DNA from: Bryobacteraceae bacterium
Lineage (GTDB): Bacteria; Acidobacteriota; Terriglobia; Bryobacterales; Bryobacteraceae
Length of the DNA stretch: 64,000 nt
Assembly (NCBI GenBank): GCA_026002875.1
Contig: BPGE01000001.1
Location: 1-64,000 of the forward strand
Direction: 5' to 3'
In this document: positions 1 through 64,000 of the stretch, piece by piece
Layout of the letters: each line of letters opens with the position of its first letter
How positions within the stretch are numbered: position 1 is the first letter of the stretch
Notes under the pieces: model-generated
What the model was told of the DNA's origin: nothing
The model's database searches: none
What the model saw: only the letters and a program-made list of their open reading frames with translations
Translations under genes and position numbers: made by a program

Positions 1-53
1 ACTATGCCAACAGCGCGACCTGATCCGGCTGATCAGGTGATTGCTGTCAGCCT

Positions 54-75
54 GGGGCGGCCAGAGGGCCGCCCC
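54..75 (+). terminator. Hairpin before the connector module (possible weak terminator)
   Basis: A perfect 9-bp stem (GGGGCGGCC at 54-62, GGCCGCCCC at 67-75) has a 4-base loop and is followed by AACCTTTT. It sits between the end of the upstream gene and the next ribosome binding site. Upstream frames stop at 21-23 (frame 3) or 38-40 (frame 2), so the preceding phage gene, perhaps the capsid gene, ends just inside the window. The T tract is poor, so it may be only partly terminating, or may protect mRNA ends. Confidence 0.5.
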
Positions 76-94
76 AACCTTTTGGGAGGAATGC

Positions 95-286
95 ATGCAG
101 GTGCGAATTCTCGTGAGCATTGCCTCGGCCGAGTGGTCTTACGTCCCTGGACAGATCGTCGAGATGGACGGGGAAATGGCCGATACGTGGATCGGCAGCG
201 GACTCGCTGAGCCGGCGGAGCCGGCCGACGAGGCCGAGCCTGAACAGGAATCTGTTCCCGCATCACGCAAACCGAAACGGAAATGA
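95..286 (+). CDS. Small phage protein, 63 aa, in the head-tail module
   Basis: The start at 95 is chosen because GGGAGGA (84-90) lies four bases upstream; a longer in-frame start at 41 would run through the hairpin. The protein has a compact N-terminal half and an acidic, proline-rich tail (repeated AEPAEPADEAEP) that ends in basic residues. It sits between the presumed capsid gene and the connector, where many siphophages carry a small head protein. Its stop overlaps the next start by ATGA. I do not recognise a family, so its role is unknown. Confidence 0.7.
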   Translation: MQVRILVSIASAEWSYVPGQIVEMDGEMADTWIGSGLAEPAEPADEAEPEQESVPASRKPKRK

Positions 287-849
287 TCCTGCGAGTGCTC
301 GAACCGCCGCAGCAGGAGCCTCTGACACTGGCCGAAGCGAAAGTGTTCCTACGCGTCGACCATGACGCTGACGACATTGAGATCGAGGCGATGATCCGTG
401 CGGCGCGCGAACAGGCAGAGCTCTATCAGGGCCGGGAAGTCGCGCGCAAACGGCTCGAGATGATCCTCGACGGCTGGCCGCGGCGCGGGCCGATTCTGAC
501 GCCGGCGCCTCTCGTTCAGGTGGAGGACATCCGGTACAGGCTCGCGGACGGACCGTGGACGACCTGGCCGGCGACCGAGTACCTGATCGCGTCCGACGCG
601 GAGCCCGGCGAAATTCATCCTCGCGCCGGATGGCCTGGCGACGCACTTTGGCCAGCGGGCTCAGTGTCCGTGCGCATGATCTGCGGCTGGCTGCCGAATG
701 AAGTGCCGGAACATATCCGGCAGGGCATGAAACTTCTGATCACGAGCTGGTACGAGCATAGGACAGGGTATCGCATTGGCAATGTCCTCACCGAAATCCC
801 GATTGGGATTTCTGCGCTGCTGGCAACAAACAGGCTGATAAGATTCTGA
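283..849 (+). CDS. Phage head-tail connector protein (gp6-like)
   Basis: This 188-aa protein begins with the typical connector-family opening, in which LTLAEAKVFLRVD is followed by an acidic DDIEIEAMIRAAREQAE helix, and it ends in a helical segment (IRQGMKLLITSWYEHR). Proteins of the HK97 gp6/SPP1 gp15 type form the ring under the portal. The assignment rests on these segments and on the position before head closure and gp10-like genes. Start and stop overlap the neighbours (ATGA at 283, TGATG at 847-851), showing translational coupling. Confidence 0.75.
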   Translation: MILRVLEPPQQEPLTLAEAKVFLRVDHDADDIEIEAMIRAAREQAELYQGREVARKRLEMILDGWPRRGPILTPAPLVQVEDIRYRLADGPWTTWPATEYLIASDAEPGEIHPRAGWPGDALWPAGSVSVRMICGWLPNEVPEHIRQGMKLLITSWYEHRTGYRIGNVLTEIPIGISALLATNRLIRF

Positions 850-1178
850 TGGCAATCGAACCGGGAGCGCTGCGGCACAGGATTATGATCGAGGAGAACG
901 TGCCGGCGCGCACGCCCACGGGAGCCCTGGCGCCGAACTGGACGCCAGTGGCGGAACGGTGGGCGGCCGTCGAGCCTCAATCTGGCCGCGAGTTTGTGGC
1001 TGCCCGGCAGATTCACTCCGAGCTCACGCACATCATCACGGTCCGCGGGCCGCTGAACGTGCGGCCGGACATGAGAGTCCGCCTCGGTCAGCGGGTATTC
1101 GACATCATCGCCGTCATGGACGTTGAGGAGCGCCATGCCGAGATCCGTCTGCTGTGCAAGGAGGGGAAGGGCGCTTGA
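849..1178 (+). CDS. Phage head closure / head-tail adaptor protein
   Basis: The 109-aa protein matches the size and pattern of SPP1 gp16-like head closure proteins: an N-terminal LRHRIMIEEN strand, a central W-x-P-V-AERWAAVEP segment, and a basic barrel with GQRVFDIIAV. In the particle it would sit between the connector ring and the tail and stop DNA leakage. Its ATG shares bases with the upstream stop. The downstream gene starts within its last codons. Confidence 0.78.
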   Translation: MAIEPGALRHRIMIEENVPARTPTGALAPNWTPVAERWAAVEPQSGREFVAARQIHSELTHIITVRGPLNVRPDMRVRLGQRVFDIIAVMDVEERHAEIRLLCKEGKGA

Positions 1179-1720
1179 AGACGATCGATGGAATGGAGGA
1201 GTTGAACGCGAAGCTCAGCCAGCTCACTCAGTCGCTCTACAGCGAGGAGGCGGTCAGCGTCTATCTGACTGCCGCCCGGAAGATCCGCGACGAGGCCCGG
1301 CGCCAGGCGCCGGTCTCGCGGTGGCCCATCATCTCGCTCTGGCGCGGCTCCCGCGGCGCCAGCACGGCGCGGCGCGAGCGCGGCGCTTTGCGGAAATCGA
1401 TTGTCGCTTACGCCTTCCGAGGGCAGGCAGGCAAAGGAATCGGTCCCGGCGCGGCTGCGCAGGTCAACGTTCGGTGGGGCATCCAGCGCGCGCCGCACGC
1501 GCACCTGGTGGAATTCGGCACGCGGGCGCGGACTTCGAACTCTGGCAAGGTGATGATGTTCCCGGCGCTGGGCGGCCAGAGATGGATCGCCGCCAGGCGC
1601 GTCGGACCAACGCCGCCCAATCCGTTCTTCCGGCGCGCCGTCGAACGCGCCGGCCCAGTGGCGCTCGATGCCGCGCGCGACCGTATCGCAAAGATCCTGG
1701 AAGGTGCGGCTCAGAAATGA
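1175..1720 (+). CDS. HK97 gp10-like phage protein
   Basis: Family features are a first helix (IDGMEELNAKLSQL), the conserved A-x-x-IRDEARRQAPVS segment, and a late HLVEFGTRA motif typical of gp10/HK97-type tail-completion proteins. The start is placed at TTG 1175, not GTG 1154, because AAGGAGGGG (1158-1166) lies eight bases upstream of 1175 and the TTG overlaps the previous TGA. This gives 181 aa. It probably helps join the tail to the head or complete the tail. Confidence 0.75.
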   Translation: MKTIDGMEELNAKLSQLTQSLYSEEAVSVYLTAARKIRDEARRQAPVSRWPIISLWRGSRGASTARRERGALRKSIVAYAFRGQAGKGIGPGAAAQVNVRWGIQRAPHAHLVEFGTRARTSNSGKVMMFPALGGQRWIAARRVGPTPPNPFFRRAVERAGPVALDAARDRIAKILEGAAQK

Positions 1721-2118
1721 CCATTGCAGCGAGCCTCTACGCGCACCTGACCGCCCATCCGGCAGTGGCCGCCATCGCTGGAGATCGCGTCTACCCGGTG
1801 CTCGCACCGCAACGGGACCCGAATGCGCCTCTTGCGCCGATGCTTGTCTTTCGGCTGGCCGCCAGGCGCGATGCGCTCGTGCTGAACGGGCCGATGACGA
1901 TGGCGACGACAGAATGGGAAATCGCGGCTCTGGCGGCTGACTACGATACCGCTCACGAGCTGGCGGAGGCCGTGATCGGGGCCCTGAACTATTTCAAGGG
2001 GCAGATGGGAGGAGGTGTGCAGGTCGAGGCCTGCACGCTTCAGGATGCAGCGGACGTCGACGAGATAGACCTCGGGTTCTTCGCCGTTCTGCTGCGGTTT
2101 GAGATTCAGTTCAAGTAA
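1717..2118 (+). CDS. Phage tail terminator-like protein (DUF3168 type)
   Basis: The 133-aa protein opens with SLYAHLTAHPAVAAIAGDRVYP, a hallmark of DUF3168 proteins. It continues with an alternating strand-helix pattern and ends with a strand pair (LGFFAVLLRFEIQF). DUF3168 proteins correspond to lambda gpU/SPP1 gp17-type proteins that cap tail polymerisation. The start overlaps the previous stop by ATGA. Position directly before the tail tube gene fits the role. Confidence 0.78.
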   Translation: MTIAASLYAHLTAHPAVAAIAGDRVYPVLAPQRDPNAPLAPMLVFRLAARRDALVLNGPMTMATTEWEIAALAADYDTAHELAEAVIGALNYFKGQMGGGVQVEACTLQDAADVDEIDLGFFAVLLRFEIQFK

Positions 2119-2130
2119 CAAGGAGGAACG

Positions 2131-2547
2131 ATGCCTTACAGCTCATTCGCCGTGCAGGGCACGGCGCTGCAAGTGAAGATCGGGGCTGCCTTCGTGGCCG
2201 TTCCGGGCGTCGAAGGCCTGTCCGGGCCGACGGGCACGAAGCAGCAGATCGAAGTGACAGCCATGAACGATACCGCGGCGAAGTTCGTCTCGGGCCTGCC
2301 GGACTACGGCGAGGTGACTTTCCGACTGTACTGGGATCCGTCTGACGCGACGCACCAGCATCTGTTGACGAGCTATCAGACCCCGAACTCGACAGACGAG
2401 TTCAAGCTGGTCTGCAGCGATGCCGGCGCTGCCGAAGTCGTGTTCAACGGCCAGGTGACCGGATGGCAGTGGTCTTTCGAAAAGGGGCAGGCGGCCAGCG
2501 TCGAAGTGACGGTCAAGGTCAGCGGCAACGTGACGGTGACACCGTAA
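2131..2547 (+). CDS. Phage major tail tube protein
   Basis: The 138-aa protein is preceded by a strong AAGGAGGA site (2120-2127). It shows the beta-rich layout of siphophage tube proteins: VEGLSGPTGTKQQIEVTAMND near the start, followed by the DYGEVTFRLYWDP segment and a C-terminal EVTVKVSGNVTVTP strand. The gene lies between the terminator-like gene and the chaperone, as expected. It would be the most highly expressed tail gene, in line with the best ribosome binding site in this block. Confidence 0.85.
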   Translation: MPYSSFAVQGTALQVKIGAAFVAVPGVEGLSGPTGTKQQIEVTAMNDTAAKFVSGLPDYGEVTFRLYWDPSDATHQHLLTSYQTPNSTDEFKLVCSDAGAAEVVFNGQVTGWQWSFEKGQAASVEVTVKVSGNVTVTP

Positions 2548-2550
2548 ACC

Positions 2551-2973
2551 ATGTCGCATCCGAACCATCTCCGCAAAGAGCATTTCGTCGAGATCGGCGG
2601 TCGGCGCCTGCCGCTGCGCTATGAGCACCGCGACTTCGCGCGCGCCGAAGGCAAACTCGGCATCGCGCTACTCGGGCCGCCGGCGGCCGAGTTCTGGGCC
2701 AAGGCCGGGCCGGCATATCAGACGGGGGTGCTGCTGTTTGTCGGCCTGTTGCACGCCTTGCCGCAGCTCACGCTCGAGCAGGCGCAGGACATGATCACCT
2801 TCGAGAATGCGGCCGAGATCGAACAGGCGGTCTTCGAGGCGTTTTCGGACGCGCTGCGCGTGCCTGGCCAGAGCGGCGAGAAGGAGGCTAAGGAGGCTGC
2901 GGCGGATATCCCTTTACCCGGGACGACTACTGGCTCGGGATCTGGGCCATCGCCAGGGTCGACCTCGGCCTGA
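2551..2973 (+). CDS. Tail assembly chaperone, short (gpG-like) product
   Basis: In the zero frame this encodes 140 aa: a helical N-terminal part (LRKEHFVEIGGRRLPLRYEH) and a low-complexity end. It lies between tail tube and tape measure, the place of lambda gpG. Ribosomes that shift back by one base at C CCT TTA (2910-2916) would instead make the longer gpGT-like protein listed separately. The last 19 zero-frame residues (PGTTTGSGSGPSPGSTSA region) look unstructured, as is common for the termination product. Confidence 0.8.
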   Translation: MSHPNHLRKEHFVEIGGRRLPLRYEHRDFARAEGKLGIALLGPPAAEFWAKAGPAYQTGVLLFVGLLHALPQLTLEQAQDMITFENAAEIEQAVFEAFSDALRVPGQSGEKEAKEAAADIPLPGTTTGSGSGPSPGSTSA

Positions 2974-3227
2974 GCAGCCGCGAATTCTGGAGGCTCACGC
3001 CGCGCGAGTTCTGGGCGCTCGTCGATCGCGCCCAGGCGCGCGATCGGCTGGCCGACGTCCGCGCAGGCATGATGCCATGGCTGTACTGGAACGCCCATCG
3101 TGGAAAGGCTCCAGAGAAGCCGCTGGAGGAGTTTCTGCCGACACTGTGGGGCCGCAAGCGCCGCGGCATGACGGGCGCAGAAATCATTGCGCGTTTCCGG
3201 GCGCTGAAACATGGCACGTCTCAGTGA
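2551..3227 (+). CDS. Tail assembly chaperone, -1 frameshift (gpGT-like) product
   Basis: A good coding frame (frame 3) runs from 2892 to the TGA at 3225-3227 but has no usable start for 170 bases. It encodes RDDYWLGIWAIARVDLGL and then two FW-containing helices (EFWRLTPREFWALVDR). The zero frame and this frame overlap across CCCTTTA (2910-2916), a perfect X-XXY-YYZ slippery heptamer set in the zero frame as CCT TTA. A -1 slip there joins 122 zero-frame codons to 103 further codons, giving about 225 aa. The end overlaps the tape measure start at 3211. This is the lambda G/GT arrangement. Confidence 0.82.
2910..2916 (+). promoter_or_regulatory. Programmed -1 ribosomal frameshift site (CCCTTTA)
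   Basis: The heptamer reads C CCT TTA in the chaperone frame, so both P- and A-site tRNAs can re-pair one base back (CCC, TTT). The -1 frame is open from 2892 to 3227, which includes this site, and the zero frame stops at 2971-2973. I did not identify a strong pseudoknot downstream; GC-rich sequence follows. Confidence 0.75.
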
Positions 3228-6108
3228 GCTGATCGTCAAGATCACCTCCGATACGGCGCAGTTCTCGCGCGGCGTGCGCGAGGTCTCCGTCGAAATGCAG
3301 CGGCTCAGCTCGGTGAGCGAGAACGCCGTGCGCGGCATCCGTACGGCCTTCGAACGCATTGGCGCGATTGGCACACGCCTCACAATCGGGGTGAGCGCTC
3401 CGCTGGCTGCCGTGGGCTTGGCGGCAGTAAAAGCGGATGCCCACCTCGAGGCCTTGCGCATGGGCCTGATCGCCGTCAGCGGCAGCGCCGCGGCGGCGGA
3501 CAAACAGCTCGCCAAGCTGGCGGATGTGGCAAAACTGCCCGGGCTCGGTTTCCGCGAAGCCATCCAGGGCTCGGTGAACCTGCAAGCTGCAGGTTTCTCC
3601 GCCCAGTTGGCGGAGCGGTCTCTCAAGGCTTTCGGCAACGCTCTTGCGACCGTGGGCAAAGGCAAAGCCGACCTGGACGGGGTCATTCTGGCCCTGACCC
3701 AGATCCAGTCCAAAGGGAAGATCTCCGCACAGGAAATCAACCAGCTTGCCGAACGCCTGCCGCAGATCCGCGCTGCCATGAAGGCCGCGTTCGGGACGGC
3801 CGACGCGGAAGCGCTCCAGAAGATGGGGATCTCGGCCCAGGAGTTCGTGGAACGTGTCGTGGCCGAGTTCGAGAAGCTGCCGCCGGTGACCGGCGGAGTC
3901 AGAAACTCCTTCGAGAACATCCGCGATGAGGCCGAACGCGCCATGGCGGAATTCGGGGCGGCGCTGCGGCCTGGCACCGAGATTGTGCTGCAGTTCGCCG
4001 AGACCGCCGTCTCGAAGCTGGCTGACATGGCAAAGAGGTTCAGCGAGCTGCCGCCGGCCATCCAGGCCACAGCTGTGGCTCTCGGGAGCCTCGCTGTGGC
4101 GGCCGGACCGGCGCTCGCAGCGATCGGCCAGATCGGTTTAGGGATCACCGGAATTGCAACAGCCGTCCCGGTCATCAAGGCCATGACTGCCGCAATGGGA
4201 GCAGGCATTCTGTCGCTTGGGCAGTTTGCTGGATCCCTAGTCTCGCAGGTGGTTCCGGCTGCCGGATCAGCCACTGTCGCACTGAAAGCGCTCGGCGGGG
4301 CGGCTCTCCTCACGGCTACAGCTCTGGCTGCCATGCAGGCAGCCACGGGCGTCATCCAGCTGGTCTCTGCATCCAAACAGCTGCGCGACGCACAGCAACA
4401 GGCCCGTGAGGCTACCGAGCAGCAGAACCGCAGTATTGAGATCCTGCGCATCAAGCTGCACCAGGCCGGTGTCTCGACCGCAGAACTGGACCAGGCCTAC
4501 CGCCGCGCGGAAATTTCGGTCGCTGAGTACTCTCGCGCCCTGATGCGATTGGCATCAGCGCATGGAGAGACTCATCAGGCCACGGAACAAGCAAAGCGCC
4601 AGACCATGGATCTGGCGGAGGCCTTCCGAATCCTGGGAGTCGACAGTACCGAGAATCTGACGAAGCGGTACCAGCAATCACGCGAGGCGCTGCGCGCCGT
4701 CGAGCAGGCCTACCGGGAGGGCAAGGCATCCGCCATGGATCTGGCGCGCGCCCAGGAAGCGGTCCGCCAGGCCTTCGAGGCCGTCCACCAGCCGATCAAG
4801 GCGGTCCGTGAAGAAATGGGCAAAATCCAGGGGCCCGAGAATGTCGGCACGGTTCTGCGCGACATGGTCTCCGAAATCGCAGGCGGCGCCCAGGCGAAGG
4901 AGGCCGAACAGAGGCTTCGGTCGATCGCAGAGATCCTCTCGCTGCGCGGGTTCGAGCCGGACAAGTTTCCCTGGTATGTGGCCAAGGCCGGCGAGGCCGC
5001 GGAACAATCCGGCCTGGCCGCGCAGATCGCCGGTAGGTACTACCAGCGGATGTGGGAGGAAATCGGCAACCAGCAGGCTGCTGCGCGCGCCGAACAACAG
5101 CTGAAGCAGTTGGCCTGGGCACTGGGGATCAACGTTGAGCAGTACAAGAAGCTGCAGGAGGCGAAGAAGCGGCTCGGGATTGCCGGTGAGAAAGACCTCA
5201 ATCAGATGGCCGCCGATGTAGCCACGCTGAAGTCCAGCAACGCACCACAGTACCAGAAAAACATCGCGGAATTGAATCTATTGCTGGAGCGTCGCCGGCA
5301 GGGCCTTGATCTGACAAAGCAAGAGCAAGATCGCCTGCGAGAGCTGCAGAACTGGCACCGCAATTTAACCCGCGATCAGGTGAACTTCTGGGAGCAGGCC
5401 AAGCAGCGGCTCGGCGCGATCTTCCAGGATACGGCAAAGGACATCACGGACCTGATCTTCAAGGGCGGAAAGTTCAAGGACGTCATGGTAGACAGCCTCG
5501 AGCAGATCGGAAAGGCGCTGACGAGGCTCGCCATCGAAAAGACGTTTGCCTCAATCGGCCGCGAGCTCGCCGGTATTGTGGCCAAGATCCCTGGACTCGC
5601 CAAGATCGGATCGATCTTCGGTTTTGGCGGCAGCGCCGCGGCTACTGCGGGCACGGCAGCGTCCACGGCGGCAGCCGCCGGGCAGGTGGCCAGTCAGACT
5701 GCGGGTACCGTCGGGAAAGTGATCGGGTCCTCGTTCACCGCTCTGGCCGGCGTGGTGACGGGGGCCATCAGCGCGGTCACCGGAGTGATCGGTGTGTTCC
5801 AGGCGGCCAGGCAGGAAAGCTCCCTCAACGCAATCGAATGGAACACGCGCAAAAGCTCGCTGCACCTGGAGCACATAATCCACCGCATCAATGCAGGCCT
5901 GCCCGGCTTCGGGGACGTGCAGGCTCGCATCGTCGAGGTGCGGGATGTTCTCATCGGTTGGGACCAGTACATCACAGGCGGCCTGAAACTGGCCGGCGGC
6001 GGTGGCAACGTCACCATCAACATGGATGGCGCCAACTTCATCGGGTTCCGCGACCTGGATGCCTTCCTGGACGAACTGGTCAGACGGCTGAAGCAGAGGG
6101 GATTGTAA
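3211..6108 (+). CDS. Phage tape measure protein
   Basis: The 965-aa protein is the longest of the tail block before the distal genes. The first 250 residues match the tape-measure N-terminal domain: LIVKITSDTAQFSRGV, then LGFREAIQGSVNLQAAGFSAQLAERSL, then KISAQEINQLAERLPQI. Residues of roughly 285-400 are very hydrophobic and alanine/glycine rich, long helical segments follow, and a glycine-rich stretch comes near 800. It sets tail length and enters the host envelope on infection. It starts inside the end of the frameshifted chaperone reading frame. Confidence 0.9.
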   Translation: MARLSELIVKITSDTAQFSRGVREVSVEMQRLSSVSENAVRGIRTAFERIGAIGTRLTIGVSAPLAAVGLAAVKADAHLEALRMGLIAVSGSAAAADKQLAKLADVAKLPGLGFREAIQGSVNLQAAGFSAQLAERSLKAFGNALATVGKGKADLDGVILALTQIQSKGKISAQEINQLAERLPQIRAAMKAAFGTADAEALQKMGISAQEFVERVVAEFEKLPPVTGGVRNSFENIRDEAERAMAEFGAALRPGTEIVLQFAETAVSKLADMAKRFSELPPAIQATAVALGSLAVAAGPALAAIGQIGLGITGIATAVPVIKAMTAAMGAGILSLGQFAGSLVSQVVPAAGSATVALKALGGAALLTATALAAMQAATGVIQLVSASKQLRDAQQQAREATEQQNRSIEILRIKLHQAGVSTAELDQAYRRAEISVAEYSRALMRLASAHGETHQATEQAKRQTMDLAEAFRILGVDSTENLTKRYQQSREALRAVEQAYREGKASAMDLARAQEAVRQAFEAVHQPIKAVREEMGKIQGPENVGTVLRDMVSEIAGGAQAKEAEQRLRSIAEILSLRGFEPDKFPWYVAKAGEAAEQSGLAAQIAGRYYQRMWEEIGNQQAAARAEQQLKQLAWALGINVEQYKKLQEAKKRLGIAGEKDLNQMAADVATLKSSNAPQYQKNIAELNLLLERRRQGLDLTKQEQDRLRELQNWHRNLTRDQVNFWEQAKQRLGAIFQDTAKDITDLIFKGGKFKDVMVDSLEQIGKALTRLAIEKTFASIGRELAGIVAKIPGLAKIGSIFGFGGSAAATAGTAASTAAAAGQVASQTAGTVGKVIGSSFTALAGVVTGAISAVTGVIGVFQAARQESSLNAIEWNTRKSSLHLEHIIHRINAGLPGFGDVQARIVEVRDVLIGWDQYITGGLKLAGGGGNVTINMDGANFIGFRDLDAFLDELVRRLKQRGL

Positions 6109-6149
6109 CGTGACGGCCTCGTGCAGCGTCCATCGGGCCGGAGAATGCC

Positions 6150-6632
6150 ATGAGACTATGCTGGATTGCTCTTTTATGCCTGACAGCATGCGCCGAAGAG
6201 GTGATGCTCCTGCCAGTTTCCTGCGCTCACGTGCAGTGGCCATCCAATGAGGTCATGCGGGCCCTTGGTTTTGAGACGCAACCCAGCGGAGGCGGCGCAG
6301 CCTGGATCTACGCCCATGCCTACCGCACCCGCGACTGGAACCAGGTCTGGCGGCAGGTGAAGAGGCCCGCTGAGACCAATGCCGGCCTGCTCGGCTACAT
6401 CGCGGGTCTGCGGCCGCGCTTTGCCGAGTTGACTCTTTATGACATCAACGTCGACTGGCGCACCGGTGAACAGCACTGCGAAGTGCGGCTGGCGGTGGAC
6501 TACAACGGATACAGGAGGGGATTCTTCACCGAAGGACCGGAGAGGTTTCGAAGCACGGGCGAGCTCGAGCGGAAGATCCTGGAACTGATCCGGCTCCAGG
6601 TCTGGGCGAAAGGACTGTTGGCAGAAAAGTAG
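6150..6632 (+). CDS. Small predicted lipoprotein within the tail operon
   Basis: The 160-aa protein starts with a short hydrophobic leader and a lipobox (LCLTACAEE, Cys14), so it is probably a lipoprotein. The mature part is soluble, with WIYAHAYRTRDWNQVWRQV and a late C-x-VRLAVDYNGYRRGFF segment; I recognise no family. A lipoprotein gene between tape measure and distal tail gene is unusual. Lysis (Rz1-like) or superinfection exclusion are possible roles, but it lacks the proline richness and small size of Rz1. A strong terminator follows it. Confidence 0.7.
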   Translation: MRLCWIALLCLTACAEEVMLLPVSCAHVQWPSNEVMRALGFETQPSGGGAAWIYAHAYRTRDWNQVWRQVKRPAETNAGLLGYIAGLRPRFAELTLYDINVDWRTGEQHCEVRLAVDYNGYRRGFFTEGPERFRSTGELERKILELIRLQVWAKGLLAEK

Positions 6633-6652
6633 GCTTAGATCACGAGTTGAAC

Positions 6653-6686
6653 AGCCCGCCGGGCTTCGGCCCGCCGCGGGCTTTTT
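6653..6686 (+). terminator. Rho-independent terminator after the lipoprotein gene
   Basis: The outer stem AGCCCGC (6653-6659) pairs with GCGGGCT (6676-6682). The inner stem CGGGC/GCCCG has a TTCG loop, and TTTTT (6682-6686) follows. It lies only five bases before the next ATG, so it ends or attenuates the upstream tail transcript and removes room for a ribosome binding site. Confidence 0.85.
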
Positions 6687-6690
6687 CATT

Positions 6691-9600
6691 ATGGCATTCT
6701 CACTGCTGATCGGCGGCGCTCCCTATAGCTGGAAGCAGGGCACCCTGAACATCGTCGAAACCCTAGGCGGCAGATCGACGTGCGAGTTCTCGATCGACAA
6801 CCCGGACGGTTCGATCACTGCGCCTCAGGTTGGCCAGAGTGTGCTCGTCAAGGATGGCGCCTACACGATCTTCGCCGGCAGCATCGAGACAGTGGAAGCG
6901 GTGCGCTATCCCGGGACCTATGCCGGCCTGTGGAGGGTATCGTGCGTCGACCACCACCGGATCCTGGACCGCAGAATCACCGGGCTAAAGAGCTGGCAAT
7001 CCACGCGCGCGGGCGATATCGTCACGGAAATCTGCACAACGTACCTGGGCGGCGAGGCAGTCGGCCTTGACTTCATTCAGCAGGGGCCGATTGTCGAGCG
7101 CTTCGAAATCGACCATGCCACCATCGCCGAGGCTCTTCAGAAACTCGCCGAAGTTGCCGGCATGGTTTGGTACATCGACTACGGCCGCCAGTTGCGATTT
7201 TTCACGCCCAATTCGTATGCCTGCCCGTTCGAACTGGAGCCTGACAGCACGAATTTCGAAGATCTCGTGCTGCGGTCAACGCGCGAGCAGTACGCAAACC
7301 GGATCATTGCCAAGATCGGCCAGTACGTCCGCGATCCGCAGACGGCGCGATTCGACGCACAAGGCCGAACCGGAGACGGCGAGGAGCCGCTCGACTGGAT
7401 GAAGCCGGACGGCTCCCGGAAGCGCTGGGCGGTGACTTTCCCAGTGCATGCTGCGCCAACGGTCCGCGTGAACGGGGTGTCGCGCACAGTGGGACCCTAT
7501 GGCGACGACGCCGCGGAATTCTACTGGCAGACAGGAAGCAGGGAAATCGGTCAATCCGACAGCTCTGCGGCTCTTGGCCCGGGCGACGTGTTGGAGATCA
7601 CATACATCGGCCTCTCTTCCGAAGTGCTTACGGTGGAAAACGCCGGCGAGATCAGCCGGCGCGCTTCAATTGAACAACACACTGGCATCTACGAAAAGCT
7701 GATCGAAACATCCCAGGAGATGACCCGTGCCGATGCGCGCCAATATGCCGAGGCCGCTCTTGACAAGCTGGACAGCCTGAGCGGGGTCGCTGTCATCGAC
7801 ACAAACACGATCATCGAACCCCTGGCGTCGACGGCCCGTGTGGGGCAGTTCATCCACGTCGATGTGGATGGCTACCGCCTGGAATGGAAGCAGGTGACCG
7901 CGGTCGAATATGGGGCCCCGTCGGTCATCACTGTCCCGGGCCACGGACTTATGGATGGCGCGCGCATCCGGCTCCATCAGGTAACTGGCCTGAACGGATC
8001 CTGGAGCGTTCAGGTAGTCGATCCAGACAGGCTGCGGCTTGTCGGTTCGAACGCCTCCGGCTCATACTCTGGTGGCGGGTATGCGTACCCGCTGACGTAC
8101 CTGATCCGCCAGATTCGGACTGCTGACGTGGCCGGTCAGCTGTCTGTCCAGCTGGAATGCGTGATGGGGCCGGCCACTGATGATGCGGTCGTTTTTTTCC
8201 GAGACCTCGCTGCCGCGCAGGGCATCCCGCCCTCTGCGCCGAGGCCATCGGAAGGCGGATCCGGCGGCGTCCCAACAGGCCCCTTGGACCCTCTCGAGAT
8301 TACGTCTGCCGCTGTCGAGTACAGGCAGAACGAAGGCGGCTGGAGCTATCGGCTGGCCGTGACTCTTTCAGGTGCAGCGATGAGTCAGGAGCACTACGGC
8401 GGGGCTGACGTTCATGTGCGTTTTGCGGCAGAGGCCCTACCGAGCGATTGGGCCACGGTCCGCAGGATCGGAGAGCATCGCCCTGGGGATCCGGCCACCA
8501 TTCAAAGCCCCTGGTGGCCCATCACGCCCGGAACGTCCACGCAGTTCTGGCTGCGGGCAGTAGTACGCGACCGCGCTGGCGGCAACCGCGCCTGGGGCTC
8601 GATCGCCGGGCCATTCGCATTGCATCTTCCCTTGGGAGACGCTGTGCCCGGTGCCGGGCACAACTGGAACTTCACGGCGCAACTGTCTGGCTACTGGGAT
8701 GACGGGAATGGGGTTCGGCTTGGCAAGGTGGATTTATCGTGGTCGCCGCTGCCGCTGCCTGGCGTATTGTACGGCGTGTACGAACACCGCTCGTCCAGCG
8801 CAACTCCGCCCTCATACTCGGCCTACACGCCGACCACGGCCAACACGTCCGATGACTCGGTCACACTGTGGGTGAGGCCGCCGAATTCGCCTGGCGAATT
8901 CCTGCACTTGGCCCTTGTGGCGCAGCTGCCAGCTGACGGAGTGTGGCCGCTACCCGACGATTACAGTCCTGGCCAACTGCCAGTAGCGTCTGTGTGGTTG
9001 CCGGTGGCCGGGCTCAGCGAGCAGGTGTCCAACTGGTCGGTCACCGTGGAGACCGATCAATCCCAGGACATCCCGCGCGGGCGCTTTGTCTTCTCGTTCA
9101 CGCCGCCAGCAGATCCCGACTATCACCACGTCAACGTCTACCGGCGGCCCGCGGACTCGCTTGGGAATCCACTGGCTGACTGGCTGCCGGATAAGGTGGC
9201 GTCGATGATTACCGGCGGCCCGGGCGGCTGGTGGCCGCTACCGAGCCAGCCGGAGCACTGGCTGTTCAAGGCGGTGGCCTGCAACTCGCTAGGCCAGGAA
9301 AATCCGGTCAGCCCTCCGACGGTGTTCATGACAGTGCCGACGTCGGCCGGTGTCACGATGAGCAAGGCCAAGCCGTCGGGCGTGACGGGGCCAATGGCGG
9401 TAGACGGACAGGGCCGGATCACGACAGCAGCTGATCGGGATGTGCCCCTGATCGCTTCGTCCCAGCCCGGCTCCGCGTACCTTGGTTCGCGGATCGTGCA
9501 GTGGATGGGCCAGATCTGGGTGTGGACCGGCAGCCAGTACCAGCTGGATACGAACGCCAACCGGATCAAGTCGGAGCTGCAGCAGAACGGCCTGACAGCG

Positions 9601-10584
9601 GCCGAGTTCGCCGCAACCTTCGCGCCGGTGCGGGTGCTGTCGTCGGTTCCTTCCACGTACCAAGGCGACTTCATCGTTAACACCAGCGATCGACGGTTGT
9701 ACCGATGGAACGGCTCTGCCTACGTCCGGCCGATGCCCGGCAGTGACATCAAGCTGGAACTGCAGGTCGACAAGCTGACGGCAGCCGAGATCTCGGCCGG
9801 AGCGATCAACACCACCCATCTGGCCGGCAACCAGATCAACATCGGCCCGTTTTCCGGCCAACCGCCACGTTTCGTAGTCACCGACAGTTACGGCAACCAA
9901 ATCGGTGCGATCGGTGAGTGGAGCGGGTTCACTGGCCTGTGGACGGTCCATGGACGCTTCGGCGGCTCCTTCTCCAACCCCATCATCTCGCTTTCCAATT
10001 TTGGGGCCCAGATCAACAATGCAGCCATCTACATCGCAACCCCTCAAGGGCAACTGGAGATGAGCCCAAGCAATGCTTTATTGTTGACGAGCAGCGGGAA
10101 TAAAGCCCAACTGTTCTATAGTCATCTGGAGGTTTCCGTCACAGGTCTTGCCTCTGCATCTTATGGAAATATGAAGGCGCTCTTTACTAACACTTCCGGA
10201 GCGCGGGCCGAGATCGGAACTGAATTTTACTCGTCTGAAGCGCGTGCAGCCATTGGCGGTTCACAGTTTTCTCCAGCGATTGAATTGTATGCTCTGGGAT
10301 CGTCTGGATCACTCAGGGTGGGAGGTGTGACGGTTATCAACTCGTCGCGGGATGGTGCATTTAACTCGTTGAGCGTCGGCGGCTCCGTTGTCATTGACTC
10401 CAACAGATATGCGTCCGTCCAACAGCTATCCGTGCAGGGGCAGATCAGGATTGACACGTTCGGGCGGCTGAGATGGCCTGAGGTGTTCAACGAAAACATC
10501 TTTCTGGGTGGGATTACGTCGACGAAGTGGGTGGCGGCCTATGACGGCGCCGGATATTTCGTGGGCAAGATCCCGCTGATTTGA
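6691..10584 (+). CDS. Large distal tail protein (hub/central fibre type)
   Basis: The 1297-aa protein has a baseplate-hub-like N-terminal part: residues 1-120 are beta-rich, then IAEALQKLAEVAGMVWYIDYG and a strand-rich region follow to about 480. The middle (540-870) resembles fibronectin-type strands with many W and Y residues. The C-terminal 350 residues carry collagen-free fibre-like stretches (LSVGGSVVID, LSVQGQIRID). Position after the tape measure fits a gpJ-like host-contact protein. No Shine-Dalgarno sequence is visible because a terminator hairpin occupies the leader. Confidence 0.65.
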   Translation: MAFSLLIGGAPYSWKQGTLNIVETLGGRSTCEFSIDNPDGSITAPQVGQSVLVKDGAYTIFAGSIETVEAVRYPGTYAGLWRVSCVDHHRILDRRITGLKSWQSTRAGDIVTEICTTYLGGEAVGLDFIQQGPIVERFEIDHATIAEALQKLAEVAGMVWYIDYGRQLRFFTPNSYACPFELEPDSTNFEDLVLRSTREQYANRIIAKIGQYVRDPQTARFDAQGRTGDGEEPLDWMKPDGSRKRWAVTFPVHAAPTVRVNGVSRTVGPYGDDAAEFYWQTGSREIGQSDSSAALGPGDVLEITYIGLSSEVLTVENAGEISRRASIEQHTGIYEKLIETSQEMTRADARQYAEAALDKLDSLSGVAVIDTNTIIEPLASTARVGQFIHVDVDGYRLEWKQVTAVEYGAPSVITVPGHGLMDGARIRLHQVTGLNGSWSVQVVDPDRLRLVGSNASGSYSGGGYAYPLTYLIRQIRTADVAGQLSVQLECVMGPATDDAVVFFRDLAAAQGIPPSAPRPSEGGSGGVPTGPLDPLEITSAAVEYRQNEGGWSYRLAVTLSGAAMSQEHYGGADVHVRFAAEALPSDWATVRRIGEHRPGDPATIQSPWWPITPGTSTQFWLRAVVRDRAGGNRAWGSIAGPFALHLPLGDAVPGAGHNWNFTAQLSGYWDDGNGVRLGKVDLSWSPLPLPGVLYGVYEHRSSSATPPSYSAYTPTTANTSDDSVTLWVRPPNSPGEFLHLALVAQLPADGVWPLPDDYSPGQLPVASVWLPVAGLSEQVSNWSVTVETDQSQDIPRGRFVFSFTPPADPDYHHVNVYRRPADSLGNPLADWLPDKVASMITGGPGGWWPLPSQPEHWLFKAVACNSLGQENPVSPPTVFMTVPTSAGVTMSKAKPSGVTGPMAVDGQGRITTAADRDVPLIASSQPGSAYLGSRIVQWMGQIWVWTGSQYQLDTNANRIKSELQQNGLTAAEFAATFAPVRVLSSVPSTYQGDFIVNTSDRRLYRWNGSAYVRPMPGSDIKLELQVDKLTAAEISAGAINTTHLAGNQINIGPFSGQPPRFVVTDSYGNQIGAIGEWSGFTGLWTVHGRFGGSFSNPIISLSNFGAQINNAAIYIATPQGQLEMSPSNALLLTSSGNKAQLFYSHLEVSVTGLASASYGNMKALFTNTSGARAEIGTEFYSSEARAAIGGSQFSPAIELYALGSSGSLRVGGVTVINSSRDGAFNSLSVGGSVVIDSNRYASVQQLSVQGQIRIDTFGRLRWPEVFNENIFLGGITSTKWVAAYDGAGYFVGKIPLI

Positions 10585-10597
10585 TGAGGAGGTAAGC

Positions 10598-10888
10598 GTG
10601 GCGGTCATTGAAATCGAGATTGACGACGCGGTGGTTGAGGAGCTGCAGCAGTCGATTGCGAACCAGGCTGCTGGCCTAGCCATGCAGTTCCGCGGAGAAG
10701 TGCCGGCTGGTGTGCCGCTCACGGTTGAGGCATGGCTGCAAAACGTGATGGAGCAAAGCATCGCACAGGTGCTGTCCAGCGTATCGCGCCGGGCTGCGGT
10801 CGAGAACGCTCGAACGGCGGTGCAGGATGCGACTGCGGCGTTGGTCAAGGCGGTAGCAGGCGTGCGGAGCGTGGTGGTTCAGAAGTGA
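10598..10888 (+). CDS. Small helical phage protein, 96 aa
   Basis: GTG start at 10598 has AGGAGG (10587-10592) upstream. The protein is acidic at the N-terminus (VIEIEIDDAVVEELQQSI), then helical and alanine-rich, ending VVVQK. There is no signal peptide or membrane segment. It lies between two distal tail genes. I recognise no family; a fibre chaperone or small structural helper would fit the location, but this is a guess. Confidence 0.65.
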   Translation: MAVIEIEIDDAVVEELQQSIANQAAGLAMQFRGEVPAGVPLTVEAWLQNVMEQSIAQVLSSVSRRAAVENARTAVQDATAALVKAVAGVRSVVVQK

Positions 10889-10897
10889 GGTGAGCGT

Positions 10898-12727
10898 ATG
10901 AGATATCTGGGCCTGCTCGCCGTATTCCTTTGCGCTCACGCGCTCGGGCAGGTGCAGATCGTCGACACGCTGCGCGTAGGCGCGGGCAATGGGTTGTTTG
11001 AGGGCCGAATCATTGTCACCGGACCGAGCATGGTCTGCGGAGGTCACACCTACGCGCCATGGCCGCTTGAAGTGCAAGTGACAAACGGCCAGGTAAATCT
11101 TACGCTCGTGCCAAGCTCTGCCTGCGAGCCGCAGGGCGTGTACACAGTGCGGTTTTTGCCGGCCCGCGGCTCGGAGTGGACGGAGCGGTGGATTGTGCCC
11201 AATTCTTCCGGCCCGTTAACCCTCGCGCAAGTGCCGCGTGCTACGTTGTCCACGACGTCGCTGTTCATCAACCCCGCGCAGATCGCGCGCTCCGGAGCTC
11301 AGGTGGGCGACGTGCTCACATGGCTGTCTTCTGGCCGCTGGGGCCCTGCTCCGCCGGGAACAGGCAGCGTCTCCCTTGCTGGAGACGTGACAGGTCCAGC
11401 GAGTTCCACGATCGTGACGGCTGTGCGTGGCGTGCCGTTTGCTCCGTCAGCCCCAATCGAAGGCCAGGTCTTTGCGTGGGATAGCGCCCAGGGATCCATG
11501 GTGCCGCGCACGATCAACGGGGCATACGCAGATGGGGAAGTGCCGGCAGGGGTCATCGATGGCTCCAACCGCCAATTCTCACTGAGCAAAAGTCCACAGC
11601 CAGCGGCGAGCCTGATGCTGTACCGGAACGGGATTCTGCAGCGCGCAGGAGTCGACTTCACGCTCAGCGGCCAGCAGATCACGTTCTGCGAGATGTGCAC
11701 TCCCGTGCCAGGCGACGTGCTCCTGGCCTACTACCGCTGGGCTCCGTCCTTACCGTTCGGGTCCCAAGTTCTGAGCGTTGCGGGGAAAGCCGGGGAAGTC
11801 ACACTGGACGTGGGTGACATCGCCAACCTCGAGGCCATCCTAGACGGCAAGGCACCGCTGGTGCACGACCATGACGGCCGATATCCCCGTCTCGACGGAA
11901 CCTACGTCAACCCCTCATGGATTTCCTCCCTCGCATGGCCCAAGATCACTGGGATCTCGGGCACACCAGATGGAACGAAATTCCTGCGGGATGACGGGAG
12001 CTGGCAGACCGTCAGTGCCTCCGCAACCTGGGGCGCCATCACGGGCACGCTGAGCAGTCAGGCGGACCTCCAGGCCGCCCTCGATGGGAAGGCAGCGGCC
12101 TCGCACAATCATCCGCTATCCGATCTGAGTCAATCCGGGGCCCTCTCCGGCCAGGTCATTAAGTGGGATGGCAGCTCGTGGGTTGCGGCACCGGATGAAA
12201 CCGGGGGAGCTCCGTCATGGGGATCCATTACCGGCACGCTGAGCAATCAGGCGGATCTGCAGACCGCCCTCGACGGGAAAGCGGCGCTGTCTCATAGCCA
12301 TGATGCCGCGCAGATCGCCACCGGAATTCTCGCTACGGCCCGTCTTGGGTCTGGAACGGCCGGCTCTGGGACGTTCCTGCGGGGCGACCAGCAGTGGGCC
12401 GCGGTGGATTGGGCGGAAGTGGTAGGCAAGCCATCCTCATTTCCGCCGGTGGCACATGGTCACAGCGCCGCTGACATCACGAGCGGCACCATCGACCCTG
12501 CGCCCCTCCCTAAACTGAAGCACGTGGAGGATGTGACAAGCCAGACTTCCGTCAATGTAGCTGCCGCGACTCACCAGCTTGGGGCCGGCCCCATTCAGGT
12601 GACGTGTTACACCCAGAGCGGCAGCAGCTGGGAATGGGTGATCCCAGACCAGGTTTTGGTCAGTGCGACAGGCGATGTCCAGATCCAGTTCCTGGTCTCA
12701 TTCACCGGCAAATGCGTGCTCCAATAG
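10898..12727 (+). CDS. Phage tail fibre-like protein with N-terminal signal peptide
   Basis: The 609-aa protein starts with a clear Sec-type leader (MRYLGLLAVFLCAHALGQ). Residues 20-120 form a beta-sandwich-like part, and the C-terminal half has fibre repeats with the pattern W-x-x-ITGTLS-x-QADLQ-x-ALDGKAA followed by H-x-H, seen twice near residues 378-410 and 443-475, with a degenerate copy near 308. Such repeats are typical of siphophage side fibres. A signal peptide is unexpected for a particle protein assembled in the cytoplasm. It may be recruited from a host surface protein, or exported. Confidence 0.72.
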   Translation: MRYLGLLAVFLCAHALGQVQIVDTLRVGAGNGLFEGRIIVTGPSMVCGGHTYAPWPLEVQVTNGQVNLTLVPSSACEPQGVYTVRFLPARGSEWTERWIVPNSSGPLTLAQVPRATLSTTSLFINPAQIARSGAQVGDVLTWLSSGRWGPAPPGTGSVSLAGDVTGPASSTIVTAVRGVPFAPSAPIEGQVFAWDSAQGSMVPRTINGAYADGEVPAGVIDGSNRQFSLSKSPQPAASLMLYRNGILQRAGVDFTLSGQQITFCEMCTPVPGDVLLAYYRWAPSLPFGSQVLSVAGKAGEVTLDVGDIANLEAILDGKAPLVHDHDGRYPRLDGTYVNPSWISSLAWPKITGISGTPDGTKFLRDDGSWQTVSASATWGAITGTLSSQADLQAALDGKAAASHNHPLSDLSQSGALSGQVIKWDGSSWVAAPDETGGAPSWGSITGTLSNQADLQTALDGKAALSHSHDAAQIATGILATARLGSGTAGSGTFLRGDQQWAAVDWAEVVGKPSSFPPVAHGHSAADITSGTIDPAPLPKLKHVEDVTSQTSVNVAAATHQLGAGPIQVTCYTQSGSSWEWVIPDQVLVSATGDVQIQFLVSFTGKCVLQ

Positions 12728-12856
12728 ATCAGTCTGTTGAATTGGTGAATACAGTGACTTTTGGCTGCTCGAAAGCGGCCGTAACCTGTTGAGTTTTCGT
12801 TCGGCCAAGCCGATGGATTGGTGAGAATGCCTATTCTCACCAATTCGTGCCCTCCG
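12728..12856 (+). other. Spacer between fibre gene and recombinase
   Basis: No gene is seen here. The spacer contains AATTGGTGAATA near 12739, which resembles one arm of the 12-bp inverted repeat at 12817-12844. It is a plausible place for recombinase arm-type sites or the recombinase promoter. Confidence 0.4.
12817..12844. repeat. Perfect 12-bp inverted repeat upstream of the recombinase
   Basis: ATTGGTGAGAAT (12817-12828) and ATTCTCACCAAT (12833-12844) are exact reverse complements around GCCT. The repeat covers the region just upstream of the ATG at 12857. It could be an operator, a recombinase-binding site, or an RNA hairpin that hides the start. Confidence 0.75.
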
Positions 12857-13417
12857 ATGCCAAGGCGAGCGCGTCCTGAAATCCAGTACCTCACGGAACA
12901 GGAAATTGAGCGGCTCTTCTCAGTGATCCGCGATCCGCGGGATGTGGCTATTTTCCGCGTGGCGTATCACCGCGGCCTCCGCGCGCGGGAAATCGGTCTC
13001 CTCCAACTCGCGGACTTCGATCCTCGGTCTGACCGCCTCACCGTGCGGCGCCTGAAGGGCAGCCGCGGCGGGCAGTACCACCTCACCAAGAACGAAGTCA
13101 AAGCGATTCGGGCATGGCTGCGGATCAGGGGAGGCGCCCCGGGACCGCTGTTCCCCTCACGCGTCGGGAAGCCGATCTCGCAGCAGATGCTGGATGTGCT
13201 GATGAAACGCTATGGTGAGGCGGCCGGGATCCCGCCAGAGAAGAGGCACGTCCACGTTCTGAAACACTCGGCTGCTACCCATCTGTTGAACCGCGGAGAG
13301 CCGATTGAGGATGTGCAGGATCACCTCGGGCATGTCAACATCCAGAACACGATGATCTACGCGCGGATAACGAACAAAAGGCGCATCGAGCGTGACCGCC
13401 GACTGCGCGACTGGTGA
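12857..13417 (+). CDS. Small tyrosine recombinase (phage integrase, catalytic domain only)
   Basis: The catalytic residues of the family are present: Arg42 (RGLRAREI), Lys67 (RLKGSRGG), His133, His159 in LGH, and the nucleophile Tyr168 (MIYARIT). The second catalytic Arg of H-x-x-R is Lys136 (HVLKHSAATHLL). With 186 aa it has only the catalytic domain and lacks the usual N-terminal core-binding domain. The ATG at 12857 is preferred; in-frame TTG 12818 or ATG 12827 would translate through an inverted repeat. It sits next to the tRNA-derived attachment site and is likely to act on it. Confidence 0.85.
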   Translation: MPRRARPEIQYLTEQEIERLFSVIRDPRDVAIFRVAYHRGLRAREIGLLQLADFDPRSDRLTVRRLKGSRGGQYHLTKNEVKAIRAWLRIRGGAPGPLFPSRVGKPISQQMLDVLMKRYGEAAGIPPEKRHVHVLKHSAATHLLNRGEPIEDVQDHLGHVNIQNTMIYARITNKRRIERDRRLRDW

Positions 13418-13469
13418 CGTACGACAATTCGAATAGACTAAAAGCATTGATTGGAAAACTTTTATTCCA

Positions 13470-13514
13470 TTCCCAAGCTGAACGTCGCGGGTTCGAGTCC
13501 CGTCTCCCGCTCCA
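13470..13514 (+). other. Attachment-site remnant: 3' part of a tRNA-Gly(CCC) gene
   Basis: The stretch reads from an anticodon loop TTCCCAA (anticodon CCC) through a complete T arm (GGGTTCGAGTCCC) and a 3' acceptor strand CTCCCGC plus TCCA. The 5' half is missing: no GCGGGAG lies about 65 bases upstream, and the sequence before 13470 does not pair. This is what a phage leaves when it integrates into a tRNA gene, here 50 bp past its own recombinase. The intact tRNA-Gly(CCC) gene is expected at the left end, outside the window. Confidence 0.85.
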
Positions 13515-13696
13515 GCGCCTCCGATTCCCCCCGAGAGATGGATTGAGGACGGGCTTTCTCTGTTCACGGGGCCTCAGATGCGCCGCGGCTGGCGCTGCCT
13601 GCTCCGGGTGCGGGAGGCTGCAGGCTGATGCACAATGTGGAGGGATCCGGGCGGGGTCGGCGGGCTTGCCGGTCTGACACCGAATCAGCGCTGGGC

Positions 13697-14521
13697 ATGA
13701 GCGACACTTTCACTGCGCCGGGGAAGGCACGGGAGGAATCTCCGTCCGCCGGAGGGCGGGTTCTCGTGATCCGTCCCGGCGCCATCGGCGACGCCATCGT
13801 TTCCCTGCCCGCGGTCGAGCATCTCCGGCCCGCAGAGATCTGGTGTCCGGAGCAGAACATCCCGCTGTTCGAGCACATCGCGCCTGCGCGCTCGCTGTAC
13901 GCCGAGGGGCTGGACAGTCTGCAGCTGCCGGAGGCGGCGCTCGGGCGGCTGCGCCGGTTCATCCGGATTGTCTCCTGGTATGGCGCGGCGCGGGAGGAGT
14001 TCCGGCGGCAGGTAGAGGGGCTGCCGTTCGAGTTTCACCGGGCGGTGCCGCCCGAGGGTTGTCCCGTCCATGCCGTGGATTTCTATCTCGGGCAGGTTGG
14101 GGCGCCGCCGGGCGCAGCACCCACGCTGCCTTTCCGCGCCGCACCGGCCGGATACGCCGTGATTCATCCCTTCTCGGGCAGCCCGCGGAAGAACTGGCCG
14201 CTCGAACGGTTCCGTCAGGCGGCTTCGATCCTGGAACGGCGGATGCCCGTGTTCTGGTGCGCGGGGCCGGAGGAGGAGCTGGAAGGCGCCGTGAGGTTCG
14301 CGGATCTGCGCGGACTGGCGCGGTGGCTGGCGGCGGCGAGCGTGTACATCGGGAACGACTCGGGCATCAGCCATCTGGCGGCGGCGTGCGGCGTGCCGGT
14401 GATCGCGCTGTTTGGTCCGACGGATGCGCGGGTGTGGGCGCCGCGCGGGCGTGTCTGCGTGCTGCCGTTTGAAGCGCGGCCGGAGGATGTCGCGGAAGCC
14501 GCGCTGGGCTTCGCGCGGTGA
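13697..14521 (+). CDS. Glycosyltransferase family 9 protein (heptosyltransferase-like)
   Basis: The N-terminal Rossmann part has VLVIRPGAIGDAIVSLPAVEHL. The C-terminal part has VIHPFSGSPRKNWP and YIGNDSGISHLAAACGVPVIALFGP, both diagnostic for GT9 enzymes that transfer heptose or related sugars onto LPS core. At 274 aa it is shorter than classic WaaC/WaaF (about 320-350). ATG 13697 is chosen because the first motif follows shortly; an in-frame ATG at 13628 with GGGAGG upstream would add 23 residues. It is the first chromosomal gene after the prophage and overlaps the next frame. Confidence 0.82.
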   Translation: MSDTFTAPGKAREESPSAGGRVLVIRPGAIGDAIVSLPAVEHLRPAEIWCPEQNIPLFEHIAPARSLYAEGLDSLQLPEAALGRLRRFIRIVSWYGAAREEFRRQVEGLPFEFHRAVPPEGCPVHAVDFYLGQVGAPPGAAPTLPFRAAPAGYAVIHPFSGSPRKNWPLERFRQAASILERRMPVFWCAGPEEELEGAVRFADLRGLARWLAAASVYIGNDSGISHLAAACGVPVIALFGPTDARVWAPRGRVCVLPFEARPEDVAEAALGFAR

Positions 14522-14592
14522 GACCCGGTGGACGCTGCGGCGGCGCGGGTCGTACACTGGCCTTTGCACTCCGTGGCCGCAGCGGATGCGGC

Positions 14593-16395
14593 ATGGCTTT
14601 CATGCGCCCGATTCTCCGCGACATCGTTCTGCTGGTCCTGTTCGTCGCCGCCGCGCGGGCGCCGTTTTTCCATCATCCGCTGCAGGGCGATGACATTTAT
14701 TACCTGAAAGGGGCCGAGCACGCGCGCCGGGATCCGCTGCATCCGCACCAGGCGCAGTATGTGTTTCAGGGGCGGCTCGTGTCGATGCTCGGCCATCCGC
14801 ATCCGCCGCTGAATGCGTTCTTCCTCGGGCTGCTGCCGGATTCGCTGCCGGTGCAGCGCGTCTGGTACGGTTCGCTGATGCTCGTGTGCGTGCTGTCCTG
14901 CTACGCGCTGGCGCGGCGGTTCACGCGGCAGGCTCTGGGGGCGGCTCTGCTGTTCGCCTCGACGCCGGTGCTGTGGGTGTCGTCGAACACGTTCGACTCG
15001 GACGTGCTGTTTCTGGCGTGCCTGCTGACGGGCATCGCGCTCTTCGTCCATGGCCGCCCGTGGCTCGGGGCCGCGCCGCTGTTTCTGGCCGGGCTGGCGG
15101 CGTATCAGGCGGTGGTCTTCATTCCGATCCTGTGGCTGCTGGGGCGCGGCCGCATCGCGGCGCTCGCTCCGGCGGCGGCGGTGGCGGCCTATCAGGTCTT
15201 CGAGCGGCTGAGCGCCGGCCAGTGGCCGCTGCTGATGACGGCGCAGTATTTCAGCGAGTACGGCCTGCAGAAGCTGCCGAACAAGCTGTCGAGCGCGGCG
15301 GCGCTGACGGCGCATCTGGGGTGGCTGACGGGGCCGGTGGCGGAATTTCAGCCCGCCTGGCCGCTGCTGGCCGGACTGCCGGCGGCGTGGCTCGATCCGC
15401 ACCCGCTGTTCTGGGCCTCCTTCGCGCTCGGGGTGCTGATCCTGTGGCGGGTGGAGGGCTGGCTGGGCTGGTGGGTGCGGATCTTCTTCGCGGCGTCGCT
15501 GGTGCTGTTCTTCGCGGGCGCGGCCCGGTATCTGCTGCCGGTGGCGGCGCCGCTGGCGATTCTGGCCGCGGAAAGGCTGGGCCGGAGGCGGCTGGCGGCC
15601 GCCGTGGCGGCGCAGGCGGCGCTCGCCTTCGCGCTGGCCTATGCGGCCATGCATCACTGGCAGGGCTACAAAGACGCCGCCGAACGGGTCGAACCCGGAC
15701 GGAACACCTATGTCGCCGGCGAGTGGAGCCTTCGCTACTATCTGGAGAAACGCGGCGCCCGGCCCGTCATGGCGGGCCAGAGGATCGGACCGGACTCGGT
15801 GATCGTCCGCAGCGAACTCGGATTTCCGGTGCATTACTCGACGGGCGGGGGCCGTGCGGAGACGGTCGCCGCCTATGAGATCCGCCCCGCGATTCCTCTG
15901 CAGCTGATGGGCCTGCATGCGAAATCGGCGTGGATGACCTCCGCCCTCGGCCTGCGGCCGTTCGACTGGAGCCGCGGGCCGCTGGACCGGATCACCGTCA
16001 CGCGGATCGCGCCCGCCGACCTTCAGAGGTCCGAGCTGCCGATGAACGCGCCCGACGCCGACCTCTACATCCTGGACGGGGTGTACGGGCTGGAAGACGG
16101 CCGCTACCGCTGGATGGCGCGCCGGGCGGAATTCCAGCTGCGGCCGAAGCCGGGCGTGCTGGCGGTGACGCTGTTTCTGCCCGAGCCGTCGCCGGCGCGG
16201 CAGATCACGGTGACGGCGGGCGGCGTGGAGGTTCTCAGGGCGCCGCTCCAGCCTGGCCTGCAAACCCTCCGCAGCGCTCCGCTGCCGCCCGCGCAGGGGC
16301 GGCTCGAGATCGTCCTGGAAGCCGACAGGGCGTTCCGCCCGGCGGGCGACGCGCGCGAGCTGAGCCTGATCCTGGAATCGCTGCGCATCGAGTGA
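14593..16395 (+). CDS. Multi-pass membrane glycosyltransferase (GT-C/ArnT-PMT-like)
   Basis: The 600-aa protein begins with a membrane helix (DIVLLVLFVAAARAPFF) and an acidic luminal motif HHPLQGDDIYYLKGA, the place of the catalytic Asp in GT39/GT83-type enzymes. About ten hydrophobic segments follow to residue 370, then a soluble C-terminal part rich in beta strands. Such enzymes move sugars from lipid carriers to lipid A or proteins on the periplasmic side. Start choice is between GTG 14518 (overlapping the previous stop), ATG 14593 and ATG 14602; 14593 gives the cleanest membrane start. Confidence 0.7.
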   Translation: MAFMRPILRDIVLLVLFVAAARAPFFHHPLQGDDIYYLKGAEHARRDPLHPHQAQYVFQGRLVSMLGHPHPPLNAFFLGLLPDSLPVQRVWYGSLMLVCVLSCYALARRFTRQALGAALLFASTPVLWVSSNTFDSDVLFLACLLTGIALFVHGRPWLGAAPLFLAGLAAYQAVVFIPILWLLGRGRIAALAPAAAVAAYQVFERLSAGQWPLLMTAQYFSEYGLQKLPNKLSSAAALTAHLGWLTGPVAEFQPAWPLLAGLPAAWLDPHPLFWASFALGVLILWRVEGWLGWWVRIFFAASLVLFFAGAARYLLPVAAPLAILAAERLGRRRLAAAVAAQAALAFALAYAAMHHWQGYKDAAERVEPGRNTYVAGEWSLRYYLEKRGARPVMAGQRIGPDSVIVRSELGFPVHYSTGGGRAETVAAYEIRPAIPLQLMGLHAKSAWMTSALGLRPFDWSRGPLDRITVTRIAPADLQRSELPMNAPDADLYILDGVYGLEDGRYRWMARRAEFQLRPKPGVLAVTLFLPEPSPARQITVTAGGVEVLRAPLQPGLQTLRSAPLPPAQGRLEIVLEADRAFRPAGDARELSLILESLRIE

Positions 16396-16507
16396 CTTCC
16401 CAGTCCTTTCCGGATCCGCGGCCCAGGGCGAGTCGCCTGATCCGACGAACTGGACAAACTCCCTAAAGTGTTTCTCCGATTGTTCCGAAAAGCGGGTAGT
16501 ACGCAAG

Positions 16508-17635
16508 ATGGATGTGGAACATCCGCCAAACCGGTCGGATCGAGGCGCGCAGGCCACCCCCATGGAAACAAGAGGCATAGTCGAGGCGGCTTGGGTGAAG
16601 CCGCAGGTCGCCCTGGCCGAGGCGATCACGGCCGCCCGGCTTGGCCAGCACCAGTTGGCCCGCAAGCTGCTGACGGAGCTGGTCGAGCGGGACCCGAAGA
16701 ATGAGAGCGCCTGGCTCTGGATCGCCGCGCTCAGCGAGGACAAGCAGCAGGCGATGGACGCGCTGGCGCGGGTGCTGGACATCAATCCCAACAACCAGCA
16801 GGCGCTGAACGCGCTGGCGCTGGCGCGGCTGCAGGAGAGCCGTCCCCAGGCGTCCCGCGGGAAGAAAGCGGCGGCCGGCGACAACGGCCGCCAGGCGGCT
16901 GCGGCGGCCCGGCCGGCGGCGCCGCCCGCGGCGGGGCCGGCGGCGTGGACCTGCCCGGTCTGCCAGGCGCCGTCGGCGAAGGCCGAAAGGCGCTGCCCCC
17001 GGTGCGGCATTCTCGCCGTGCTGGCCGAGCCCGAGGAATTCGCCCAGAACAAGGGGGTCAACGAGGACGCCCTCCAGCAGGCGATGCAGCGGCTGCAGGC
17101 GCGGCTGACGAAGCAGGAAAGCTTTGCCGACCGGCTGCTGATGGCCCTGTGCCTGCTGAACCTGAACCGTTCGGCCGAGGCGGTTCCGCATCTGAAGAAG
17201 GCGGCCGAGCTGCAGCCCGGCCATGCGGGCGTCGAGCGGCTGCTGGGGAAGCTCGAGCAGCGGAAGCTGATCCTGGCGGTGGACGACAGCCTGACCGTGC
17301 GCAAGATCGTCTCGATCACGCTCGAGCGGCTGGGCTATCGCGTGATCACCGCCGCCGACGGCATGCAGGCGCTGGCCCGGCTGAGCGAGCAGGCGCCGGA
17401 CCTGGTGCTGCTGGACATCACGATGCCGCGGATGGACGGCTACCAGGTGTGCAAGGTGATCAAGCAGGCGCCGGGCACGAAGTCGATCCCCGTCGTGATG
17501 CTGTCCGGCAAGGACGGGTTTTTCGACAAGGTGAAGGGGCGCCTTGCGGGCGCCACGGATTACATCACGAAGCCATTCCGGGAGGCCACGCTGGCCGAGG
17601 TAGTGGAGAAATACATCGCCGCCCGGACTTCCTAG
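16508..17635 (+). CDS. TPR / zinc-ribbon / receiver protein (PilG/PixG-like)
   Basis: There are three parts. Residues 25-110 form TPR-like helices (ARLGQHQLARKLLTELVERDP). Then an alanine/proline linker leads to a zinc ribbon near 158-180 (CPVC and CPRC pairs) and further helices. The C-terminal receiver domain has acid pair Asp259/Asp260, phospho-acceptor Asp303 and Lys355. It is the first gene of a chemosensory operon whose order equals pixG-H-I-J-L. The added TPR and zinc ribbon suggest protein docking. No Shine-Dalgarno sequence is evident; ATG 16562 is an alternative start. Confidence 0.82.
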   Translation: MDVEHPPNRSDRGAQATPMETRGIVEAAWVKPQVALAEAITAARLGQHQLARKLLTELVERDPKNESAWLWIAALSEDKQQAMDALARVLDINPNNQQALNALALARLQESRPQASRGKKAAAGDNGRQAAAAARPAAPPAAGPAAWTCPVCQAPSAKAERRCPRCGILAVLAEPEEFAQNKGVNEDALQQAMQRLQARLTKQESFADRLLMALCLLNLNRSAEAVPHLKKAAELQPGHAGVERLLGKLEQRKLILAVDDSLTVRKIVSITLERLGYRVITAADGMQALARLSEQAPDLVLLDITMPRMDGYQVCKVIKQAPGTKSIPVVMLSGKDGFFDKVKGRLAGATDYITKPFREATLAEVVEKYIAARTS

Positions 17636-17665
17636 CCGGGCGGCCGCGCGAGGTGAGAGAGCAAG

Positions 17666-18031
17666 ATGGCGAAGAGAATCCTGCTGGTGGAAGACAGCCC
17701 GGCCCACCTGCAGTTGATGCAGGCTGCGCTGGCGGGCCGCGGCTACGACCTGCTGGTGGCCGAAGACGGCGAACGCGCCCTGGCGCAGGCGCGCATGCAC
17801 AAGCCGGATCTGATCCTGCTGGACGTCGTGCTGCCGAAGGTCAGCGGGTTCCAGGTCTGCCGCCAGCTGAAAAACGATGCCGAGCTGCGCGCCATTCCCG
17901 TGATTTTCGTCAGCAGCAAGACCCAGGAGTTCGACCGTTACTGGGGAATGAAGCAGGGCGCCGACGGCTACATCACCAAGCCGTTCCGCCCCGAAGAGCT
18001 CGCCGCAGAGGTGGAAGCCCGCCTCCACTGA
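17666..18031 (+). CDS. Single-domain CheY/PilH-like response regulator
   Basis: The 121-aa receiver has Glu9/Asp10, phospho-acceptor Asp53 (LILLDVVLP), Ser83 and Lys105 (ITKPF), so it is complete and probably active. There is no output domain. It lies second in the chemosensory operon, 30 bases after the TPR-receiver gene, as PilH/PixH do. Expected role: taking phosphate from the CheA-type kinase, as output or phosphate sink. Confidence 0.88.
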   Translation: MAKRILLVEDSPAHLQLMQAALAGRGYDLLVAEDGERALAQARMHKPDLILLDVVLPKVSGFQVCRQLKNDAELRAIPVIFVSSKTQEFDRYWGMKQGADGYITKPFRPEELAAEVEARLH

Positions 18032-18056
18032 TTCCGCGAAGGAGGAGCCGCCGCGT

Positions 18057-20168
18057 ATGGAACAGCCGTGGCAAGACGCCCCGCAAGCCGCGCCCGACGC
18101 CGATGATCTGCCGCTGGCCGGGCTTCTGGCGGAGCTGCTGGCGGCGAGCGAGTCGGAGCCGGCAGCGCCTGCCGGCGGGGAAGCGGCGGAGACTCCGGTG
18201 CAGCCTTCCGCCTGGATGGCGGCCGAGCCGGCGGAGGCGCTGGAAGCCGGCCAGGTGCTGCAGATTCTGGATGACGCGGGCCGTTCCGAAGAGGCCGAGC
18301 CGGGTGATCTGTCCGGACTGTTGCTGGCCCGCCTGATGGGCGGGGACGAGACGGCCGCCGAAGTCCCTGCCTTTTCGGGAGACGCCGAGGCTGCGGGTTC
18401 CATGGAGTTCGGGAGCGCGGCTTCCGCCGCTGTCCAGGCTGACGAAGGCGCGGCGCCGGAGGCGCTCGACATCAGCGCGGCGGACGAAGCGCCGGCAGCG
18501 CTCCCCTCGCAAGAGGACTGGAATGCCGCCGTCTGGCAGCGGCTGTCTGAGGAAGCCTCCGAGCCGGCGGCGGAACCGCCGCTTGCCGCTGTTGCCGGTG
18601 ATGCGCCGGAGGCGCTTGACATCAGCGCGGCGGACGAAGCGCCGGCAGCGCTTCCATCGCAAGAGGACTGGAATGCCGCCGTCTGGCAGCGGCTGTCTGA
18701 GGAAGCCTCCGAGCCGGCGGCGGAACCGCCGCTTGCCGCTGTTTCCAGCGAGGCGGGCGGAGAGTCCGATGCCGCACCGGCGGTCTGCGAAGCCGTGCCG
18801 CTGCCAGCCGCTGAGGACGGGCAAGTCCTGTTCGTGGAGGCTGGCATTGACGAACCGTCCGGCGAAGCGGCGACGCTGACACCCGAAGCGGGCAGCCTCC
18901 AGGAACCCGTGTTTTCCCCCGCCGCCGTGGCCGGGCCGGAATTCGAACCGGTGTGCGCCGCGGAATCCGCAGCGCCGCCAGCCGGCTCCGCGGCAATAGA
19001 GAGCGTGCAGGGCGTGGAAGAGGCTGCGATCCCGCAGGACGAAGAGCTTTCAGGAGCAGCCGGGGCGGGTGAACCGGCGACGGCTGGTCCCGCGGAGCTT
19101 CCGGCTCTGGCGGGCGCCGGATCGGACGCGGGGCGGACGGAAGACGCGGAGCCGGCGCTCGCAGAGGAGCAATCTGCCGCGCAGGTCCCTGAGAAAGAGG
19201 TCCTGCCCGCGGCCGCGGTTGCGCCGCCCGCCCCGGCGGCGGGCGGCTCCAGCCTGGCGGTCGAGGAAGACGAGTTCGAACTCGTGGATGCTGCCCAGGT
19301 CGAGCAGATGGTGGACCGGCTGCTGGACGCCGCGCGCTCGGCCATCCGCGGCACTCCGGTGTCCGGGCATCCGGAAGAGAGCGAGGAGCCCGTGCTCGAG
19401 GCGGCGCCCGGCCTGGCGCCGGACGCTCCGGCGGGCGGGGCGGTGCAGCCGGAGCCGTTGCCGGCGCCTGCGGCAGGCGGAGCGGCGCTCCTGGAGACGC
19501 CCGCCGCGGCCGGGTTCGCCGCGGCGGAGAGAGAGCCTGTGCCGGACGGGCCGGCGGCGGCGCAGGGGCGGGAGGAGCGGCTCGCGGACGTGTCGCCCAT
19601 TCCGCCCGCGGTGATGCTGATGGCGCTGGGCCTGCCGGAGCGGCTGCGGGCGCGGCTGCAATCCCTGGGCGACGTGGAGCGGATTCTGCAGAGCCAGCCG
19701 GCGCTGAGCGCCGTGCCGGAACAGAGGCCGAGGCTGCTGGTGTTCCAGGCTGGAGGCGAATCCTACGCCCTGTCGATGGAGAGCGTGCGGGAAGTGGAGC
19801 GCGTCGGCCGCGTGACGCCCGTGCCGGGCGCCCCGCCGTTCATCCGCGGCCTGGTGAACCTGCGCGGCGAGATCCTGCCGCTGATCGACCTGGCGGCGCT
19901 GATCGGGAAGAAGCCCGCACGGAGCGCGCAGCGTCTGATCGTGGCCCAGGCGGGCGCAACGGATCCCGTGGTCGCCCTGCTGGTGGAGGAGCTGAACGGG
20001 CTGGCGCCGCTCGAGGAGTCGCAAGTGGAGCGGCCGCAGCAGCCGGGTCCGCTGCGCGGCAGTCTCGAGCACCGGGGGCGGCGCGTGCTCTGGCTGGAGC
20101 CCGCGGCTGTCTTTGGCGCGGAGGCGCTCGACGAGGCGGCCGCAGCCGTTGGGGAAGCGGGGAGATGA
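18057..20168 (+). CDS. CheW/PilI-like adaptor with a 540-residue acidic disordered N-terminus
   Basis: Start at 18057 follows GAAGGAGGAG (18039-18048). Residues about 560-690 form a CheW domain (RLLVFQAGGESYALSMESVREV, then PPFIRGLVNLRGEILPLIDL), which links receptors to the CheA kinase. The first 540 residues are highly acidic, rich in Ala, Glu and Pro, and contain a 50-residue tandem duplication (18453-18602 and 18603-about 18745). Normal CheW proteins have about 160 aa. The long tail could act as a spacer or condensation-prone linker; this is inference. Confidence 0.82.
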   Translation: MEQPWQDAPQAAPDADDLPLAGLLAELLAASESEPAAPAGGEAAETPVQPSAWMAAEPAEALEAGQVLQILDDAGRSEEAEPGDLSGLLLARLMGGDETAAEVPAFSGDAEAAGSMEFGSAASAAVQADEGAAPEALDISAADEAPAALPSQEDWNAAVWQRLSEEASEPAAEPPLAAVAGDAPEALDISAADEAPAALPSQEDWNAAVWQRLSEEASEPAAEPPLAAVSSEAGGESDAAPAVCEAVPLPAAEDGQVLFVEAGIDEPSGEAATLTPEAGSLQEPVFSPAAVAGPEFEPVCAAESAAPPAGSAAIESVQGVEEAAIPQDEELSGAAGAGEPATAGPAELPALAGAGSDAGRTEDAEPALAEEQSAAQVPEKEVLPAAAVAPPAPAAGGSSLAVEEDEFELVDAAQVEQMVDRLLDAARSAIRGTPVSGHPEESEEPVLEAAPGLAPDAPAGGAVQPEPLPAPAAGGAALLETPAAAGFAAAEREPVPDGPAAAQGREERLADVSPIPPAVMLMALGLPERLRARLQSLGDVERILQSQPALSAVPEQRPRLLVFQAGGESYALSMESVREVERVGRVTPVPGAPPFIRGLVNLRGEILPLIDLAALIGKKPARSAQRLIVAQAGATDPVVALLVEELNGLAPLEESQVERPQQPGPLRGSLEHRGRRVLWLEPAAVFGAEALDEAAAAVGEAGR
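18453..18745 (+). repeat. 150-bp in-frame tandem duplication in the CheW-like gene
   Basis: Two copies offset by exactly 150 bases encode a 50-residue unit (begins APEALDISAADEAPAALPSQ, includes EDWNAAVWQRLSEEASEP). They differ at only a few positions, so the duplication is recent. Each unit contains one predicted amphipathic helix with two Trp residues in an otherwise disordered tail. Confidence 0.9.
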
Positions 20169-20224
20169 GGCGGCGGGAGGCGGAAATCGGAGTCCGGCCG
20201 CGGCTGGACCGGAGGTAGCCGAAG

Positions 20225-22441
20225 ATGCTTGGCAGTTTGAAAATCTGGCAGAAGCTGGTGGTTGCCGGCGTGATGGCGGCCATTCCGGTGGGAACGCTGC
20301 TGTATCTGTTTCTGAACGCGCAGAACGAGCAGATCGCGCGCACGGAGGCCGAGCGGGAGGGGCTGGAGTACGTGCTCCCGCTGCGCAATCTTCTGGAGCG
20401 CGTGCCGCACCACCGCGTCGCCGCCAGCGCCTATCTCAACGGCGACGCCAGCGTCGCGAAGATCCTCGAGCAGACGCAGCAGCAGATCGAGGAAGCGATG
20501 CAGGCCGTCGAGCGGGCCGACGCCCGTCTGGGCCGCAAGCTGGGCACGACGGCAGCCTGGGAAGCGATCCGCGCCTCCTGGAACGATCTGAAGACGAACT
20601 ACAGAGTGCTGAAGGCCGAGGACAGCTATCAGCGCCACACGCAGCTGGTCGGGCAGATCCTGCAGCATATCCGGCTGGTGGGCGACAAGACGGGGCTGAC
20701 GACGGATCCGGAGCTGGATACGTTCTACCTGGTCGACTCGATGCTGCAGCAGCTGCCGGTGACGGTGGAGTATTTCGGCCAGCTGGCCTCGTACGGTTCG
20801 GCGGTGGCCGCGCGGCAGTCGATGACCGCCTCCGAGGAGGCGCAGATCCGCTACCTGGTGCGGCAGGCGAGCTCGTCGATGGAATCGCTGCAGCGCAACT
20901 ACCGCGCGGCGTTCAGCTACAACGAGAAGCTGCGCGAGAGGCTGGACGACAGGCTGTCGACGGCGCTCAACGCGGCGGGATTCCTGCGGAACCTGACGCA
21001 GCGGGAGCTGCTGGAGCGCGGGGCGATCCAGGTGCAGCCGGTGGCCTACATCGAGAACGGCTCCTCGGCGGTGCAGAAGCTGTTCGCGCTGCATGACGCC
21101 ACGGCGGCGGAGGTGCGGAGGCTGTTCGACGCGCGGCTGCGGCGGCTGGCGGCGCAGAAGAACTCGCAGCTGCAGACGGCGCTGCTGCTGCTGGCGATGT
21201 CGGCGCTGTTCGTGTTCCTGATCCAGCGGGGCATCACGCGCCAGATCCGCTCGATGCGGGAGACGTTCGAGCAGATCAGCGTGGGCAACTACGACGCCCG
21301 CGCCGAGGTGCTCAGCCGCGACGAGCTGGGCATGATGGCGCAGTCGACCAACGAGATGCTGGCCAACACGCTGTCGCTGATCCAGTCGCGCGAGGAGCGC
21401 GACCGGATCCAGCAGAGCATTCTGAAGCTGCTGGACGACGTCAGCGGCGTGGCTGCGGGCGATCTGACGAAAGAAGCGGAAGTGACCGCGGAGATGACCG
21501 GCGCGATCGCCGACGCGTTCAACTACATGCTGGGCGAGCTGCGGACGATCATCGGCGCGGTGCAGGATACGACGGCGAGGGTGAACTCGAGCGCTTTCCA
21601 GGTGCGCGAGGTGACCGAGTCGCTGGCCGAGAGCAGCCAGCTGCAGTCGCAGCGGGTTCTGGCGGCGTCGAACGCGCTGCAGGCGATGTCGCAGTCCATC
21701 CGCCGGGTGGCCGAGCAGGCCAACGCGGCGGCGAAGGTGGCCGAAGACGCGCTGGCGGCGGCGCTGGCCGGGGGCGACTCGGTGCGCCGCACGGTCGCCG
21801 GCATGGAGAAGATCCGCCGCCATGTGCAGGAGACGGCGCGCCGCATGAAGCGCCTCGGCGAGAGTTCGCAGGAAATTGGCGAGATCGTGCAGCTGATTTC
21901 GGACATTTCGGACCGCACGTCGATCCTGGCGCTGAACGCGTCCATCCAGGCTGCGGCGGCGGGCGAGTCGAGCAAAGGGTTCGCGATCGTGGCCGAGGAA
22001 GTCGAACGCCTGGCCGAGCGCGCCTCGGAGGCCACGCGCCGCATCACGGTGCTCATCCAGTCGGTGCAGACCGAGACCAACGAAGCCATCTCGGCCATGG
22101 AGGCGACGACGCGCGAAGTGGTGGAAGGATCCGCCGTGGCGTCGGAAGCGGGAGAACGTCTGAGCCTGATCGAAACGGTGTCCCAGCATATCTCCGATCT
22201 GGTGCGGGGCATCTCGGAAGTCGCCCGCCGGCAGGCGGAGAGCTCGGAACAGGTGGCGTCGACCGTGGCCGAGGTGTCGCGCGCCACGCAGACGACCGCC
22301 TCCGGGGCGCTGCAGGCTGCGGAAGACATCCGGCGGCTGGCCTCGATGGTGACCCGGCTGAACGAATCGCTGTCGCGCTTCCGGGTGCCGCAGAACGAGA
22401 ACCGGCCGGCGCCGGAAGCCGAAAGCGTGGAGATCGTCTGA
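20225..22441 (+). CDS. Methyl-accepting chemotaxis protein (PilJ/PixJ-like)
   Basis: The 738-aa receptor has a first membrane helix at residues 8-32, a mostly helical periplasmic domain of about 280 residues, and a second membrane helix (ALLLLAMSALFVFLIQ, around 318-335). A HAMP domain follows, then a second HAMP-like stretch, and a C-terminal signalling hairpin including EIVQLISDISDRTSILALNA. Residues around the tip are conserved, so it should bind CheW and CheA. It is fourth in the operon, with the start 56 bases after the CheW-like gene. The ligand is unknown. Confidence 0.88.
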   Translation: MLGSLKIWQKLVVAGVMAAIPVGTLLYLFLNAQNEQIARTEAEREGLEYVLPLRNLLERVPHHRVAASAYLNGDASVAKILEQTQQQIEEAMQAVERADARLGRKLGTTAAWEAIRASWNDLKTNYRVLKAEDSYQRHTQLVGQILQHIRLVGDKTGLTTDPELDTFYLVDSMLQQLPVTVEYFGQLASYGSAVAARQSMTASEEAQIRYLVRQASSSMESLQRNYRAAFSYNEKLRERLDDRLSTALNAAGFLRNLTQRELLERGAIQVQPVAYIENGSSAVQKLFALHDATAAEVRRLFDARLRRLAAQKNSQLQTALLLLAMSALFVFLIQRGITRQIRSMRETFEQISVGNYDARAEVLSRDELGMMAQSTNEMLANTLSLIQSREERDRIQQSILKLLDDVSGVAAGDLTKEAEVTAEMTGAIADAFNYMLGELRTIIGAVQDTTARVNSSAFQVREVTESLAESSQLQSQRVLAASNALQAMSQSIRRVAEQANAAAKVAEDALAAALAGGDSVRRTVAGMEKIRRHVQETARRMKRLGESSQEIGEIVQLISDISDRTSILALNASIQAAAAGESSKGFAIVAEEVERLAERASEATRRITVLIQSVQTETNEAISAMEATTREVVEGSAVASEAGERLSLIETVSQHISDLVRGISEVARRQAESSEQVASTVAEVSRATQTTASGALQAAEDIRRLASMVTRLNESLSRFRVPQNENRPAPEAESVEIV

Positions 22442-22462
22442 GTTCAGTCACGGGAGCGCGCC

Positions 22463-25400
22463 ATGAGCCATGCACTCGATCCCGCGGTTCTCCACAGCTT
22501 CCTCGAGGAAGTCCGCAGCTACCTGCCGTCGCTCGACCAGGAGGCCGCCCGGCTGCGCGATCCGGAGGCTGCGCCCGAGGCTCTGGCCGAAATCCACCGG
22601 CTGGCCCATTCGATCCGCAGCGCCTGCGACATGATCGGGCTGGACGTGCTGTCGGGGCCGGCGCGGCAGGTGGAAGAGCTGGCCGCGCCTGCGCTGTTCG
22701 GCGAGCACCGTCTTGATGAAGAAGGGCTGCGCGCGCTGGACGGCGCCCTGGAAGCGCTGCGCACGGGACTGGGGTCTCCCGCGGGCGAACCGGGCGCTGC
22801 GGCGCCCGCCGCGCCTCCGCGGGCGGCGGCCGCGCCGGACAACGCACCAATCCCCGATCAGGATCCCGTGGCCCCGGAGCTGCTGGACACGTTCCTGTCG
22901 GAAGCCGAGCAGCTGCTCGAGCGCATGGACGCCGGCGTGGCGAGGCTGCGCGCGCATCCGTCTTCCCCCGGCGGGGCGCTGCGCGACCTGCGTCATCACG
23001 CCCACACGCTGAAGGGCGCGGCGGCGATGGCGGGGCTGGAAACGGCCGCCCGCGTGGCGCACCGGATGGAGGATCTTCTGGACCTGCTGATTGCGGGCAG
23101 CCTTCCGCCGGAAGAGGAAATCCTCGGCCTGCTGCAGAGCGGGCACGACTGCCTGGCGGACCTGGCCGCGGCCCGCGGGGACAACCGGGCGTTGCGGCCG
23201 CGCGTGCGCGACCTGCTGGGCCAGCTGGACGCGCTGCTGGCGATCTGCGCCGAGCAGGCCCAGCCGCAGGCGGCGCCGCAGGCGGCGCCGTCCGGCGAGG
23301 CGCAGCTTGAGGAGCGGGAGGAGACGGATCCGTTCCTGCTGGAGACGTTTCTGTCGGAAGCGGAGTCGAACCTCGCCGCGGCCGAGGCGGCGCTGCGGGA
23401 GCTGTCGGCGGGCGCGGCCGATCCGCAGCCCTGCCTGCAGACGTTCCGGCGCGCCATTCATACGATCAAGGGCGCGGCGGGCATGGTGGGCCTGGGCACC
23501 GCCAGCACGGTGGCGCAGAAGCTGCAGTTCCTGCTGGACGGGGTTCTGAACGGCTCGGCCGCCTACGGGGCGGCGTGCCTGCAGGCCATGCAGACGGGAT
23601 TCGACGTCCTGAGCGAACTGATCGCCGCCCAGGGCGACAACGGGCCGCTGGTCGGCCGGGCGCGCGAAGCGCTGAATGAAATCGCCGCCGCAGCCTGTGC
23701 GCCTTCCGCCGCTGGCGCGGCGCCGGCGGCCGAGGAGGCGCAGCCGGCGGCCGCCCGCAGGGAAAAGGCGGAAAGCGCCCCGGCGCCGGCAGAGCCGCAG
23801 GCCGCCGTGCGCGTTCCGGTGGAGCGCCTGACGGGCATCGCGCGCATCCTGAGCGAGATCTTCATGAACGCCTCGGGCTTCGAGCAGCAGATCGAAGCGT
23901 TCCGGAAGGAGCTGGACGAGCTGTCGCTGAACCTGGCGCGCATGCGCCGCATCTCGAACCAGCTGGCCGAGGCCCAGGAAAGCGGGGCGCCGGGCGCGGG
24001 TCCGCAGGCCGTGCGCGAGGCCACTTCGTCGGCGTCGGAATTCGACGAGCTGGAGTTCGACCGTTACACGAGGCTGAACCTGATCGCCCGCGACCTGGCC
24101 GAGGCGACGACGGACCTGTCGGCGCTGAGCGCCCAGCTGCAGTCGATGCGCGCGCAGTTCGACACGTGGGCGGCGCGCCAGCGCGGCCTGAGCGGCGAGG
24201 CGCAGGACCAGCTCATGCGGCTCCGCATGGTGCCCCTGTCGAGCCTGGCCAGCCGGCTGGACCGGACGGTCCGCGTCACTTCGGGCAAGACGGGCAAGCC
24301 CGTCCGCCTGGAGATGTCGGGCATGGAGACGGAGTTCGACAAGACGGTGGTCGAGCAGCTGGCCCCGGCGCTCGAGCACCTTCTGCGCAACTCGATCGAC
24401 CACGGCATCGAGCCGCCGCAGGCGCGGCTGGCGGCAGGCAAGCCGGAAACGGGCCTGATCCGGCTGTCGGCGTCGCGGCAGGGCGCGCACGTCTCCATCC
24501 AGCTGAGCGACGACGGCGCGGGGCTCGATTTCGCCAGGATCGCCCGCCGCGCCGTGGAACTGGAATGGCTCACGGCCGAAGAGGCCGAGTCGGCCAGCCA
24601 GGAGACGCTGATCCGGCTGATCTTCGAGCCGGGCTTCTCGACGGCGGAATCGGTGAGCGAAATCTCCGGCCGCGGCGTCGGCATGGACATCGTCCGCAGC
24701 ACGATCGAGAATCTCCGCGGCCGACTTTCCGTGCACACGGCGCCGGGGGCGGGCACGTCCTTCACGTTCGTGCTGCCGGTGTCGATGGCCGTCGACCGCG
24801 TGGTGATCCTTGAAGCCGGAGGCGAGAAGTTCGCCCTCCCCATGACGGCCATGACGCGGCAGATGCGCGTGTACGATTCCGCAGTGGCCGAGCGGAAGGG
24901 CCGGCCGGGCGTCGAGGTGGACGGGCAGTGGCTGCCCGCCTGCCTGCTGGGAGAGTGGCTGGGCCTGTCTTCGGCCGCCGACCGCCCCGCCCGCTGGGCC
25001 ATGCTGTTTGTGAACAACGGCGAGCGCGAACTGGCGCTGCTGGCCGACCGCGTGATCGAAGCCCGCGAAGTGGTCATCAAGCCGCTCTCCGGACTGCTGG
25101 CGCGCCTGCACCGCTTCGCCGGCGCGACGATTCTCGGCGACGGCTCCGTGGTTCTGATCCTGAACCCGTCGGCTCTGGACCTCGACCCCGCGCTCAGCGC
25201 GCCGCTGCCGGCGCTGCACCGGCGCGCCGCGCAGGAAGAGACCGTTCTGATCGTCGACGACTCGATCTCGATCCGCCGGTCGGTGGCGGGCCTGCTGCGC
25301 GCCGCCGGATGGCGCACGCTGGAGGCGCGCGACGGCCTCGAGGCGCTCGAGCTGCTGGACCGGCGCGCGTCTCCGCCCTCGGCCATCCTGATGGACATCG

Positions 25401-25633
25401 AGATGCCGCGGATGGACGGCTACGAACTGGCCGCCGCGCTGCGCGCGCGGCCCGAGTTCGAATCCGTGCCGCTGCTCATGCTGACCTCGCGCGCCGGCGA
25501 GAAGCACCGCCAGAAGGCGCTGCGGCTGGGCGTGGACCGGTATCTCGTGAAACCCTGCCCGGAGGACCTGCTGCTGGCCGAGCTGCGCAACTGCATCGCC
25601 GCCCGCCGCGGCAGCCGCCTGGCGGCGGGCTGA
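22463..25633 (+). CDS. Hybrid CheA/ChpA/PixL-like histidine kinase with receiver domain
   Basis: The 1056-aa kinase has three Hpt domains: His49 in a degenerate site (LAHSIRSA), His181 (HTLKGAA) and His333 (HTIKGAA). These are followed by a dimerisation helix region near 450-560 and an ATPase domain with NSIDHGIEPP and ISGRGVGMDIVR. A CheW-like domain and a C-terminal receiver complete it (Asp932/Asp933, phospho-acceptor Asp978, Lys1030). This domain set is typical of type IV pilus chemosensory kinases such as ChpA and PixL. It is the last gene of the operon; methyltransferase and methylesterase genes are not next to it. Confidence 0.9.
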   Translation: MSHALDPAVLHSFLEEVRSYLPSLDQEAARLRDPEAAPEALAEIHRLAHSIRSACDMIGLDVLSGPARQVEELAAPALFGEHRLDEEGLRALDGALEALRTGLGSPAGEPGAAAPAAPPRAAAAPDNAPIPDQDPVAPELLDTFLSEAEQLLERMDAGVARLRAHPSSPGGALRDLRHHAHTLKGAAAMAGLETAARVAHRMEDLLDLLIAGSLPPEEEILGLLQSGHDCLADLAAARGDNRALRPRVRDLLGQLDALLAICAEQAQPQAAPQAAPSGEAQLEEREETDPFLLETFLSEAESNLAAAEAALRELSAGAADPQPCLQTFRRAIHTIKGAAGMVGLGTASTVAQKLQFLLDGVLNGSAAYGAACLQAMQTGFDVLSELIAAQGDNGPLVGRAREALNEIAAAACAPSAAGAAPAAEEAQPAAARREKAESAPAPAEPQAAVRVPVERLTGIARILSEIFMNASGFEQQIEAFRKELDELSLNLARMRRISNQLAEAQESGAPGAGPQAVREATSSASEFDELEFDRYTRLNLIARDLAEATTDLSALSAQLQSMRAQFDTWAARQRGLSGEAQDQLMRLRMVPLSSLASRLDRTVRVTSGKTGKPVRLEMSGMETEFDKTVVEQLAPALEHLLRNSIDHGIEPPQARLAAGKPETGLIRLSASRQGAHVSIQLSDDGAGLDFARIARRAVELEWLTAEEAESASQETLIRLIFEPGFSTAESVSEISGRGVGMDIVRSTIENLRGRLSVHTAPGAGTSFTFVLPVSMAVDRVVILEAGGEKFALPMTAMTRQMRVYDSAVAERKGRPGVEVDGQWLPACLLGEWLGLSSAADRPARWAMLFVNNGERELALLADRVIEAREVVIKPLSGLLARLHRFAGATILGDGSVVLILNPSALDLDPALSAPLPALHRRAAQEETVLIVDDSISIRRSVAGLLRAAGWRTLEARDGLEALELLDRRASPPSAILMDIEMPRMDGYELAAALRARPEFESVPLLMLTSRAGEKHRQKALRLGVDRYLVKPCPEDLLLAELRNCIAARRGSRLAAG

Positions 25634-25776
25634 CAGGGGCCGTCTGCTCCCGCAGGCTGCGCTGCCAGGCAGGCGCCGCAGGCCTCTTCCCGTGTTTCGG
25701 GAGCGTCAGAGATCCAGCGGCCGGCGGAAGACCGGAGGGTGCGCGCGTCCATCCGGAATTCCGCCTCGCGGCGTGA
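25634..25776. other. Convergent spacer, no gene seen
   Basis: This is 143 bases between the cheA-like gene and the convergent DUF4268 gene. I see no convincing terminator hairpin with a T tract. Confidence 0.4.
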
Positions 25777-26727
25777 TCATTCGCTTGCGGCAATCTTCGC
25801 AAGACGCGGTCTGAAGACTTTTTCCAGCCGCATGGCGGCGTCGATCAGCGCATCCTGGATCGCCGGCCACCTCTCCTGATCCAGCAGCCCGCCATTCCTG
25901 AGCGTCCTGCGCACGATGGAGGCCCGTTTGTCGTCGAGCCTGAGCCACTCCAGCGGCTCGCCGAATTCCCGTTCGATCTCTTCTTTCCGGGCCATGAGCG
26001 CATCGAAAACGAGCTTGTTTCTGTCGGCGGAATCCTTGCCGAAGTCGATATAGAGTTCCGCTCTGGCATAGTCGTAGGCGATCGCCACGCAGATCTGGAT
26101 GCCGCTCTTGCCAATGCCGGTGCCGATCGAATTCTGCGGACCCGGCGAGCGGTTGACGAAGAGTTTCGACTTTGCGGCGCTCCTCTCGATGAACTGCGTC
26201 CAGAACTCGTGGCGCCTGTGGTGCCGCTCGGCCCACTCCTTCTTCTTCTCGCCGACGGCCTTGGCCTGTTCATCCGGACCCGCCTGGACAGTGAACAGAG
26301 GAGCAAAGGGTGAATCGCCGACCCGCAGCGCCTCCACCTTCACGAGGTAGAAGGAGACGTCTGCCGGCGTCGATTCATTCAGCCAGTCCACCACTCTCTT
26401 GTGTTCCGGGCGCGGTTCGGCGGTGATCCAGATCGCCGTGTTCGCATTGAGATTGACCAGATACGTGAGCAGCTTGCCGAGATGGTCGTGGTCGGTTTTC
26501 TCGAGCTGGTTTTCGATGATCACCGGCCGGCCCTCGTCATCCTCGCAGAGAAGATCGACATTGAAGTCGCCGACGTCTTTTTCCCTCTGAACGACGCTCA
26601 GCTCAATGCCCAGGCGTTCGGCAAGAGCGTCAATGTGGCTCTCCAGCCAGACTGTGAAATCCTGGGCTTCTTTCGGGAACGCCTTTCTGATCGGCTGGGT
26701 CTCAATTCGGCCAATGCTGCCTGTCAT
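25777..26727 (-). CDS. DUF4268 / PD-(D/E)xK nuclease-like protein
   Basis: The 316-aa protein has the N-terminal nuclease-like core DFNVDLLCEDDEGRPVIIEN followed by Q, with Asp58 and Glu72 as likely metal ligands and Gln74 in place of the usual Lys. The family-typical TDHDHLGKLLTYL comes next. The C-terminal half (residues 165-300) is the DUF4268 part (HEFWTQFIE, ELYIDFGKDSADRNKLVFDAL). Family members are found near restriction and defence genes, but the biochemical role is not settled. It is a single gene between two plus-strand operons and looks less GC-rich than they do, which hints at transfer. Confidence 0.78.
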   Translation of the reverse strand: MTGSIGRIETQPIRKAFPKEAQDFTVWLESHIDALAERLGIELSVVQREKDVGDFNVDLLCEDDEGRPVIIENQLEKTDHDHLGKLLTYLVNLNANTAIWITAEPRPEHKRVVDWLNESTPADVSFYLVKVEALRVGDSPFAPLFTVQAGPDEQAKAVGEKKKEWAERHHRRHEFWTQFIERSAAKSKLFVNRSPGPQNSIGTGIGKSGIQICVAIAYDYARAELYIDFGKDSADRNKLVFDALMARKEEIEREFGEPLEWLRLDDKRASIVRRTLRNGGLLDQERWPAIQDALIDAAMRLEKVFRPRLAKIAASE

Positions 26728-26943
26728 CGATCATCTCCGTCCCGCCCTTCGAGAGCGAAGCCGCATGCAGGACCGCGCTGAAACTGGCACGCCCTGCAGC
26801 GGGATTTGTCCATCGCGGCGCCGTGTCTGCGCGATTACCCTGATTATCGGCGCCCCGGCGGCCGCGCAGGAGGCCGCTGCTTCATGCGGGAAGACGTTCC
26901 TGCGGGCTGGAGGCAGCAAGGCTTTGAACGGCCGGGGCTCGGC

Positions 26944-26949
26944 TATACT
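26944..26949 (+). promoter_or_regulatory. Possible -10 box (TATACT) for a near-leaderless transcript
   Basis: TATACT ends six bases before the ATG at 26956, so transcription from it would start at about the start codon. No clear -35 box is visible. Confidence 0.4.
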
Positions 26950-26955
26950 CTTCGC

Positions 26956-28449
26956 ATGATGCTGGCCGTGCTTGCGCTGTGGCTGATGGCGGAACGTCCG
27001 CCGGCTGCGGAGGCCGCACGCGCGTTCGTCGAGGCCAATCAGGCCAGGCTGATCCGCGCCTACGCCGACTTTCTGTCGATCCCCAACCATGCCGCCGACA
27101 GAGAGAACATCCGGCGCAACGCCGAACACATCCGGAAGATGTTTCAGGCTGCGGGTGCGCGCACGGAGCTGATCGAAGCCGACGGCGCCAACCCGGCTGT
27201 CTACGGCGAGGTTCCTGTCCCCGGCGCGCAGCGGACGCTGATGTTCTATGCGCACTACGACGGGCAGCCCGTGATTCCGGAGCGCTGGGCGGACTCGGGA
27301 CCGTACAGTCCGGTGCTGCGGACCGCGCCCGTGGAGGCGGGCGGCAGGCTGCTGCCGCTCGATCAGCCCCGTTACGAGCGCGAATGGCGGCTGTTCGCCC
27401 GGTCGGCGTCGGACGACAAGGTTTCGATCTTCGCGCTGTGGGCGGCGCTTTCGGCGCTGCGCGAGGCGGGGCTGCAGCCGCGATCGAACATCCGGTTCTT
27501 CTTTGAAGGGGAGGAAGAGGCCGGATCGCCGAACCTGCGCGCGCTGCTCGAGAAGGCCGGAGACCGTCTGCGCGGCGATGTGTGGCTGATGTGCGACGGC
27601 AGCGTGCACCAGAGCCGGGCGCAGCGGATCGTGCTGGGCGCGCGGGGCGTGGCCACGGTGGAGATCGCCGTGTTCGGAGCTCTCCGCGGGCTGCACAGCG
27701 GCCACTACGGCAACTGGGCGCAGAACCCGGCGATGCAGCTGGCCAGGCTGCTGGCTTCGATGACCGACGGCGAAGGCCGCGTGCTCGTGCAGGGATTCTA
27801 CGACGACGTTGTTCCGCTGACGGAGAGCGAGCGCCGGGCGGTCGGGGAAATCCCCATCGTGGACGGGGAGCTGAAAGAAGAGCTGGGGCTGGGTTCCACG
27901 CAGCCGTTCGGCGGGCTGCTGCGCGAAAGCATCTACCTGCCGTCGCTGAACGTACGCGGCATCGAGAGCGGCGGCACGGGGGCGCGGGCGGCGAATGAAG
28001 TGCCGCCCGTGGCGCGGGCGTCGCTCGATCTGCGGCTGGTGAAAGGCGTGGACGGCAGGAAACAGGCCGAACGCGTCGCGGCGCATGTCCGCGCGCAGGG
28101 CTACCACGTGATCGAGGGCCGCGATCCCACGCGCGAGGAGCGCCTGCGGCACGGCAAGATCGCGCGCATCGACATCCGCCCCGGCTACAACGCGCTGCGC
28201 ACGCCGCTCGATCTGCCCATCGTGCAGGAGATCGCGGCCGTGGCGCGCTCGGTGCGCCCGCCCGTGTACGTCGAGCCGTCCTTTGGCGGCAGCCTTCCGC
28301 TGGTGGTGTTCGAGGAAGTGACGAAAGCGCCGCTGGTGATCGTGCCGATTTCGAACCACGACGACAGCCAGCACACGCACAACGAGAACATCCGGCTGGG
28401 CAACCTGTGGGACGGGATCGAGCTGTACGCCGCGCTGCTGGCGATGTGA
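26956..28449 (+). CDS. M20-family metallopeptidase, probably exported
   Basis: The 497-aa protein has a short hydrophobic N-terminus (MMLAVLALWLMAERPPAAEA) consistent with a signal peptide. Zinc-site motifs of M20 enzymes are present: YAHYDGQPV (His100, Asp102) and FFEGEEEAGSPN (Glu186-Glu188), plus a bridging Asp in SASDDKVS. A dimerisation domain lies between roughly 210 and 340, and a late HTHNENIR motif supplies the last ligand. Such enzymes cleave dipeptides or N-acyl/carbamoyl amino acids. ATG 26956 fits the leader better than the in-frame start at 26806. Confidence 0.85.
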   Translation: MMLAVLALWLMAERPPAAEAARAFVEANQARLIRAYADFLSIPNHAADRENIRRNAEHIRKMFQAAGARTELIEADGANPAVYGEVPVPGAQRTLMFYAHYDGQPVIPERWADSGPYSPVLRTAPVEAGGRLLPLDQPRYEREWRLFARSASDDKVSIFALWAALSALREAGLQPRSNIRFFFEGEEEAGSPNLRALLEKAGDRLRGDVWLMCDGSVHQSRAQRIVLGARGVATVEIAVFGALRGLHSGHYGNWAQNPAMQLARLLASMTDGEGRVLVQGFYDDVVPLTESERRAVGEIPIVDGELKEELGLGSTQPFGGLLRESIYLPSLNVRGIESGGTGARAANEVPPVARASLDLRLVKGVDGRKQAERVAAHVRAQGYHVIEGRDPTREERLRHGKIARIDIRPGYNALRTPLDLPIVQEIAAVARSVRPPVYVEPSFGGSLPLVVFEEVTKAPLVIVPISNHDDSQHTHNENIRLGNLWDGIELYAALLAM

Positions 28450-28461
28450 CGCGGGCGGCGG

Positions 28462-29766
28462 TCAGACGCCGGCGCGCGGTTTGTTGGCGCGGACGTGATC
28501 GATGTCCTGGCGCGGCTCGCCGTCGCACTCGATGGCGAGCGTCGTGATGGGGCGGTCCGGAGGCGCTTCCGGCAGCCCGGTGAAGCGCACGCGGAACTCG
28601 TCCTGCTCGAACCTCACCGGCGCGCCCGACGCGAGCAGCCGCGCCGAGAGCACCTTGTTGCGCAGACCTGCGATCGTGACGACGCTGCCGGGCCAGAAGT
28701 GCACGTGGGCGAACAGCGTGCTGCCCCTGCGGCTGAAGCTCATGTAGTTGGAGCGCGTGACCGTGCACGGGTCGGTGTTGAACACCGATGCGCCGTTGCG
28801 GTTGACCCAGGCGCCGATTTCGTTGAGGATGCGCACGCTTTCCGGAGGCACGCTGCCGTCGGGCATCGGGCCGATGTTCAGAAGGTAGTTGCCGCCCTGC
28901 CGTGCGCAGGTGATCAGCTGCCGCAGGCACTGTTTCGGGGTTTTCCAGTTGTCGTCCGCCCTGTGGTAGCCCCAGCTGTCGTTCATCGTCATGCAGGCTT
29001 CCCAATAGCGGTCTTTGGACGCCTCGATCCGCTGCTCGGGCGTGTCGAAATCCTCCGGCACGCCGCTGCGGTTGTTGATGATGATGTCCGGCTGAAGCTC
29101 GCGGACCATGCGGTTCATCTTCACGCTCTCCCAACCTTCGGCGTTGAGGGGCCAGGGGACGTCGTACCAGAGGATGTCGATCTTGCCGTAATTGGTCATC
29201 AGCTCGCGCACCTGGGCGTGGATGTAGTCGACGAAGCGCCGGCGGGCGGCTTCGTCGTTGCGGCAGCGCGCGCCGTCGGGATGGTGCCAGTCCATCAGCG
29301 AGTAATAGAAGCCGACGCGCAGGCCTTCGGCGCGCGCGGCGTCGACGAATTCTTTGACAAGATCCCTGCCGGCAGCCTGCTTCGGGGCGCAGTAAGACGT
29401 CGTGTCCGTGCGGAAGAGGCAGAAGCCGTCATGGTGCTTGGTGGTCATCACCATGTATTTCTGGCCGGCTTTTTTCGCAAGCGCCGCCCACTCGCGCGCG
29501 GGCCAGGGCTTGGGGCGGAACTGCGTGGCGAGCTTTTCGTATTCGGCCATGGGGATGGCCTCGTTTTCCATCACCCACTCGTGGCGGCCGACGACGCTGT
29601 AGATGCCCCAGTGGATGAACATGCCGAAGCGCGCTTCGCGCCACCATTTCATGCGGCGTTCGCGGTCTTCGTCCGTGCTGGTCTGCAGCGCCGCGGCCGC
29701 AGGCGCGGCGGAAACCATCTGGAGATAGCGGCGGCGGGAAAGGCGATCTGCAAACATGCCCTTCAT
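28462..29766 (-). CDS. Alpha-L-fucosidase (GH29), Tat-exported
   Basis: The 434-aa protein starts with a Tat-type leader (SRRRYLQMVSAAPAAAALQ). The mature part has GH29 motifs: WWREARFGMFIHWGIYSVVG, YMVMTTKHHDGFCLF and KIDILWYDVPWP, where Asp202 is the likely nucleophile. A beta-sandwich follows from about 340. It removes fucose from glycans in the periplasm or outside. It is divergent from the VOC-GH50-like gene, suggesting a shared carbohydrate function. The reading frame stays open far upstream (to 32622) only because it mirrors that gene; ATG 29766 or 29757 is the real start. Confidence 0.9.
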   Translation of the reverse strand: MKGMFADRLSRRRYLQMVSAAPAAAALQTSTDEDRERRMKWWREARFGMFIHWGIYSVVGRHEWVMENEAIPMAEYEKLATQFRPKPWPAREWAALAKKAGQKYMVMTTKHHDGFCLFRTDTTSYCAPKQAAGRDLVKEFVDAARAEGLRVGFYYSLMDWHHPDGARCRNDEAARRRFVDYIHAQVRELMTNYGKIDILWYDVPWPLNAEGWESVKMNRMVRELQPDIIINNRSGVPEDFDTPEQRIEASKDRYWEACMTMNDSWGYHRADDNWKTPKQCLRQLITCARQGGNYLLNIGPMPDGSVPPESVRILNEIGAWVNRNGASVFNTDPCTVTRSNYMSFSRRGSTLFAHVHFWPGSVVTIAGLRNKVLSARLLASGAPVRFEQDEFRVRFTGLPEAPPDRPITTLAIECDGEPRQDIDHVRANKPRAGV

Positions 29767-29838
29767 GCTAGCATCGGCGCAGCCCGCGGGCGGTGTTGAC
29801 GGCACGGCAACAGGATTCATGTCCGCGGCAGCGGCTGT

Positions 29839-29844
29839 TAGAAT
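29839..29844 (+). promoter_or_regulatory. Extended -10 promoter element (TGT-TAGAAT)
   Basis: TGTTAGAAT at 29836-29844 lies 27 bases upstream of the ATG at 29872, with a GGGAGG ribosome binding site in between. The same TGTTAGAAT occurs in front of fabZ. Confidence 0.5.
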
Positions 29845-29871
29845 GGCAGCGGTTTCAGCAGGGAGGCCGTC

Positions 29872-32688
29872 ATGCGGATCTTTTCCGGTGTTCTGCTGCT
29901 TTGCGCGGTTTCCGCATCCGCGCAGCCCGACGACAACTACAGGCGCGTGGCGAGGCTGCTGTGGGTGGTTTCCGACGTTGAGCGCACCGCGGACGCCTGG
30001 CGCAAGATTGGGGTGCCCGTGGACGAAGCCGCAGCGGCGGAATTCCGCGCCGCAGGCGGCGGCGGGCACCGCGGGCTGGCCGCCACGGGCCACTTCGCCA
30101 ACCTGCGGGTCGACTGGCTGCAGCCGGCCGACGCCGCCGGGCCGCTGGCCGCGTTTCTCCGCAGCCGCGGCGCGGGCGTGTATGCGCTGGTCTATGAAAT
30201 GCCCGGCGAGGCGGCTCTGAAGCGGGAGACCGGCCGGTATGAATCGCTGGGCGTGCGCGTTCTCGAGCAGGGGGAATATCAGATTGGCGAAGAGAAGACC
30301 GCCTACGCACTGCTGGACACCGCAGCGCAGGGCAAATTCGTTCTGGCTCTGATGGCGCCGCCTGCGCGCCCGACGGCGGCGCCCGCAACGATGCGGGTCT
30401 CGCAACTGGCATTCGTGACGCGAGATCCCGAGCCTGTGTCGGCGTTCTGGGCGAAGCTCGGATTTCCGCAGTTCACGTTCACGAGGCCGGACATCAGCGA
30501 GCGCATGTACCGGCGCCGCCCGGCCGAGTTCGCAATGCGGCTTGGCTGGCAGCGGCATGCGCAGATGCCGTTCGAGTGGATTCAGCCGCTGGCCGGGCCG
30601 AACGTTTACGAGGATCACATGGCCAGGCACGGCGAGGGTTTCCATCACCTCGCGTTCGATGTCGAGGACATGGACGCGGCCATCCGCCGCTGGGAATCGC
30701 TCGGCTACCCGGTGACGATGTCCGGGGCGTGGGGCGAGCGCGGCAGAGCGGGCAGCGGCCGTTTCGCCTACGTGGACGCGCACCCGATCGGCGGGACGGA
30801 CATCGAGCTGCTGTGGAACTACCGCGCGCCGGCTCCGCCTCCCGCCGCAGGTCCGTATGTGCTGCGGTTTGGGGCGGGCGAGCCGCTGCCCGAACACCGG
30901 CTTCCGGTGGCGCGGCTCGGCTGGCCGGCCGACTGGCGGAGCTGGCAGGCGATTCAGTTCGAGTTCACGGCCTCGTCGCTCGAGGCCTTTTCTTTCGGGT
31001 TTTCCGACGGACGGCAGGTGAAAAGCGCCATCATCGAACCCCTGCCGGGCCTGCGGATCCGCGCGGTGATTCCGTTCGACACGTTCTTCCAGACGCGCAC
31101 GATGACGCCGCTGCTGCCGCTCGGCTACAAGGTCTGGCCGGAGAGGCTGTTCACGTTCGAGCGGGTGGAGGAGATCGTAGTGCGGATGAAATCCCCTGCC
31201 CAGGACTCCACGCTGACGATCTCGAACCTGGCGCTCACGCCCGAGGCGGGGAAAGACGACATTCTGGACCGCAAGCCCGTGATCGATGCGTTCGGCCAGT
31301 GGATTCCGGAGGACTGGCCGGGGAAGGCGCACTCGCTCGAGGAGCTGAAAAAACTCTGGGCCGAGGACAGGCTGCCCCCGGCGAGATATCCGGACTACTG
31401 CCCGATGGGCGGATACCGTCACCGGACGGCGAATCCGGCGGACGCCGCGGGGAAGCCGGGCTTCTTCCGCGTTGCCCGGATTGACGGAAGGTGGTTTCTG
31501 CTGGATCCGCACGGGCATCCGTTCTTTTCGGCGGGGATGGACCTGGTGGGCTGGAAACAGGGGTCGTTCGCCACGCGGGTGACGGGCAGGGAGTTCCTCT
31601 TCGAGCAGCTGCCGCCACCGGGACCGGCCTGGCTGACGCCGGGCAGGGACGTCTCTTTTCACGCGGCCAACATCATGCGCCGGCACGGAGACAACTGGCA
31701 GGAAGAGTGGAAAAAGGCGATTCTGGAACGGCTGAAAAACTGGGGTTTCAACACCATCGGCAACTGGTCCGACCATGACATTGCAACGACCGCCGGGATG
31801 CCCTATGTGATTCCACTGAGCGGATGGACCACGAAAAAGGTGTTTCCGTTTCCGTGGGATTTCCCGGATGTTTTCAGCGAGGAATTCGAGCGGAACGCGG
31901 ACGAAGCGGCGCGCCGGCAGTGCGCTCCTCTGGCCAGCGATCCGAACCTGATCGGCTGGTTCATCGGCAACGAACCGCACTGGGCGCGCGAGTTCGGCTC
32001 GCTGAAACCGTGGGCGGAGATGCTGCTGGAAGATCCCGAGCCGTCGGCCACGAAAGCGGAGCTCGAGCGGCGCCTGAGAGAAAATCCGGCGCAGGCGGAG
32101 CAGATCAAGAGGGACTGGGTGTTCGTGTGCGGCCGGAAATACTTCGAGACGATCGTGGCTGCAATCCGCCGCCAGGATCCGAATCACCTGATTCTGGGCA
32201 TCCGGTACGCCGGCACGCCGCTGGATGAATGGGTAAAAATGTCGACCCTTTTCGACGTGTTTTCGATCAATATTTACGACGCGGATTTCCGTCCCGACCC
32301 GGCGAAGCTGGACCGCTACGCGCAGCTTTCCGGCAAGCCCATTCTGATCGGCGAATTCACGGCCTGCGCTCCGGGGCGGGGCTTGCAGGGCCTGTTTTAC
32401 TGGACGCACAAGGTGAAGGACCAGACGCAGCGAGGGATCGCCTACCGCTACTACGTCGAGAACGCGGCTGCGCACCCGGCGGTCATCGGCGCGCACTGGT
32501 TCCAGCTGGTCGACGATCTGCCGACGGGCCGGCCGTCGGATCTCGAGCGGCTGAACTACGGTTTTCTGAACGTGCTGGACCTGCCGTACAAGCCGCTGGT
32601 GGAATACGCGCGGGAGACGCACCGGCGGCTGTACAGCGTGAAATTCGGCAAGGAGCCGCCGTATTCGCGGAAGCCGCTGATTGACTGA
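29872..32688 (+). CDS. Exported VOC-VOC-GH50-like fusion protein
   Basis: The 938-aa protein has a Sec leader (MRIFSGVLLLCAVSASA). Two VOC/glyoxalase-like domains follow (about 20-165 and 174-322; the second keeps GFHHLAFDV with His258/259 and Glu312). A beta-rich segment resembling a carbohydrate-binding part spans 323-465. The C-terminal 470 residues resemble GH50 beta-agarases: DAFGQWIPEDWPGKAHSLEEL, then DGRWFLLDPHGHPFFSAG. The likely acid/base is Glu701 in IGWFIGNEPHW and the nucleophile Glu828 in PILIGEFTA. I know of no standard family with this order. Substrate could be an algal or plant galactan. Confidence 0.8.
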   Translation: MRIFSGVLLLCAVSASAQPDDNYRRVARLLWVVSDVERTADAWRKIGVPVDEAAAAEFRAAGGGGHRGLAATGHFANLRVDWLQPADAAGPLAAFLRSRGAGVYALVYEMPGEAALKRETGRYESLGVRVLEQGEYQIGEEKTAYALLDTAAQGKFVLALMAPPARPTAAPATMRVSQLAFVTRDPEPVSAFWAKLGFPQFTFTRPDISERMYRRRPAEFAMRLGWQRHAQMPFEWIQPLAGPNVYEDHMARHGEGFHHLAFDVEDMDAAIRRWESLGYPVTMSGAWGERGRAGSGRFAYVDAHPIGGTDIELLWNYRAPAPPPAAGPYVLRFGAGEPLPEHRLPVARLGWPADWRSWQAIQFEFTASSLEAFSFGFSDGRQVKSAIIEPLPGLRIRAVIPFDTFFQTRTMTPLLPLGYKVWPERLFTFERVEEIVVRMKSPAQDSTLTISNLALTPEAGKDDILDRKPVIDAFGQWIPEDWPGKAHSLEELKKLWAEDRLPPARYPDYCPMGGYRHRTANPADAAGKPGFFRVARIDGRWFLLDPHGHPFFSAGMDLVGWKQGSFATRVTGREFLFEQLPPPGPAWLTPGRDVSFHAANIMRRHGDNWQEEWKKAILERLKNWGFNTIGNWSDHDIATTAGMPYVIPLSGWTTKKVFPFPWDFPDVFSEEFERNADEAARRQCAPLASDPNLIGWFIGNEPHWAREFGSLKPWAEMLLEDPEPSATKAELERRLRENPAQAEQIKRDWVFVCGRKYFETIVAAIRRQDPNHLILGIRYAGTPLDEWVKMSTLFDVFSINIYDADFRPDPAKLDRYAQLSGKPILIGEFTACAPGRGLQGLFYWTHKVKDQTQRGIAYRYYVENAAAHPAVIGAHWFQLVDDLPTGRPSDLERLNYGFLNVLDLPYKPLVEYARETHRRLYSVKFGKEPPYSRKPLID

Positions 32689-32851
32689 GGGGCTGAGGGG
32701 GAGATGGCACGGGCGGGATGCAGCCCTCGCGCGAGCGCGAGGGGAAACCCGCTAAGGAGGGCGCGGGGAAACCCGTTGGGGAGGGCGCGGGCAACACGGT
32801 TGGGATGCAGCCCTCGGCCAAGGCCCAGGGGAAATCCGTTGTCGAGGGCGA

Positions 32852-33622
32852 GGCGGACTGGCCGCGCCTGCGGCGCGATGGGGGGTGTCGGAAGGTTGGG
32901 GGGGGTTGTGTTTGAACCGCTTGGTCGCAGCCCTTCGGGCTGCTCCCGCGCGGCTCTGTTTGGCGGGGGTTGTGTGAGAGTGGTATCCGGGGAAGGAATG
33001 GGCACGGTTGGGATGCAGCGCTCGCGCGAGCGCGAGGGGAAACCCGTTGGGGAGGGCGAGGGCAACACGGTTGGGATGCAGCCCTCGGCCAAGGCCGAGG
33101 GGAAATCCGTTGTCGAGGGCGAGGCGGACTGGCCGCGCCTGCGGCGCGATGGGGGTGTCGGAAGGTTGGGGAGGTTGTGTTTGAACCGCTTGGTCGCAGC
33201 CCTTCGGGCTGCTCCCGCGCGGCTCTGTTTGGCGGGGCGGGTTTTGGTTGGTTTCGTAGAATTGCGGTTTGGGGTTTGGACGGGTGTTGAGGGGCAATGG
33301 TTTGCGGGGCGGGAGCAGGCACGCTTGGGATGCAGCCCTCGCGCGAGCGCGAGGGGAAACCCGTTGGGGAGGGCGAGGGCAACACGGTTGGGATGCAGCC
33401 CTCGGCCAAGGCCGAGGGGAAATCCGTTGTCGAGGGCGAGGCGGACTGGCCGCGCCTGCGGCGCGATGGGGAGGGTGTCGGAAGGTTGGGGAGGTTGTGT
33501 TTGAACCGCTTGGTCGCAGCCCTTCGGGCTGCTCCCGCGCGGCTCTGTTTGGCGGGGCGGGAGCAGGCACGGTTGGGATGCAGCCCTCGCGCGAGCGCGA
33601 GGGGAAACCCGGAGGGGCTTGC
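32852..33622 (+). repeat. 771-bp tandem repeat, copy 1
   Basis: Copy 1 of a 771-bp unit made of the hairpin modules A, B and C and a unique insert near 33235-33300 (GGTTTTGGTTGGTTTCG...). I see no base difference from copy 2. Confidence 0.85.
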
Positions 33623-34393
33623 GGCGGACTGGCCGCGCCTGCGGCGCGATGGGGGGTGTCGGAAGGTTGGGGGGGGTTGTGTTTGAACCGCTTGGTCGCA
33701 GCCCTTCGGGCTGCTCCCGCGCGGCTCTGTTTGGCGGGGGTTGTGTGAGAGTGGTATCCGGGGAAGGAATGGGCACGGTTGGGATGCAGCGCTCGCGCGA
33801 GCGCGAGGGGAAACCCGTTGGGGAGGGCGAGGGCAACACGGTTGGGATGCAGCCCTCGGCCAAGGCCGAGGGGAAATCCGTTGTCGAGGGCGAGGCGGAC
33901 TGGCCGCGCCTGCGGCGCGATGGGGGTGTCGGAAGGTTGGGGAGGTTGTGTTTGAACCGCTTGGTCGCAGCCCTTCGGGCTGCTCCCGCGCGGCTCTGTT
34001 TGGCGGGGCGGGTTTTGGTTGGTTTCGTAGAATTGCGGTTTGGGGTTTGGACGGGTGTTGAGGGGCAATGGTTTGCGGGGCGGGAGCAGGCACGCTTGGG
34101 ATGCAGCCCTCGCGCGAGCGCGAGGGGAAACCCGTTGGGGAGGGCGAGGGCAACACGGTTGGGATGCAGCCCTCGGCCAAGGCCGAGGGGAAATCCGTTG
34201 TCGAGGGCGAGGCGGACTGGCCGCGCCTGCGGCGCGATGGGGAGGGTGTCGGAAGGTTGGGGAGGTTGTGTTTGAACCGCTTGGTCGCAGCCCTTCGGGC
34301 TGCTCCCGCGCGGCTCTGTTTGGCGGGGCGGGAGCAGGCACGGTTGGGATGCAGCCCTCGCGCGAGCGCGAGGGGAAACCCGGAGGGGCTTGC
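33623..34393 (+). repeat. 771-bp tandem repeat, copy 2
   Basis: This copy appears identical to copy 1, with an offset of exactly 771 bases. Such identity means a very recent duplication or ongoing gene conversion. Confidence 0.85.
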
Positions 34394-34780
34394 GGCGGAC
34401 TGGCCGCGCCTGCGGCGCGATGGGGGGTGTCGGAAGGTTGGGGGGGGTTGTGTTTGAACCGCTTGGTCGCAGCCCTTCGGGCTGCTCCCGCGCGGCTCTG
34501 TTTGGCGGGGGTTGTGTGAGAGTGGTATCCGGGGAAGGAATGGGCACGGTTGGGATGCAGCCCTCGCGCGAGCGCGAGGGGAAACCCGTTGGGGAGGGCG
34601 AGGGCAACACGGTTGGGATGCAGCCCTCGGCCAAGGCCGAGGGGAAATCCGTTGTCGAGGGCGAGGCGGACTGGCCGCGCCTGCGGCGCGATGGGGGTGT
34701 CGGAAGGTTGGGGAGGTTGTGTTTGAACCGCTTGGTCGCAGCCCTTCGGGCTGCTCCCGCGCGGCTCTGTTTGGCGGGGC
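34394..34780 (+). repeat. 771-bp tandem repeat, partial copy 3
   Basis: It follows copy 2 directly and matches for about 387 bases, with one difference seen (C at 34562 against G at 33791). It then changes to a different order of modules. Confidence 0.8.
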
Positions 34781-35086
34781 GGGAGCAGGCACGGTTGGGA
34801 TGCAGCCCTCGGCCAAGGCCGAGGGGAAATCCGTTGTCGAGGGCGAGGCGGACTGGCCGCGCCTGCGGCGCGATGGGGGGTGTCGGAAGATTGGGGAGGT
34901 TGTGTTTGAACCGCTTGGTCGCAGCCCTTCGGGCTGCTCCCGCGCGGCTCTGTTTGGGCGGGGTTGTGTGAGAGTGGTATCCGGGGAAGGAATGGGCACG
35001 GTTGGGATGCAGCCCTCGCGCAAGCGCGAGGGGAAACCCGGAGGGGAGGGCGAGGGCAACACGGTTGGGATGCAGCCCTCGGCCAA

Positions 35087-35245
35087 GGGGTCTGTGAAAA
35101 AATCCCCCGGCCCGATTTTGGCCAAAAGTGAGGCGTGATTGCCCTCGCCAGAAGTCCCAGAACGCGCCGCAAGCGGCCGCCTCAGGGTTCGGCTACCCCC
35201 ACACGGGAACCGCTGTGTCCGGTAGGCGATTTTTTCACAAACCCC
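35087..35245. mobile_element. 159-bp MITE-like element inserted into a repeat hairpin
   Basis: The ends are an 18-bp inverted repeat with one mismatch: GGGGTCTGTGAAAAAATC at 35087-35104 and the complement at 35228-35245. It splits a B module: CCCTCGGCCAA before and AAGGCCGAGGGG after. Removing the element and one AA restores the palindrome exactly (a 2-bp AA duplication; CCAAGG is the alternative 6-bp reading). The inside has no reading frame of note, so a transposase elsewhere would be needed. Confidence 0.82.
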
Positions 35246-35823
35246 AAGGCCGAGGGGAAATCCGTTGTCGAGGGCGAGGCGGACTGGCCGCGCCTGCGGC
35301 GCGATGGGGGGTGTCGGAAGGTTGGGGGGGGTTGTGTTTGAACCGCTTGGTCGCAGCCCTTCGGGCTGCTCCCGCGCGGCTCTGTTTGGCGGGGGTTGTG
35401 TGAGAGTGGTATCCGGGGAAGGAATGGGCACGGTTGGGATGCAGCCCTCGCGCGAGCGCGAGGGGAAACCCGTTGGGGAGGGCGAGGGCAACACGGTTGG
35501 GATGCAGCCCTCGGCCAAGGCCGAGGGGAAATCCGTTGTCGAGGGTGAGGCGGACTGGCCGCGCCTGCGGCGCGAGGGGGGGTGTCGGAAGGTTGGGGGG
35601 GGTGTGTTTGAACCGCTTGGTCGCAGCCCTTCGGGCTGCTCCCGCGCGGCTCTGTTTGGGCGGGGCGGGAGCAGGAACGCTTGGGATGCAGCCCTCGCGC
35701 AAGCGCGAGGGGAAACCCGTTGGGGAGGGCGAGGGCAACACGGTTGGGATGCAGCCCTCGCGCGAGCGCGAGGGGAAATCCGCTGGGGAGGGCTGCGGCC
35801 AAACGGCAGCGGGCACGCCGGGG

Positions 35824-36627
35824 TCAGAATTCGCTGACGGAGGTGATGCCGCTTTCGTGGAGAGCGGCGGCCATTTTTTCGAGGGCGGACTTGTGGATCT
35901 GGGAGACGCGGCTTTCGTTGATGCCGAGCATGCCGCCGATTTCTTTCATCGTGAGCTCGTTGGAGTAGTACAGGATCACGACTTTCCGATAGCGCTCGGG
36001 AAGAACGCTCATGGCTTTCTGGAGGCGCTCGCGCATCTGTTCGCGGGCGCAGATGAAGTCAGGCTGGCTTTCGGGATCGCCCGGGTAGTCGGGAGGGGGC
36101 AGCTCGTCCTGATCCTGGCTGCGGCTGTCGGCGGAGACGAGCCCGATGTTGCGGAGATCGAGAGCCATCTGGCGCCACCGGGAGACGGCGACGCCCATGC
36201 GCTCGGCCAATTCGTCTTCGGTGGGCTGGCGGTGCAGCAGGGCGCAGAGGTCGCGCGTGATCTGCTCGACCTGGCGGTGTCTGCGGCGCATGTCGCGGGA
36301 AGCCCAATCCATCTGGCGGAGACTGTCGAGAATGGCGCCCTTGATGCGGTGCTTCGCGTAACTGGAAAAGGCCACCTTCTTGTTGGGGTTGTATTTCGAG
36401 GCAGCGTCGAAAAGGCCGAGAATTCCGGCGTGGACAAGGTCGTCCAATTCGACGTGAATCGGGAGCCCCTCATGAACGCGCACGGCGATCGCCTTCACGA
36501 GAGGGAGATGTTCGAGGACAACCCTGTCGCGCTGCTCGCGCTTCGCCGCAAGCCTTTTCTCCGCACTGACTGCCGCCGGCTGCTTCGGCTTCCTCGCCGC
36601 CACGGTTGCTGTCGCTCTTGCCGCCAT
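35824..36627 (-). CDS. FliA/WhiG-type RNA polymerase sigma factor
   Basis: The 267-aa protein has a basic N-terminus and sigma region 2 (DDLVHAGILGLFDAASKYNP, then FSSYAKHRIKGAILDSLRQM, then DWASRDMRRR). Region 3 follows, and region 4 carries LPERYRKVVILYYSNELTMK with an HTH (IGGMLGINESRVSQIHKSAL). This pattern is that of sigma-28/WhiG proteins. ATG 36627 is chosen because GGAAGG lies eight bases upstream; the frame is open to 36987, but that part is low-complexity. No anti-sigma gene (FlgM) is adjacent. It may direct motility, pilus or developmental genes. Confidence 0.88.
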   Translation of the reverse strand: MAARATATVAARKPKQPAAVSAEKRLAAKREQRDRVVLEHLPLVKAIAVRVHEGLPIHVELDDLVHAGILGLFDAASKYNPNKKVAFSSYAKHRIKGAILDSLRQMDWASRDMRRRHRQVEQITRDLCALLHRQPTEDELAERMGVAVSRWRQMALDLRNIGLVSADSRSQDQDELPPPDYPGDPESQPDFICAREQMRERLQKAMSVLPERYRKVVILYYSNELTMKEIGGMLGINESRVSQIHKSALEKMAAALHESGITSVSEF

Positions 36628-37142
36628 CGCATCATCCTTCCTGCCAAGCTTCGGTCCCGGACCCCCCTCTCTGGTGGAGGAGTGGGTCTTTCTACGGGGG
36701 ACCTTCGGGCTGTCCGGAGCAGCGCTCCCGACGCCCGGCGCAAGGGGGGAGGCAATCGAGCGGCCATTTGCGCCGTTGCGGGGCCCGAGGTGGCGGCGAT
36801 CCTCGCAGCCAACCGCAACTGCAAGATTCAAAAGGCTGTTTTGATATCCATCCAGACCGCCTCCCGTCCACGGAAGCGGGGGCTGGAGCAGGCTGGAACC
36901 CAGCTTTTCCCGTTTCGATCCGACTTTGGCCCGAGCCCTCATGGCATGACTCTCCAAGCTGGAACACCGAGTTTCATATCGGTACAAATTCGGAGTTCGA
37001 GCCGCTGTAAGGGAATTCCCCTCAGGGCCTCCTGCGCCGATGCTAGCGCGAAGTTGAGGAGCTTCCTCTAGATGACTCGCCTGATTTCGCAGGGTGGAAA
37101 CACTGATCCCGGGCGGCTGTCAGCACTGATATCGAAGGTGAA
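36628..37142 (-). other. 515-bp leader/intergenic region upstream of the sigma factor
   Basis: No gene is supported here. The sigma frame is open for the first 360 bases but is rich in Pro, Gly and Arg and lacks a ribosome binding site. On the minus strand, TAGCAT near 37045 could be a -10 box, which would give a leader of roughly 400 bases. I see no known riboswitch pattern. Confidence 0.4.
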
Positions 37143-37322
37143 TTATTCGAGTTCTTCCCGCCGGACGACGATCCAGCTGCGGACGGCGAGGGCGCCGAGG
37201 AAGAGGAGGACGGCATAGAGCAGAGGACCGTCGAGGGTGAGCGCAGCGAGGGCGCCGAGGATGGCGTAGGCTGCGAGGGCCCATTTCAGTTTTCGGCGGA
37301 GCGCTGCGGGATGGAATTCCAA
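37143..37322 (-). CDS. Small two-helix membrane protein, 59 aa
   Basis: The start is TTG at 37322, with GAGGTAA, which contains the stop of the tonB-like gene, just upstream; this suggests translational coupling. The protein is basic at the N-terminus (HPAALRRKLKW) and has two hydrophobic helices (ALAAYAILGALAALTL and LLYAVLLFLGALAVRSWIVV), ending RREELE. I recognise no family. It is the last gene of the fabZ-lpxA-lpxI operon. Confidence 0.55.
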   Translation of the reverse strand: MEFHPAALRRKLKWALAAYAILGALAALTLDGPLLYAVLLFLGALAVRSWIVVRREELE

Positions 37323-37327
37323 GCCAT

Positions 37328-38374
37328 TTACCTCGGCATGTTGTAGGAGAAGACGAGCTGGAGGCGGATCTCCTGGCCGGTGAATTCGGCGGGAAGAGGA
37401 GGAAAGGGATTCGACGCGCTGATGCTGGCGACGGCGGCGCGGTCGAGGGCGTCGAAGCCGGAGGGCGTGGCGATGACGAGTTTGGGGACCTGGCCGGAGC
37501 GGCTGATGATGAACTGGATGACGACGCGGCCGCGGGCGCCGAGCCGGGCGCTTTCCGGCATGACGGCGTACCAGTTGCGGCGCACGGCAGCGAGCACCTG
37601 CACGAGATAGGGGCGGAAGTCGACGCCTTTGGGGTCGGAGAGGAGTTCGAGGCTGCTGCCGGGGCGGCCGGGGCGGGGCGTCTGCACGGCGCCCTCGGTG
37701 ACGCCGCCCGGGCCGGGCACATCGCCGACGGTCAGGCCCGCGCCGCCCGCGCCTCTGACGACGGATTTCACAGTTTCCTGCACACCGCCCGAAGGCAGCG
37801 CGATGCGCGGCTGGGGAGACGGCACGGCGGCGCCGACGGGCTCGAAGGGGCTGTTCTGTTTCGGCGGCGCGGGTTTGGGCGTCTCGGGCGGCGCCACGCC
37901 GGGCAGATTGGGCGCGGGCGGGGGCAGCGCCTGCGCCATCTCGACCTGGGGCACGTCGAAGTCGAGTTCGCGTCCGCGGCGGGCTTCCGGCGCGCCGGGC
38001 GGCGGCTGGAAGGGGCGGGCGGAGCCGCGCGTCTGCGGCTGCTGGACGGCCGGACGGGGCAGAAGGGCGGAGATGTCGACTTCGGCAGCGGGCTTGCCGC
38101 GCTGCGGTTCCTTCTGCGTGAGGCGGAACGGAACCGGCGGGGCCACCAGAGGCGTCGACCGGCTGCGGAGATCGGCGACCACCTGCGGGGCGGGACGCGC
38201 CGCGGCAGGCGCAGAGGGCATCCACCACAGCAGCGCGGCGGCGGCGATGTGGAATGCGAGGGCTCCGGCGGCGGCGATGGCGTGGCGGCGGCGAGCGTCC
38301 TCGTCGCGCAGCTCGAGCAGCAGACGCGGCGCGGCGTCCGTGCGGGCGGCCAAGGGCTGGGCTGCAGTGTTCAT
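37328..38374 (-). CDS. TonB-family energy transducer
   Basis: The 348-aa protein has one membrane anchor (IAAAGALAFHIAAAALLWWM) after a short cytosolic tail. A proline-rich periplasmic stretch of about 190 residues follows. The C-terminal TonB domain has VDFRPYLVQVLAAVRRNWYAV, then GRVVIQFIISRSGQVPKLVI and FDALDRAAVASISASNPFPP. It couples the inner-membrane proton force to outer-membrane transport. ATG 38374 is the first start before the anchor; no strong ribosome binding site. It follows the oxidoreductase gene by 23 bases. Confidence 0.82.
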   Translation of the reverse strand: MNTAAQPLAARTDAAPRLLLELRDEDARRRHAIAAAGALAFHIAAAALLWWMPSAPAAARPAPQVVADLRSRSTPLVAPPVPFRLTQKEPQRGKPAAEVDISALLPRPAVQQPQTRGSARPFQPPPGAPEARRGRELDFDVPQVEMAQALPPPAPNLPGVAPPETPKPAPPKQNSPFEPVGAAVPSPQPRIALPSGGVQETVKSVVRGAGGAGLTVGDVPGPGGVTEGAVQTPRPGRPGSSLELLSDPKGVDFRPYLVQVLAAVRRNWYAVMPESARLGARGRVVIQFIISRSGQVPKLVIATPSGFDALDRAAVASISASNPFPPLPAEFTGQEIRLQLVFSYNMPR

Positions 38375-38397
38375 CCGCTGCGGAAGCGGGGCTACTT

Positions 38398-39363
38398 CTA
38401 GATTGACGCGGAGCGGAGCCGCGCGGCTACCACTTTGCCGTGCTCGGCGATCCTTTCGGCGATGCGGAGGGCGAGAGAGAGGGCGCGGGCGCCGGCTTCG
38501 CCATCGACGACCGGGGGCTGCCGCGTTTCGATGCAGCCGAGGAAGGATTGGAGCTGGCGCGCGAGCGGCTCGCTTTTCTCGACCGGCTGCGGCTCGAAGC
38601 GCACCTGGCGGTCTTCGGTGACGCGGATCGACAGGCACTCCTGTTTCGAGTAGTCGACCGAGACGTACTGGCGCGGCTGGAAGAAGCGGAGCTTGCGCAC
38701 GCGCTCGGTGGAGACGCGGGAGGCGGTGAGGTTGGCGATGCAGCCGCCGGGGAATTCGAGGCGCACGTTGGCGATGTCGGGTTTGGGCGAGAGGACGGCG
38801 ATGCCGGCGGCGCGCACTTCGGAGGGCTGTTCGCCGGTCATGGCGAGGACGAGGTCGAGGTCGTGGATCATGAGATCGGCGACGACATCGACGTCGAGGC
38901 TGCGGGGGGAGAAGACGCTGAGGCGGTGCACTTCGAAGAAAAGCGGGAGGCGCAGCAGGCGGAAGGCGGCTTCGACGGCGGGGTTGAAGCGCTCGAGGTG
39001 GCCGACCTGGAGGAGGCGTCCGTGGCGGCGCGCGGTATCGATCATCCGCCGCGCCTCTTCTTCCGTGGCAGCCATGGGCTTTTCGACGAGCACGTGGAGA
39101 CCTGCTTCGAGCAGGCGGCAGGCGACGCCGGCATGGGTGGTGGTGGGCGAGGCGACGACGGCGGCGTCGCAGCGGGCGGCGAGTTCGTCCAGAGAGGCGC
39201 AGGCCTGGCAGCCGAACTCGGCGGCGGCGGCGCGCGCGCGTTCTATGTCGGGATCGTAGACGGCGGCGAGGCGGGCGCGGGGGCTGGCGGCGATGACGCG
39301 CAGGTGGTTGCGGCCGAAGACGCCGGCTCCGGCGACGCCCATGCGGATGACTGGCTGGCTCAT
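38398..39363 (-). CDS. Gfo/Idh/MocA-family NAD(P)-dependent sugar oxidoreductase
   Basis: The 321-aa protein has a Rossmann fold at residues 9-20 (GVAGAGVFGRNH) and the family motif Glu94-Lys95-Pro96 (VLVEKPMAA). The C-terminal domain includes MIHDLDLVLAM, where the catalytic His is expected. The ATG overlaps the lpxI stop (ATGA). Its place in an lpx operon recalls GnnA, the UDP-GlcNAc 3-dehydrogenase used for 3-amino lipid A. The partner aminotransferase GnnB is not in this window, so that function is only possible, not shown. Confidence 0.82.
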   Translation of the reverse strand: MSQPVIRMGVAGAGVFGRNHLRVIAASPRARLAAVYDPDIERARAAAAEFGCQACASLDELAARCDAAVVASPTTTHAGVACRLLEAGLHVLVEKPMAATEEEARRMIDTARRHGRLLQVGHLERFNPAVEAAFRLLRLPLFFEVHRLSVFSPRSLDVDVVADLMIHDLDLVLAMTGEQPSEVRAAGIAVLSPKPDIANVRLEFPGGCIANLTASRVSTERVRKLRFFQPRQYVSVDYSKQECLSIRVTEDRQVRFEPQPVEKSEPLARQLQSFLGCIETRQPPVVDGEAGARALSLALRIAERIAEHGKVVAARLRSASI

Positions 39364-40175
39364 TCTCCCTCCGGCGGGCAGCCGAGGATGGCGATGTTGT
39401 GCTGGTTGGCGAGGGCGAGCATTTCGTCGCGGTCGAGCAGCAGGGTGCGGCCGGCGTCGACGGCGAGAGCGGTGGCGCCGGTTTCGATCATGGTGCGGAT
39501 GGTGCCGGGACCGGCGACGGGGACATCGAAGAGAAGATGGGCGCGGCGGCGCGAGACCTTGACGAGGCGGAGCGGGCGGCCGTTAACGAGCGAGGCTGCG
39601 CGGCGGAGCATGGCGTCGGTGCCTTCCATGGCCTCGACGGCGACGCAGGCGCGCTCGCAGACGGCGACGCTCTGGCCGATGTCGAAGCCGGCAAGGGCGT
39701 TGGCGACGCGGCGGCCGTAGTCGATGTCCTTGCGCTCTTCAGCATCCGGTTTGCGGCGGGTGAGCACGCCTTCGGCGGCGAGCAGAGGCTTCAGCAGGCG
39801 CGTGGAGTCGGCGAGGCGGATGCCTTCGCGCTCGAGTTCCTTCTGCACGGCGCCGATGAGGGCGTCGGTGTTGCGCTCTTCGAGCGACATGAGGACGCGG
39901 AAGAGGCGCCAATCGGGCTTGAGGGAGCTGAACAGCGAGACGTGCTTCACCTGGCCGGCCATGATGACTTCGGTGATGCCTTCGCTTTTGAGGATCTCGA
40001 TGAGGCGGCCGAGTTCGGCGATGGTGATCCAGTAGCAGCGTGCGGCGAGCGATTCGACTTCGGGCGGGGCGTGGTCTTTCAGGGCGACGACGACGACTTC
40101 GTGCCCGAGGCGGCGCGCTTCTTCGAGCGCGAGGACGGGAAAGCGGCTTGATCCGGCAATCAGCCCGTATCTCAC
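39360..40175 (-). CDS. lpxI: UDP-2,3-diacylglucosamine pyrophosphatase LpxI
   Basis: The 271-aa protein is of the LpxI (DUF1009) family. It opens with YGLIAGSSRFPVLALEEARR, contains ITEVIMAGQVKH, and has the C-terminal catalytic part with LVKVSRRRAHLLFDVPVAGP and TIRTMIETGATALAVDAG. LpxI cleaves UDP-diacyl-GlcN to lipid X in lipid A synthesis, replacing LpxH. It overlaps lpxA upstream by four bases and the oxidoreductase downstream by four bases, so the three are translated together. Confidence 0.9.
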   Translation of the reverse strand: MRYGLIAGSSRFPVLALEEARRLGHEVVVVALKDHAPPEVESLAARCYWITIAELGRLIEILKSEGITEVIMAGQVKHVSLFSSLKPDWRLFRVLMSLEERNTDALIGAVQKELEREGIRLADSTRLLKPLLAAEGVLTRRKPDAEERKDIDYGRRVANALAGFDIGQSVAVCERACVAVEAMEGTDAMLRRAASLVNGRPLRLVKVSRRRAHLLFDVPVAGPGTIRTMIETGATALAVDAGRTLLLDRDEMLALANQHNIAILGCPPEGE

Positions 40176-40948
40176 TTGATGATTCCGCGCTCCGAGGAAC
40201 GGATGAAGTCGATCAGCTCCGCGATTTCGGCCGTGGGCGGCACTTCTTCGCGGATTTTTTCAATGGCCTGCGAGGTGTTGAGCGAATCGCTGCGCAGGAA
40301 GCGGAAGGCCTTGTGGAGAGCCTGGATGGATTCCGGGGGAAAGCCGCGGCGTTCGAGACCGACTTTGTTGGCGCCGTAGAGTTTCGATTCCCGGGGGGTG
40401 ACGGTCATCGAATAGGGCAGCACGTCCTGGGTGATGACGCTGTAGCCGCCGACGAAGGCATGGCGTCCGATGCGGCAGAACTGGTGGACGCCGGAGAAGG
40501 CTTCGATGATGGCCCAATCGCCGATGGTGACATGGCCGGCGAGGGTGGCGGCGTTGCCAAGAATGCAGTGGCTGCCGATGCGGGCGTCGTGGGCGATGTG
40601 GGCGTAGGCCATGATGAGGTTGTCGTCGCCGAGGCTGGTGAGCCCGCCGCCGCCGGCGGTGCCGCGGTGGATGGTGACGAACTCGCGGATGCGGTTGCGG
40701 CTGCCGATGCGGGTTTCGGTGCGTTCGCCTTTGTATTTGAGGTCCTGGGAGGCGACGCCGATGGTGGAGTAGGGGAAGAAGATGTTGTCTTCGCCGATCC
40801 AGGTGGGGCCTTCGATGAAGAGGTGGCCCATGAGGCGGGTGCGGGCGCCGATTTCGACGTCGGCGCCGATGATGCAGTAGGGGCCCACGTCGGCATCGGG
40901 ATGGATCCTGGCCGCCGGATCCACGATGGCCGTGGGGTGGACGGGCAT
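40172..40948 (-). CDS. lpxA: UDP-N-acetylglucosamine acyltransferase LpxA
   Basis: The 258-aa protein is made of hexapeptide repeats of the left-handed beta helix (IHPDADVGPYCIIGADVEIG onward). It has the LpxA signatures QDLKYKGE, NRIREFVTIHRGT and AHIAHDARIG, with His120 as the expected catalytic base, and a helical C-terminus (LERRGFPPESIQALHKAFRF). It adds the first acyl chain to UDP-GlcNAc (or its 3-amino form). It follows fabZ by four bases and overlaps lpxI. Confidence 0.94.
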   Translation of the reverse strand: MPVHPTAIVDPAARIHPDADVGPYCIIGADVEIGARTRLMGHLFIEGPTWIGEDNIFFPYSTIGVASQDLKYKGERTETRIGSRNRIREFVTIHRGTAGGGGLTSLGDDNLIMAYAHIAHDARIGSHCILGNAATLAGHVTIGDWAIIEAFSGVHQFCRIGRHAFVGGYSVITQDVLPYSMTVTPRESKLYGANKVGLERRGFPPESIQALHKAFRFLRSDSLNTSQAIEKIREEVPPTAEIAELIDFIRSSERGIIK

Positions 40949-40952
40949 GGCG

Positions 40953-41411
40953 TCAGCCCTGGGTCTCCACGGGCGCGGGCCGGTCGATCAGCTTGCACAT
41001 GACGATGCCCTCGGCCACCACCTGGCCGTTGACTGTGGCCGTGCCCTGCATCTTGACGACAGTCTCTTTGCGCTTGAGTGTTTTGCACTCGATGATGAGG
41101 GTGTCGCCGGGGAGGACGGGGCGGCGGAACTTGGCTTCTTCGATGGAGGCGAAGAGGACGAGTTTGGACTTGCGGTCCGGGACGGTTTTCAGGACGAGCA
41201 CGCCGCCGACCTGGGCCATGGCCTCGACGATCAGGACGCCGGGCATCACGGGGTATTCGGGAAAATGCCCCATGAAGAACGGCTCGTTGGCCGTGACATT
41301 CTTCATGCCGACGATGCGGTCCTCCTCCATCTCGAGGATGCGGTCCACGAGGAGCATCGGGTAGCGGTGAGGCAGAATGTCACGGATATCAATGTTTTCG
41401 AGGACAGCCAT
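40953..41411 (-). CDS. fabZ: 3-hydroxyacyl-ACP dehydratase FabZ
   Basis: The 152-aa hot-dog-fold enzyme has catalytic His49 (FFMGHFPEYP) and Glu63 (VLIVEAMAQVGG). IDIRDILPHRYPMLLVDRIL at the start is the family signature. FabZ dehydrates 3-hydroxyacyl-ACP and competes with LpxA for this substrate, which explains the common fabZ-lpxA pairing. It is the first gene of the minus-strand operon, and its promoter reads away from the divergent peptidase gene. Confidence 0.95.
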   Translation of the reverse strand: MAVLENIDIRDILPHRYPMLLVDRILEMEEDRIVGMKNVTANEPFFMGHFPEYPVMPGVLIVEAMAQVGGVLVLKTVPDRKSKLVLFASIEEAKFRRPVLPGDTLIIECKTLKRKETVVKMQGTATVNGQVVAEGIVMCKLIDRPAPVETQG

Positions 41412-41420
41412 GAGAACGTT

Positions 41421-41426
41421 ATTCTA
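41421..41426 (-). promoter_or_regulatory. Extended -10 box of the fabZ-lpxA-lpxI operon
   Basis: On the minus strand TGTTAGAAT (41429 to 41421) lies nine bases before the fabZ ATG. The mRNA would therefore have almost no leader. No ribosome binding site is seen between it and the start. Confidence 0.5.
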
Positions 41427-41433
41427 ACAAACG

Positions 41434-42588
41434 ATGGACGAGATCCTCCGAAAAGCGCAGGAGGCCTGGCCGGCGGCGCGCGCGCTGCTGCGCAGGCTGG
41501 CGGAGTGCGAGTCGCCGACGGAAGACGCGGCGGCGGTGACGCGGTTCATGGAGCTGCTGGCGGAGGAGACGCGCGACTGCGCGGCGGCGAAGCTCGTGAA
41601 GATGCCGCATGCAGGGCGGTGCCTGCTGCTGGCTTTCCATCTGCCGGGACCGAAGCGGAAGAAGAAGCCGGGGCTGCTGGCCGTGGGGCATGGCGATACG
41701 GTGTGGCCCGTGGGAACGCTGCGGGAGATGCCGTGGCGCGAGACGGGAGGGCGCATTTACGGGCCCGGAGTGCTGGACATGAAGTCGGGCCTCGCGTTTT
41801 TTGTGACAGCGATGCGGCTGCTGCGGGAGATGGACGCGCCGGTGGAGCGCGAGGTGCGGCTGTGGGTGGCGTCCGATGAAGAGACGGGCAGCGCGGATTC
41901 GCGGCCGCATACGGAGAAGCTGGCGCTGGAGAGCGCGGCGGTGCTGGTGCTGGAGCCGGGCACGGGGCTCGAGGGGAAACTGAAGACGGCGCGCAAGGGA
42001 GTGGGCGCGTACACGGTGCGCGTGCACGGGCGGAAGGCGCATGCGGGCGTGGATTTCGGCGCCGGGGCGAATGCGATCGTGGAGCTGGCGCGGCAGATCG
42101 AGCGGATCGCGGCGTTTACGGATCTGGAGAAGGGACTGACCGTGAATCCGGGCATCGTGAGCGGGGGCACGCGGACGAACGTGGTTCCGGATGAAGCGGA
42201 GGTGCAGGTGGACATCCGGGTGGCGCGGCTGCGGGACGCGGCGGGGCTTGACAGGAAGTTCCAGGGGCTGCGGGCGGCGGACCGGCGGTGCCGGATCGAG
42301 GTGACGGGCGGGCTGAACCGGCCGCCGATGGAGAGGACGCGGGGCGTCGCGGCGCTGTTCCGGGCGGCGGAGAAGATTGCGCGGGAGCGGCTGGGGATGG
42401 CGCTGGAGGAGTCTTCGACGGGCGGGGGCTCGGACGGGAATTTCACGGCGGCGCTGGGGGTGCCGACGCTGGACGGGCTGGGGGGCGTGGGCGAGGGCGC
42501 GCACGCACAGCACGAATCGATTCTGACGGCGGCGGCGCCTGGGCGGATCGCGCTTCTGGCCCATCTTGTGCGCCATCTGGGACAATAG
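41434..42588 (+). CDS. M20-family carboxypeptidase (CPG2-like)
   Basis: The 384-aa cytoplasmic enzyme has the zinc motifs GHGDTVWPVG (His86, Asp88), GVLDMKSGLA (bridging Asp) and DEETGS (Glu149/Glu150). A dimerisation domain follows (VHGRKAHAGVDFGAGANAI) and a late HAQHES supplies the last His. These resemble glutamate carboxypeptidase CPG2. There is no signal peptide. It is divergent from fabZ with 22 bases between the starts and lies 18 bases before psd. Confidence 0.88.
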   Translation: MDEILRKAQEAWPAARALLRRLAECESPTEDAAAVTRFMELLAEETRDCAAAKLVKMPHAGRCLLLAFHLPGPKRKKKPGLLAVGHGDTVWPVGTLREMPWRETGGRIYGPGVLDMKSGLAFFVTAMRLLREMDAPVEREVRLWVASDEETGSADSRPHTEKLALESAAVLVLEPGTGLEGKLKTARKGVGAYTVRVHGRKAHAGVDFGAGANAIVELARQIERIAAFTDLEKGLTVNPGIVSGGTRTNVVPDEAEVQVDIRVARLRDAAGLDRKFQGLRAADRRCRIEVTGGLNRPPMERTRGVAALFRAAEKIARERLGMALEESSTGGGSDGNFTAALGVPTLDGLGGVGEGAHAQHESILTAAAPGRIALLAHLVRHLGQ

Positions 42589-42606
42589 AAGGGGTTTCAC
42601 GCCGGC

Positions 42607-43212
42607 ATGGTGATCACCGGACTGTATTTCGCACTGGCCTCGGCGGGCGCGGGCGCGCTGCTGGGATGGCTGCTTCATCCGTGGGCCGGGGCGCCGTTCT
42701 ACATTTTTGCGGTGTTCTGTCTGTGGTTTTTCCGCGACCCGGAGCGCGAGATTCCGCACGGACCGTATGCAGTGTCGCCGGCCGACGGCAAGATCGTGCG
42801 GATCAAGCAGACGCCGAAGGAGACGGTGGTCAGCATCTTTCTGAACATTTTCGACGTGCACGTGAACCGGGCGCCGATCGGGGGCAAGATCGTGGAGGTG
42901 GAGTACAAGCCGGGGAAGTTCCTGGTGGCGAGCCGCGATGAAGCGAGCGTGCAGAACGAGATGAACACGATCACGATCGACGGGCGCGGCACGCTGGTGC
43001 GGTTTTCGCAGATCGCGGGGCTGATTGCGCGGCGGGTGATCTGCTACAAGAAGCCGGGCGATTTCGTGACGACGGGCGAGCGGGTGGGGCTGATCCGGTT
43101 CGGTTCGCGCGTGGACGTGCATCTGGGACCGGAGTGGAAGATCCGGGTGAAGGAAGGCGAGCGGGTGAGCGCGGGCTCTTCGATTCTGGCCGAGATGACG
43201 CCGAAGGAATGA
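42607..43212 (+). CDS. psd: Phosphatidylserine decarboxylase (short form)
   Basis: The 201-aa protein has two N-terminal membrane segments, then FFRDPEREIP, SPADGKIV and the NIFDVHVNRAP motif. A C-terminal RFGSRVD follows, where the chain cuts itself between Gly and Ser to form the pyruvoyl group. This is the short type found with pssA in many bacteria. It turns phosphatidylserine into phosphatidylethanolamine. It is followed by pssA after seven bases. Confidence 0.93.
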   Translation: MVITGLYFALASAGAGALLGWLLHPWAGAPFYIFAVFCLWFFRDPEREIPHGPYAVSPADGKIVRIKQTPKETVVSIFLNIFDVHVNRAPIGGKIVEVEYKPGKFLVASRDEASVQNEMNTITIDGRGTLVRFSQIAGLIARRVICYKKPGDFVTTGERVGLIRFGSRVDVHLGPEWKIRVKEGERVSAGSSILAEMTPKE

Positions 43213-43219
43213 CGACGCC

Positions 43220-44125
43220 ATGGGCATGCCGCGGGTGAACCTGCGCGAGAAGCCGATCGACCCGAAGTCGCCGGACCGGCGTCCGCGGCGCGCTGCGTAC
43301 GCGCTGCCGACGCTGTTCACCGCGGGCAACCTGTTTCTGGGGTTTCTGGCGATTCTGAAATCGATCGAGGGGGCGCTGTGGGCGCACGCGGGGCACCTGG
43401 GGACGAACCCGCACTGGGAGTATGCGGCGAAGGTGATCGGGGTGGCGGTGTTCTTCGACGGGCTGGACGGGCGGATTGCGCGGCTGACGAACACGACGTC
43501 GGAGTTCGGGAAGGAGCTGGACTCGCTGGCCGATGTGATCAGCTTCGGGATCGCGCCGGCGGTGCTGGCGTTCGTGTACGGGTTTCAGTTTCTGGATCCG
43601 TCGACGCCGCCGGAGGTGAAGAAGTATCTGCTGCAGGCGGGCTACTTCATCCTGTTCATGTTTGTGTGCTGCGGGTCGATGCGGCTGGCGCGGTTCAACA
43701 TCACCACGAACCCGGTGCCGCGGAATCCGGGGCGGCCGGACCGGAAGTATTTCGTGGGGCTGCCGATTCCGGCGGCGGCGGGGATGGTGGCGGCGGTGGT
43801 ATACGCGGCGGACTCCGCGCCGCTGACGCTTTGGCCGCTCAGCGCGGCGTGGGCGGCGCTGCTGGCGCTGCTGAGCTTTCTGATGGTGAGCACGTGGCGG
43901 TACCGGAGCTTCAAGGACATCAACCTGCTGAGCCCGCGGAGTCCGCGCAGCGTGGTGCTGCTGGGGATGCTGTTTTATCTGATCTGGAATTTTTCCCAGC
44001 CCGTGCTGCTGGCGATGGCGACGGCGTACGTCGGCAGCGGGATTGTGGTGAGGATCGGCGGGCTGCTGAAACAGGCCATCCGGCATGCAGCGCCCGCAAA
44101 ACCAACCGGTGAAGGCCATGCGTAG
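43220..44125 (+). CDS. pssA: CDP-diacylglycerol-serine O-phosphatidyltransferase
   Basis: The 301-aa membrane protein has the CDP-alcohol phosphotransferase motif with correct spacing (DGLDGRIAR, then FGKELDSLAD) and about seven or eight hydrophobic segments. It makes phosphatidylserine, the substrate of the psd product directly upstream. The PssA stop lies inside the beginning of the next gene, so translation is coupled. Confidence 0.93.
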   Translation: MGMPRVNLREKPIDPKSPDRRPRRAAYALPTLFTAGNLFLGFLAILKSIEGALWAHAGHLGTNPHWEYAAKVIGVAVFFDGLDGRIARLTNTTSEFGKELDSLADVISFGIAPAVLAFVYGFQFLDPSTPPEVKKYLLQAGYFILFMFVCCGSMRLARFNITTNPVPRNPGRPDRKYFVGLPIPAAAGMVAAVVYAADSAPLTLWPLSAAWAALLALLSFLMVSTWRYRSFKDINLLSPRSPRSVVLLGMLFYLIWNFSQPVLLAMATAYVGSGIVVRIGGLLKQAIRHAAPAKPTGEGHA

Positions 44126-45140
44126 GACAGACTGGCTGCTGGTGGGAGGCGACACGATTCTCGGGCGCGAGATCCGCGATCTGATCGAAGAGCAGAAGCT
44201 GCCGGTGAACCTGACGCTGGCGGCGAGCCGCGCGGGGGAGAACGTGCTCTCCGCGCCGGAAGAGGAAGACTCCGACATCACGGTGATGCACGCGCTGGAC
44301 CGCACGCTGGTGGAGGCGGCCGATGTCGTGCTGCTGGGAGGGACGCGCGAAGCCAACGACCATGCGGCGGCGCTGGCGCGGCAGTGCGCCGAGCCGCCCG
44401 CGCTGGTGGATCTGACGGGGCAGTTCGAGGACCTGCCGGAGTCGCGGCTGCGGGCTCCGCTGCTGGAGACAGGCGGGGAGGAGGCTGGAGGCGAGGCGAT
44501 CCACACGCTGGCGCATCCGGCGGCGGTGGCGCTGGCGCGGCTGGTGGCGCTGCTGCATCCGAGGCACCGGCTGGCGCGCGTGGTTGCGACGATTCTGGAG
44601 CCCGTGAGCCAGCAGGGGCGCGCGGGGATCGACGAGCTGCACAATCAGACGCTGAGCCTGCTGAATTTCCGCGAGGTGCCGCAGGAGGTGTTCGGGGCGC
44701 AGGTGAGTTTCAACCTGCTGCCGCGCTACGGGAGCGGTGCGCCGCGGGCGCTGGCGGAGGCGGCGGGACGGATCGAGAAGCACCTGGCGACGCTGTGCGG
44801 AGCGCGGGGGCTGCCGCTGCCGTCGGTGCGGCTGATTCAGGCGCCGGTGTTCCACGGCTACTGCCTGAGCGTGTGGGCGGAGTTCGAGAAGCGGCCGCCG
44901 GTGGACGTGCTGGAGCGCGCGCTGGAGGAGGCGGGGCTGGACCTGCGGAGGGGCGATGTCGAGCCGGTGTCGAATGTCAGCGTGGCGGGACAGGTGGGTC
45001 TGGGCGTGAGCGACATCGCGGAGGACCACGCTGATGCGCAGGCGGCGTGGTTCTGGCTGGCTTTCGACAATCTGCGGGCGCATGCGGAAGCGGCGCTGCT
45101 GACAGCAGGGCTGCTGGCGCGGGGGAGGGAGGCGAAGTGA
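44118..45140 (+). CDS. Aspartate-semialdehyde-dehydrogenase-like protein without the catalytic Cys
   Basis: The 340-aa protein has an Asd-type fold: an N-terminal LLVGGDTILGREIRDLIEE nucleotide-binding start, and a C-terminal dimerisation domain (QVSFNLLPRYG, then VPVFHG-like APVFHGYCLSVWAEF). Where true Asd enzymes carry the N-C-S/T motif, this one has TLAHPAAVALARL, so the nucleophile is missing. It sits between pssA and lptE rather than with lysine or threonine genes. A non-catalytic or altered role in envelope biogenesis is likely. ATG 44118 is chosen over an in-frame start at 44085 because GAAGG precedes it. Confidence 0.72.
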   Translation: MRRTDWLLVGGDTILGREIRDLIEEQKLPVNLTLAASRAGENVLSAPEEEDSDITVMHALDRTLVEAADVVLLGGTREANDHAAALARQCAEPPALVDLTGQFEDLPESRLRAPLLETGGEEAGGEAIHTLAHPAAVALARLVALLHPRHRLARVVATILEPVSQQGRAGIDELHNQTLSLLNFREVPQEVFGAQVSFNLLPRYGSGAPRALAEAAGRIEKHLATLCGARGLPLPSVRLIQAPVFHGYCLSVWAEFEKRPPVDVLERALEEAGLDLRRGDVEPVSNVSVAGQVGLGVSDIAEDHADAQAAWFWLAFDNLRAHAEAALLTAGLLARGREAK

Positions 45141-45652
45141 GGCAGGCTGCCGCGCTGGCGCTGGCGCTGGCGGCGCTGGCGGGGTGCGGCTATCATGTGG
45201 GCGGGCGCGCGGACCTGCTGCCGTCTTCGCTGCGGACGATCGCGATTCCGGCGTTCGGCAACGCGAGCCCGCGCTACCGGCTGACCGGGCAGCTTCCGGC
45301 GGCGCTGACGCGCGAGTTTCTGACACGGACGCGCTACCGGGTGGTGGCCGATCCCAACGAGGCCGATGCGGTGCTCTATGGCACGGTGCGCAGCTATTTC
45401 AGTTTTCCGACGCTGTTCGATCAGCGCACGGGGCGCGCGTCGGGCGTGCAGGTGCACGTGTTTCTGGATCTGAAGCTGGTGGAGCGGGAAACGGGGAATG
45501 TGCTGTTCGAGCGGCAGAATTATGAATTCCGCGGCCGGTATGAGATTGCGGTGGATCAGGCGCAGTATTTCGACGAAAGCAGCACGGCGCTGGAGCGGCT
45601 GAGCCGCGAGGTGGCGAGGCAGGTGGTGAGTTCGATCCTCGAGGCTTTCTGA
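45137..45652 (+). CDS. lptE: LPS-assembly lipoprotein LptE
   Basis: GTG 45137 overlaps the previous stop and follows GGGAGGGAGG. The 171-aa protein has a lipobox LAALAGCGYHVGG (Cys17), the usual LptE beginning, and the conserved pattern LRTIAIPAFGN, then ALTREFLTRTRYRVV and a beta-rich rest. LptE plugs the LptD barrel that places LPS in the outer leaflet. It is followed by holA after four bases, the same pairing as in E. coli. Confidence 0.9.
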   Translation: MRQAAALALALAALAGCGYHVGGRADLLPSSLRTIAIPAFGNASPRYRLTGQLPAALTREFLTRTRYRVVADPNEADAVLYGTVRSYFSFPTLFDQRTGRASGVQVHVFLDLKLVERETGNVLFERQNYEFRGRYEIAVDQAQYFDESSTALERLSREVARQVVSSILEAF

Positions 45653-45656
45653 CGCG

Positions 45657-46715
45657 ATGACGCCGGAGCAGTTTTTACGGGATCTGGAGCGGAAGGGACC
45701 TCCGCCGCTGCTGCTGTTCGCGGGACCGGAGGACTGCCTGAGGAAGAAGTGCCGGGCGGCGCTGGCGGCGAAGTGCCTGACGGAAGAAGAGCGCGAGCAG
45801 GGCTACGTGCGGCACGATCTGGAAGAGATCCCGCTGGGCGAGGTGCTGGATGATGCGCGGTCGTTTTCGCTGTTCGCGCCGCGGAGGCTGATCTGGGTGT
45901 CGTCGGCGGAGGCGGCGCTGCCGCGGGGGCGGAGCGCCGAGGAGGAAGAGAACGGTCCGGCGAAGGGCGGGATGCCGGAGATGATCGCCGGGTACGCGAA
46001 GGATCCGCCGCCGGGGGTGACGCTGGTGTTCGACGCGCGGCGGTGGGATTTCGAGGGCGAGGACAAGACGCGGATGGAGCGGCTGCTGAAGTTTTACGCG
46101 GCGGCTGCGGTGGTCGAGTTCCGGCGGCTGGACCTGCGGCAGGCGCAGGAGCTGGCGCTGGAGCTGGCGGCGGCGCGCGGGCTGAAACTGGGGCGGCGCG
46201 AGGCGGAGCTGCTGGCGGCGGCGACGGCGGCTGACGGGATGCGGATCGAGACGGAAGTCGAGAAGCTGGCGCTGTCCTGCGGCGGGCGTGCAGCGACGGC
46301 GGCGGACATAGCGGCGCTCGTGCCGGATGCGGAGGAGTCCACGGTGTTCGAGCTGGTGGACGCGCTGGCGCGGCGGGACCGGAGGCGGGCGCTGGATCTG
46401 CTGGACCTGCTGGTGCGAGCCGGGGAGTACCTGCCGCTGGCGCTGATGTTTCTGGAGGGCGTGTTCCGGATGGCGCTGGCGGCGCGGGAGCAGAAGCTGC
46501 GGACGGCGCAGGACGTGCAGGGGTATTTCCAGAGGCTGGGGCTGCCGATGTGGAGGTCGCGCGCGGAGCAGATCCATGCGGCGGCGTCGCGGTTCACGGC
46601 GGCGCAGCTGGCGGCGGGGATCGAAGCGATCTTCGAGGCGGACAGCGGGATGAAGTCGACGCGTCCGGACGACCGGCTGGTGATGGAGCGGTTCATCCTG
46701 AAGCTGACGGCGTGA
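45657..46715 (+). CDS. holA: DNA polymerase III subunit delta
   Basis: The 352-aa protein has the HolA layout: an N-terminal LLLFAGPEDCLRKKC (a degenerate P-loop-like start), a middle VTLVFDARRW segment, RIETEVEKLALSCGG, and a helical collar domain ending MKSTRPDDRLVMERFILKL. Delta opens the sliding clamp in the clamp loader. Linkage with lptE is conserved in many bacteria. It is the last gene of the plus-strand lipid operon. Confidence 0.9.
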   Translation: MTPEQFLRDLERKGPPPLLLFAGPEDCLRKKCRAALAAKCLTEEEREQGYVRHDLEEIPLGEVLDDARSFSLFAPRRLIWVSSAEAALPRGRSAEEEENGPAKGGMPEMIAGYAKDPPPGVTLVFDARRWDFEGEDKTRMERLLKFYAAAAVVEFRRLDLRQAQELALELAAARGLKLGRREAELLAAATAADGMRIETEVEKLALSCGGRAATAADIAALVPDAEESTVFELVDALARRDRRRALDLLDLLVRAGEYLPLALMFLEGVFRMALAAREQKLRTAQDVQGYFQRLGLPMWRSRAEQIHAAASRFTAAQLAAGIEAIFEADSGMKSTRPDDRLVMERFILKLTA

Positions 46716-46800
46716 TCTGGCGCGCGGGCGGGGGAACGCGCGGGGCGGGTTTCTGCCCGAGACAGGACGCTGCGGACAGGGTAGGATCATCCAACCAGAT

Positions 46801-48180
46801 ATGCGCGTGATCTGTTTCCTTGCCGCCGCCGGCGCCATGGCGCTCGTCCATGCTCAGGAGAAGACGGGGCTGTGGCAGCTGAGCGGTCAGATGGAAGAGC
46901 TGGTGCGGCGGGTGGATCCGGCGGTGGTGCAGATCCTGACCACGGGATTCCAGCGCGGGGAAAGCGGCGAAGCGCCGGTGGTGCGGGTGAGCCGGGGCAA
47001 CGGCTCGGGCGTGATCGTCGATCCGGCAGGCTACATCGTGACGAACGAGCACGTGGTGCGCAACGCCCGCTCGATCGCGGTGCTCGTGCCAGAGATGGAT
47101 GAAGAGGGGCGCTTCCAGTCGATCGTGAAGCCGGGCGGCAAGCGGTATCCGGCGCGGCTGATCGGGCAGGACTCGCAGACCGACATCGCGGTGCTGAAGA
47201 TTGAAGCGGAGAACCTGCCGCACCTGTCCTTCGCCGACTCCGACCGGCTGAGGCAGGGGCAGCTGGTGCTGGCTTTCGGCAGTCCGTACGGGCTGGAGAA
47301 CACGGTGACGATGGGCGTGATCAGCTCCGTGGCGCGGCAGGTGAGACCGGATGATCCGATGATCTACCTGCAGACCGATGCGGCGATCAATCCGGGCAAC
47401 AGCGGCGGACCGCTGGTCAACCCCGCGGGCGAGATTGTGGGGATCAACACGTTCATCGTGTCGGCCACGGGCGCGAGCGCGGGGGTGGGCTTCGCGGTGC
47501 CGTCCAACATCGCGCGGACCGTGTACGAGCAGATCCGCAAACACGGCCACGTCCGGCGCGGGCAGATCGGGGTGATTGCGCAGACGATCACGCCAGACAT
47601 CGCGCGGGCGCTGAAGCTGCCGCAGGACTTCGGCGTGATCCTGGCCGATGTTGCGCCCGGCAGCGCAGCGGCGGCGGCGGGGCTCGAAGCCGGAGACATC
47701 GTGCTGACGATGGAGGGCAAGCTGATGGAGAACGCGCGGCAGTTCGGCGTGAACATTTACGGGAGCGCGGGGCGCACGGTGACGCTTGAACTGCTGAGGA
47801 ACGGGCAGAAGCTGACGCGGCGGGTGGCGGTGATGGAGAGGCCGCGCGACCCGGACCGGCTGCTGTCGCTGCTGGAGGGCGACACGAACTACATCGCGCG
47901 GCTGGGCATTCTGGCGGTGGATCTGGACGAGCGGGTGACGCCGCTGCTTCCGCCGGTGCGGCGGCTGAACGGGGCGGTGATCGTGGGCGTGGTGGCCGAT
48001 CTGGCGCCGGACGGGGAAACGCTGCTGCCGGGCGACGTGATCTTCGCCATCAACGGGCGCCGCGTGGGCGGGCTGGAGGATCTGAAAAAAGCGGCCGCGG
48101 CGATTCCGGCGGGGGAGCCGGTGGTGCTGCATCTGGAGCGGATGGGGCAGCAGCAGTTCGTGGTGGCGGCGCTGGAGTAG
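46801..48180 (+). CDS. HtrA/DegP-like serine protease with two PDZ domains
   Basis: The 459-aa protein has a signal peptide (MRVICFLAAAGAMALVHA). The trypsin-like triad is complete: His84 (VTNEHVV), Asp128 (DSQTDIAVLKIE) and Ser201 (NPGNSGGPLV). Two PDZ domains follow at about 250-340 and 360-455. It should degrade or refold damaged envelope proteins. A TAGGAT box at 46782-46787 may be the -10 element. Confidence 0.92.
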   Translation: MRVICFLAAAGAMALVHAQEKTGLWQLSGQMEELVRRVDPAVVQILTTGFQRGESGEAPVVRVSRGNGSGVIVDPAGYIVTNEHVVRNARSIAVLVPEMDEEGRFQSIVKPGGKRYPARLIGQDSQTDIAVLKIEAENLPHLSFADSDRLRQGQLVLAFGSPYGLENTVTMGVISSVARQVRPDDPMIYLQTDAAINPGNSGGPLVNPAGEIVGINTFIVSATGASAGVGFAVPSNIARTVYEQIRKHGHVRRGQIGVIAQTITPDIARALKLPQDFGVILADVAPGSAAAAAGLEAGDIVLTMEGKLMENARQFGVNIYGSAGRTVTLELLRNGQKLTRRVAVMERPRDPDRLLSLLEGDTNYIARLGILAVDLDERVTPLLPPVRRLNGAVIVGVVADLAPDGETLLPGDVIFAINGRRVGGLEDLKKAAAAIPAGEPVVLHLERMGQQQFVVAALE

Positions 48181-48186
48181 CGCGCC

Positions 48187-49797
48187 TCAGCGGGACTGGA
48201 GGCGCTGCAGGGCCGCTTGGCGGTTGCGCCGGGCGTTTTCGTAGCCGGGGTTGAGGGCGAGTGCGCGGTCGAAGTCTTCGACGGCCTCTTTGTAGCGGCC
48301 GAGGCGCATCAGCACGTAGCCGCGGGCGTTCCAGGCAAGCGCGGCGGAGGGGTTGAGGGCGACGGCGCAGTTGAGCGGTTCGAGGGCTTCCTGGATGCGG
48401 TCCTGCTGGATGAGGCGGCGGCCTTCGGCGTGGCAGGCTTCCGCGCGGCGGAGGGCCTCTCTGTCAAGCGGGGCGGGCTTTGTCCCGGCGGCCGGCTCCT
48501 GAGCCGCAGGGGCGGCGGTGTTTTGCGCCGGGGTCTCAGCGGGCTGGGCGGGGGGCGGCTGCGGGACGCTCAAGGGCTTCGGCGCCGCGGCTTGTTCGGC
48601 CGGGGCGGGGGCAGGGGCAGGAGGCGGCGTGGCGGCGGCGCGCTTTTCGGCGACAGTCCGGCGGGCGCGCTCGGCGAGCGAGCGGATTTCGGCGTTCTGC
48701 GGGTCGAGTTCGAGGGCCTTTTCGAGGTCGCTGAGGGCTTCCTCGTAGCGATTGAGCAGGAAGTAGGCCGAGCCGCGGGCGAACCAGCCCACTGGATTGC
48801 GCGGCTCGAGTTCGATGGCGGCGGTGCGGTCCCGGAGGCCGAGCTCGTGCATGCCGAGCACGTGGAGCGAGCCGCCGCGGGCGATGAGGGCGGCGGCGTT
48901 CTTGGGTTCCGCTTCGAGCGCCCTGTTGCGGTCTTCCAGGGCATCTTCGTGGCGGCCGAGGCGGCTGTAGAGATCGGCGCGCAGCAGGAGCGCGCGGACG
49001 AAGCCGGGGCGGGCTTCGATGGCTGCCGTATAATCGGCCATGGCGTTTTCGCGCTGGCCGAGGACATCATGGGCGGCGCCGCGGAACAGGTACGCCTCGG
49101 CGCGGCGCGGCCAGTCTGCGGGCGCGAGCTTCAGGGCCGCATCGAGATCGGCGAGGGCGCGCTCGAAGCGGCCGGCGTCGCCGTGGGAGCGGCCGCGCTC
49201 GAGCAGGGCGTCGAAGAGGCGGGGATCGAGCTCGAGCGCGCGGTCCAGGTCTTCGATGGCGTCATGATAGCGGCCGAGCGAGGCGAGGACGCGGCCGCGG
49301 GCCAGCCAGGCGAGCGGATCGTCGAGCCTGAGCCGGATGGCGCGCTCCAGGGCGGCAAGGGCCTCGTCTTTCCTGTCCAGCGCCGCGAGCGCCTCGCCGC
49401 GGCCGCGCTGGACGGCGGAGGTTTCGTGGCCCTGCCGGAGGCACTGATCGAAATCCCGGAGCGCGCCGGCGGCATTGCCGCGCCGGAGCAGCAGCTCGCC
49501 CCGCAGCCGGAGGGCGTCGGGATCGGAGCGGTTCAGGCCAAGCGCGCGGCCGATGTCGGCTTCGGCTTCCTCAAGCCGCTCCATCCGAAGGAGGATGCCG
49601 GCGCGGCGCCGCAGAGCCGCGGAAGAGCGGGGGTTGAGGCGCAGGACTTCTTCGTAGGCGGAGAGCGCCTCCTGCCATTGGCCTTCCTGCTCGAAGCGGA
49701 CGCCGCGCTCGTAGGCGGCCTGGGCGGTTCTGGCGGCGGGCTGGGCTGACAAAGAGAGGGCGGCTGCGAGGGCGAGGCACACCGCCGCCGTATTCAT
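48187..49797 (-). CDS. Secreted TPR-repeat protein
   Basis: The 536-aa protein has a signal peptide (MNTAAVCLALAAALSLSAQP) after a good ribosome binding site GGAGGAG. About ten TPR units fill residues 25-390 (typical ALSAYEEVLRLNPRSSAALRR). A Pro/Ala linker follows near 400-455, then two or three more TPRs at the end. It is probably a periplasmic scaffold; partners cannot be read from the sequence. The frame is open to 49833, but the ATG at 49797 has the ribosome binding site and leader. Confidence 0.82.
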   Translation of the reverse strand: MNTAAVCLALAAALSLSAQPAARTAQAAYERGVRFEQEGQWQEALSAYEEVLRLNPRSSAALRRRAGILLRMERLEEAEADIGRALGLNRSDPDALRLRGELLLRRGNAAGALRDFDQCLRQGHETSAVQRGRGEALAALDRKDEALAALERAIRLRLDDPLAWLARGRVLASLGRYHDAIEDLDRALELDPRLFDALLERGRSHGDAGRFERALADLDAALKLAPADWPRRAEAYLFRGAAHDVLGQRENAMADYTAAIEARPGFVRALLLRADLYSRLGRHEDALEDRNRALEAEPKNAAALIARGGSLHVLGMHELGLRDRTAAIELEPRNPVGWFARGSAYFLLNRYEEALSDLEKALELDPQNAEIRSLAERARRTVAEKRAAATPPPAPAPAPAEQAAAPKPLSVPQPPPAQPAETPAQNTAAPAAQEPAAGTKPAPLDREALRRAEACHAEGRRLIQQDRIQEALEPLNCAVALNPSAALAWNARGYVLMRLGRYKEAVEDFDRALALNPGYENARRNRQAALQRLQSR

Positions 49798-49822
49798 GGA
49801 ACTCCTCCTCCGGCGCATCTTA

Positions 49823-52306
49823 CTACAGGGCACGGATGATCTCTTCCAGCTGCCGGGCCAGGGCGGCGTGATCGTCGCCTTCCAGCCGGACGGGCTTTCC
49901 GATCCTGACGCGCACGAAGCCCGGACGCGGGAACTTCCAGTCGGGATGGAGGACGCGGTTGGAGCCGCGGATGCGCACGGGCACGACGGGAATGCCGAGC
50001 CGCGCCGCCATCATGCCGATGCCGGGCAGAAAGGGCAGGATCGATTCGTCGCGGCTGTGCTTGCCTTCCGGGAAGATGAGCGGGCACCAGCCCTCGCCGG
50101 CGAGTTCGCCGAGGTAGCGGAGCGCCTCGCGCGCGCCCGCCTCGCGCTGCGGAATGGGCACGGCGTTGAAGACGAGGCAGGCGAGGTAGTAGTTGAGCGA
50201 GTTGGTGAGCCGTTTCCACCACGGGAAGCGCTCGGGGTGGAAGTGGGCGTCGAAGAACTCCTTGCGCATGGCGGGGGCGAGGCGGTGCCGCCACTTCCAG
50301 GGCATGGCGATGAAGAGGACGGGCGTGTCGAAGTAGCCCTGGTGGTTGGAGGCGAACAGGACGGGCGGCTCGAGGCCATCGAGGTTCTCGCGGCCTTCGA
50401 CGCGCACCCAGGCGAAGATGCGGGCCAGCCACAGGACCCAGGCGTTGAGGTGGAAGACGCGGTGCCAGCGCGCCCAGCGGCTGCGGCTCCAGCGGGGGAA
50501 TTCGAAGGGCTCGGCGGGCGGCGCGGGGGGCGCTTTTTCGAGCTGCTTCAGATCGGCGACGGTGCGGGCGGAGGCGAAGGCGGTTTCGTCGAGGGTGCGG
50601 CCGAGCTGCTGCTCGAGCGCGACCATGAGCTCGATGCGGTCGAGCGAGCTGAGGCCGAGGCCTTCGAGCGGGGTGTCCGGGGACAGTTCGCGGCCGCCGG
50701 CATAGCGGGCGAGGATCGCCGCGACGGGATCTTCGGCGGCACGCGGCGCGGCTGAAGGCGCGGCGCCGGAGACATGCTGGCGGATGACGCGCCGCTTGAG
50801 CTTGCGCGTGCCCTCGGTGCGCGGCAGTTCCGGCTCCGGCCAGACGGTGAAGGCGCGGATTTTCTGGTGTTCCTCGAGCCGGGCGTTGGCTTCGCGGATG
50901 ACGGCTTCCGCATCCGTTCCTGCTTCGAGAACGAGAGCGGCGTGCACGGTTTCACCGCCCGGGCCGGGGACGCCGACGACGGCCGATTCGCGGACGCCGC
51001 GGATCGCGTTGAGGACCTTCTCGACGTCTTCGGGAAAGACGTTGCGGCCGTCGGGCAGCACGATCATTTCCTTCTTGCGGCCCCTGATGTAGAGCCGCCC
51101 GTCGGAGTCGAGCTCGCCGATGTCGCCGGTATGCAGCCAGCCGTCTTCGAACGCTTCGGCGGTGGCTTCGGGATCGTTGAAGTAGCCGGAGGTGATGTTG
51201 GGCCCGCGCACGAGCACCTCGCCGTCGGGGGCGATGCGGATTTCGACTCCGGCGATCGGCTTGCCGACCGAGCCCTGGCGCGCATGGAAGGGGTGGTTGA
51301 GGGTGACGATGGGCGCAGCCTCTGTGAGCCCGTAGCCCTGGATGACGGCGAAGCCCAGCCCTCCCCAGAATTTTTCGAGCGCGCCGTCGAGCGCTGCGCC
51401 GCCGACGATGAAGCTCCAGAACTTCCAGCCGAACAGGCGGTGGACGCGGCGGTAGCGCCACCAGCGCCACCAGAATTTCTCGCCCGGGGGCGCGGGCTCG
51501 GCCGCCTCCGGCGCCACGGCGAGGATGTATTCGCGGAGCAGTTCGAGGATGCGCGGCACGGAGACGAGCACGCTGATGCGGCGCGTGCGGATCTGGCGGA
51601 CGATCTCGCGCGGGTCCTGCGTGCGCAGGAAGACCACGGCGCCGCCGAGGATGGGCGGAATGAACGCCGCCATCGCCTGCCCGAACATGTGGCTCAGCGG
51701 GAGGAGATCCAGGAAGCGGATGGGGTGGAAGGGGCGGGCGTAGTGGAGATATTTGCGGATCTCGCGCTCGACGGGAACAATGTTGGCGAGAATGTTGCGG
51801 TGCGTGATGACGACGCCCTTGGGGTCCGCCGTGGCGCCGGAGGTGAACAGGATCTGCACGGTGTCGGCGGCGGAGATCTCCACGGGTTCGACCGGGGGCG
51901 CGGGCGTGCGCCATTCGAGGCTGGCGAGCTTCCAGACGGGGACGCCGGGCGGGGGCGCTTCGAGAAGAACAGCGTCGCCGAGGAGGATGGCTTTCGGCGC
52001 GGTGATGCGGACGACGCGCTCGAGAAAATCGGGGGAATGTTTTTCGTCGATGGGCACGACGGCGGCGCCGCGCAGCAGACAGCCCCAGAAGGCGGCGATC
52101 CATGCGGGTCGGTTCTCGCTCCAGAGGATGACGCGGTCGCCGCGCCCGACGCCCTGTTGCTTGAGCCGCAGGGCGAAACGGCGCGCCGCGGCGCCGAGCT
52201 GCTCATAGGTGTAGGAGCGCGGGCGCACGCCGTCGTCGAAGACGAGGGCCGTGCCCTTCTGCGCCACGACGGACTCGAAGAAGTCGAGGAGCGTGTCGCG
52301 CTTCAT
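49823..52306 (-). CDS. Acyl-CoA/ACP synthetase - ACP - acyltransferase fusion
   Basis: The 827-aa protein has three modules. First is an AMP-binding ligase (residues 1-510), with VQILFTSGATADPKGVVITH, GYGLTEAAPIV and DGWLHTGDIGELDSDG. Second is an acyl carrier domain (about 515-590) with Ser554 in LGLSSLDRIEL as the expected pantetheine site. Third is a PlsC-type acyltransferase (600-827) with SNHQGYFDTP (His655, Asp660) and FPEGKHSRDES. It could activate a free fatty acid, hold it on its own carrier and transfer it to a lysophospholipid, like Aas but with reversed order and no MFS part. Confidence 0.88.
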   Translation of the reverse strand: MKRDTLLDFFESVVAQKGTALVFDDGVRPRSYTYEQLGAAARRFALRLKQQGVGRGDRVILWSENRPAWIAAFWGCLLRGAAVVPIDEKHSPDFLERVVRITAPKAILLGDAVLLEAPPPGVPVWKLASLEWRTPAPPVEPVEISAADTVQILFTSGATADPKGVVITHRNILANIVPVEREIRKYLHYARPFHPIRFLDLLPLSHMFGQAMAAFIPPILGGAVVFLRTQDPREIVRQIRTRRISVLVSVPRILELLREYILAVAPEAAEPAPPGEKFWWRWWRYRRVHRLFGWKFWSFIVGGAALDGALEKFWGGLGFAVIQGYGLTEAAPIVTLNHPFHARQGSVGKPIAGVEIRIAPDGEVLVRGPNITSGYFNDPEATAEAFEDGWLHTGDIGELDSDGRLYIRGRKKEMIVLPDGRNVFPEDVEKVLNAIRGVRESAVVGVPGPGGETVHAALVLEAGTDAEAVIREANARLEEHQKIRAFTVWPEPELPRTEGTRKLKRRVIRQHVSGAAPSAAPRAAEDPVAAILARYAGGRELSPDTPLEGLGLSSLDRIELMVALEQQLGRTLDETAFASARTVADLKQLEKAPPAPPAEPFEFPRWSRSRWARWHRVFHLNAWVLWLARIFAWVRVEGRENLDGLEPPVLFASNHQGYFDTPVLFIAMPWKWRHRLAPAMRKEFFDAHFHPERFPWWKRLTNSLNYYLACLVFNAVPIPQREAGAREALRYLGELAGEGWCPLIFPEGKHSRDESILPFLPGIGMMAARLGIPVVPVRIRGSNRVLHPDWKFPRPGFVRVRIGKPVRLEGDDHAALARQLEEIIRAL

Positions 52307-52338
52307 CCCTCTTCATCGTAGCCGCGGGGCGCGGCCGG

Positions 52339-52935
52339 TCACTGAATGGTGCTCGAGCCCTCGACGCCGAGCGTCGCGTCCGGGATGTTGCGGTTGATGT
52401 AGTTGTCGAGGTTGATGACGTAGGTTTCCGGCGCGTCGATCAGCACGGGCGAGTGGGTGGCGCAGATGATGCGGAACTTCTTCTGGTCCACGAGCTCCAT
52501 CAGCATCTTGAGAATCCGGCGCTGGTTGGAGACCGAGAGGGCCATCTCGGGCTCGTCGAGCAGCAGCATGGTGCCATCCGGCAGAGCGGGGAACGTTTCG
52601 CGGAACAGGGAAAGCATCACCTGGCCGTGGGAGGCCATCTGGATGAACTCGCGCATCTGCGGGTTGTTCTGGAACAGCTCGAGATGCATGCGCGGGTTGT
52701 GATGCTCGGCGTCGAAGAGGAAGACGCGCGGCGATTCGACTTTGTTCTCCACCCTGTAGATGTAGCCTTCCACCTCCTCGCCGCGCATGGCGTAGTAGAT
52801 CGAGTGCAGCAGGGTGGACTTGCCGCAGCCGTTCTCGCCGGTGAGCAGGATCAGGGGATGCCGCAGATCGACGATGAGCGGCATGTGGAAGTTGAGGTTC
52901 ACCAGAACCGGGTGGGCCAGAATTTTCAGGAACAT
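52339..52935 (-). CDS. Small AAA-type ATPase (ABC/OLD-like)
   Basis: The 198-aa protein has Walker A GENGCGKST (33-41), Walker B MLLLDEPE (Asp127, Glu128) and a switch His161 (CATHSPVLI). It is a single compact ATPase domain without nuclease or membrane part. Proteins of this kind occur alone in many genomes; some act in defence or DNA handling, but the role here is unknown. It ends 33 bases before the acyl synthetase gene begins on the same strand. Confidence 0.8.
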   Translation of the reverse strand: MFLKILAHPVLVNLNFHMPLIVDLRHPLILLTGENGCGKSTLLHSIYYAMRGEEVEGYIYRVENKVESPRVFLFDAEHHNPRMHLELFQNNPQMREFIQMASHGQVMLSLFRETFPALPDGTMLLLDEPEMALSVSNQRRILKMLMELVDQKKFRIICATHSPVLIDAPETYVINLDNYINRNIPDATLGVEGSSTIQ

Positions 52936-52953
52936 GCCAGAGGGTCTGATTCC

Positions 52954-52959
52954 AGAATA
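52954..52959 (-). promoter_or_regulatory. Extended -10 box (TGC-TATTCT) for the ATPase gene
   Basis: TGCTATTCT on the minus strand (52962 to 52954) lies 18 bases upstream of the ATG at 52935. The -35 region is not clear. Confidence 0.4.
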
Positions 52960-52981
52960 GCAGCCGGGGTTGCAAAGACCT

Positions 52982-53608
52982 TCAGCGGCGGAGCCGGAAG
53001 CGGCGGAACGAGGCGGTGTTGAAGAAGCTGCCGAGGCCGATGCGCCCGGCGCCGAGGCTCAGATCGACGGCTTTGAGGGAGGGCGAGGTGCGGCCGTCGA
53101 CCCACGCCTGGACGAGCCCTTTTGCAGCGTCATACTGCATGCGCACCGCATGCCAGCCATCGGTGGGCAGAGAGCCGGGGCCTTCGAGCGGGCTGATGCG
53201 GACGCGGTCGCCGCCGAAGCAGTGAAACACCCCGTTGTGGACTTCGACCTGGGAAGCGGCGTCGTCGGACAGGTGGACGTAGTTGAAGTAGCCGTCTTTC
53301 TGCCAGGCGTAGACGAGAATGAGCGAGCCCTTCGGCGCAGAGCGCCTGACTTCCACCTCGAGGGTGAACTTCGCCAGCGGCTCCGTGCGGGCGAGAGCGA
53401 ACTGGATGGGGCGGCGCGGGTTGGCCTGCTGGGGGCGGGCGGTCAGAAGGTGGAGTTCCCCGTTGTCGACTTTCCAATCGGCGGCGGAGATCACCTGCCA
53501 GCGGAGGCCGAAGGCTTCGATCTCTTCGGCGAGAGGCGGCGTGGCGGGTCTGCCGCTCTGGGCGGAGGCAAGGAGAGGAACCGGGGCGAGGAAGGAGCGG
53601 CGCAGCAT
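52982..53608 (-). CDS. Secreted LamG/DUF1080-like beta-sandwich protein
   Basis: The 208-aa protein has a short leader (MLRRSFLAPVPLLASAQS). The mature part follows the pattern of concanavalin-like domains: ADWKVDNGELHLL, then FTLEVEVRRSAPKGSLILVY, YFNYVHLSDD, GWHAVRMQYDAAKGLVQAWV, then GRIGLGSFFNTASFRRFRL. Such domains usually bind or hydrolyse sugars; no catalytic pair is obvious. It is an isolated minus-strand gene. Confidence 0.72.
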   Translation of the reverse strand: MLRRSFLAPVPLLASAQSGRPATPPLAEEIEAFGLRWQVISAADWKVDNGELHLLTARPQQANPRRPIQFALARTEPLAKFTLEVEVRRSAPKGSLILVYAWQKDGYFNYVHLSDDAASQVEVHNGVFHCFGGDRVRISPLEGPGSLPTDGWHAVRMQYDAAKGLVQAWVDGRTSPSLKAVDLSLGAGRIGLGSFFNTASFRRFRLRR

Positions 53609-53655
53609 GGCTCCATCACATCAAAACGGGCCGCGGGGCACAATGCGGGACGAGA

Positions 53656-54471
53656 TCAATTCGCCGGGGAAATGTTCTGCTGCTGAAGGGCCTTTTCGAG
53701 GAAGGCGCGCAGGCGCCGGGGATATTCAGGGCCGGCGGTTTCCGGGATGTCGTTGTGGCCCGCGCCGGGGATGGTCCAGAACTCTTTCGGCTCACGGGCG
53801 GCATCGAACACGCGGCGGCCGAGGCGGTAGGGGATGACCTCGTCCCTGTCGCCGTGGATGACGAGCAGGGGGGCGCGGACCCGGGCCAGGCGGCTGTTGA
53901 CATCGAGACCCCAGACGAGGAGAGGACCGATCAAGGGGAGGACCGTCTGGGCGACGGCCCGCGCCGAGGGGAAGGGGGCTTCGAGGATCAGACCTCCGAC
54001 GGGCGCCTGGCTGGCCACGTGGGCCGCCGGGACGGTTCCGAGCGACTCGCCGTGGACCAGGATGCGGGCGGGCGGGAAGCCGAGCCCGGCGAGGAAGCGG
54101 TAGCCGGCCAGCGCGTCCTCGTACAGGCCGGATTCCGTGGGGCGCCCTTCGCTCCGCCCGTAGCCGCGGTAGTCGAGGACGAGGATGGCTGCGCCGGCCT
54201 TCTGCCAGGCGACAATGTGGCGGGCGCGGTGGGTGACATTGCCGGCGTTGCCGTGCAGGAAGAGCACGGCGGCCGGGGCTTGATCGAGCGGCTTCCACCA
54301 GCCGTGGATGCGGCGCCGGCCGCTGCGGAGCCAGACGTCTTCGGTGTTTAACTCTTTCTGCAGGAACCAGTTGCCGTCTGGGTAGGGCATTGGGAAGAAG
54401 GCGGAGCGGTTGGCCATCCAGGCGAGGAGGGTCCAGGCGGCGGCGAGGAGGAAGAGGGCCTTCCAGTCCAT
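53656..54471 (-). CDS. Membrane-anchored alpha/beta hydrolase
   Basis: The 271-aa protein has one N-terminal membrane helix (ALFLLAAAWTLLAWMA). The hydrolase core has FLHGNAGNV as oxyanion loop, Ser143 in GESLG, Asp208 in HGDRDE and His239 in GHND. It belongs to the family of small serine hydrolases related to human ABHD13/BEM46. The substrate is unknown, perhaps a lipid or acyl ester at the membrane. Confidence 0.85.
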   Translation of the reverse strand: MDWKALFLLAAAWTLLAWMANRSAFFPMPYPDGNWFLQKELNTEDVWLRSGRRRIHGWWKPLDQAPAAVLFLHGNAGNVTHRARHIVAWQKAGAAILVLDYRGYGRSEGRPTESGLYEDALAGYRFLAGLGFPPARILVHGESLGTVPAAHVASQAPVGGLILEAPFPSARAVAQTVLPLIGPLLVWGLDVNSRLARVRAPLLVIHGDRDEVIPYRLGRRVFDAAREPKEFWTIPGAGHNDIPETAGPEYPRRLRAFLEKALQQQNISPAN

Positions 54472-54541
54472 TTAAGTTCAGCAATGTCATATTTTTGAGG
54501 AGGGATCAAGGGTTGAATTGACAGGAAAAGTGCGGGAGGAA

Positions 54542-54562
54542 CTTGACAATATTACACTAAAG
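54542..54562 (+). promoter_or_regulatory. HAIR-like HspR operator
   Basis: CTTGACA, seven bases, ACTAAAG resembles the HspR consensus CTTGAGT-N7-ACTCAAG (5 of 7 and 6 of 7 matches, exact spacing). It overlaps the -35 box of the dnaK promoter, so bound HspR would block RNA polymerase. The hspR gene is the third gene of this operon. Confidence 0.7.
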
Positions 54563-54571
54563 TTTGATAAT
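54543..54571 (+). promoter_or_regulatory. Sigma-70 promoter of the dnaK-dnaJ-hspR operon
   Basis: A perfect TTGACA (54543-54548) stands 17 bases before GATAAT (54566-54571). A second TTGACA lies at 54518-54523. The leader of about 70 bases contains a small GGAAC/GTTCC hairpin near 54605-54618. This AT-rich patch stands out in the GC-rich window. Confidence 0.85.
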
Positions 54572-54649
54572 ACGATCAGGCGCAGCAGCTCAGCCAAGCG
54601 CCGAGGAACGGAAGTTCCCAAACCGAGCAGCAAGAGGGAATGGAGAGTC

Positions 54650-56560
<1,911 letters not shown>

Positions 56561-56594
56561 CTGCTGATCTGCCGAAGATGAGCCGGGCCGGCCT

Positions 56595-57734
56595 ATGACG
56601 ACCAGCAAGGACTATTACGAGACGCTCGGGGTCCGGCGGGACGCTTCGCAGGAGGAAATCCGCAAGGCGTACCGCCGGCTGGCCCGCAAGTATCATCCGG
56701 ACCTGAACCCGGGCGACAAAGCCGCCGAGGAGCGCTTCAAGGCGGTGCAGGAAGCCTATGACGTCCTGTCGGACGCCAAGAAGCGGAAGATGTACGACAC
56801 CTACGGTTTCTATTCCGAATCCGGCTTCCCGGGCGCGGGGCAGCCGGGGGCGGGGCCGCAGGGGTTCGGTTTCGGCGGCTTTGATTTCTCGGAGGCGTTC
56901 GGCGGGGCGCAGGGCGGGTTCGGCTCGAGTTTCAGCGATCTGTTCAGCCAGTTTTTCGGCAGCCGGCGCGAAGCGCAGCGCCGGGCGCCCGAGAAGGGGA
57001 CCGACCTTGAATACTCGCTCGAGATCGGCTTCTGGGAGGCGATCAAGGGCACGCAGGTGCGGCTGAACATCTCGCGTCTGGACGCGTGCCAGGCGTGCCG
57101 CGGCACAGGGGAGAGCGGCGGCGGGGCCACGCTGTGCACGCAGTGCAACGGCAGCGGGAGCGTCACGCAGATGGTAGGGGCGATGCGTTTCTCGCTGAGC
57201 TGCCCGCGCTGCGGAGGCAGCGGCCGGATGGCGCGGGCGTGCCCGGCCTGCGGCGGCGACGGCCGGGTGGCGGTGAACGAGACGGTGGAGGTGCGCATTC
57301 CGCCGGGGGCGTCGACCGGATCGCGGCTGCGCGTGGCGGGCAAGGGCAACGCCGGGACGATGGGCGCGCCGGCGGGCGATCTCTACATCACGGTGAAAGT
57401 GAGCGATCACCCGCTGTTCCGGCGCGAGGGAGACGATGTGTACGTGCGCGTTCCCGTTTCCGTGTGGGAAGCCGGACTGGGCACGCGGATCGAGGTTCCG
57501 ACGGTCGACGGACGCGCGCTGCTGAAGATCCCCCAGGGCACGCAGAACGGGCAGAAATTCCGGCTGCGGGAGAAGGGCGTGTTCAACGCGCGCAAGAACG
57601 CGCGCGGGGACCAGATTGTCGAGATCGAGCTGCAGACGCCGGACGTGCGCGACGAGCGCGTGCGGGAGCTGCTGAAGGAACTGTCGAGGCATGACACGCG
57701 CGATCCGCGCGCCGAACTCTGGTCGAAGGTGTAA
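56595..57734 (+). CDS. dnaJ: Chaperone DnaJ (Hsp40)
   Basis: The 379-aa co-chaperone has a J domain with His34-Pro35-Asp36, then a Gly/Phe-rich stretch ([14 protein letters not shown]). Four CxxCxGxG zinc repeats follow ([32 protein letters not shown]), then the C-terminal substrate domains. It stimulates DnaK ATPase and hands over unfolded proteins. It follows dnaK by 34 bases and precedes hspR by five. Confidence 0.96.
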
Positions 57735-57739
57735 CTGCC

Positions 57740-58180
57740 GTGGCGAAGCAGAAGGGCAAAGCGGGCTACATGATTTCGGCGGTGGCCGAGAAGTACGGCA
57801 TTCATCCGCAGACGCTGCGCCTGTACGAGCGCGAGGGGCTGATCAAGCCGTCGCGCAGCGAGGGCAACACGCGGCTGTACACGGACGAAGACCTGGAGAG
57901 GCTGGAAGTGGTGCTGGAGCTGACGCGCGAGCTGGGGGTGAACCTGGCGGGCGTCGAGATCATCCTGAACATGCGCGAGAAGATGGCGGCGATGCAGAAG
58001 CAGATCGAGCAGTTCGTGCAGTCGCTGAATGTCGAGCTCGCCCGGAGCCTGCGCGCGGAGCAGCAGGAGCCGAACCACTCGCTGATCCCCGTGGCGCGTC
58101 CCGTGGCCGCCACGCCCCTGGCGCCGGAGGAAGAGGAAAGCGCCCCGCCCCGGCGGAGAGGGCGGAGCGCGAAGAGCTGA
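57740..58180 (+). CDS. hspR: MerR-family heat-shock repressor HspR
   Basis: The 146-aa protein (GTG start) has the MerR helix-turn-helix (YMISAVAEKYGIHPQTLRLY, then EREGLIKPSRSEGNTRLYTD). A coiled-coil helix follows, then a proline-rich basic tail. HspR represses dnaK operons by binding HAIR repeats with DnaK as co-repressor in actinobacteria. The gene order dnaK-dnaJ-hspR and the HAIR-like site at 54542 support this assignment over other MerR proteins. Confidence 0.88.
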   Translation: MAKQKGKAGYMISAVAEKYGIHPQTLRLYEREGLIKPSRSEGNTRLYTDEDLERLEVVLELTRELGVNLAGVEIILNMREKMAAMQKQIEQFVQSLNVELARSLRAEQQEPNHSLIPVARPVAATPLAPEEEESAPPRRRGRSAKS

Positions 58181-58194
58181 GCCGGAGTCCGCGG

Positions 58195-58824
58195 CTACCG
58201 CAGCTTCTTGACGAAGCGCCCCGTGTAAGCGTCGATAAAAACCGAGAACTTGCTCTGGCTGATCGAGGGGCCGAAGATCACGCGCCAGGTGGGCTTGACA
58301 TCCGGGGCTGTCCACTCGAGCAGGAAGTGGATGGGCAGGTCCCTGTTGTCTTCCAGCACTTTCTTCATGGCTTTGTCCTTCTCGACCTCGGCCATCGCTG
58401 TCTCGAGCGCCTTCGGCGTATCGATCTTCACCTCCTGGATGGCCATGGCGAAGACGCGCGGATTGGGCAGGTAGCCCGAGTCCGCGCCGGCGCGGACGCC
58501 TTTGATGATGCCGCCCTCGCTGTCGGCGGCGGCCCATGTGAACTCCCGTTTGAGCCGCTTCGATTCGCTGACGTAGGTGGCGCGCCAGAAGCCGTGTTTG
58601 CCTTCTCCGGAGGGCGCTTCGGGGATGATGCCGCTTTCCAGTTTGAGCAGCTTCACATCGGGCGCCCAGGTGCGCGCCACCTGGAAAGTCTGAAAGACGG
58701 CCGATTGGCCGGTGACGGGTTCGGGCGGCTTCGGCGGCTCCTTTTTTGCGGGAGGGGCTTGCGAACATCCGGCCAGCAGCAGCATGAGTGCGGGAAGGCA
58801 ACGGGAGATTCGGATGCGGTTCAT
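58195..58824 (-). CDS. Predicted lipoprotein of unknown function
   Basis: The 209-aa protein has a lipobox LLLAGC (Cys20) after a basic leader, then a Pro/Lys linker (PPAKKEPPKPPEP). The mature domain alternates strands and helices (FWRATYVSESKRLKREFTWA, HFLLEWTAPDVKPTWRVIFG, FSVFIDAYTGRFVKKL). The end resembles PepSY-like strands, but this is weak. TTG 58845 is a possible longer start. It is convergent with hspR. Confidence 0.7.
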   Translation of the reverse strand: MNRIRISRCLPALMLLLAGCSQAPPAKKEPPKPPEPVTGQSAVFQTFQVARTWAPDVKLLKLESGIIPEAPSGEGKHGFWRATYVSESKRLKREFTWAAADSEGGIIKGVRAGADSGYLPNPRVFAMAIQEVKIDTPKALETAMAEVEKDKAMKKVLEDNRDLPIHFLLEWTAPDVKPTWRVIFGPSISQSKFSVFIDAYTGRFVKKLR

Positions 58825-58916
58825 GGGGTTTCTCGCCTCACTCAATCATATTGAAGTTTCCCGCCGCCGCAACCTGGCGGGCAAGAATCTCCGGCGACAC
58901 GCAGCCCGGCCTGTGC

Positions 58917-58922
58917 CATAAT
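58917..58922 (+). promoter_or_regulatory. Extended -10 box (TGC-CATAAT)
   Basis: TGCCATAAT (58914-58922) lies about 45 bases before the ATG at 58968, with GAGGGAGG (58955-58962) as ribosome binding site. The -35 box is not clear. Confidence 0.45.
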
Positions 58923-58967
58923 ACGGGCAACAGCGGTTCGACATCCATCCCGAAGAGGGAGGTTCCC

Positions 58968-60248
58968 ATGATCCTCGCCGGACTCCGAAGAGCCGGGCTG
59001 GCGGCAGTGCTGGCTCTGGCCGTTTGCGTTTCCGTTCCCGGGCAGCAGCAGGGCGGCGGACAGAGCGGCGGAACGGGCGGAGGCGCCGCCGGCGGGGGCG
59101 CGGCTCCCACTCCGACGCCCACGCCTACGCCCACTCCCACGCCCTCGCCCACCAAGCCCACGGCGCCCACTCCGTTTCCCGGCCAACAGCAGCAGCAGCA
59201 GCCCGGCTTTCAGGACTTTCAGCGGCCGATCTATCTCTCCGGCCGGGTGATGATGGAAGACGGCACGGCCCCGCCGGAGCCCGTGATGATGGTGATGGTC
59301 TGCAACGGGCGGCCGCGGCCGCAGGGCTACACGGACTCCAAAGGGCGCTTCAACATCGCTTTGGGGCAGAACCAGAGCGTTTTCGCCGACGCGAGCATGG
59401 ACAGCACCGACATGCGCAGCATCATGAATCCGGGCCCGACGCGCGGCATCTCCGAGCGCGACCTGGTGGGCTGCGAGTTCCGCGCCGAGCTGCCCGGCCA
59501 TCAGAGCGACGTGATTCAGCTCGCCGGACGCCGCGTGATGGACAACCCGGAGATTGGCGTCATCGTCCTGCGCCGGCTGGCCAATGTGCAGGGCTTCACC
59601 TTCAGCCTGACGACCGCCAATGCGCCCAAGGAAGCCAAAAAGGCTTACGAAAAGGCTCTGTCTCTGGCCAAGAAACAGAAGGCGGCGGAGGCGGAACCGC
59701 ATCTGCGCAAGGCTGTGGAGATCTATCCGAAATTCGCCGCCGCCTGGTTCGAACTGGGCAATGCGCTCGAAGCCCAGAAGAAGACCGAAGAGGCCCGGAC
59801 CGCTTACGAGAAATCCATCGAGGCCGACCCGAAGTTCATCGGGCCGCATCTGAGCCTCCTCCAGCTCGCCCTGAACGCCCGCGACTGGGAGCAGATCGCG
59901 GCGCGCAGCGAAACGGTGCTGAAACTCAACCCCTTCAGCTATCCGCAGGTGTGGTTCCTGCACGGGGCGGCCGCCTTCAATCTGGGCCGGCGGGAGGAAG
60001 CCGAAAAAAGCGCCCGCGAGGCGATCAAGCTGGATCCCAACCACCGCAACCCGCGCGCCTACAGCCTGCTGGCGCATATTCTCGCCGACAAGGGCGATTA
60101 CGCCGGGGCGCTTGACCACATGAAAGGCTACCTGAGCTTCGCCCCCAACGCGCCGGACGCCGAGACGGTGAAGAAACAGATCGTGGAACTGGAGCGTCTG
60201 GTGGCGGCGCGGCCCGCCGCCCAGAATGCGGCGGCGCCCCAGCAGTAA
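58968..60248 (+). CDS. Secreted TPR protein with carboxypeptidase-like N-terminal domain
   Basis: The 426-aa protein has a signal peptide (ending VCVSVPGQ). A Gly/Gln stretch, a run of Pro-Thr pairs and a Gln run follow (residues 25-85), forming a disordered linker. Residues 88-210 read like a regulatory, carboxypeptidase-type beta-sandwich (IYLSGRVMMEDGTAPPEP, then YTDSKGRFNIALG). The C-terminal 200 residues form about five TPRs (AEAEPHLRKAVEIYPKFAAA). It is probably periplasmic or surface located and may bind partners; the function is unknown. Confidence 0.82.
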   Translation: MILAGLRRAGLAAVLALAVCVSVPGQQQGGGQSGGTGGGAAGGGAAPTPTPTPTPTPTPSPTKPTAPTPFPGQQQQQQPGFQDFQRPIYLSGRVMMEDGTAPPEPVMMVMVCNGRPRPQGYTDSKGRFNIALGQNQSVFADASMDSTDMRSIMNPGPTRGISERDLVGCEFRAELPGHQSDVIQLAGRRVMDNPEIGVIVLRRLANVQGFTFSLTTANAPKEAKKAYEKALSLAKKQKAAEAEPHLRKAVEIYPKFAAAWFELGNALEAQKKTEEARTAYEKSIEADPKFIGPHLSLLQLALNARDWEQIAARSETVLKLNPFSYPQVWFLHGAAAFNLGRREEAEKSAREAIKLDPNHRNPRAYSLLAHILADKGDYAGALDHMKGYLSFAPNAPDAETVKKQIVELERLVAARPAAQNAAAPQQ

Positions 60249-60258
60249 GGCATCGTCC

Positions 60259-60546
60259 TCAGTTCTGCCGCGGGGCGCCCCGGCTGATCCGCCGCGCCTT
60301 CCAGAAGGCGTGGATGGCGAAGCCGAGCATCATGACGAGCATGAAGGCGCTGAGCAGGAAGCGCAGCAGGTGCTCGGGGCCCTGATTGATCTCCTTCCAG
60401 CCTGTCCACACGGGCCGGACCATCATCACGGCGAGCAGGAAGAAGAGGAACCCGAGAACTTCGTTCCACAGGGAGTGGAGCGGGCGGATGACCCCGGGCA
60501 GGACCGCGGCCAGGAATTTTTTCGCCAGGCTGAAAAAAGCCGTCAT
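60259..60546 (-). CDS. Small membrane protein, 95 aa
   Basis: Two hydrophobic helices (VLGFLFFLLAVMMVRPV and LLRFLLSAFMLVMMLGFAIHAF) lie between an amphipathic N-terminus and a basic C-terminus (WKARRISRGAPRQN). I recognise no family. A TGCTAGCAT element (minus strand, 60570 to 60562) 15 bases upstream of the ATG may be its promoter. Confidence 0.68.
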   Translation of the reverse strand: MTAFFSLAKKFLAAVLPGVIRPLHSLWNEVLGFLFFLLAVMMVRPVWTGWKEINQGPEHLLRFLLSAFMLVMMLGFAIHAFWKARRISRGAPRQN

Positions 60547-60696
60547 GCTCTTCCGCCTGCCATGCTAGCAGGGCGCACGGGCCCGTTGCAGCGGCGCTCA
60601 CGAAAAGGGGCGCCGCAGCCGATATTGAATTCAGGCGCGGCCTGCAGCCGCTCCGGACAGACGGGATGGTATCCTGAAAGCAGGGAAAACCTCACC

Positions 60697-61044
60697 TTGG
60701 ACGAACGGCTCAAAGAACTGATGCAGGAACTCGGCCACGCGATCAACGAGTCGCTGTCGGACTCGGACCGCATCGCCGAAGCCATCGGGGAAATCAAGCG
60801 CGCCGGCTATGATGTTTTCCTCGTGCTGGAAGCCACCATCGGCTTCAACAAGCGGGAGGAAAACGGCGAAGAGGGCGACACGGAGACCGTCGTCGAAACC
60901 CGGCTGGAAACGGATTTCGAGGAAGAAGTCGCCGAGAACCGCAAGAAGAGCCGCGAACGCCGCACGGGCAGGATCCGCTGGACCGCGCAGGACCAGAAAT
61001 TCCTCCGTGCGCTGAAGATCGCCATCGACGAAGACAACACCTGA
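60697..61044 (+). CDS. Conserved-looking small acidic/basic protein, 115 aa
   Basis: The start is probably TTG 60697; ATG 60721 is the alternative. The first 50 residues are helical (LDERLKELMQELGHAINESL, then IAEAIGEIKRAGYDVFLVLE). The middle is strongly acidic (EENGEEGDTETVVETR), and the end is basic with WTAQDQKFLRALKIAIDED. A TATCCT box at 60670-60675 could be the -10 element. Codon use and charge pattern look coding. No family is recognised. Confidence 0.62.
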   Translation: MDERLKELMQELGHAINESLSDSDRIAEAIGEIKRAGYDVFLVLEATIGFNKREENGEEGDTETVVETRLETDFEEEVAENRKKSRERRTGRIRWTAQDQKFLRALKIAIDEDNT

Positions 61045-61142
61045 CGGCGCCTCCCGCCCAGCCCCGGATTCCAAGCTCCATCGCACCGCAAGAGGGAAAG
61101 CGCGCCCGTTGAAGGCGGCTCCTGCAGCGCCCGGACTGCGCG

Positions 61143-63017
61143 TCAGCGCCGTGAAGGAGCAAGCCCGACCCGGCGCACGAGCGCATCGTGACGGGGCAGG
61201 CCGCGGAGCGAGGCGAGGCGCGGGTCGGCCTTGATCCAGACGGCTTCGGGTTCGCGCCGCTCGACGGCGCGCTCGAGCCAGTCGAGCGCGCGGTTCCGGT
61301 CGCCCAGTGCGGCGAACAGGCGGGCGGCGTCCATCGCGTCCGCGCGGCCGGCGGCGGCAGCGGCTTCGATGCCGGGCGCCTGCCGGCGGGCGGTTTCAAC
61401 ATCGCCGCAAAGGAAGGCTTCCAGCCCCTGGGGGTTCAGGTCCTTTGCGCCGCGGCGCTGGCGGGAGGTCTGAAACGCGCGGCGGGCCTCGTCGCGGCGG
61501 CCTGCGTATGCCAGCGCCATGCCGTAGTCCCAATAGACGTCCGGATGGAGCCCTTCCAGCTCCAGCACGCGCTCGTACTGGCTGACGGCGTCGGCGGGGC
61601 GTCCGTCGACAAGGAGGAAGAAGGCATAAGTGTAGTTCAGGAACAGCGGCAGCGGGTCCAGGTCGAGCGCCGTCCGGTATTCCGACTGCGCCTCTTTCAG
61701 GCGCAGCTCGGGAAGAAGCACGCCCACGGCATAGAAGCCGCGGGCGGTGGCGGACTGCGGATCCACGTCGATCGCCTTGCGGAACGCGGCTTCGGCGGCA
61801 GTCCAGTTCCAGTCCTGCCAGGCGAGGCTGAGTCCGAGCGCGGCGTGGGCGTCGGCCAGGAGCGGATCGATGGCCACGGCCCGTTGCGCAGCCTGGCGGG
61901 CGCGCGTCCATGCCTCGGCAGGCGGCATCAGCCCGTAGTAGCCGGCCATGGTGGACGCCACGGAGAGGGAGGCCAGAGCGGGCGCATAGCCGGGGTCGAG
62001 CTGGAGCGAGTCCTCGAAATACCGCACGGCGCGCAGCATGCTTTCCGCCGTGTTCATATTGGCCTGCTGCCGGCCGCGCAGGTACAGGTGGTACGCTTCC
62101 AGGGTGGCGGGTCTTTGCATGGCAGGAGCTGCCGTTCCTGCCGCGCCCGTCTGGATGCGGAGCGCCGCGGCGATGGAGCGTGCAATCTCGTCCTGGATGG
62201 CGAACACGTCGGCGGCGGTGCGCTCGTAGCTCTCGGCCCATAGGGTGGCGCCGTCGCGGACGGCCACAAGCCGCGCGGTGACGCGGAGCCGCTGCCCCTG
62301 CCTGCGGACGCTGCCTTCCACCAGCATGGAGGCGTTGAGCTTCATGGCCGCTTCATCGAGCGACGGAGGCTTGCCGCGGTATTCGGCCACGAGGCTGCGG
62401 GCCACGACGCGGAGACCGGGCGTGCGGGCGAGGCGGTTGATGATTTCCTCCGTCAGTCCGTCGCTGAAGTATTCATTCTCGGGATCGCCGCCGACGTTCT
62501 CGAACGGCAGCACGGCGATGGTGGCGACGGGCGCTTCGCGCAGGCGCCGCATGGAGCGCGCCTGCCACCAGCCGAGAGAGATGCCGATGGCGGCCAGCAG
62601 CAGGAGAATGCCGGCGAGCCGCCAGCCGCGGGGCATGGGAGTGAGCTGCGGCTCCGGCTGCGCCGGGGCGGGGGCGCTGGCGAACGAGAATTCGGGGACG
62701 TAGCCGCCTCTGGGGAGCAGGATCCGGACCCGGTCTTCCCGCCCCGGGCCGCTGTAGTAGTCTTCGAGCCGCGCCCGGAGCCGGCGGGCTTCCACCCGGA
62801 CCACGGAGTCGATGCGCGGATCGAAGGAGGGGTCGCGCCCGAAGAACTCGATGCCGAGCACGGACTCCTTCAGGCGGTCGGGCTGGCCGGCGAGCGCGGT
62901 TTCCACGAGGTGCCGGAGGAAGTGCGGCAGGCGCCCGGCGGAGGCGAATCCCTCGCTGGAGACGACTGATTCGAGGGCGGCCCGCACTTCGTCCGCGCTC
63001 GGCCGATGCTCTGTCAT
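61143..63017 (-). CDS. Single-pass TolB/TPR regulator-like protein
   Basis: The 624-aa protein has an N-terminal cytosolic domain (residues 8-110) of a kind common in Acidobacteriota, with GIEFFGRDPSFDPRIDSVVR and a VRILLPRGGYVPEF end that looks like a winged-helix relative. A membrane helix lies at 133-152, then a FlgO/TolB-like domain (IAVLPFENVGGDPENEYFSD, then LTEEIINRLART) and about eight TPRs. Such proteins are often annotated as adenylate-cyclase-like but have no cyclase domain here. A transmembrane regulator is plausible. Confidence 0.78.
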   Translation of the reverse strand: MTEHRPSADEVRAALESVVSSEGFASAGRLPHFLRHLVETALAGQPDRLKESVLGIEFFGRDPSFDPRIDSVVRVEARRLRARLEDYYSGPGREDRVRILLPRGGYVPEFSFASAPAPAQPEPQLTPMPRGWRLAGILLLLAAIGISLGWWQARSMRRLREAPVATIAVLPFENVGGDPENEYFSDGLTEEIINRLARTPGLRVVARSLVAEYRGKPPSLDEAAMKLNASMLVEGSVRRQGQRLRVTARLVAVRDGATLWAESYERTAADVFAIQDEIARSIAAALRIQTGAAGTAAPAMQRPATLEAYHLYLRGRQQANMNTAESMLRAVRYFEDSLQLDPGYAPALASLSVASTMAGYYGLMPPAEAWTRARQAAQRAVAIDPLLADAHAALGLSLAWQDWNWTAAEAAFRKAIDVDPQSATARGFYAVGVLLPELRLKEAQSEYRTALDLDPLPLFLNYTYAFFLLVDGRPADAVSQYERVLELEGLHPDVYWDYGMALAYAGRRDEARRAFQTSRQRRGAKDLNPQGLEAFLCGDVETARRQAPGIEAAAAAGRADAMDAARLFAALGDRNRALDWLERAVERREPEAVWIKADPRLASLRGLPRHDALVRRVGLAPSRR

Positions 63018-63036
63018 TTCAGGGGGTTCTACCGCG

Positions 63037-63042
63037 AGTATA
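63037..63042 (-). promoter_or_regulatory. Possible -10 box (TATACT) for the TolB/TPR gene
   Basis: TATACT on the minus strand lies 19 bases upstream of the ATG at 63017, in the 84-base divergent spacer. Confidence 0.4.
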
Positions 63043-63101
63043 CCGTTAAACCTACCCGCGCAGCCTTTTGCGGCCGGGCCGCGCGCCCGCATTCTGGGGC
63101 C

Positions 63102-64000
63102 ATGAGCGAAACCCGGCGGGTTCCGCGGTATCACGCGTTCGACGCCCTGCGGGGCTCGATGATGCTGCTGGGCGTGGCGCTGCACAGCGCCACCGCCTAC
63201 TCGACGTATCCGGACGTGTGGTGGCTGAAGGACCCGCAGACGAGCCGTTGGGCGGACCTGTTCATCCTGTGGATCCACGCGTTCCGGCTGCCGCTGTTCT
63301 TCGTGATGAGCGGGTTTTTCGCGGCTCTGCTGGTGGAGCGCAGGGGCCTGGGCGGCTTTCTTCAGAACCGCGCCGCGCGGCTGATGCTGCCGTTTCTGCT
63401 GGGCATGGCGGCGATGTTTCCCTTCCTGAAGCTGGCGAGCGTGTATGCGCGGTTCCAGGCGAGCGACCCGGAGCCGTGGAGGCGCGTGGCGGAATGGCTC
63501 GGGCAGGGGCGGCTCTGGCGCTCGATCCAGCCGATGCACCTGTGGTTCCTGATCGTGCTGATGATCCTCTGCGCATGCGCAGCGCCTGCGGAACCGGTGT
63601 TGAGGCGCGCTCTTGGGAGCCGCTGGTTCGCCCGGCTGCTGGAGCGCCGGGCAGGCTGGCTGGTGTGGGCGGCGGCGACGTTCCTGTCCCTGCTGCCGAT
63701 GGAGATGGGCATCCTCGACACGCCCGGGCGGCTGATTCCGCAGCCCAGGGTGGTGGCGGCTTACGCCGTCTTCTTCGCCTTCGGATGGGGCCTGTTCCTG
63801 CACCGGGCAGAACTCTGGCGCCTGCGGCGGCACGGAGCCGGAACTGTGGCGGCGGGCGCCGTGTGCGCGCTGTTGTCGGCGGGCGCGGTGGAGCGGCAGG
63901 CGGCGGCGCTGCCGGAGCGGCTCGTGTTCGCGCACCATGCGGCTGCGCTGCTGACGGCGCTGGCTTGCTGGCTGACCCTTCTGGGACTGACGGGCATCGC
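63102..64000 (+). CDS. Acyltransferase family 3 membrane protein (partial, runs off the window)
   Basis: The frame is open from ATG 63102 to the last base, 299 codons. It starts RYHAFDALRGSMMLLGVALH, the acyltransferase-3 signature with an Arg and His pair in the first helix. FFVMSGFFAALLVERRGLGG and FLQNRAARLMLPFLLGM follow, then several membrane helices. It is similar in type to OpgC/MdoC and O-acetyltransferases that modify surface glycans. The C-terminal part lies outside the window. Confidence 0.82.
   Translation, partial: MSETRRVPRYHAFDALRGSMMLLGVALHSATAYSTYPDVWWLKDPQTSRWADLFILWIHAFRLPLFFVMSGFFAALLVERRGLGGFLQNRAARLMLPFLLGMAAMFPFLKLASVYARFQASDPEPWRRVAEWLGQGRLWRSIQPMHLWFLIVLMILCACAAPAEPVLRRALGSRWFARLLERRAGWLVWAAATFLSLLPMEMGILDTPGRLIPQPRVVAAYAVFFAFGWGLFLHRAELWRLRRHGAGTVAAGAVCALLSAGAVERQAAALPERLVFAHHAAALLTALACWLTLLGLTGI

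Follow-up and report, generated by a model that had tools for sequence, protein, structure and literature searches.

Class 3 TnpA-Y1 transposases combine an HuH motif with a Y----Q signature, are flanked by several structures that carry a CnGA foot, and occur principally in Planctomycetes, Acidobacteria and Proteobacteria (Quentin et al. 2018, PMC6006769, in the text accessible to us). The same text credits Solibacter usitatus with about 600 class 3-linked copies and three genes. In the portions of the literature examined, repeats linked to class 3 RAYTs are treated in a single brief paragraph that covers neither arrangement nor mechanism. The acidobacterial TIRYT group consists of short Y1 transposases whose repeats form dimers and clusters (accessible part of Di Nocera et al. 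2013, PMC3733652). REPINs and BIMEs are the repeats of group 2 and 3 RAYTs in E. coli, Pseudomonas and Stenotrophomonas, and the enzymes studied recognise folded ssDNA strand-specifically (excerpts of PMC8266576).

We analysed a 64,000-nucleotide stretch of a Bryobacteraceae genome (the window), in which an array of hairpin modules separates two convergent genes. The array is very probably a mosaic of two REP-like non-autonomous element families that were spread by class 3 RAYTs and subsequently expanded head-to-tail. As far as the accessible text of Quentin et al. allows, it shares with class 3 systems the Y----Q and HuH motifs, an acidobacterial host, several flanking structures, high copy number and three genes, but its A/B modules depart from the CnGA foot; head-to-tail arrays, two-family mosaics and covarying stems are not described for class 3 in that text. 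The TIRYT group, compared by its published description in the part available, is similar in having short Y1 transposases in Acidobacteria with clustered flanking repeats, although TIRYT repeats are terminal inverted repeats whereas RAYT1-3 are flanked by hairpin units in direct orientation. REPINs and BIMEs, as covered by the excerpts, likewise are intergenic hairpins with one RAYT per repeat family, and their structure 4er8 is the nearest to the one predicted here, but the present arrays run head-to-tail instead of as alternating inverted pairs. Inverted paired copies are absent from the A/B clusters, all 45 of which have a single orientation, and the GTAG or GTGG foot of REPs and REPINs is absent from the conserved flanks of A/B and module C. 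The array represents a new and rich case of a bacterial repeat type that has been described only thinly, and not a new kind of system. With its three transposase/repeat pairs, repeats by the hundred, paired stem variants both within the genome and between congeners, and two families meeting in shared arrays, the genome constitutes a natural experiment on the co-divergence of HuH transposases and their hairpins.

Architecture and covariation of the array

The array fills the gap at 32689-35823 (Table 1) between the ends of the + strand gene (32688) and of the − strand sigma-factor gene (35824); annotation and gene ends thereby confirm the sequence-only reading of this DNA, which had placed a palindrome array between convergent genes. 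Regular-expression annotation yields 12 A, 8 intact B, 11 D, 11 C and 5 linker (E) modules, with 21 A/B hairpins in total when one B interrupted by an insertion is included. The modules follow the repeated order A-(B)-D-C, and a D-C spacing of 54-59 bp also occurs in 9 of 33 other scanned stretches of the genome. At an offset of 771 bp the longest run of identity is 939 bp, and the 771-bp duplication is a recent segmental duplication. Hence the fixed grammar of modules claimed earlier stands as regards the order and the recurrence of D-C elsewhere, but is in part the product of one recent tandem copying event.

Table 1. Positions of the array, its modules and associated genes (window coordinates, except for the transposase genes).
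Feature	Position	Strand	Details
Mosaic array of REP-like hairpin elements	32715..35805	+	Families A/B and D-C; single orientation
Upstream flanking gene	29872..32688	+	938 aa; glyoxalase-like domain (Pfam); convergent with sigma-factor gene
Downstream flanking gene	35824..36987	-	Sigma-70-type factor (Sigma70 r2, r3, r4 by Pfam); start approximate
Two exact tandem copies of 771 bp	33003..34544	+	33003-33773 versus 33774-34544; 0/771 mismatches
Module A, example	33325..33363	+	B-type core with stem CCCTCGCG/CGCGAGGG
Module A, other starts	32713, 33008, 33573, 33779, 34096, 34344, 34550, 35002, 35434, 35681, 35744		
Module B, example	33071..33109	+	39-bp core TTG-GGAT-GCAG-CCCTCGGC-CAAG-GCCGAGGG-GAA-ATCC-G
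Module B, other intact starts	32800, 33388, 33842, 34159, 34613, 34795, 35497		
Module C, example	33180..33234	-	- strand reading GAGCCGC-GCGGGAGC-AGCCCGAAGGGCT-GCGACCAA-GCGGTTC
Module C, other starts	32921, 33510, 33692, 33961, 34281, 34463, 34732, 34915, 35347, 35617		
Module D, example	33127..33149	+	GACTGGCCGCGCCTGCGGCGCGA; 56-59 bp ahead of partner C in array
Module D, other starts	32856, 33444, 33627, 33898, 34215, 34398, 34669, 34851, 35282, 35553		
MITE-like insertion	35089..35243	+	16-bp ends GGTCTGTGAAAAAATC / GATTTTTTCACAAACC; in B hairpin tip; CCAAGG each side
RAYT1	G000:C1:2167718-2168164		Among A/B repeats
RAYT2	about 2182133-2182663 (G000:C1)		Among module C

The module B core folds into a base stem (GGAT/ATCC), an internal loop and an 8-bp apical stem. 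The conserved flanks are GGGATGCAG / GAAANCCG for A/B and CGCTTGGTCGC / GCTCCCGCGCGG for module C. Among 64 distinct A/B copies the apical stem is paired at 96.3%, and 52 cells show two-sided change, compared with 14.5 ± 2.8 after shuffling (0 of 500 shuffles as high). Counted by pair, two-sided change of any kind is no commoner than after shuffling (4 versus 3.9), and further pair types are in modest excess (15 versus 13.0; 9/500). The compensatory A/B stem changes noted earlier are thus borne out by the two-sided cells, and the covariation supports the accompanying proposal of selection on structure, which ssDNA hairpin recognition by a transposase explains without any host function.

Hairpins of the A/B family harbour an IS1182-like element and also a MITE that shares its ends, the left ends of these insertions lying at the hairpin tip in 7 of 7 cases. 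They resemble the REP-targeting insertion sequences of Tobes and Pareja (2006, PMC1525189, available part), although the elements in that part bear other names.

Genomic spread and linked transposases

Exact A/B heads number 313 in the 4.86-Mb genome, with 0 for the reversed control, and module C is present in 53 copies; the repeats are therefore not confined to this locus, a restriction that had been named as refuting the earlier reading. In the stretches read, the heads form 45 separate clusters. A/B spacings of 39, 40, 62, 63, 64 and 65 bp are found, often mixed inside one array, so that a reading frame is not kept in general. A protein-coding reading of the long open frames over the array, also raised earlier as a potential refutation, was rejected since no frame survives spacings like 62, 64 and 65 bp. 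Spacer similarity is 0.88 within arrays and 0.74 between arrays (sampled, 21 arrays), and a CRISPR-like reading (constant repeat, ~24-nt spacer) was rejected as the spacers resemble array-specific variants of a single purine-rich sequence. A plasmid origin was also rejected, 799 bp of the array being unmatched in the plasmid collection, and the whole window gave no match to Rfam families at gathering score.

The genome contains three short HuH/Y1 transposase genes, each within its own hairpin family. RAYT1 has an A/B repeat on both sides, the downstream hairpin being complete and the upstream one degenerate, while RAYT2 lies between complete copies of module C, and RAYT3 between complete members of a family of its own for which 4 exact copies were found, all at that locus; hairpins flanking the gene, a class 3 trait, are accordingly present for all three. 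The sequence-only reading had recommended a search for a RAYT gene and listed a REP-like element cluster among its options; the three embedded genes and the genome-wide repeats favour that option. H69, H71, Y129 and Q134 are invariant in 9 homologues including RAYT1-3, and the HxH, Tyr and Y----Q positions are also invariant in 22 proteins, two of them common to both sets. RAYT2 and RAYT3 score under the Pfam cut-off for Y1_Tnp, and RAYT1 forms a very long branch (3.72), its placement in the tree being unsure. The best PDB match to the predicted fold of a RAYT2 orthologue is 4er8 (E. coli RAYT with REP hairpin), followed by ISDra2 and IS608 TnpA. The RAYT1-3 proteins match the class 3 TnpA-Y1 / acidobacterial RAYT-like group. 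RAYT1 is the presumed transposase for A/B ssDNA and RAYT2 that for D-C.

The CnGA foot is CGGAGCCGC in the module C beside RAYT2 and CAGAGCCGC in the third family. At the corresponding place, A/B has CGGA in part of the cores and CGGG in more, and A/B modules do not carry the group's typical CnGAGCCGCG foot. Read in reverse, 71 distinct A/B cores comprise 12 with CGGATTTC, 18 with CGGGTTTC, 9 with CGGGCTTC and a remainder of other forms.

Elsewhere, the A/B pattern was found in 2 of 61 genomes, namely this one and one congener (G004; 4 copies), and of 101 genomes including this one module C occurs in G004 (50 copies) and in 0 of the 99 others. G004 has a RAYT2 of 76% identity; searches of the other three congeners (G001-G003) gave none. 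Hence module C and RAYT2 co-occur in both genomes, as a REP-like repeat and its transposase; in G004 the module C flanks are unchanged and many stems differ in paired fashion. The exception is that G004 has A copies without RAYT1, and the DNA at that locus, being 98.7-99.3% identical to this genome, may represent contamination or recent transfer.

A search for homologous transposase loci found 112, of which 80 were kept and 73 had both flanks. By record titles, 74 of the 80 belong to Planctomycetes, Acidobacteria or Proteobacteria (Deltaproteobacteria and Desulfococcaceae being counted in the older sense). An exact stretch of at least 15 nt common to both gene sides occurs at 48 of the 73 loci and in 0 of 53 distal controls; the other 25 have none. 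Different loci have 15-mers in common in 30 of 360 cross-locus pairs, as expected from one common motif, which weakens the interpretation that each gene has its own family. The motif CnGAGCC[GA]CG lies within 600 bp of the gene in 49 of the 80 loci (1.67 per kb versus 0.066 per kb further out) and is missing nearby in 31.

Origin of the arrays

By homology, the transposase would bind the hairpin, folded on one strand exposed as ssDNA, together with the conserved flanks, then cleave and rejoin it. Copies are intergenic and frequently sit at the 3' end of a gene, which may reflect an insertion preference. Unequal recombination or slippage would subsequently amplify them head-to-tail into arrays with array-specific spacers, growth that is indicated by the within-array spacer similarity and the 771-bp duplication. 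Stems differ in compensated pairs while flanks are fixed, probably because the hairpin is the recognised feature. No host function of the arrays is needed in this explanation.

We consider it rather unlikely that the hairpins are instead kept by the host as bidirectional transcription ends or stabilisers of mRNA 3' ends, with RAYT linkage reflecting origin only. Using a home-made gene finder, 298 of 303 A/B heads lie in gaps between predicted genes, and 20 of 46 gaps with heads are convergent compared with 12 of 121 without (Fisher p = 3.6e-6), as a host role would suggest. However, 26 of the 46 are non-convergent, and the convergent-gap enrichment that the sequence-only reading had proposed to test, though evident over all gaps, is not significant among those of at least 300 bp (19/44 versus 5/24, p = 0.11); insertions would also be least harmful at gene 3' ends. 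Terminator-like sites (G+C stem plus T-run) number 4 against 4.0 expected, two at the tails of C copies and 0 on A, B or D stems, and this chance level leaves the bidirectional terminator suggested earlier without sequence support. In four congeners, no A or C array lies closer than 1.5 kb to the orthologue of the sigma-factor gene, the only hits there being two isolated pattern matches, one of 7 bases and one of 11. A clean empty site was likewise not found in these four, the 938-aa gene being non-adjacent there and one locus containing an N run.

Plain tandem-repeat expansion, producing minisatellite-like arrays by slippage and unequal crossing-over with no transposase, would agree with the array-specific spacers, the exact duplication and the mixed unit lengths, and describes growth after arrival well. 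As an account of spread it is very unlikely, as it leaves unexplained the dispersal to 45 separate clusters, the three distinct families that each flank a Y1 gene and the co-occurrence of RAYT2 with module C.

Repeat orientation and GC skew

An unexpected observation is that repeat orientation tracks local GC skew, which in this genome forms sawtooth domains. Once repeats are masked, local skew and orientation agree in 36 of 40 clusters (p = 1.9e-7); the figure is 24 of 25 for clusters with four or more copies, and 15 of 15 for those of module C. Genes beside the arrays show a mean skew at third codon positions that flips as the array orientation does, irrespective of gene strand. Inversions of a normal two-replichore genome are not favoured as the whole cause of the alternating skew, several domains starting sharply and fading slowly. 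We found no paper on GC skew in relation to REPs, orientation and the leading strand; a lack of strand bias has been remarked in this bacterial group (PMC3174227, available part).

Both the cluster agreement and the codon-position flip would fit chromosome-organising sites (binding gyrase or a nucleoid protein, or linked to replication direction) whose orientation is selected. Such a role seems improbable, as strand-specific ssDNA insertion yields an equal bias, weaker skew domains are also present in a single 200 kb sample of a congener lacking A and C copies, and a conserved host site would not be limited to 2 of 61 genomes (A) and 2 of 101 (C). It is a long shot that the arrays are non-passive, HuH nicking of A/B and C hairpins, or fork trouble, starting directional synthesis or ssDNA exposure over tens of kilobases so that the arrays act as origin-like points that write the skew domains. 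The tie between orientation and skew opens a direct test of whether ssDNA transposition is linked to replication. Arrays run opposite to co-directional genes in 12 of 17 cases, which is not conclusive. For clusters with three or more copies, the average oriented skew climbs from ~0 at −18 kb to 0.14 just downstream of the array, then declines to 0.03 at +24 kb.

Order and dispersal of the hairpin modules

The window covers the opening 64 kb of the source genome, a single contig of 4.86 Mb. The array lies between the end of a plus-strand gene at 32688 and that of a minus-strand sigma-factor gene at 35824, and comprises 12 A modules, nine B modules, of which one is interrupted, and 11 each of D and C, in a single orientation throughout. 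The A-(B)-D-C order is real; however, the fixed grammar proposed in the sequence-only reading is partly a product of copying, as 33774-34544 repeats all 771 bases of 33003-33773 without change. D-C with a spacing of 54-59 bp was found again in 9 of 33 other stretches of the genome scanned, and A (or its stem variant P) lies 53-54 bp ahead of D-C in five of the 33 (L042, L048, L060, L061 and L070). Thus, D and C behave together as a dyad, and A-D-C is a composite that recurs. A long run of module order, with a MITE of one kind in a B hairpin, is common to L048 (at about 1.705 Mb) and the window array, which suggests that a large array segment was copied between distant sites.

A and B are variants of one 39-bp core. 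When its head pattern was counted genome-wide, the palindromes that the sequence-only reading had likened to a REP-like cluster gave 313 exact matches, split 173 to 140 between the strands, compared with none for the reversed control pattern in the same genome. At least ∼198 head places were located, and these, together with the Y1 transposase genes, determined which stretches were read. In these stretches a home-made gene finder gave 45 A/B clusters and, counted by gap, placed 298 of 303 heads between predicted genes. The 46 gaps with heads are convergent (20), co-directional (19) or divergent (7). The suggested enrichment between convergent genes was seen over all gaps (20/46 with heads versus 12/121 without; p = 3.6e-6), but not clearly among gaps of at least 300 bp (19/44 versus 5/24; p = 0.11). 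Head spacing is mainly 62-65 bp, with 39-40 and 101-103 bp also present. Spacer similarity is 0.88 within an array and 0.74 between arrays in sampled pairs, so the arrays seem to have grown locally.

The end of an IS1182-like element, assigned from a neighbouring incomplete ORF (241.9 bits versus a cut-off of 270), and a MITE whose ends nearly match those of that element share an insertion point at the tip of an A or B hairpin. This position was seen at all seven left ends found, although a single event may underlie the three in L051. At 1-12700 of the window, large ORFs look, by eye, like phage tail proteins (tape-measure-like and tail-fibre-like), which suggests a prophage.

Locations of insertions, D-C dyads and skew domains in the source genome
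Feature	Location	Remark
Insertion left end	window 35089-35243	A/B hairpin tip
Insertion left end	L047:3980	A/B hairpin tip
Insertion left end	L048:3858	A/B hairpin tip
Insertion left ends	L051:8409/8714/9017	A/B hairpin tip
Insertion left end	L071:5532	A/B hairpin tip
D-C at 54-59 bp	L042, L046, L047, L048, L051, L053, L060, L061, L070	scan of 33 other stretches
Sawtooth skew regions	1.64-1.84, 2.02-2.22, 0.40-0.56, 2.22-2.40 Mb	
Sawtooth skew region	window 32-57 kb	

Hairpin structure and stem variation

The A/B core consists of TTG, a base arm GGAT, GCAG, an 8-bp apical stem, GAA, a base arm ATCC and G, with CAAG or CGAG as the apical loop and forms such as ACCC in place of the second base arm in some copies. 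The head pattern gave 305 matches in 36 stretches (the window and 35 others), a few of them by chance. Among the 295 with a right flank there are 32 distinct arm pairs, the commonest being CCCTCGCG/CGCGAGGG (175), followed by CCCTCGGC/GCCGAGGG (60); CCGCCGCC/GGCGGCGG occurs 13 and CCATCGCG/CGCGATGG five times, and all four are fully paired. Compensatory change had been proposed for these stems. In 64 distinct copies, two-sided changes occupy 52 cells compared with 14.5 in shuffles (none of 500 as high), a signal that is lost once the partner position is slid; however, stem pairs that show a two-sided change at all are no more numerous (4) than in the shuffles (3.9). The base stem is weaker, with 74.6% of cells paired and one of four pairs usually unformed. 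Among the listed C places of the source genome and the congener G004, 14 of 17 stem types, one further type from the source genome being left out, form 5-7 bp from the base up, with 3-4-nt loops, and three form 2-4 bp only.

Folded as single-stranded DNA, one B copy gave this two-stem structure (z = -2.8 for one strand and -2.5 for the other); one A copy with a stem mismatch folded no better than shuffles (-0.9 and -1.1). For a module C copy, z was -1.9 (plus strand) and -3.1 (minus strand). In L061, L066 and L073, units of one array have the same or nearly the same spacer but different paired stems, as if whole hairpins had been swapped between fixed flanks.

Transposase genes and related systems

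The RAYT gene sought for these repeats is present. Two Y1_Tnp genes were found by Pfam search and two more by homology to RAYT1, and three of them (RAYT1-RAYT3) are each flanked by a hairpin family. RAYT1 (149 aa) has A/B on both sides, with a full hairpin about 65 bp past its stop codon and, about 110 bp ahead of its start, a degenerate one. RAYT2 has module C on each side, and the hairpin copy beside it folds with z = -3.0. RAYT3 is flanked by a third family, all four exact genome copies of which are at this locus (z = -1.0 for one copy folded with its surroundings). The fourth gene (L001, 3.427 Mb) scores 78.6 bits with the NCBIfam REP-associated transposase model (cut-off 80) and branches far outside in the tree; ORF translations revealed similar stretches on both of its sides. 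The predicted fold of a RAYT2 orthologue (mean pLDDT 79.4) matched best the E. coli RAYT on its REP hairpin (PDB 4er8, E = 2.9e-5), followed by the ISDra2 and IS608 transposases, with modest TM-scores (0.40-0.49 by query length in the top 24 matches). Dispersal, linkage of family and gene, conserved structure and array-specific head-to-tail units are shown. By homology, the RAYTs would cleave and rejoin single-stranded DNA, activities documented for related enzymes (PMC8266576).

Class 3 TnpA-Y1 proteins, as described by Quentin et al. (PMC6006769), have a Y----Q motif, occur in Planctomycetes, Acidobacteria and Proteobacteria, and are flanked by structures with a CnGA foot; Solibacter usitatus has about 600 copies and three genes. 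RAYT2 with module C agrees with this description on every testable point, and RAYT1 with A/B agrees save for a clean CnGA foot. RAYT1 is on a long branch (3.72), and both it and A/B look diverged, which would fit co-divergence without proving it. Membership of the GTAG-type REP/REPIN group fails on foot and orientation. Di Nocera et al. (PMC3733652) describe a sharply delimited group of acidobacterial Y1 transposases with flanking repeats, possibly the same lineage.

Among the best 80 of 112 homologue loci, an identical run of 15 nt or more is common to both gene sides in 48 of the 73 with both flanks, compared with 0/53 distal controls and 30/360 cross-locus pairs. CnGAGCC[GA]CG is 25 times denser near the homologous genes than far from them and occurs near 49 of these best 80. 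One locus (L181), in a bin labelled Bordetella parapertussis, encodes a protein that the tree places at no distance from its counterpart in G028, which belongs to the source genome's family; the bin is evidently mislabelled.

The best RAYT1 match in the other 60 genomes reaches 38%, so a close homologue is absent from them. Module C was found in 2 of 101 genomes, with 53 copies in the source genome and 50 in G004, which has RAYT2 at 76% identity; RAYT2 was not found in the other three congeners searched. Among the 61 genomes searched, A/B occurs outside the source genome as four copies, in G004, where the locus is 98.7-99.3% identical in DNA to L054 of the source genome while two other proteins are 76-80% identical. 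The G004 piece is therefore probably foreign or recently transferred. Its array (contig C28) has four units compared with 23 in L054, and the alternatives for this locus are contamination, recent transfer or repeat collapse in assembly. In the congener G003, a different long repeat was seen by eye at the same gene end, downstream of the sigma-factor orthologue.

Array orientation and GC skew

The orientation of A clusters matches local GC skew, computed with repeats masked, in 36 of 40 cases with 5-kb flanks (p = 1.9e-7, which is optimistic because clusters within one domain are not independent), in 40/47 with 3-kb and in 35/40 with 10-kb flanks. Agreement reaches 24/25 for clusters of at least four copies and 15/15 for module C clusters. 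The four exceptions include two clusters at the RAYT1 locus and a 10-copy array where the DNA is almost free of skew. At third codon positions, the sign of mean skew does not depend on the strand of the gene. In the stretches read, skew forms sawtooth domains of 20-60 kb with an amplitude of about 0.2; these have sharp minus-to-plus steps and slow decay, and repeat orientation tracks their sign.

The plain account is that strand-specific insertion into exposed single-stranded DNA would produce the orientation bias; the bold one would make the arrays causal for the domains. Some steps, such as that near 1476 kb, have no A array. The standard deviation of skew is 0.054 in the congener G002 (4-kb windows, one 200-kb sample with no exact A or C copy) versus 0.106-0.141 in four stretches of the source genome, a comparison made with repeats unmasked and with the latter stretches picked around arrays. 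The window array is close to a rise in skew from about 0.07 to 0.2.
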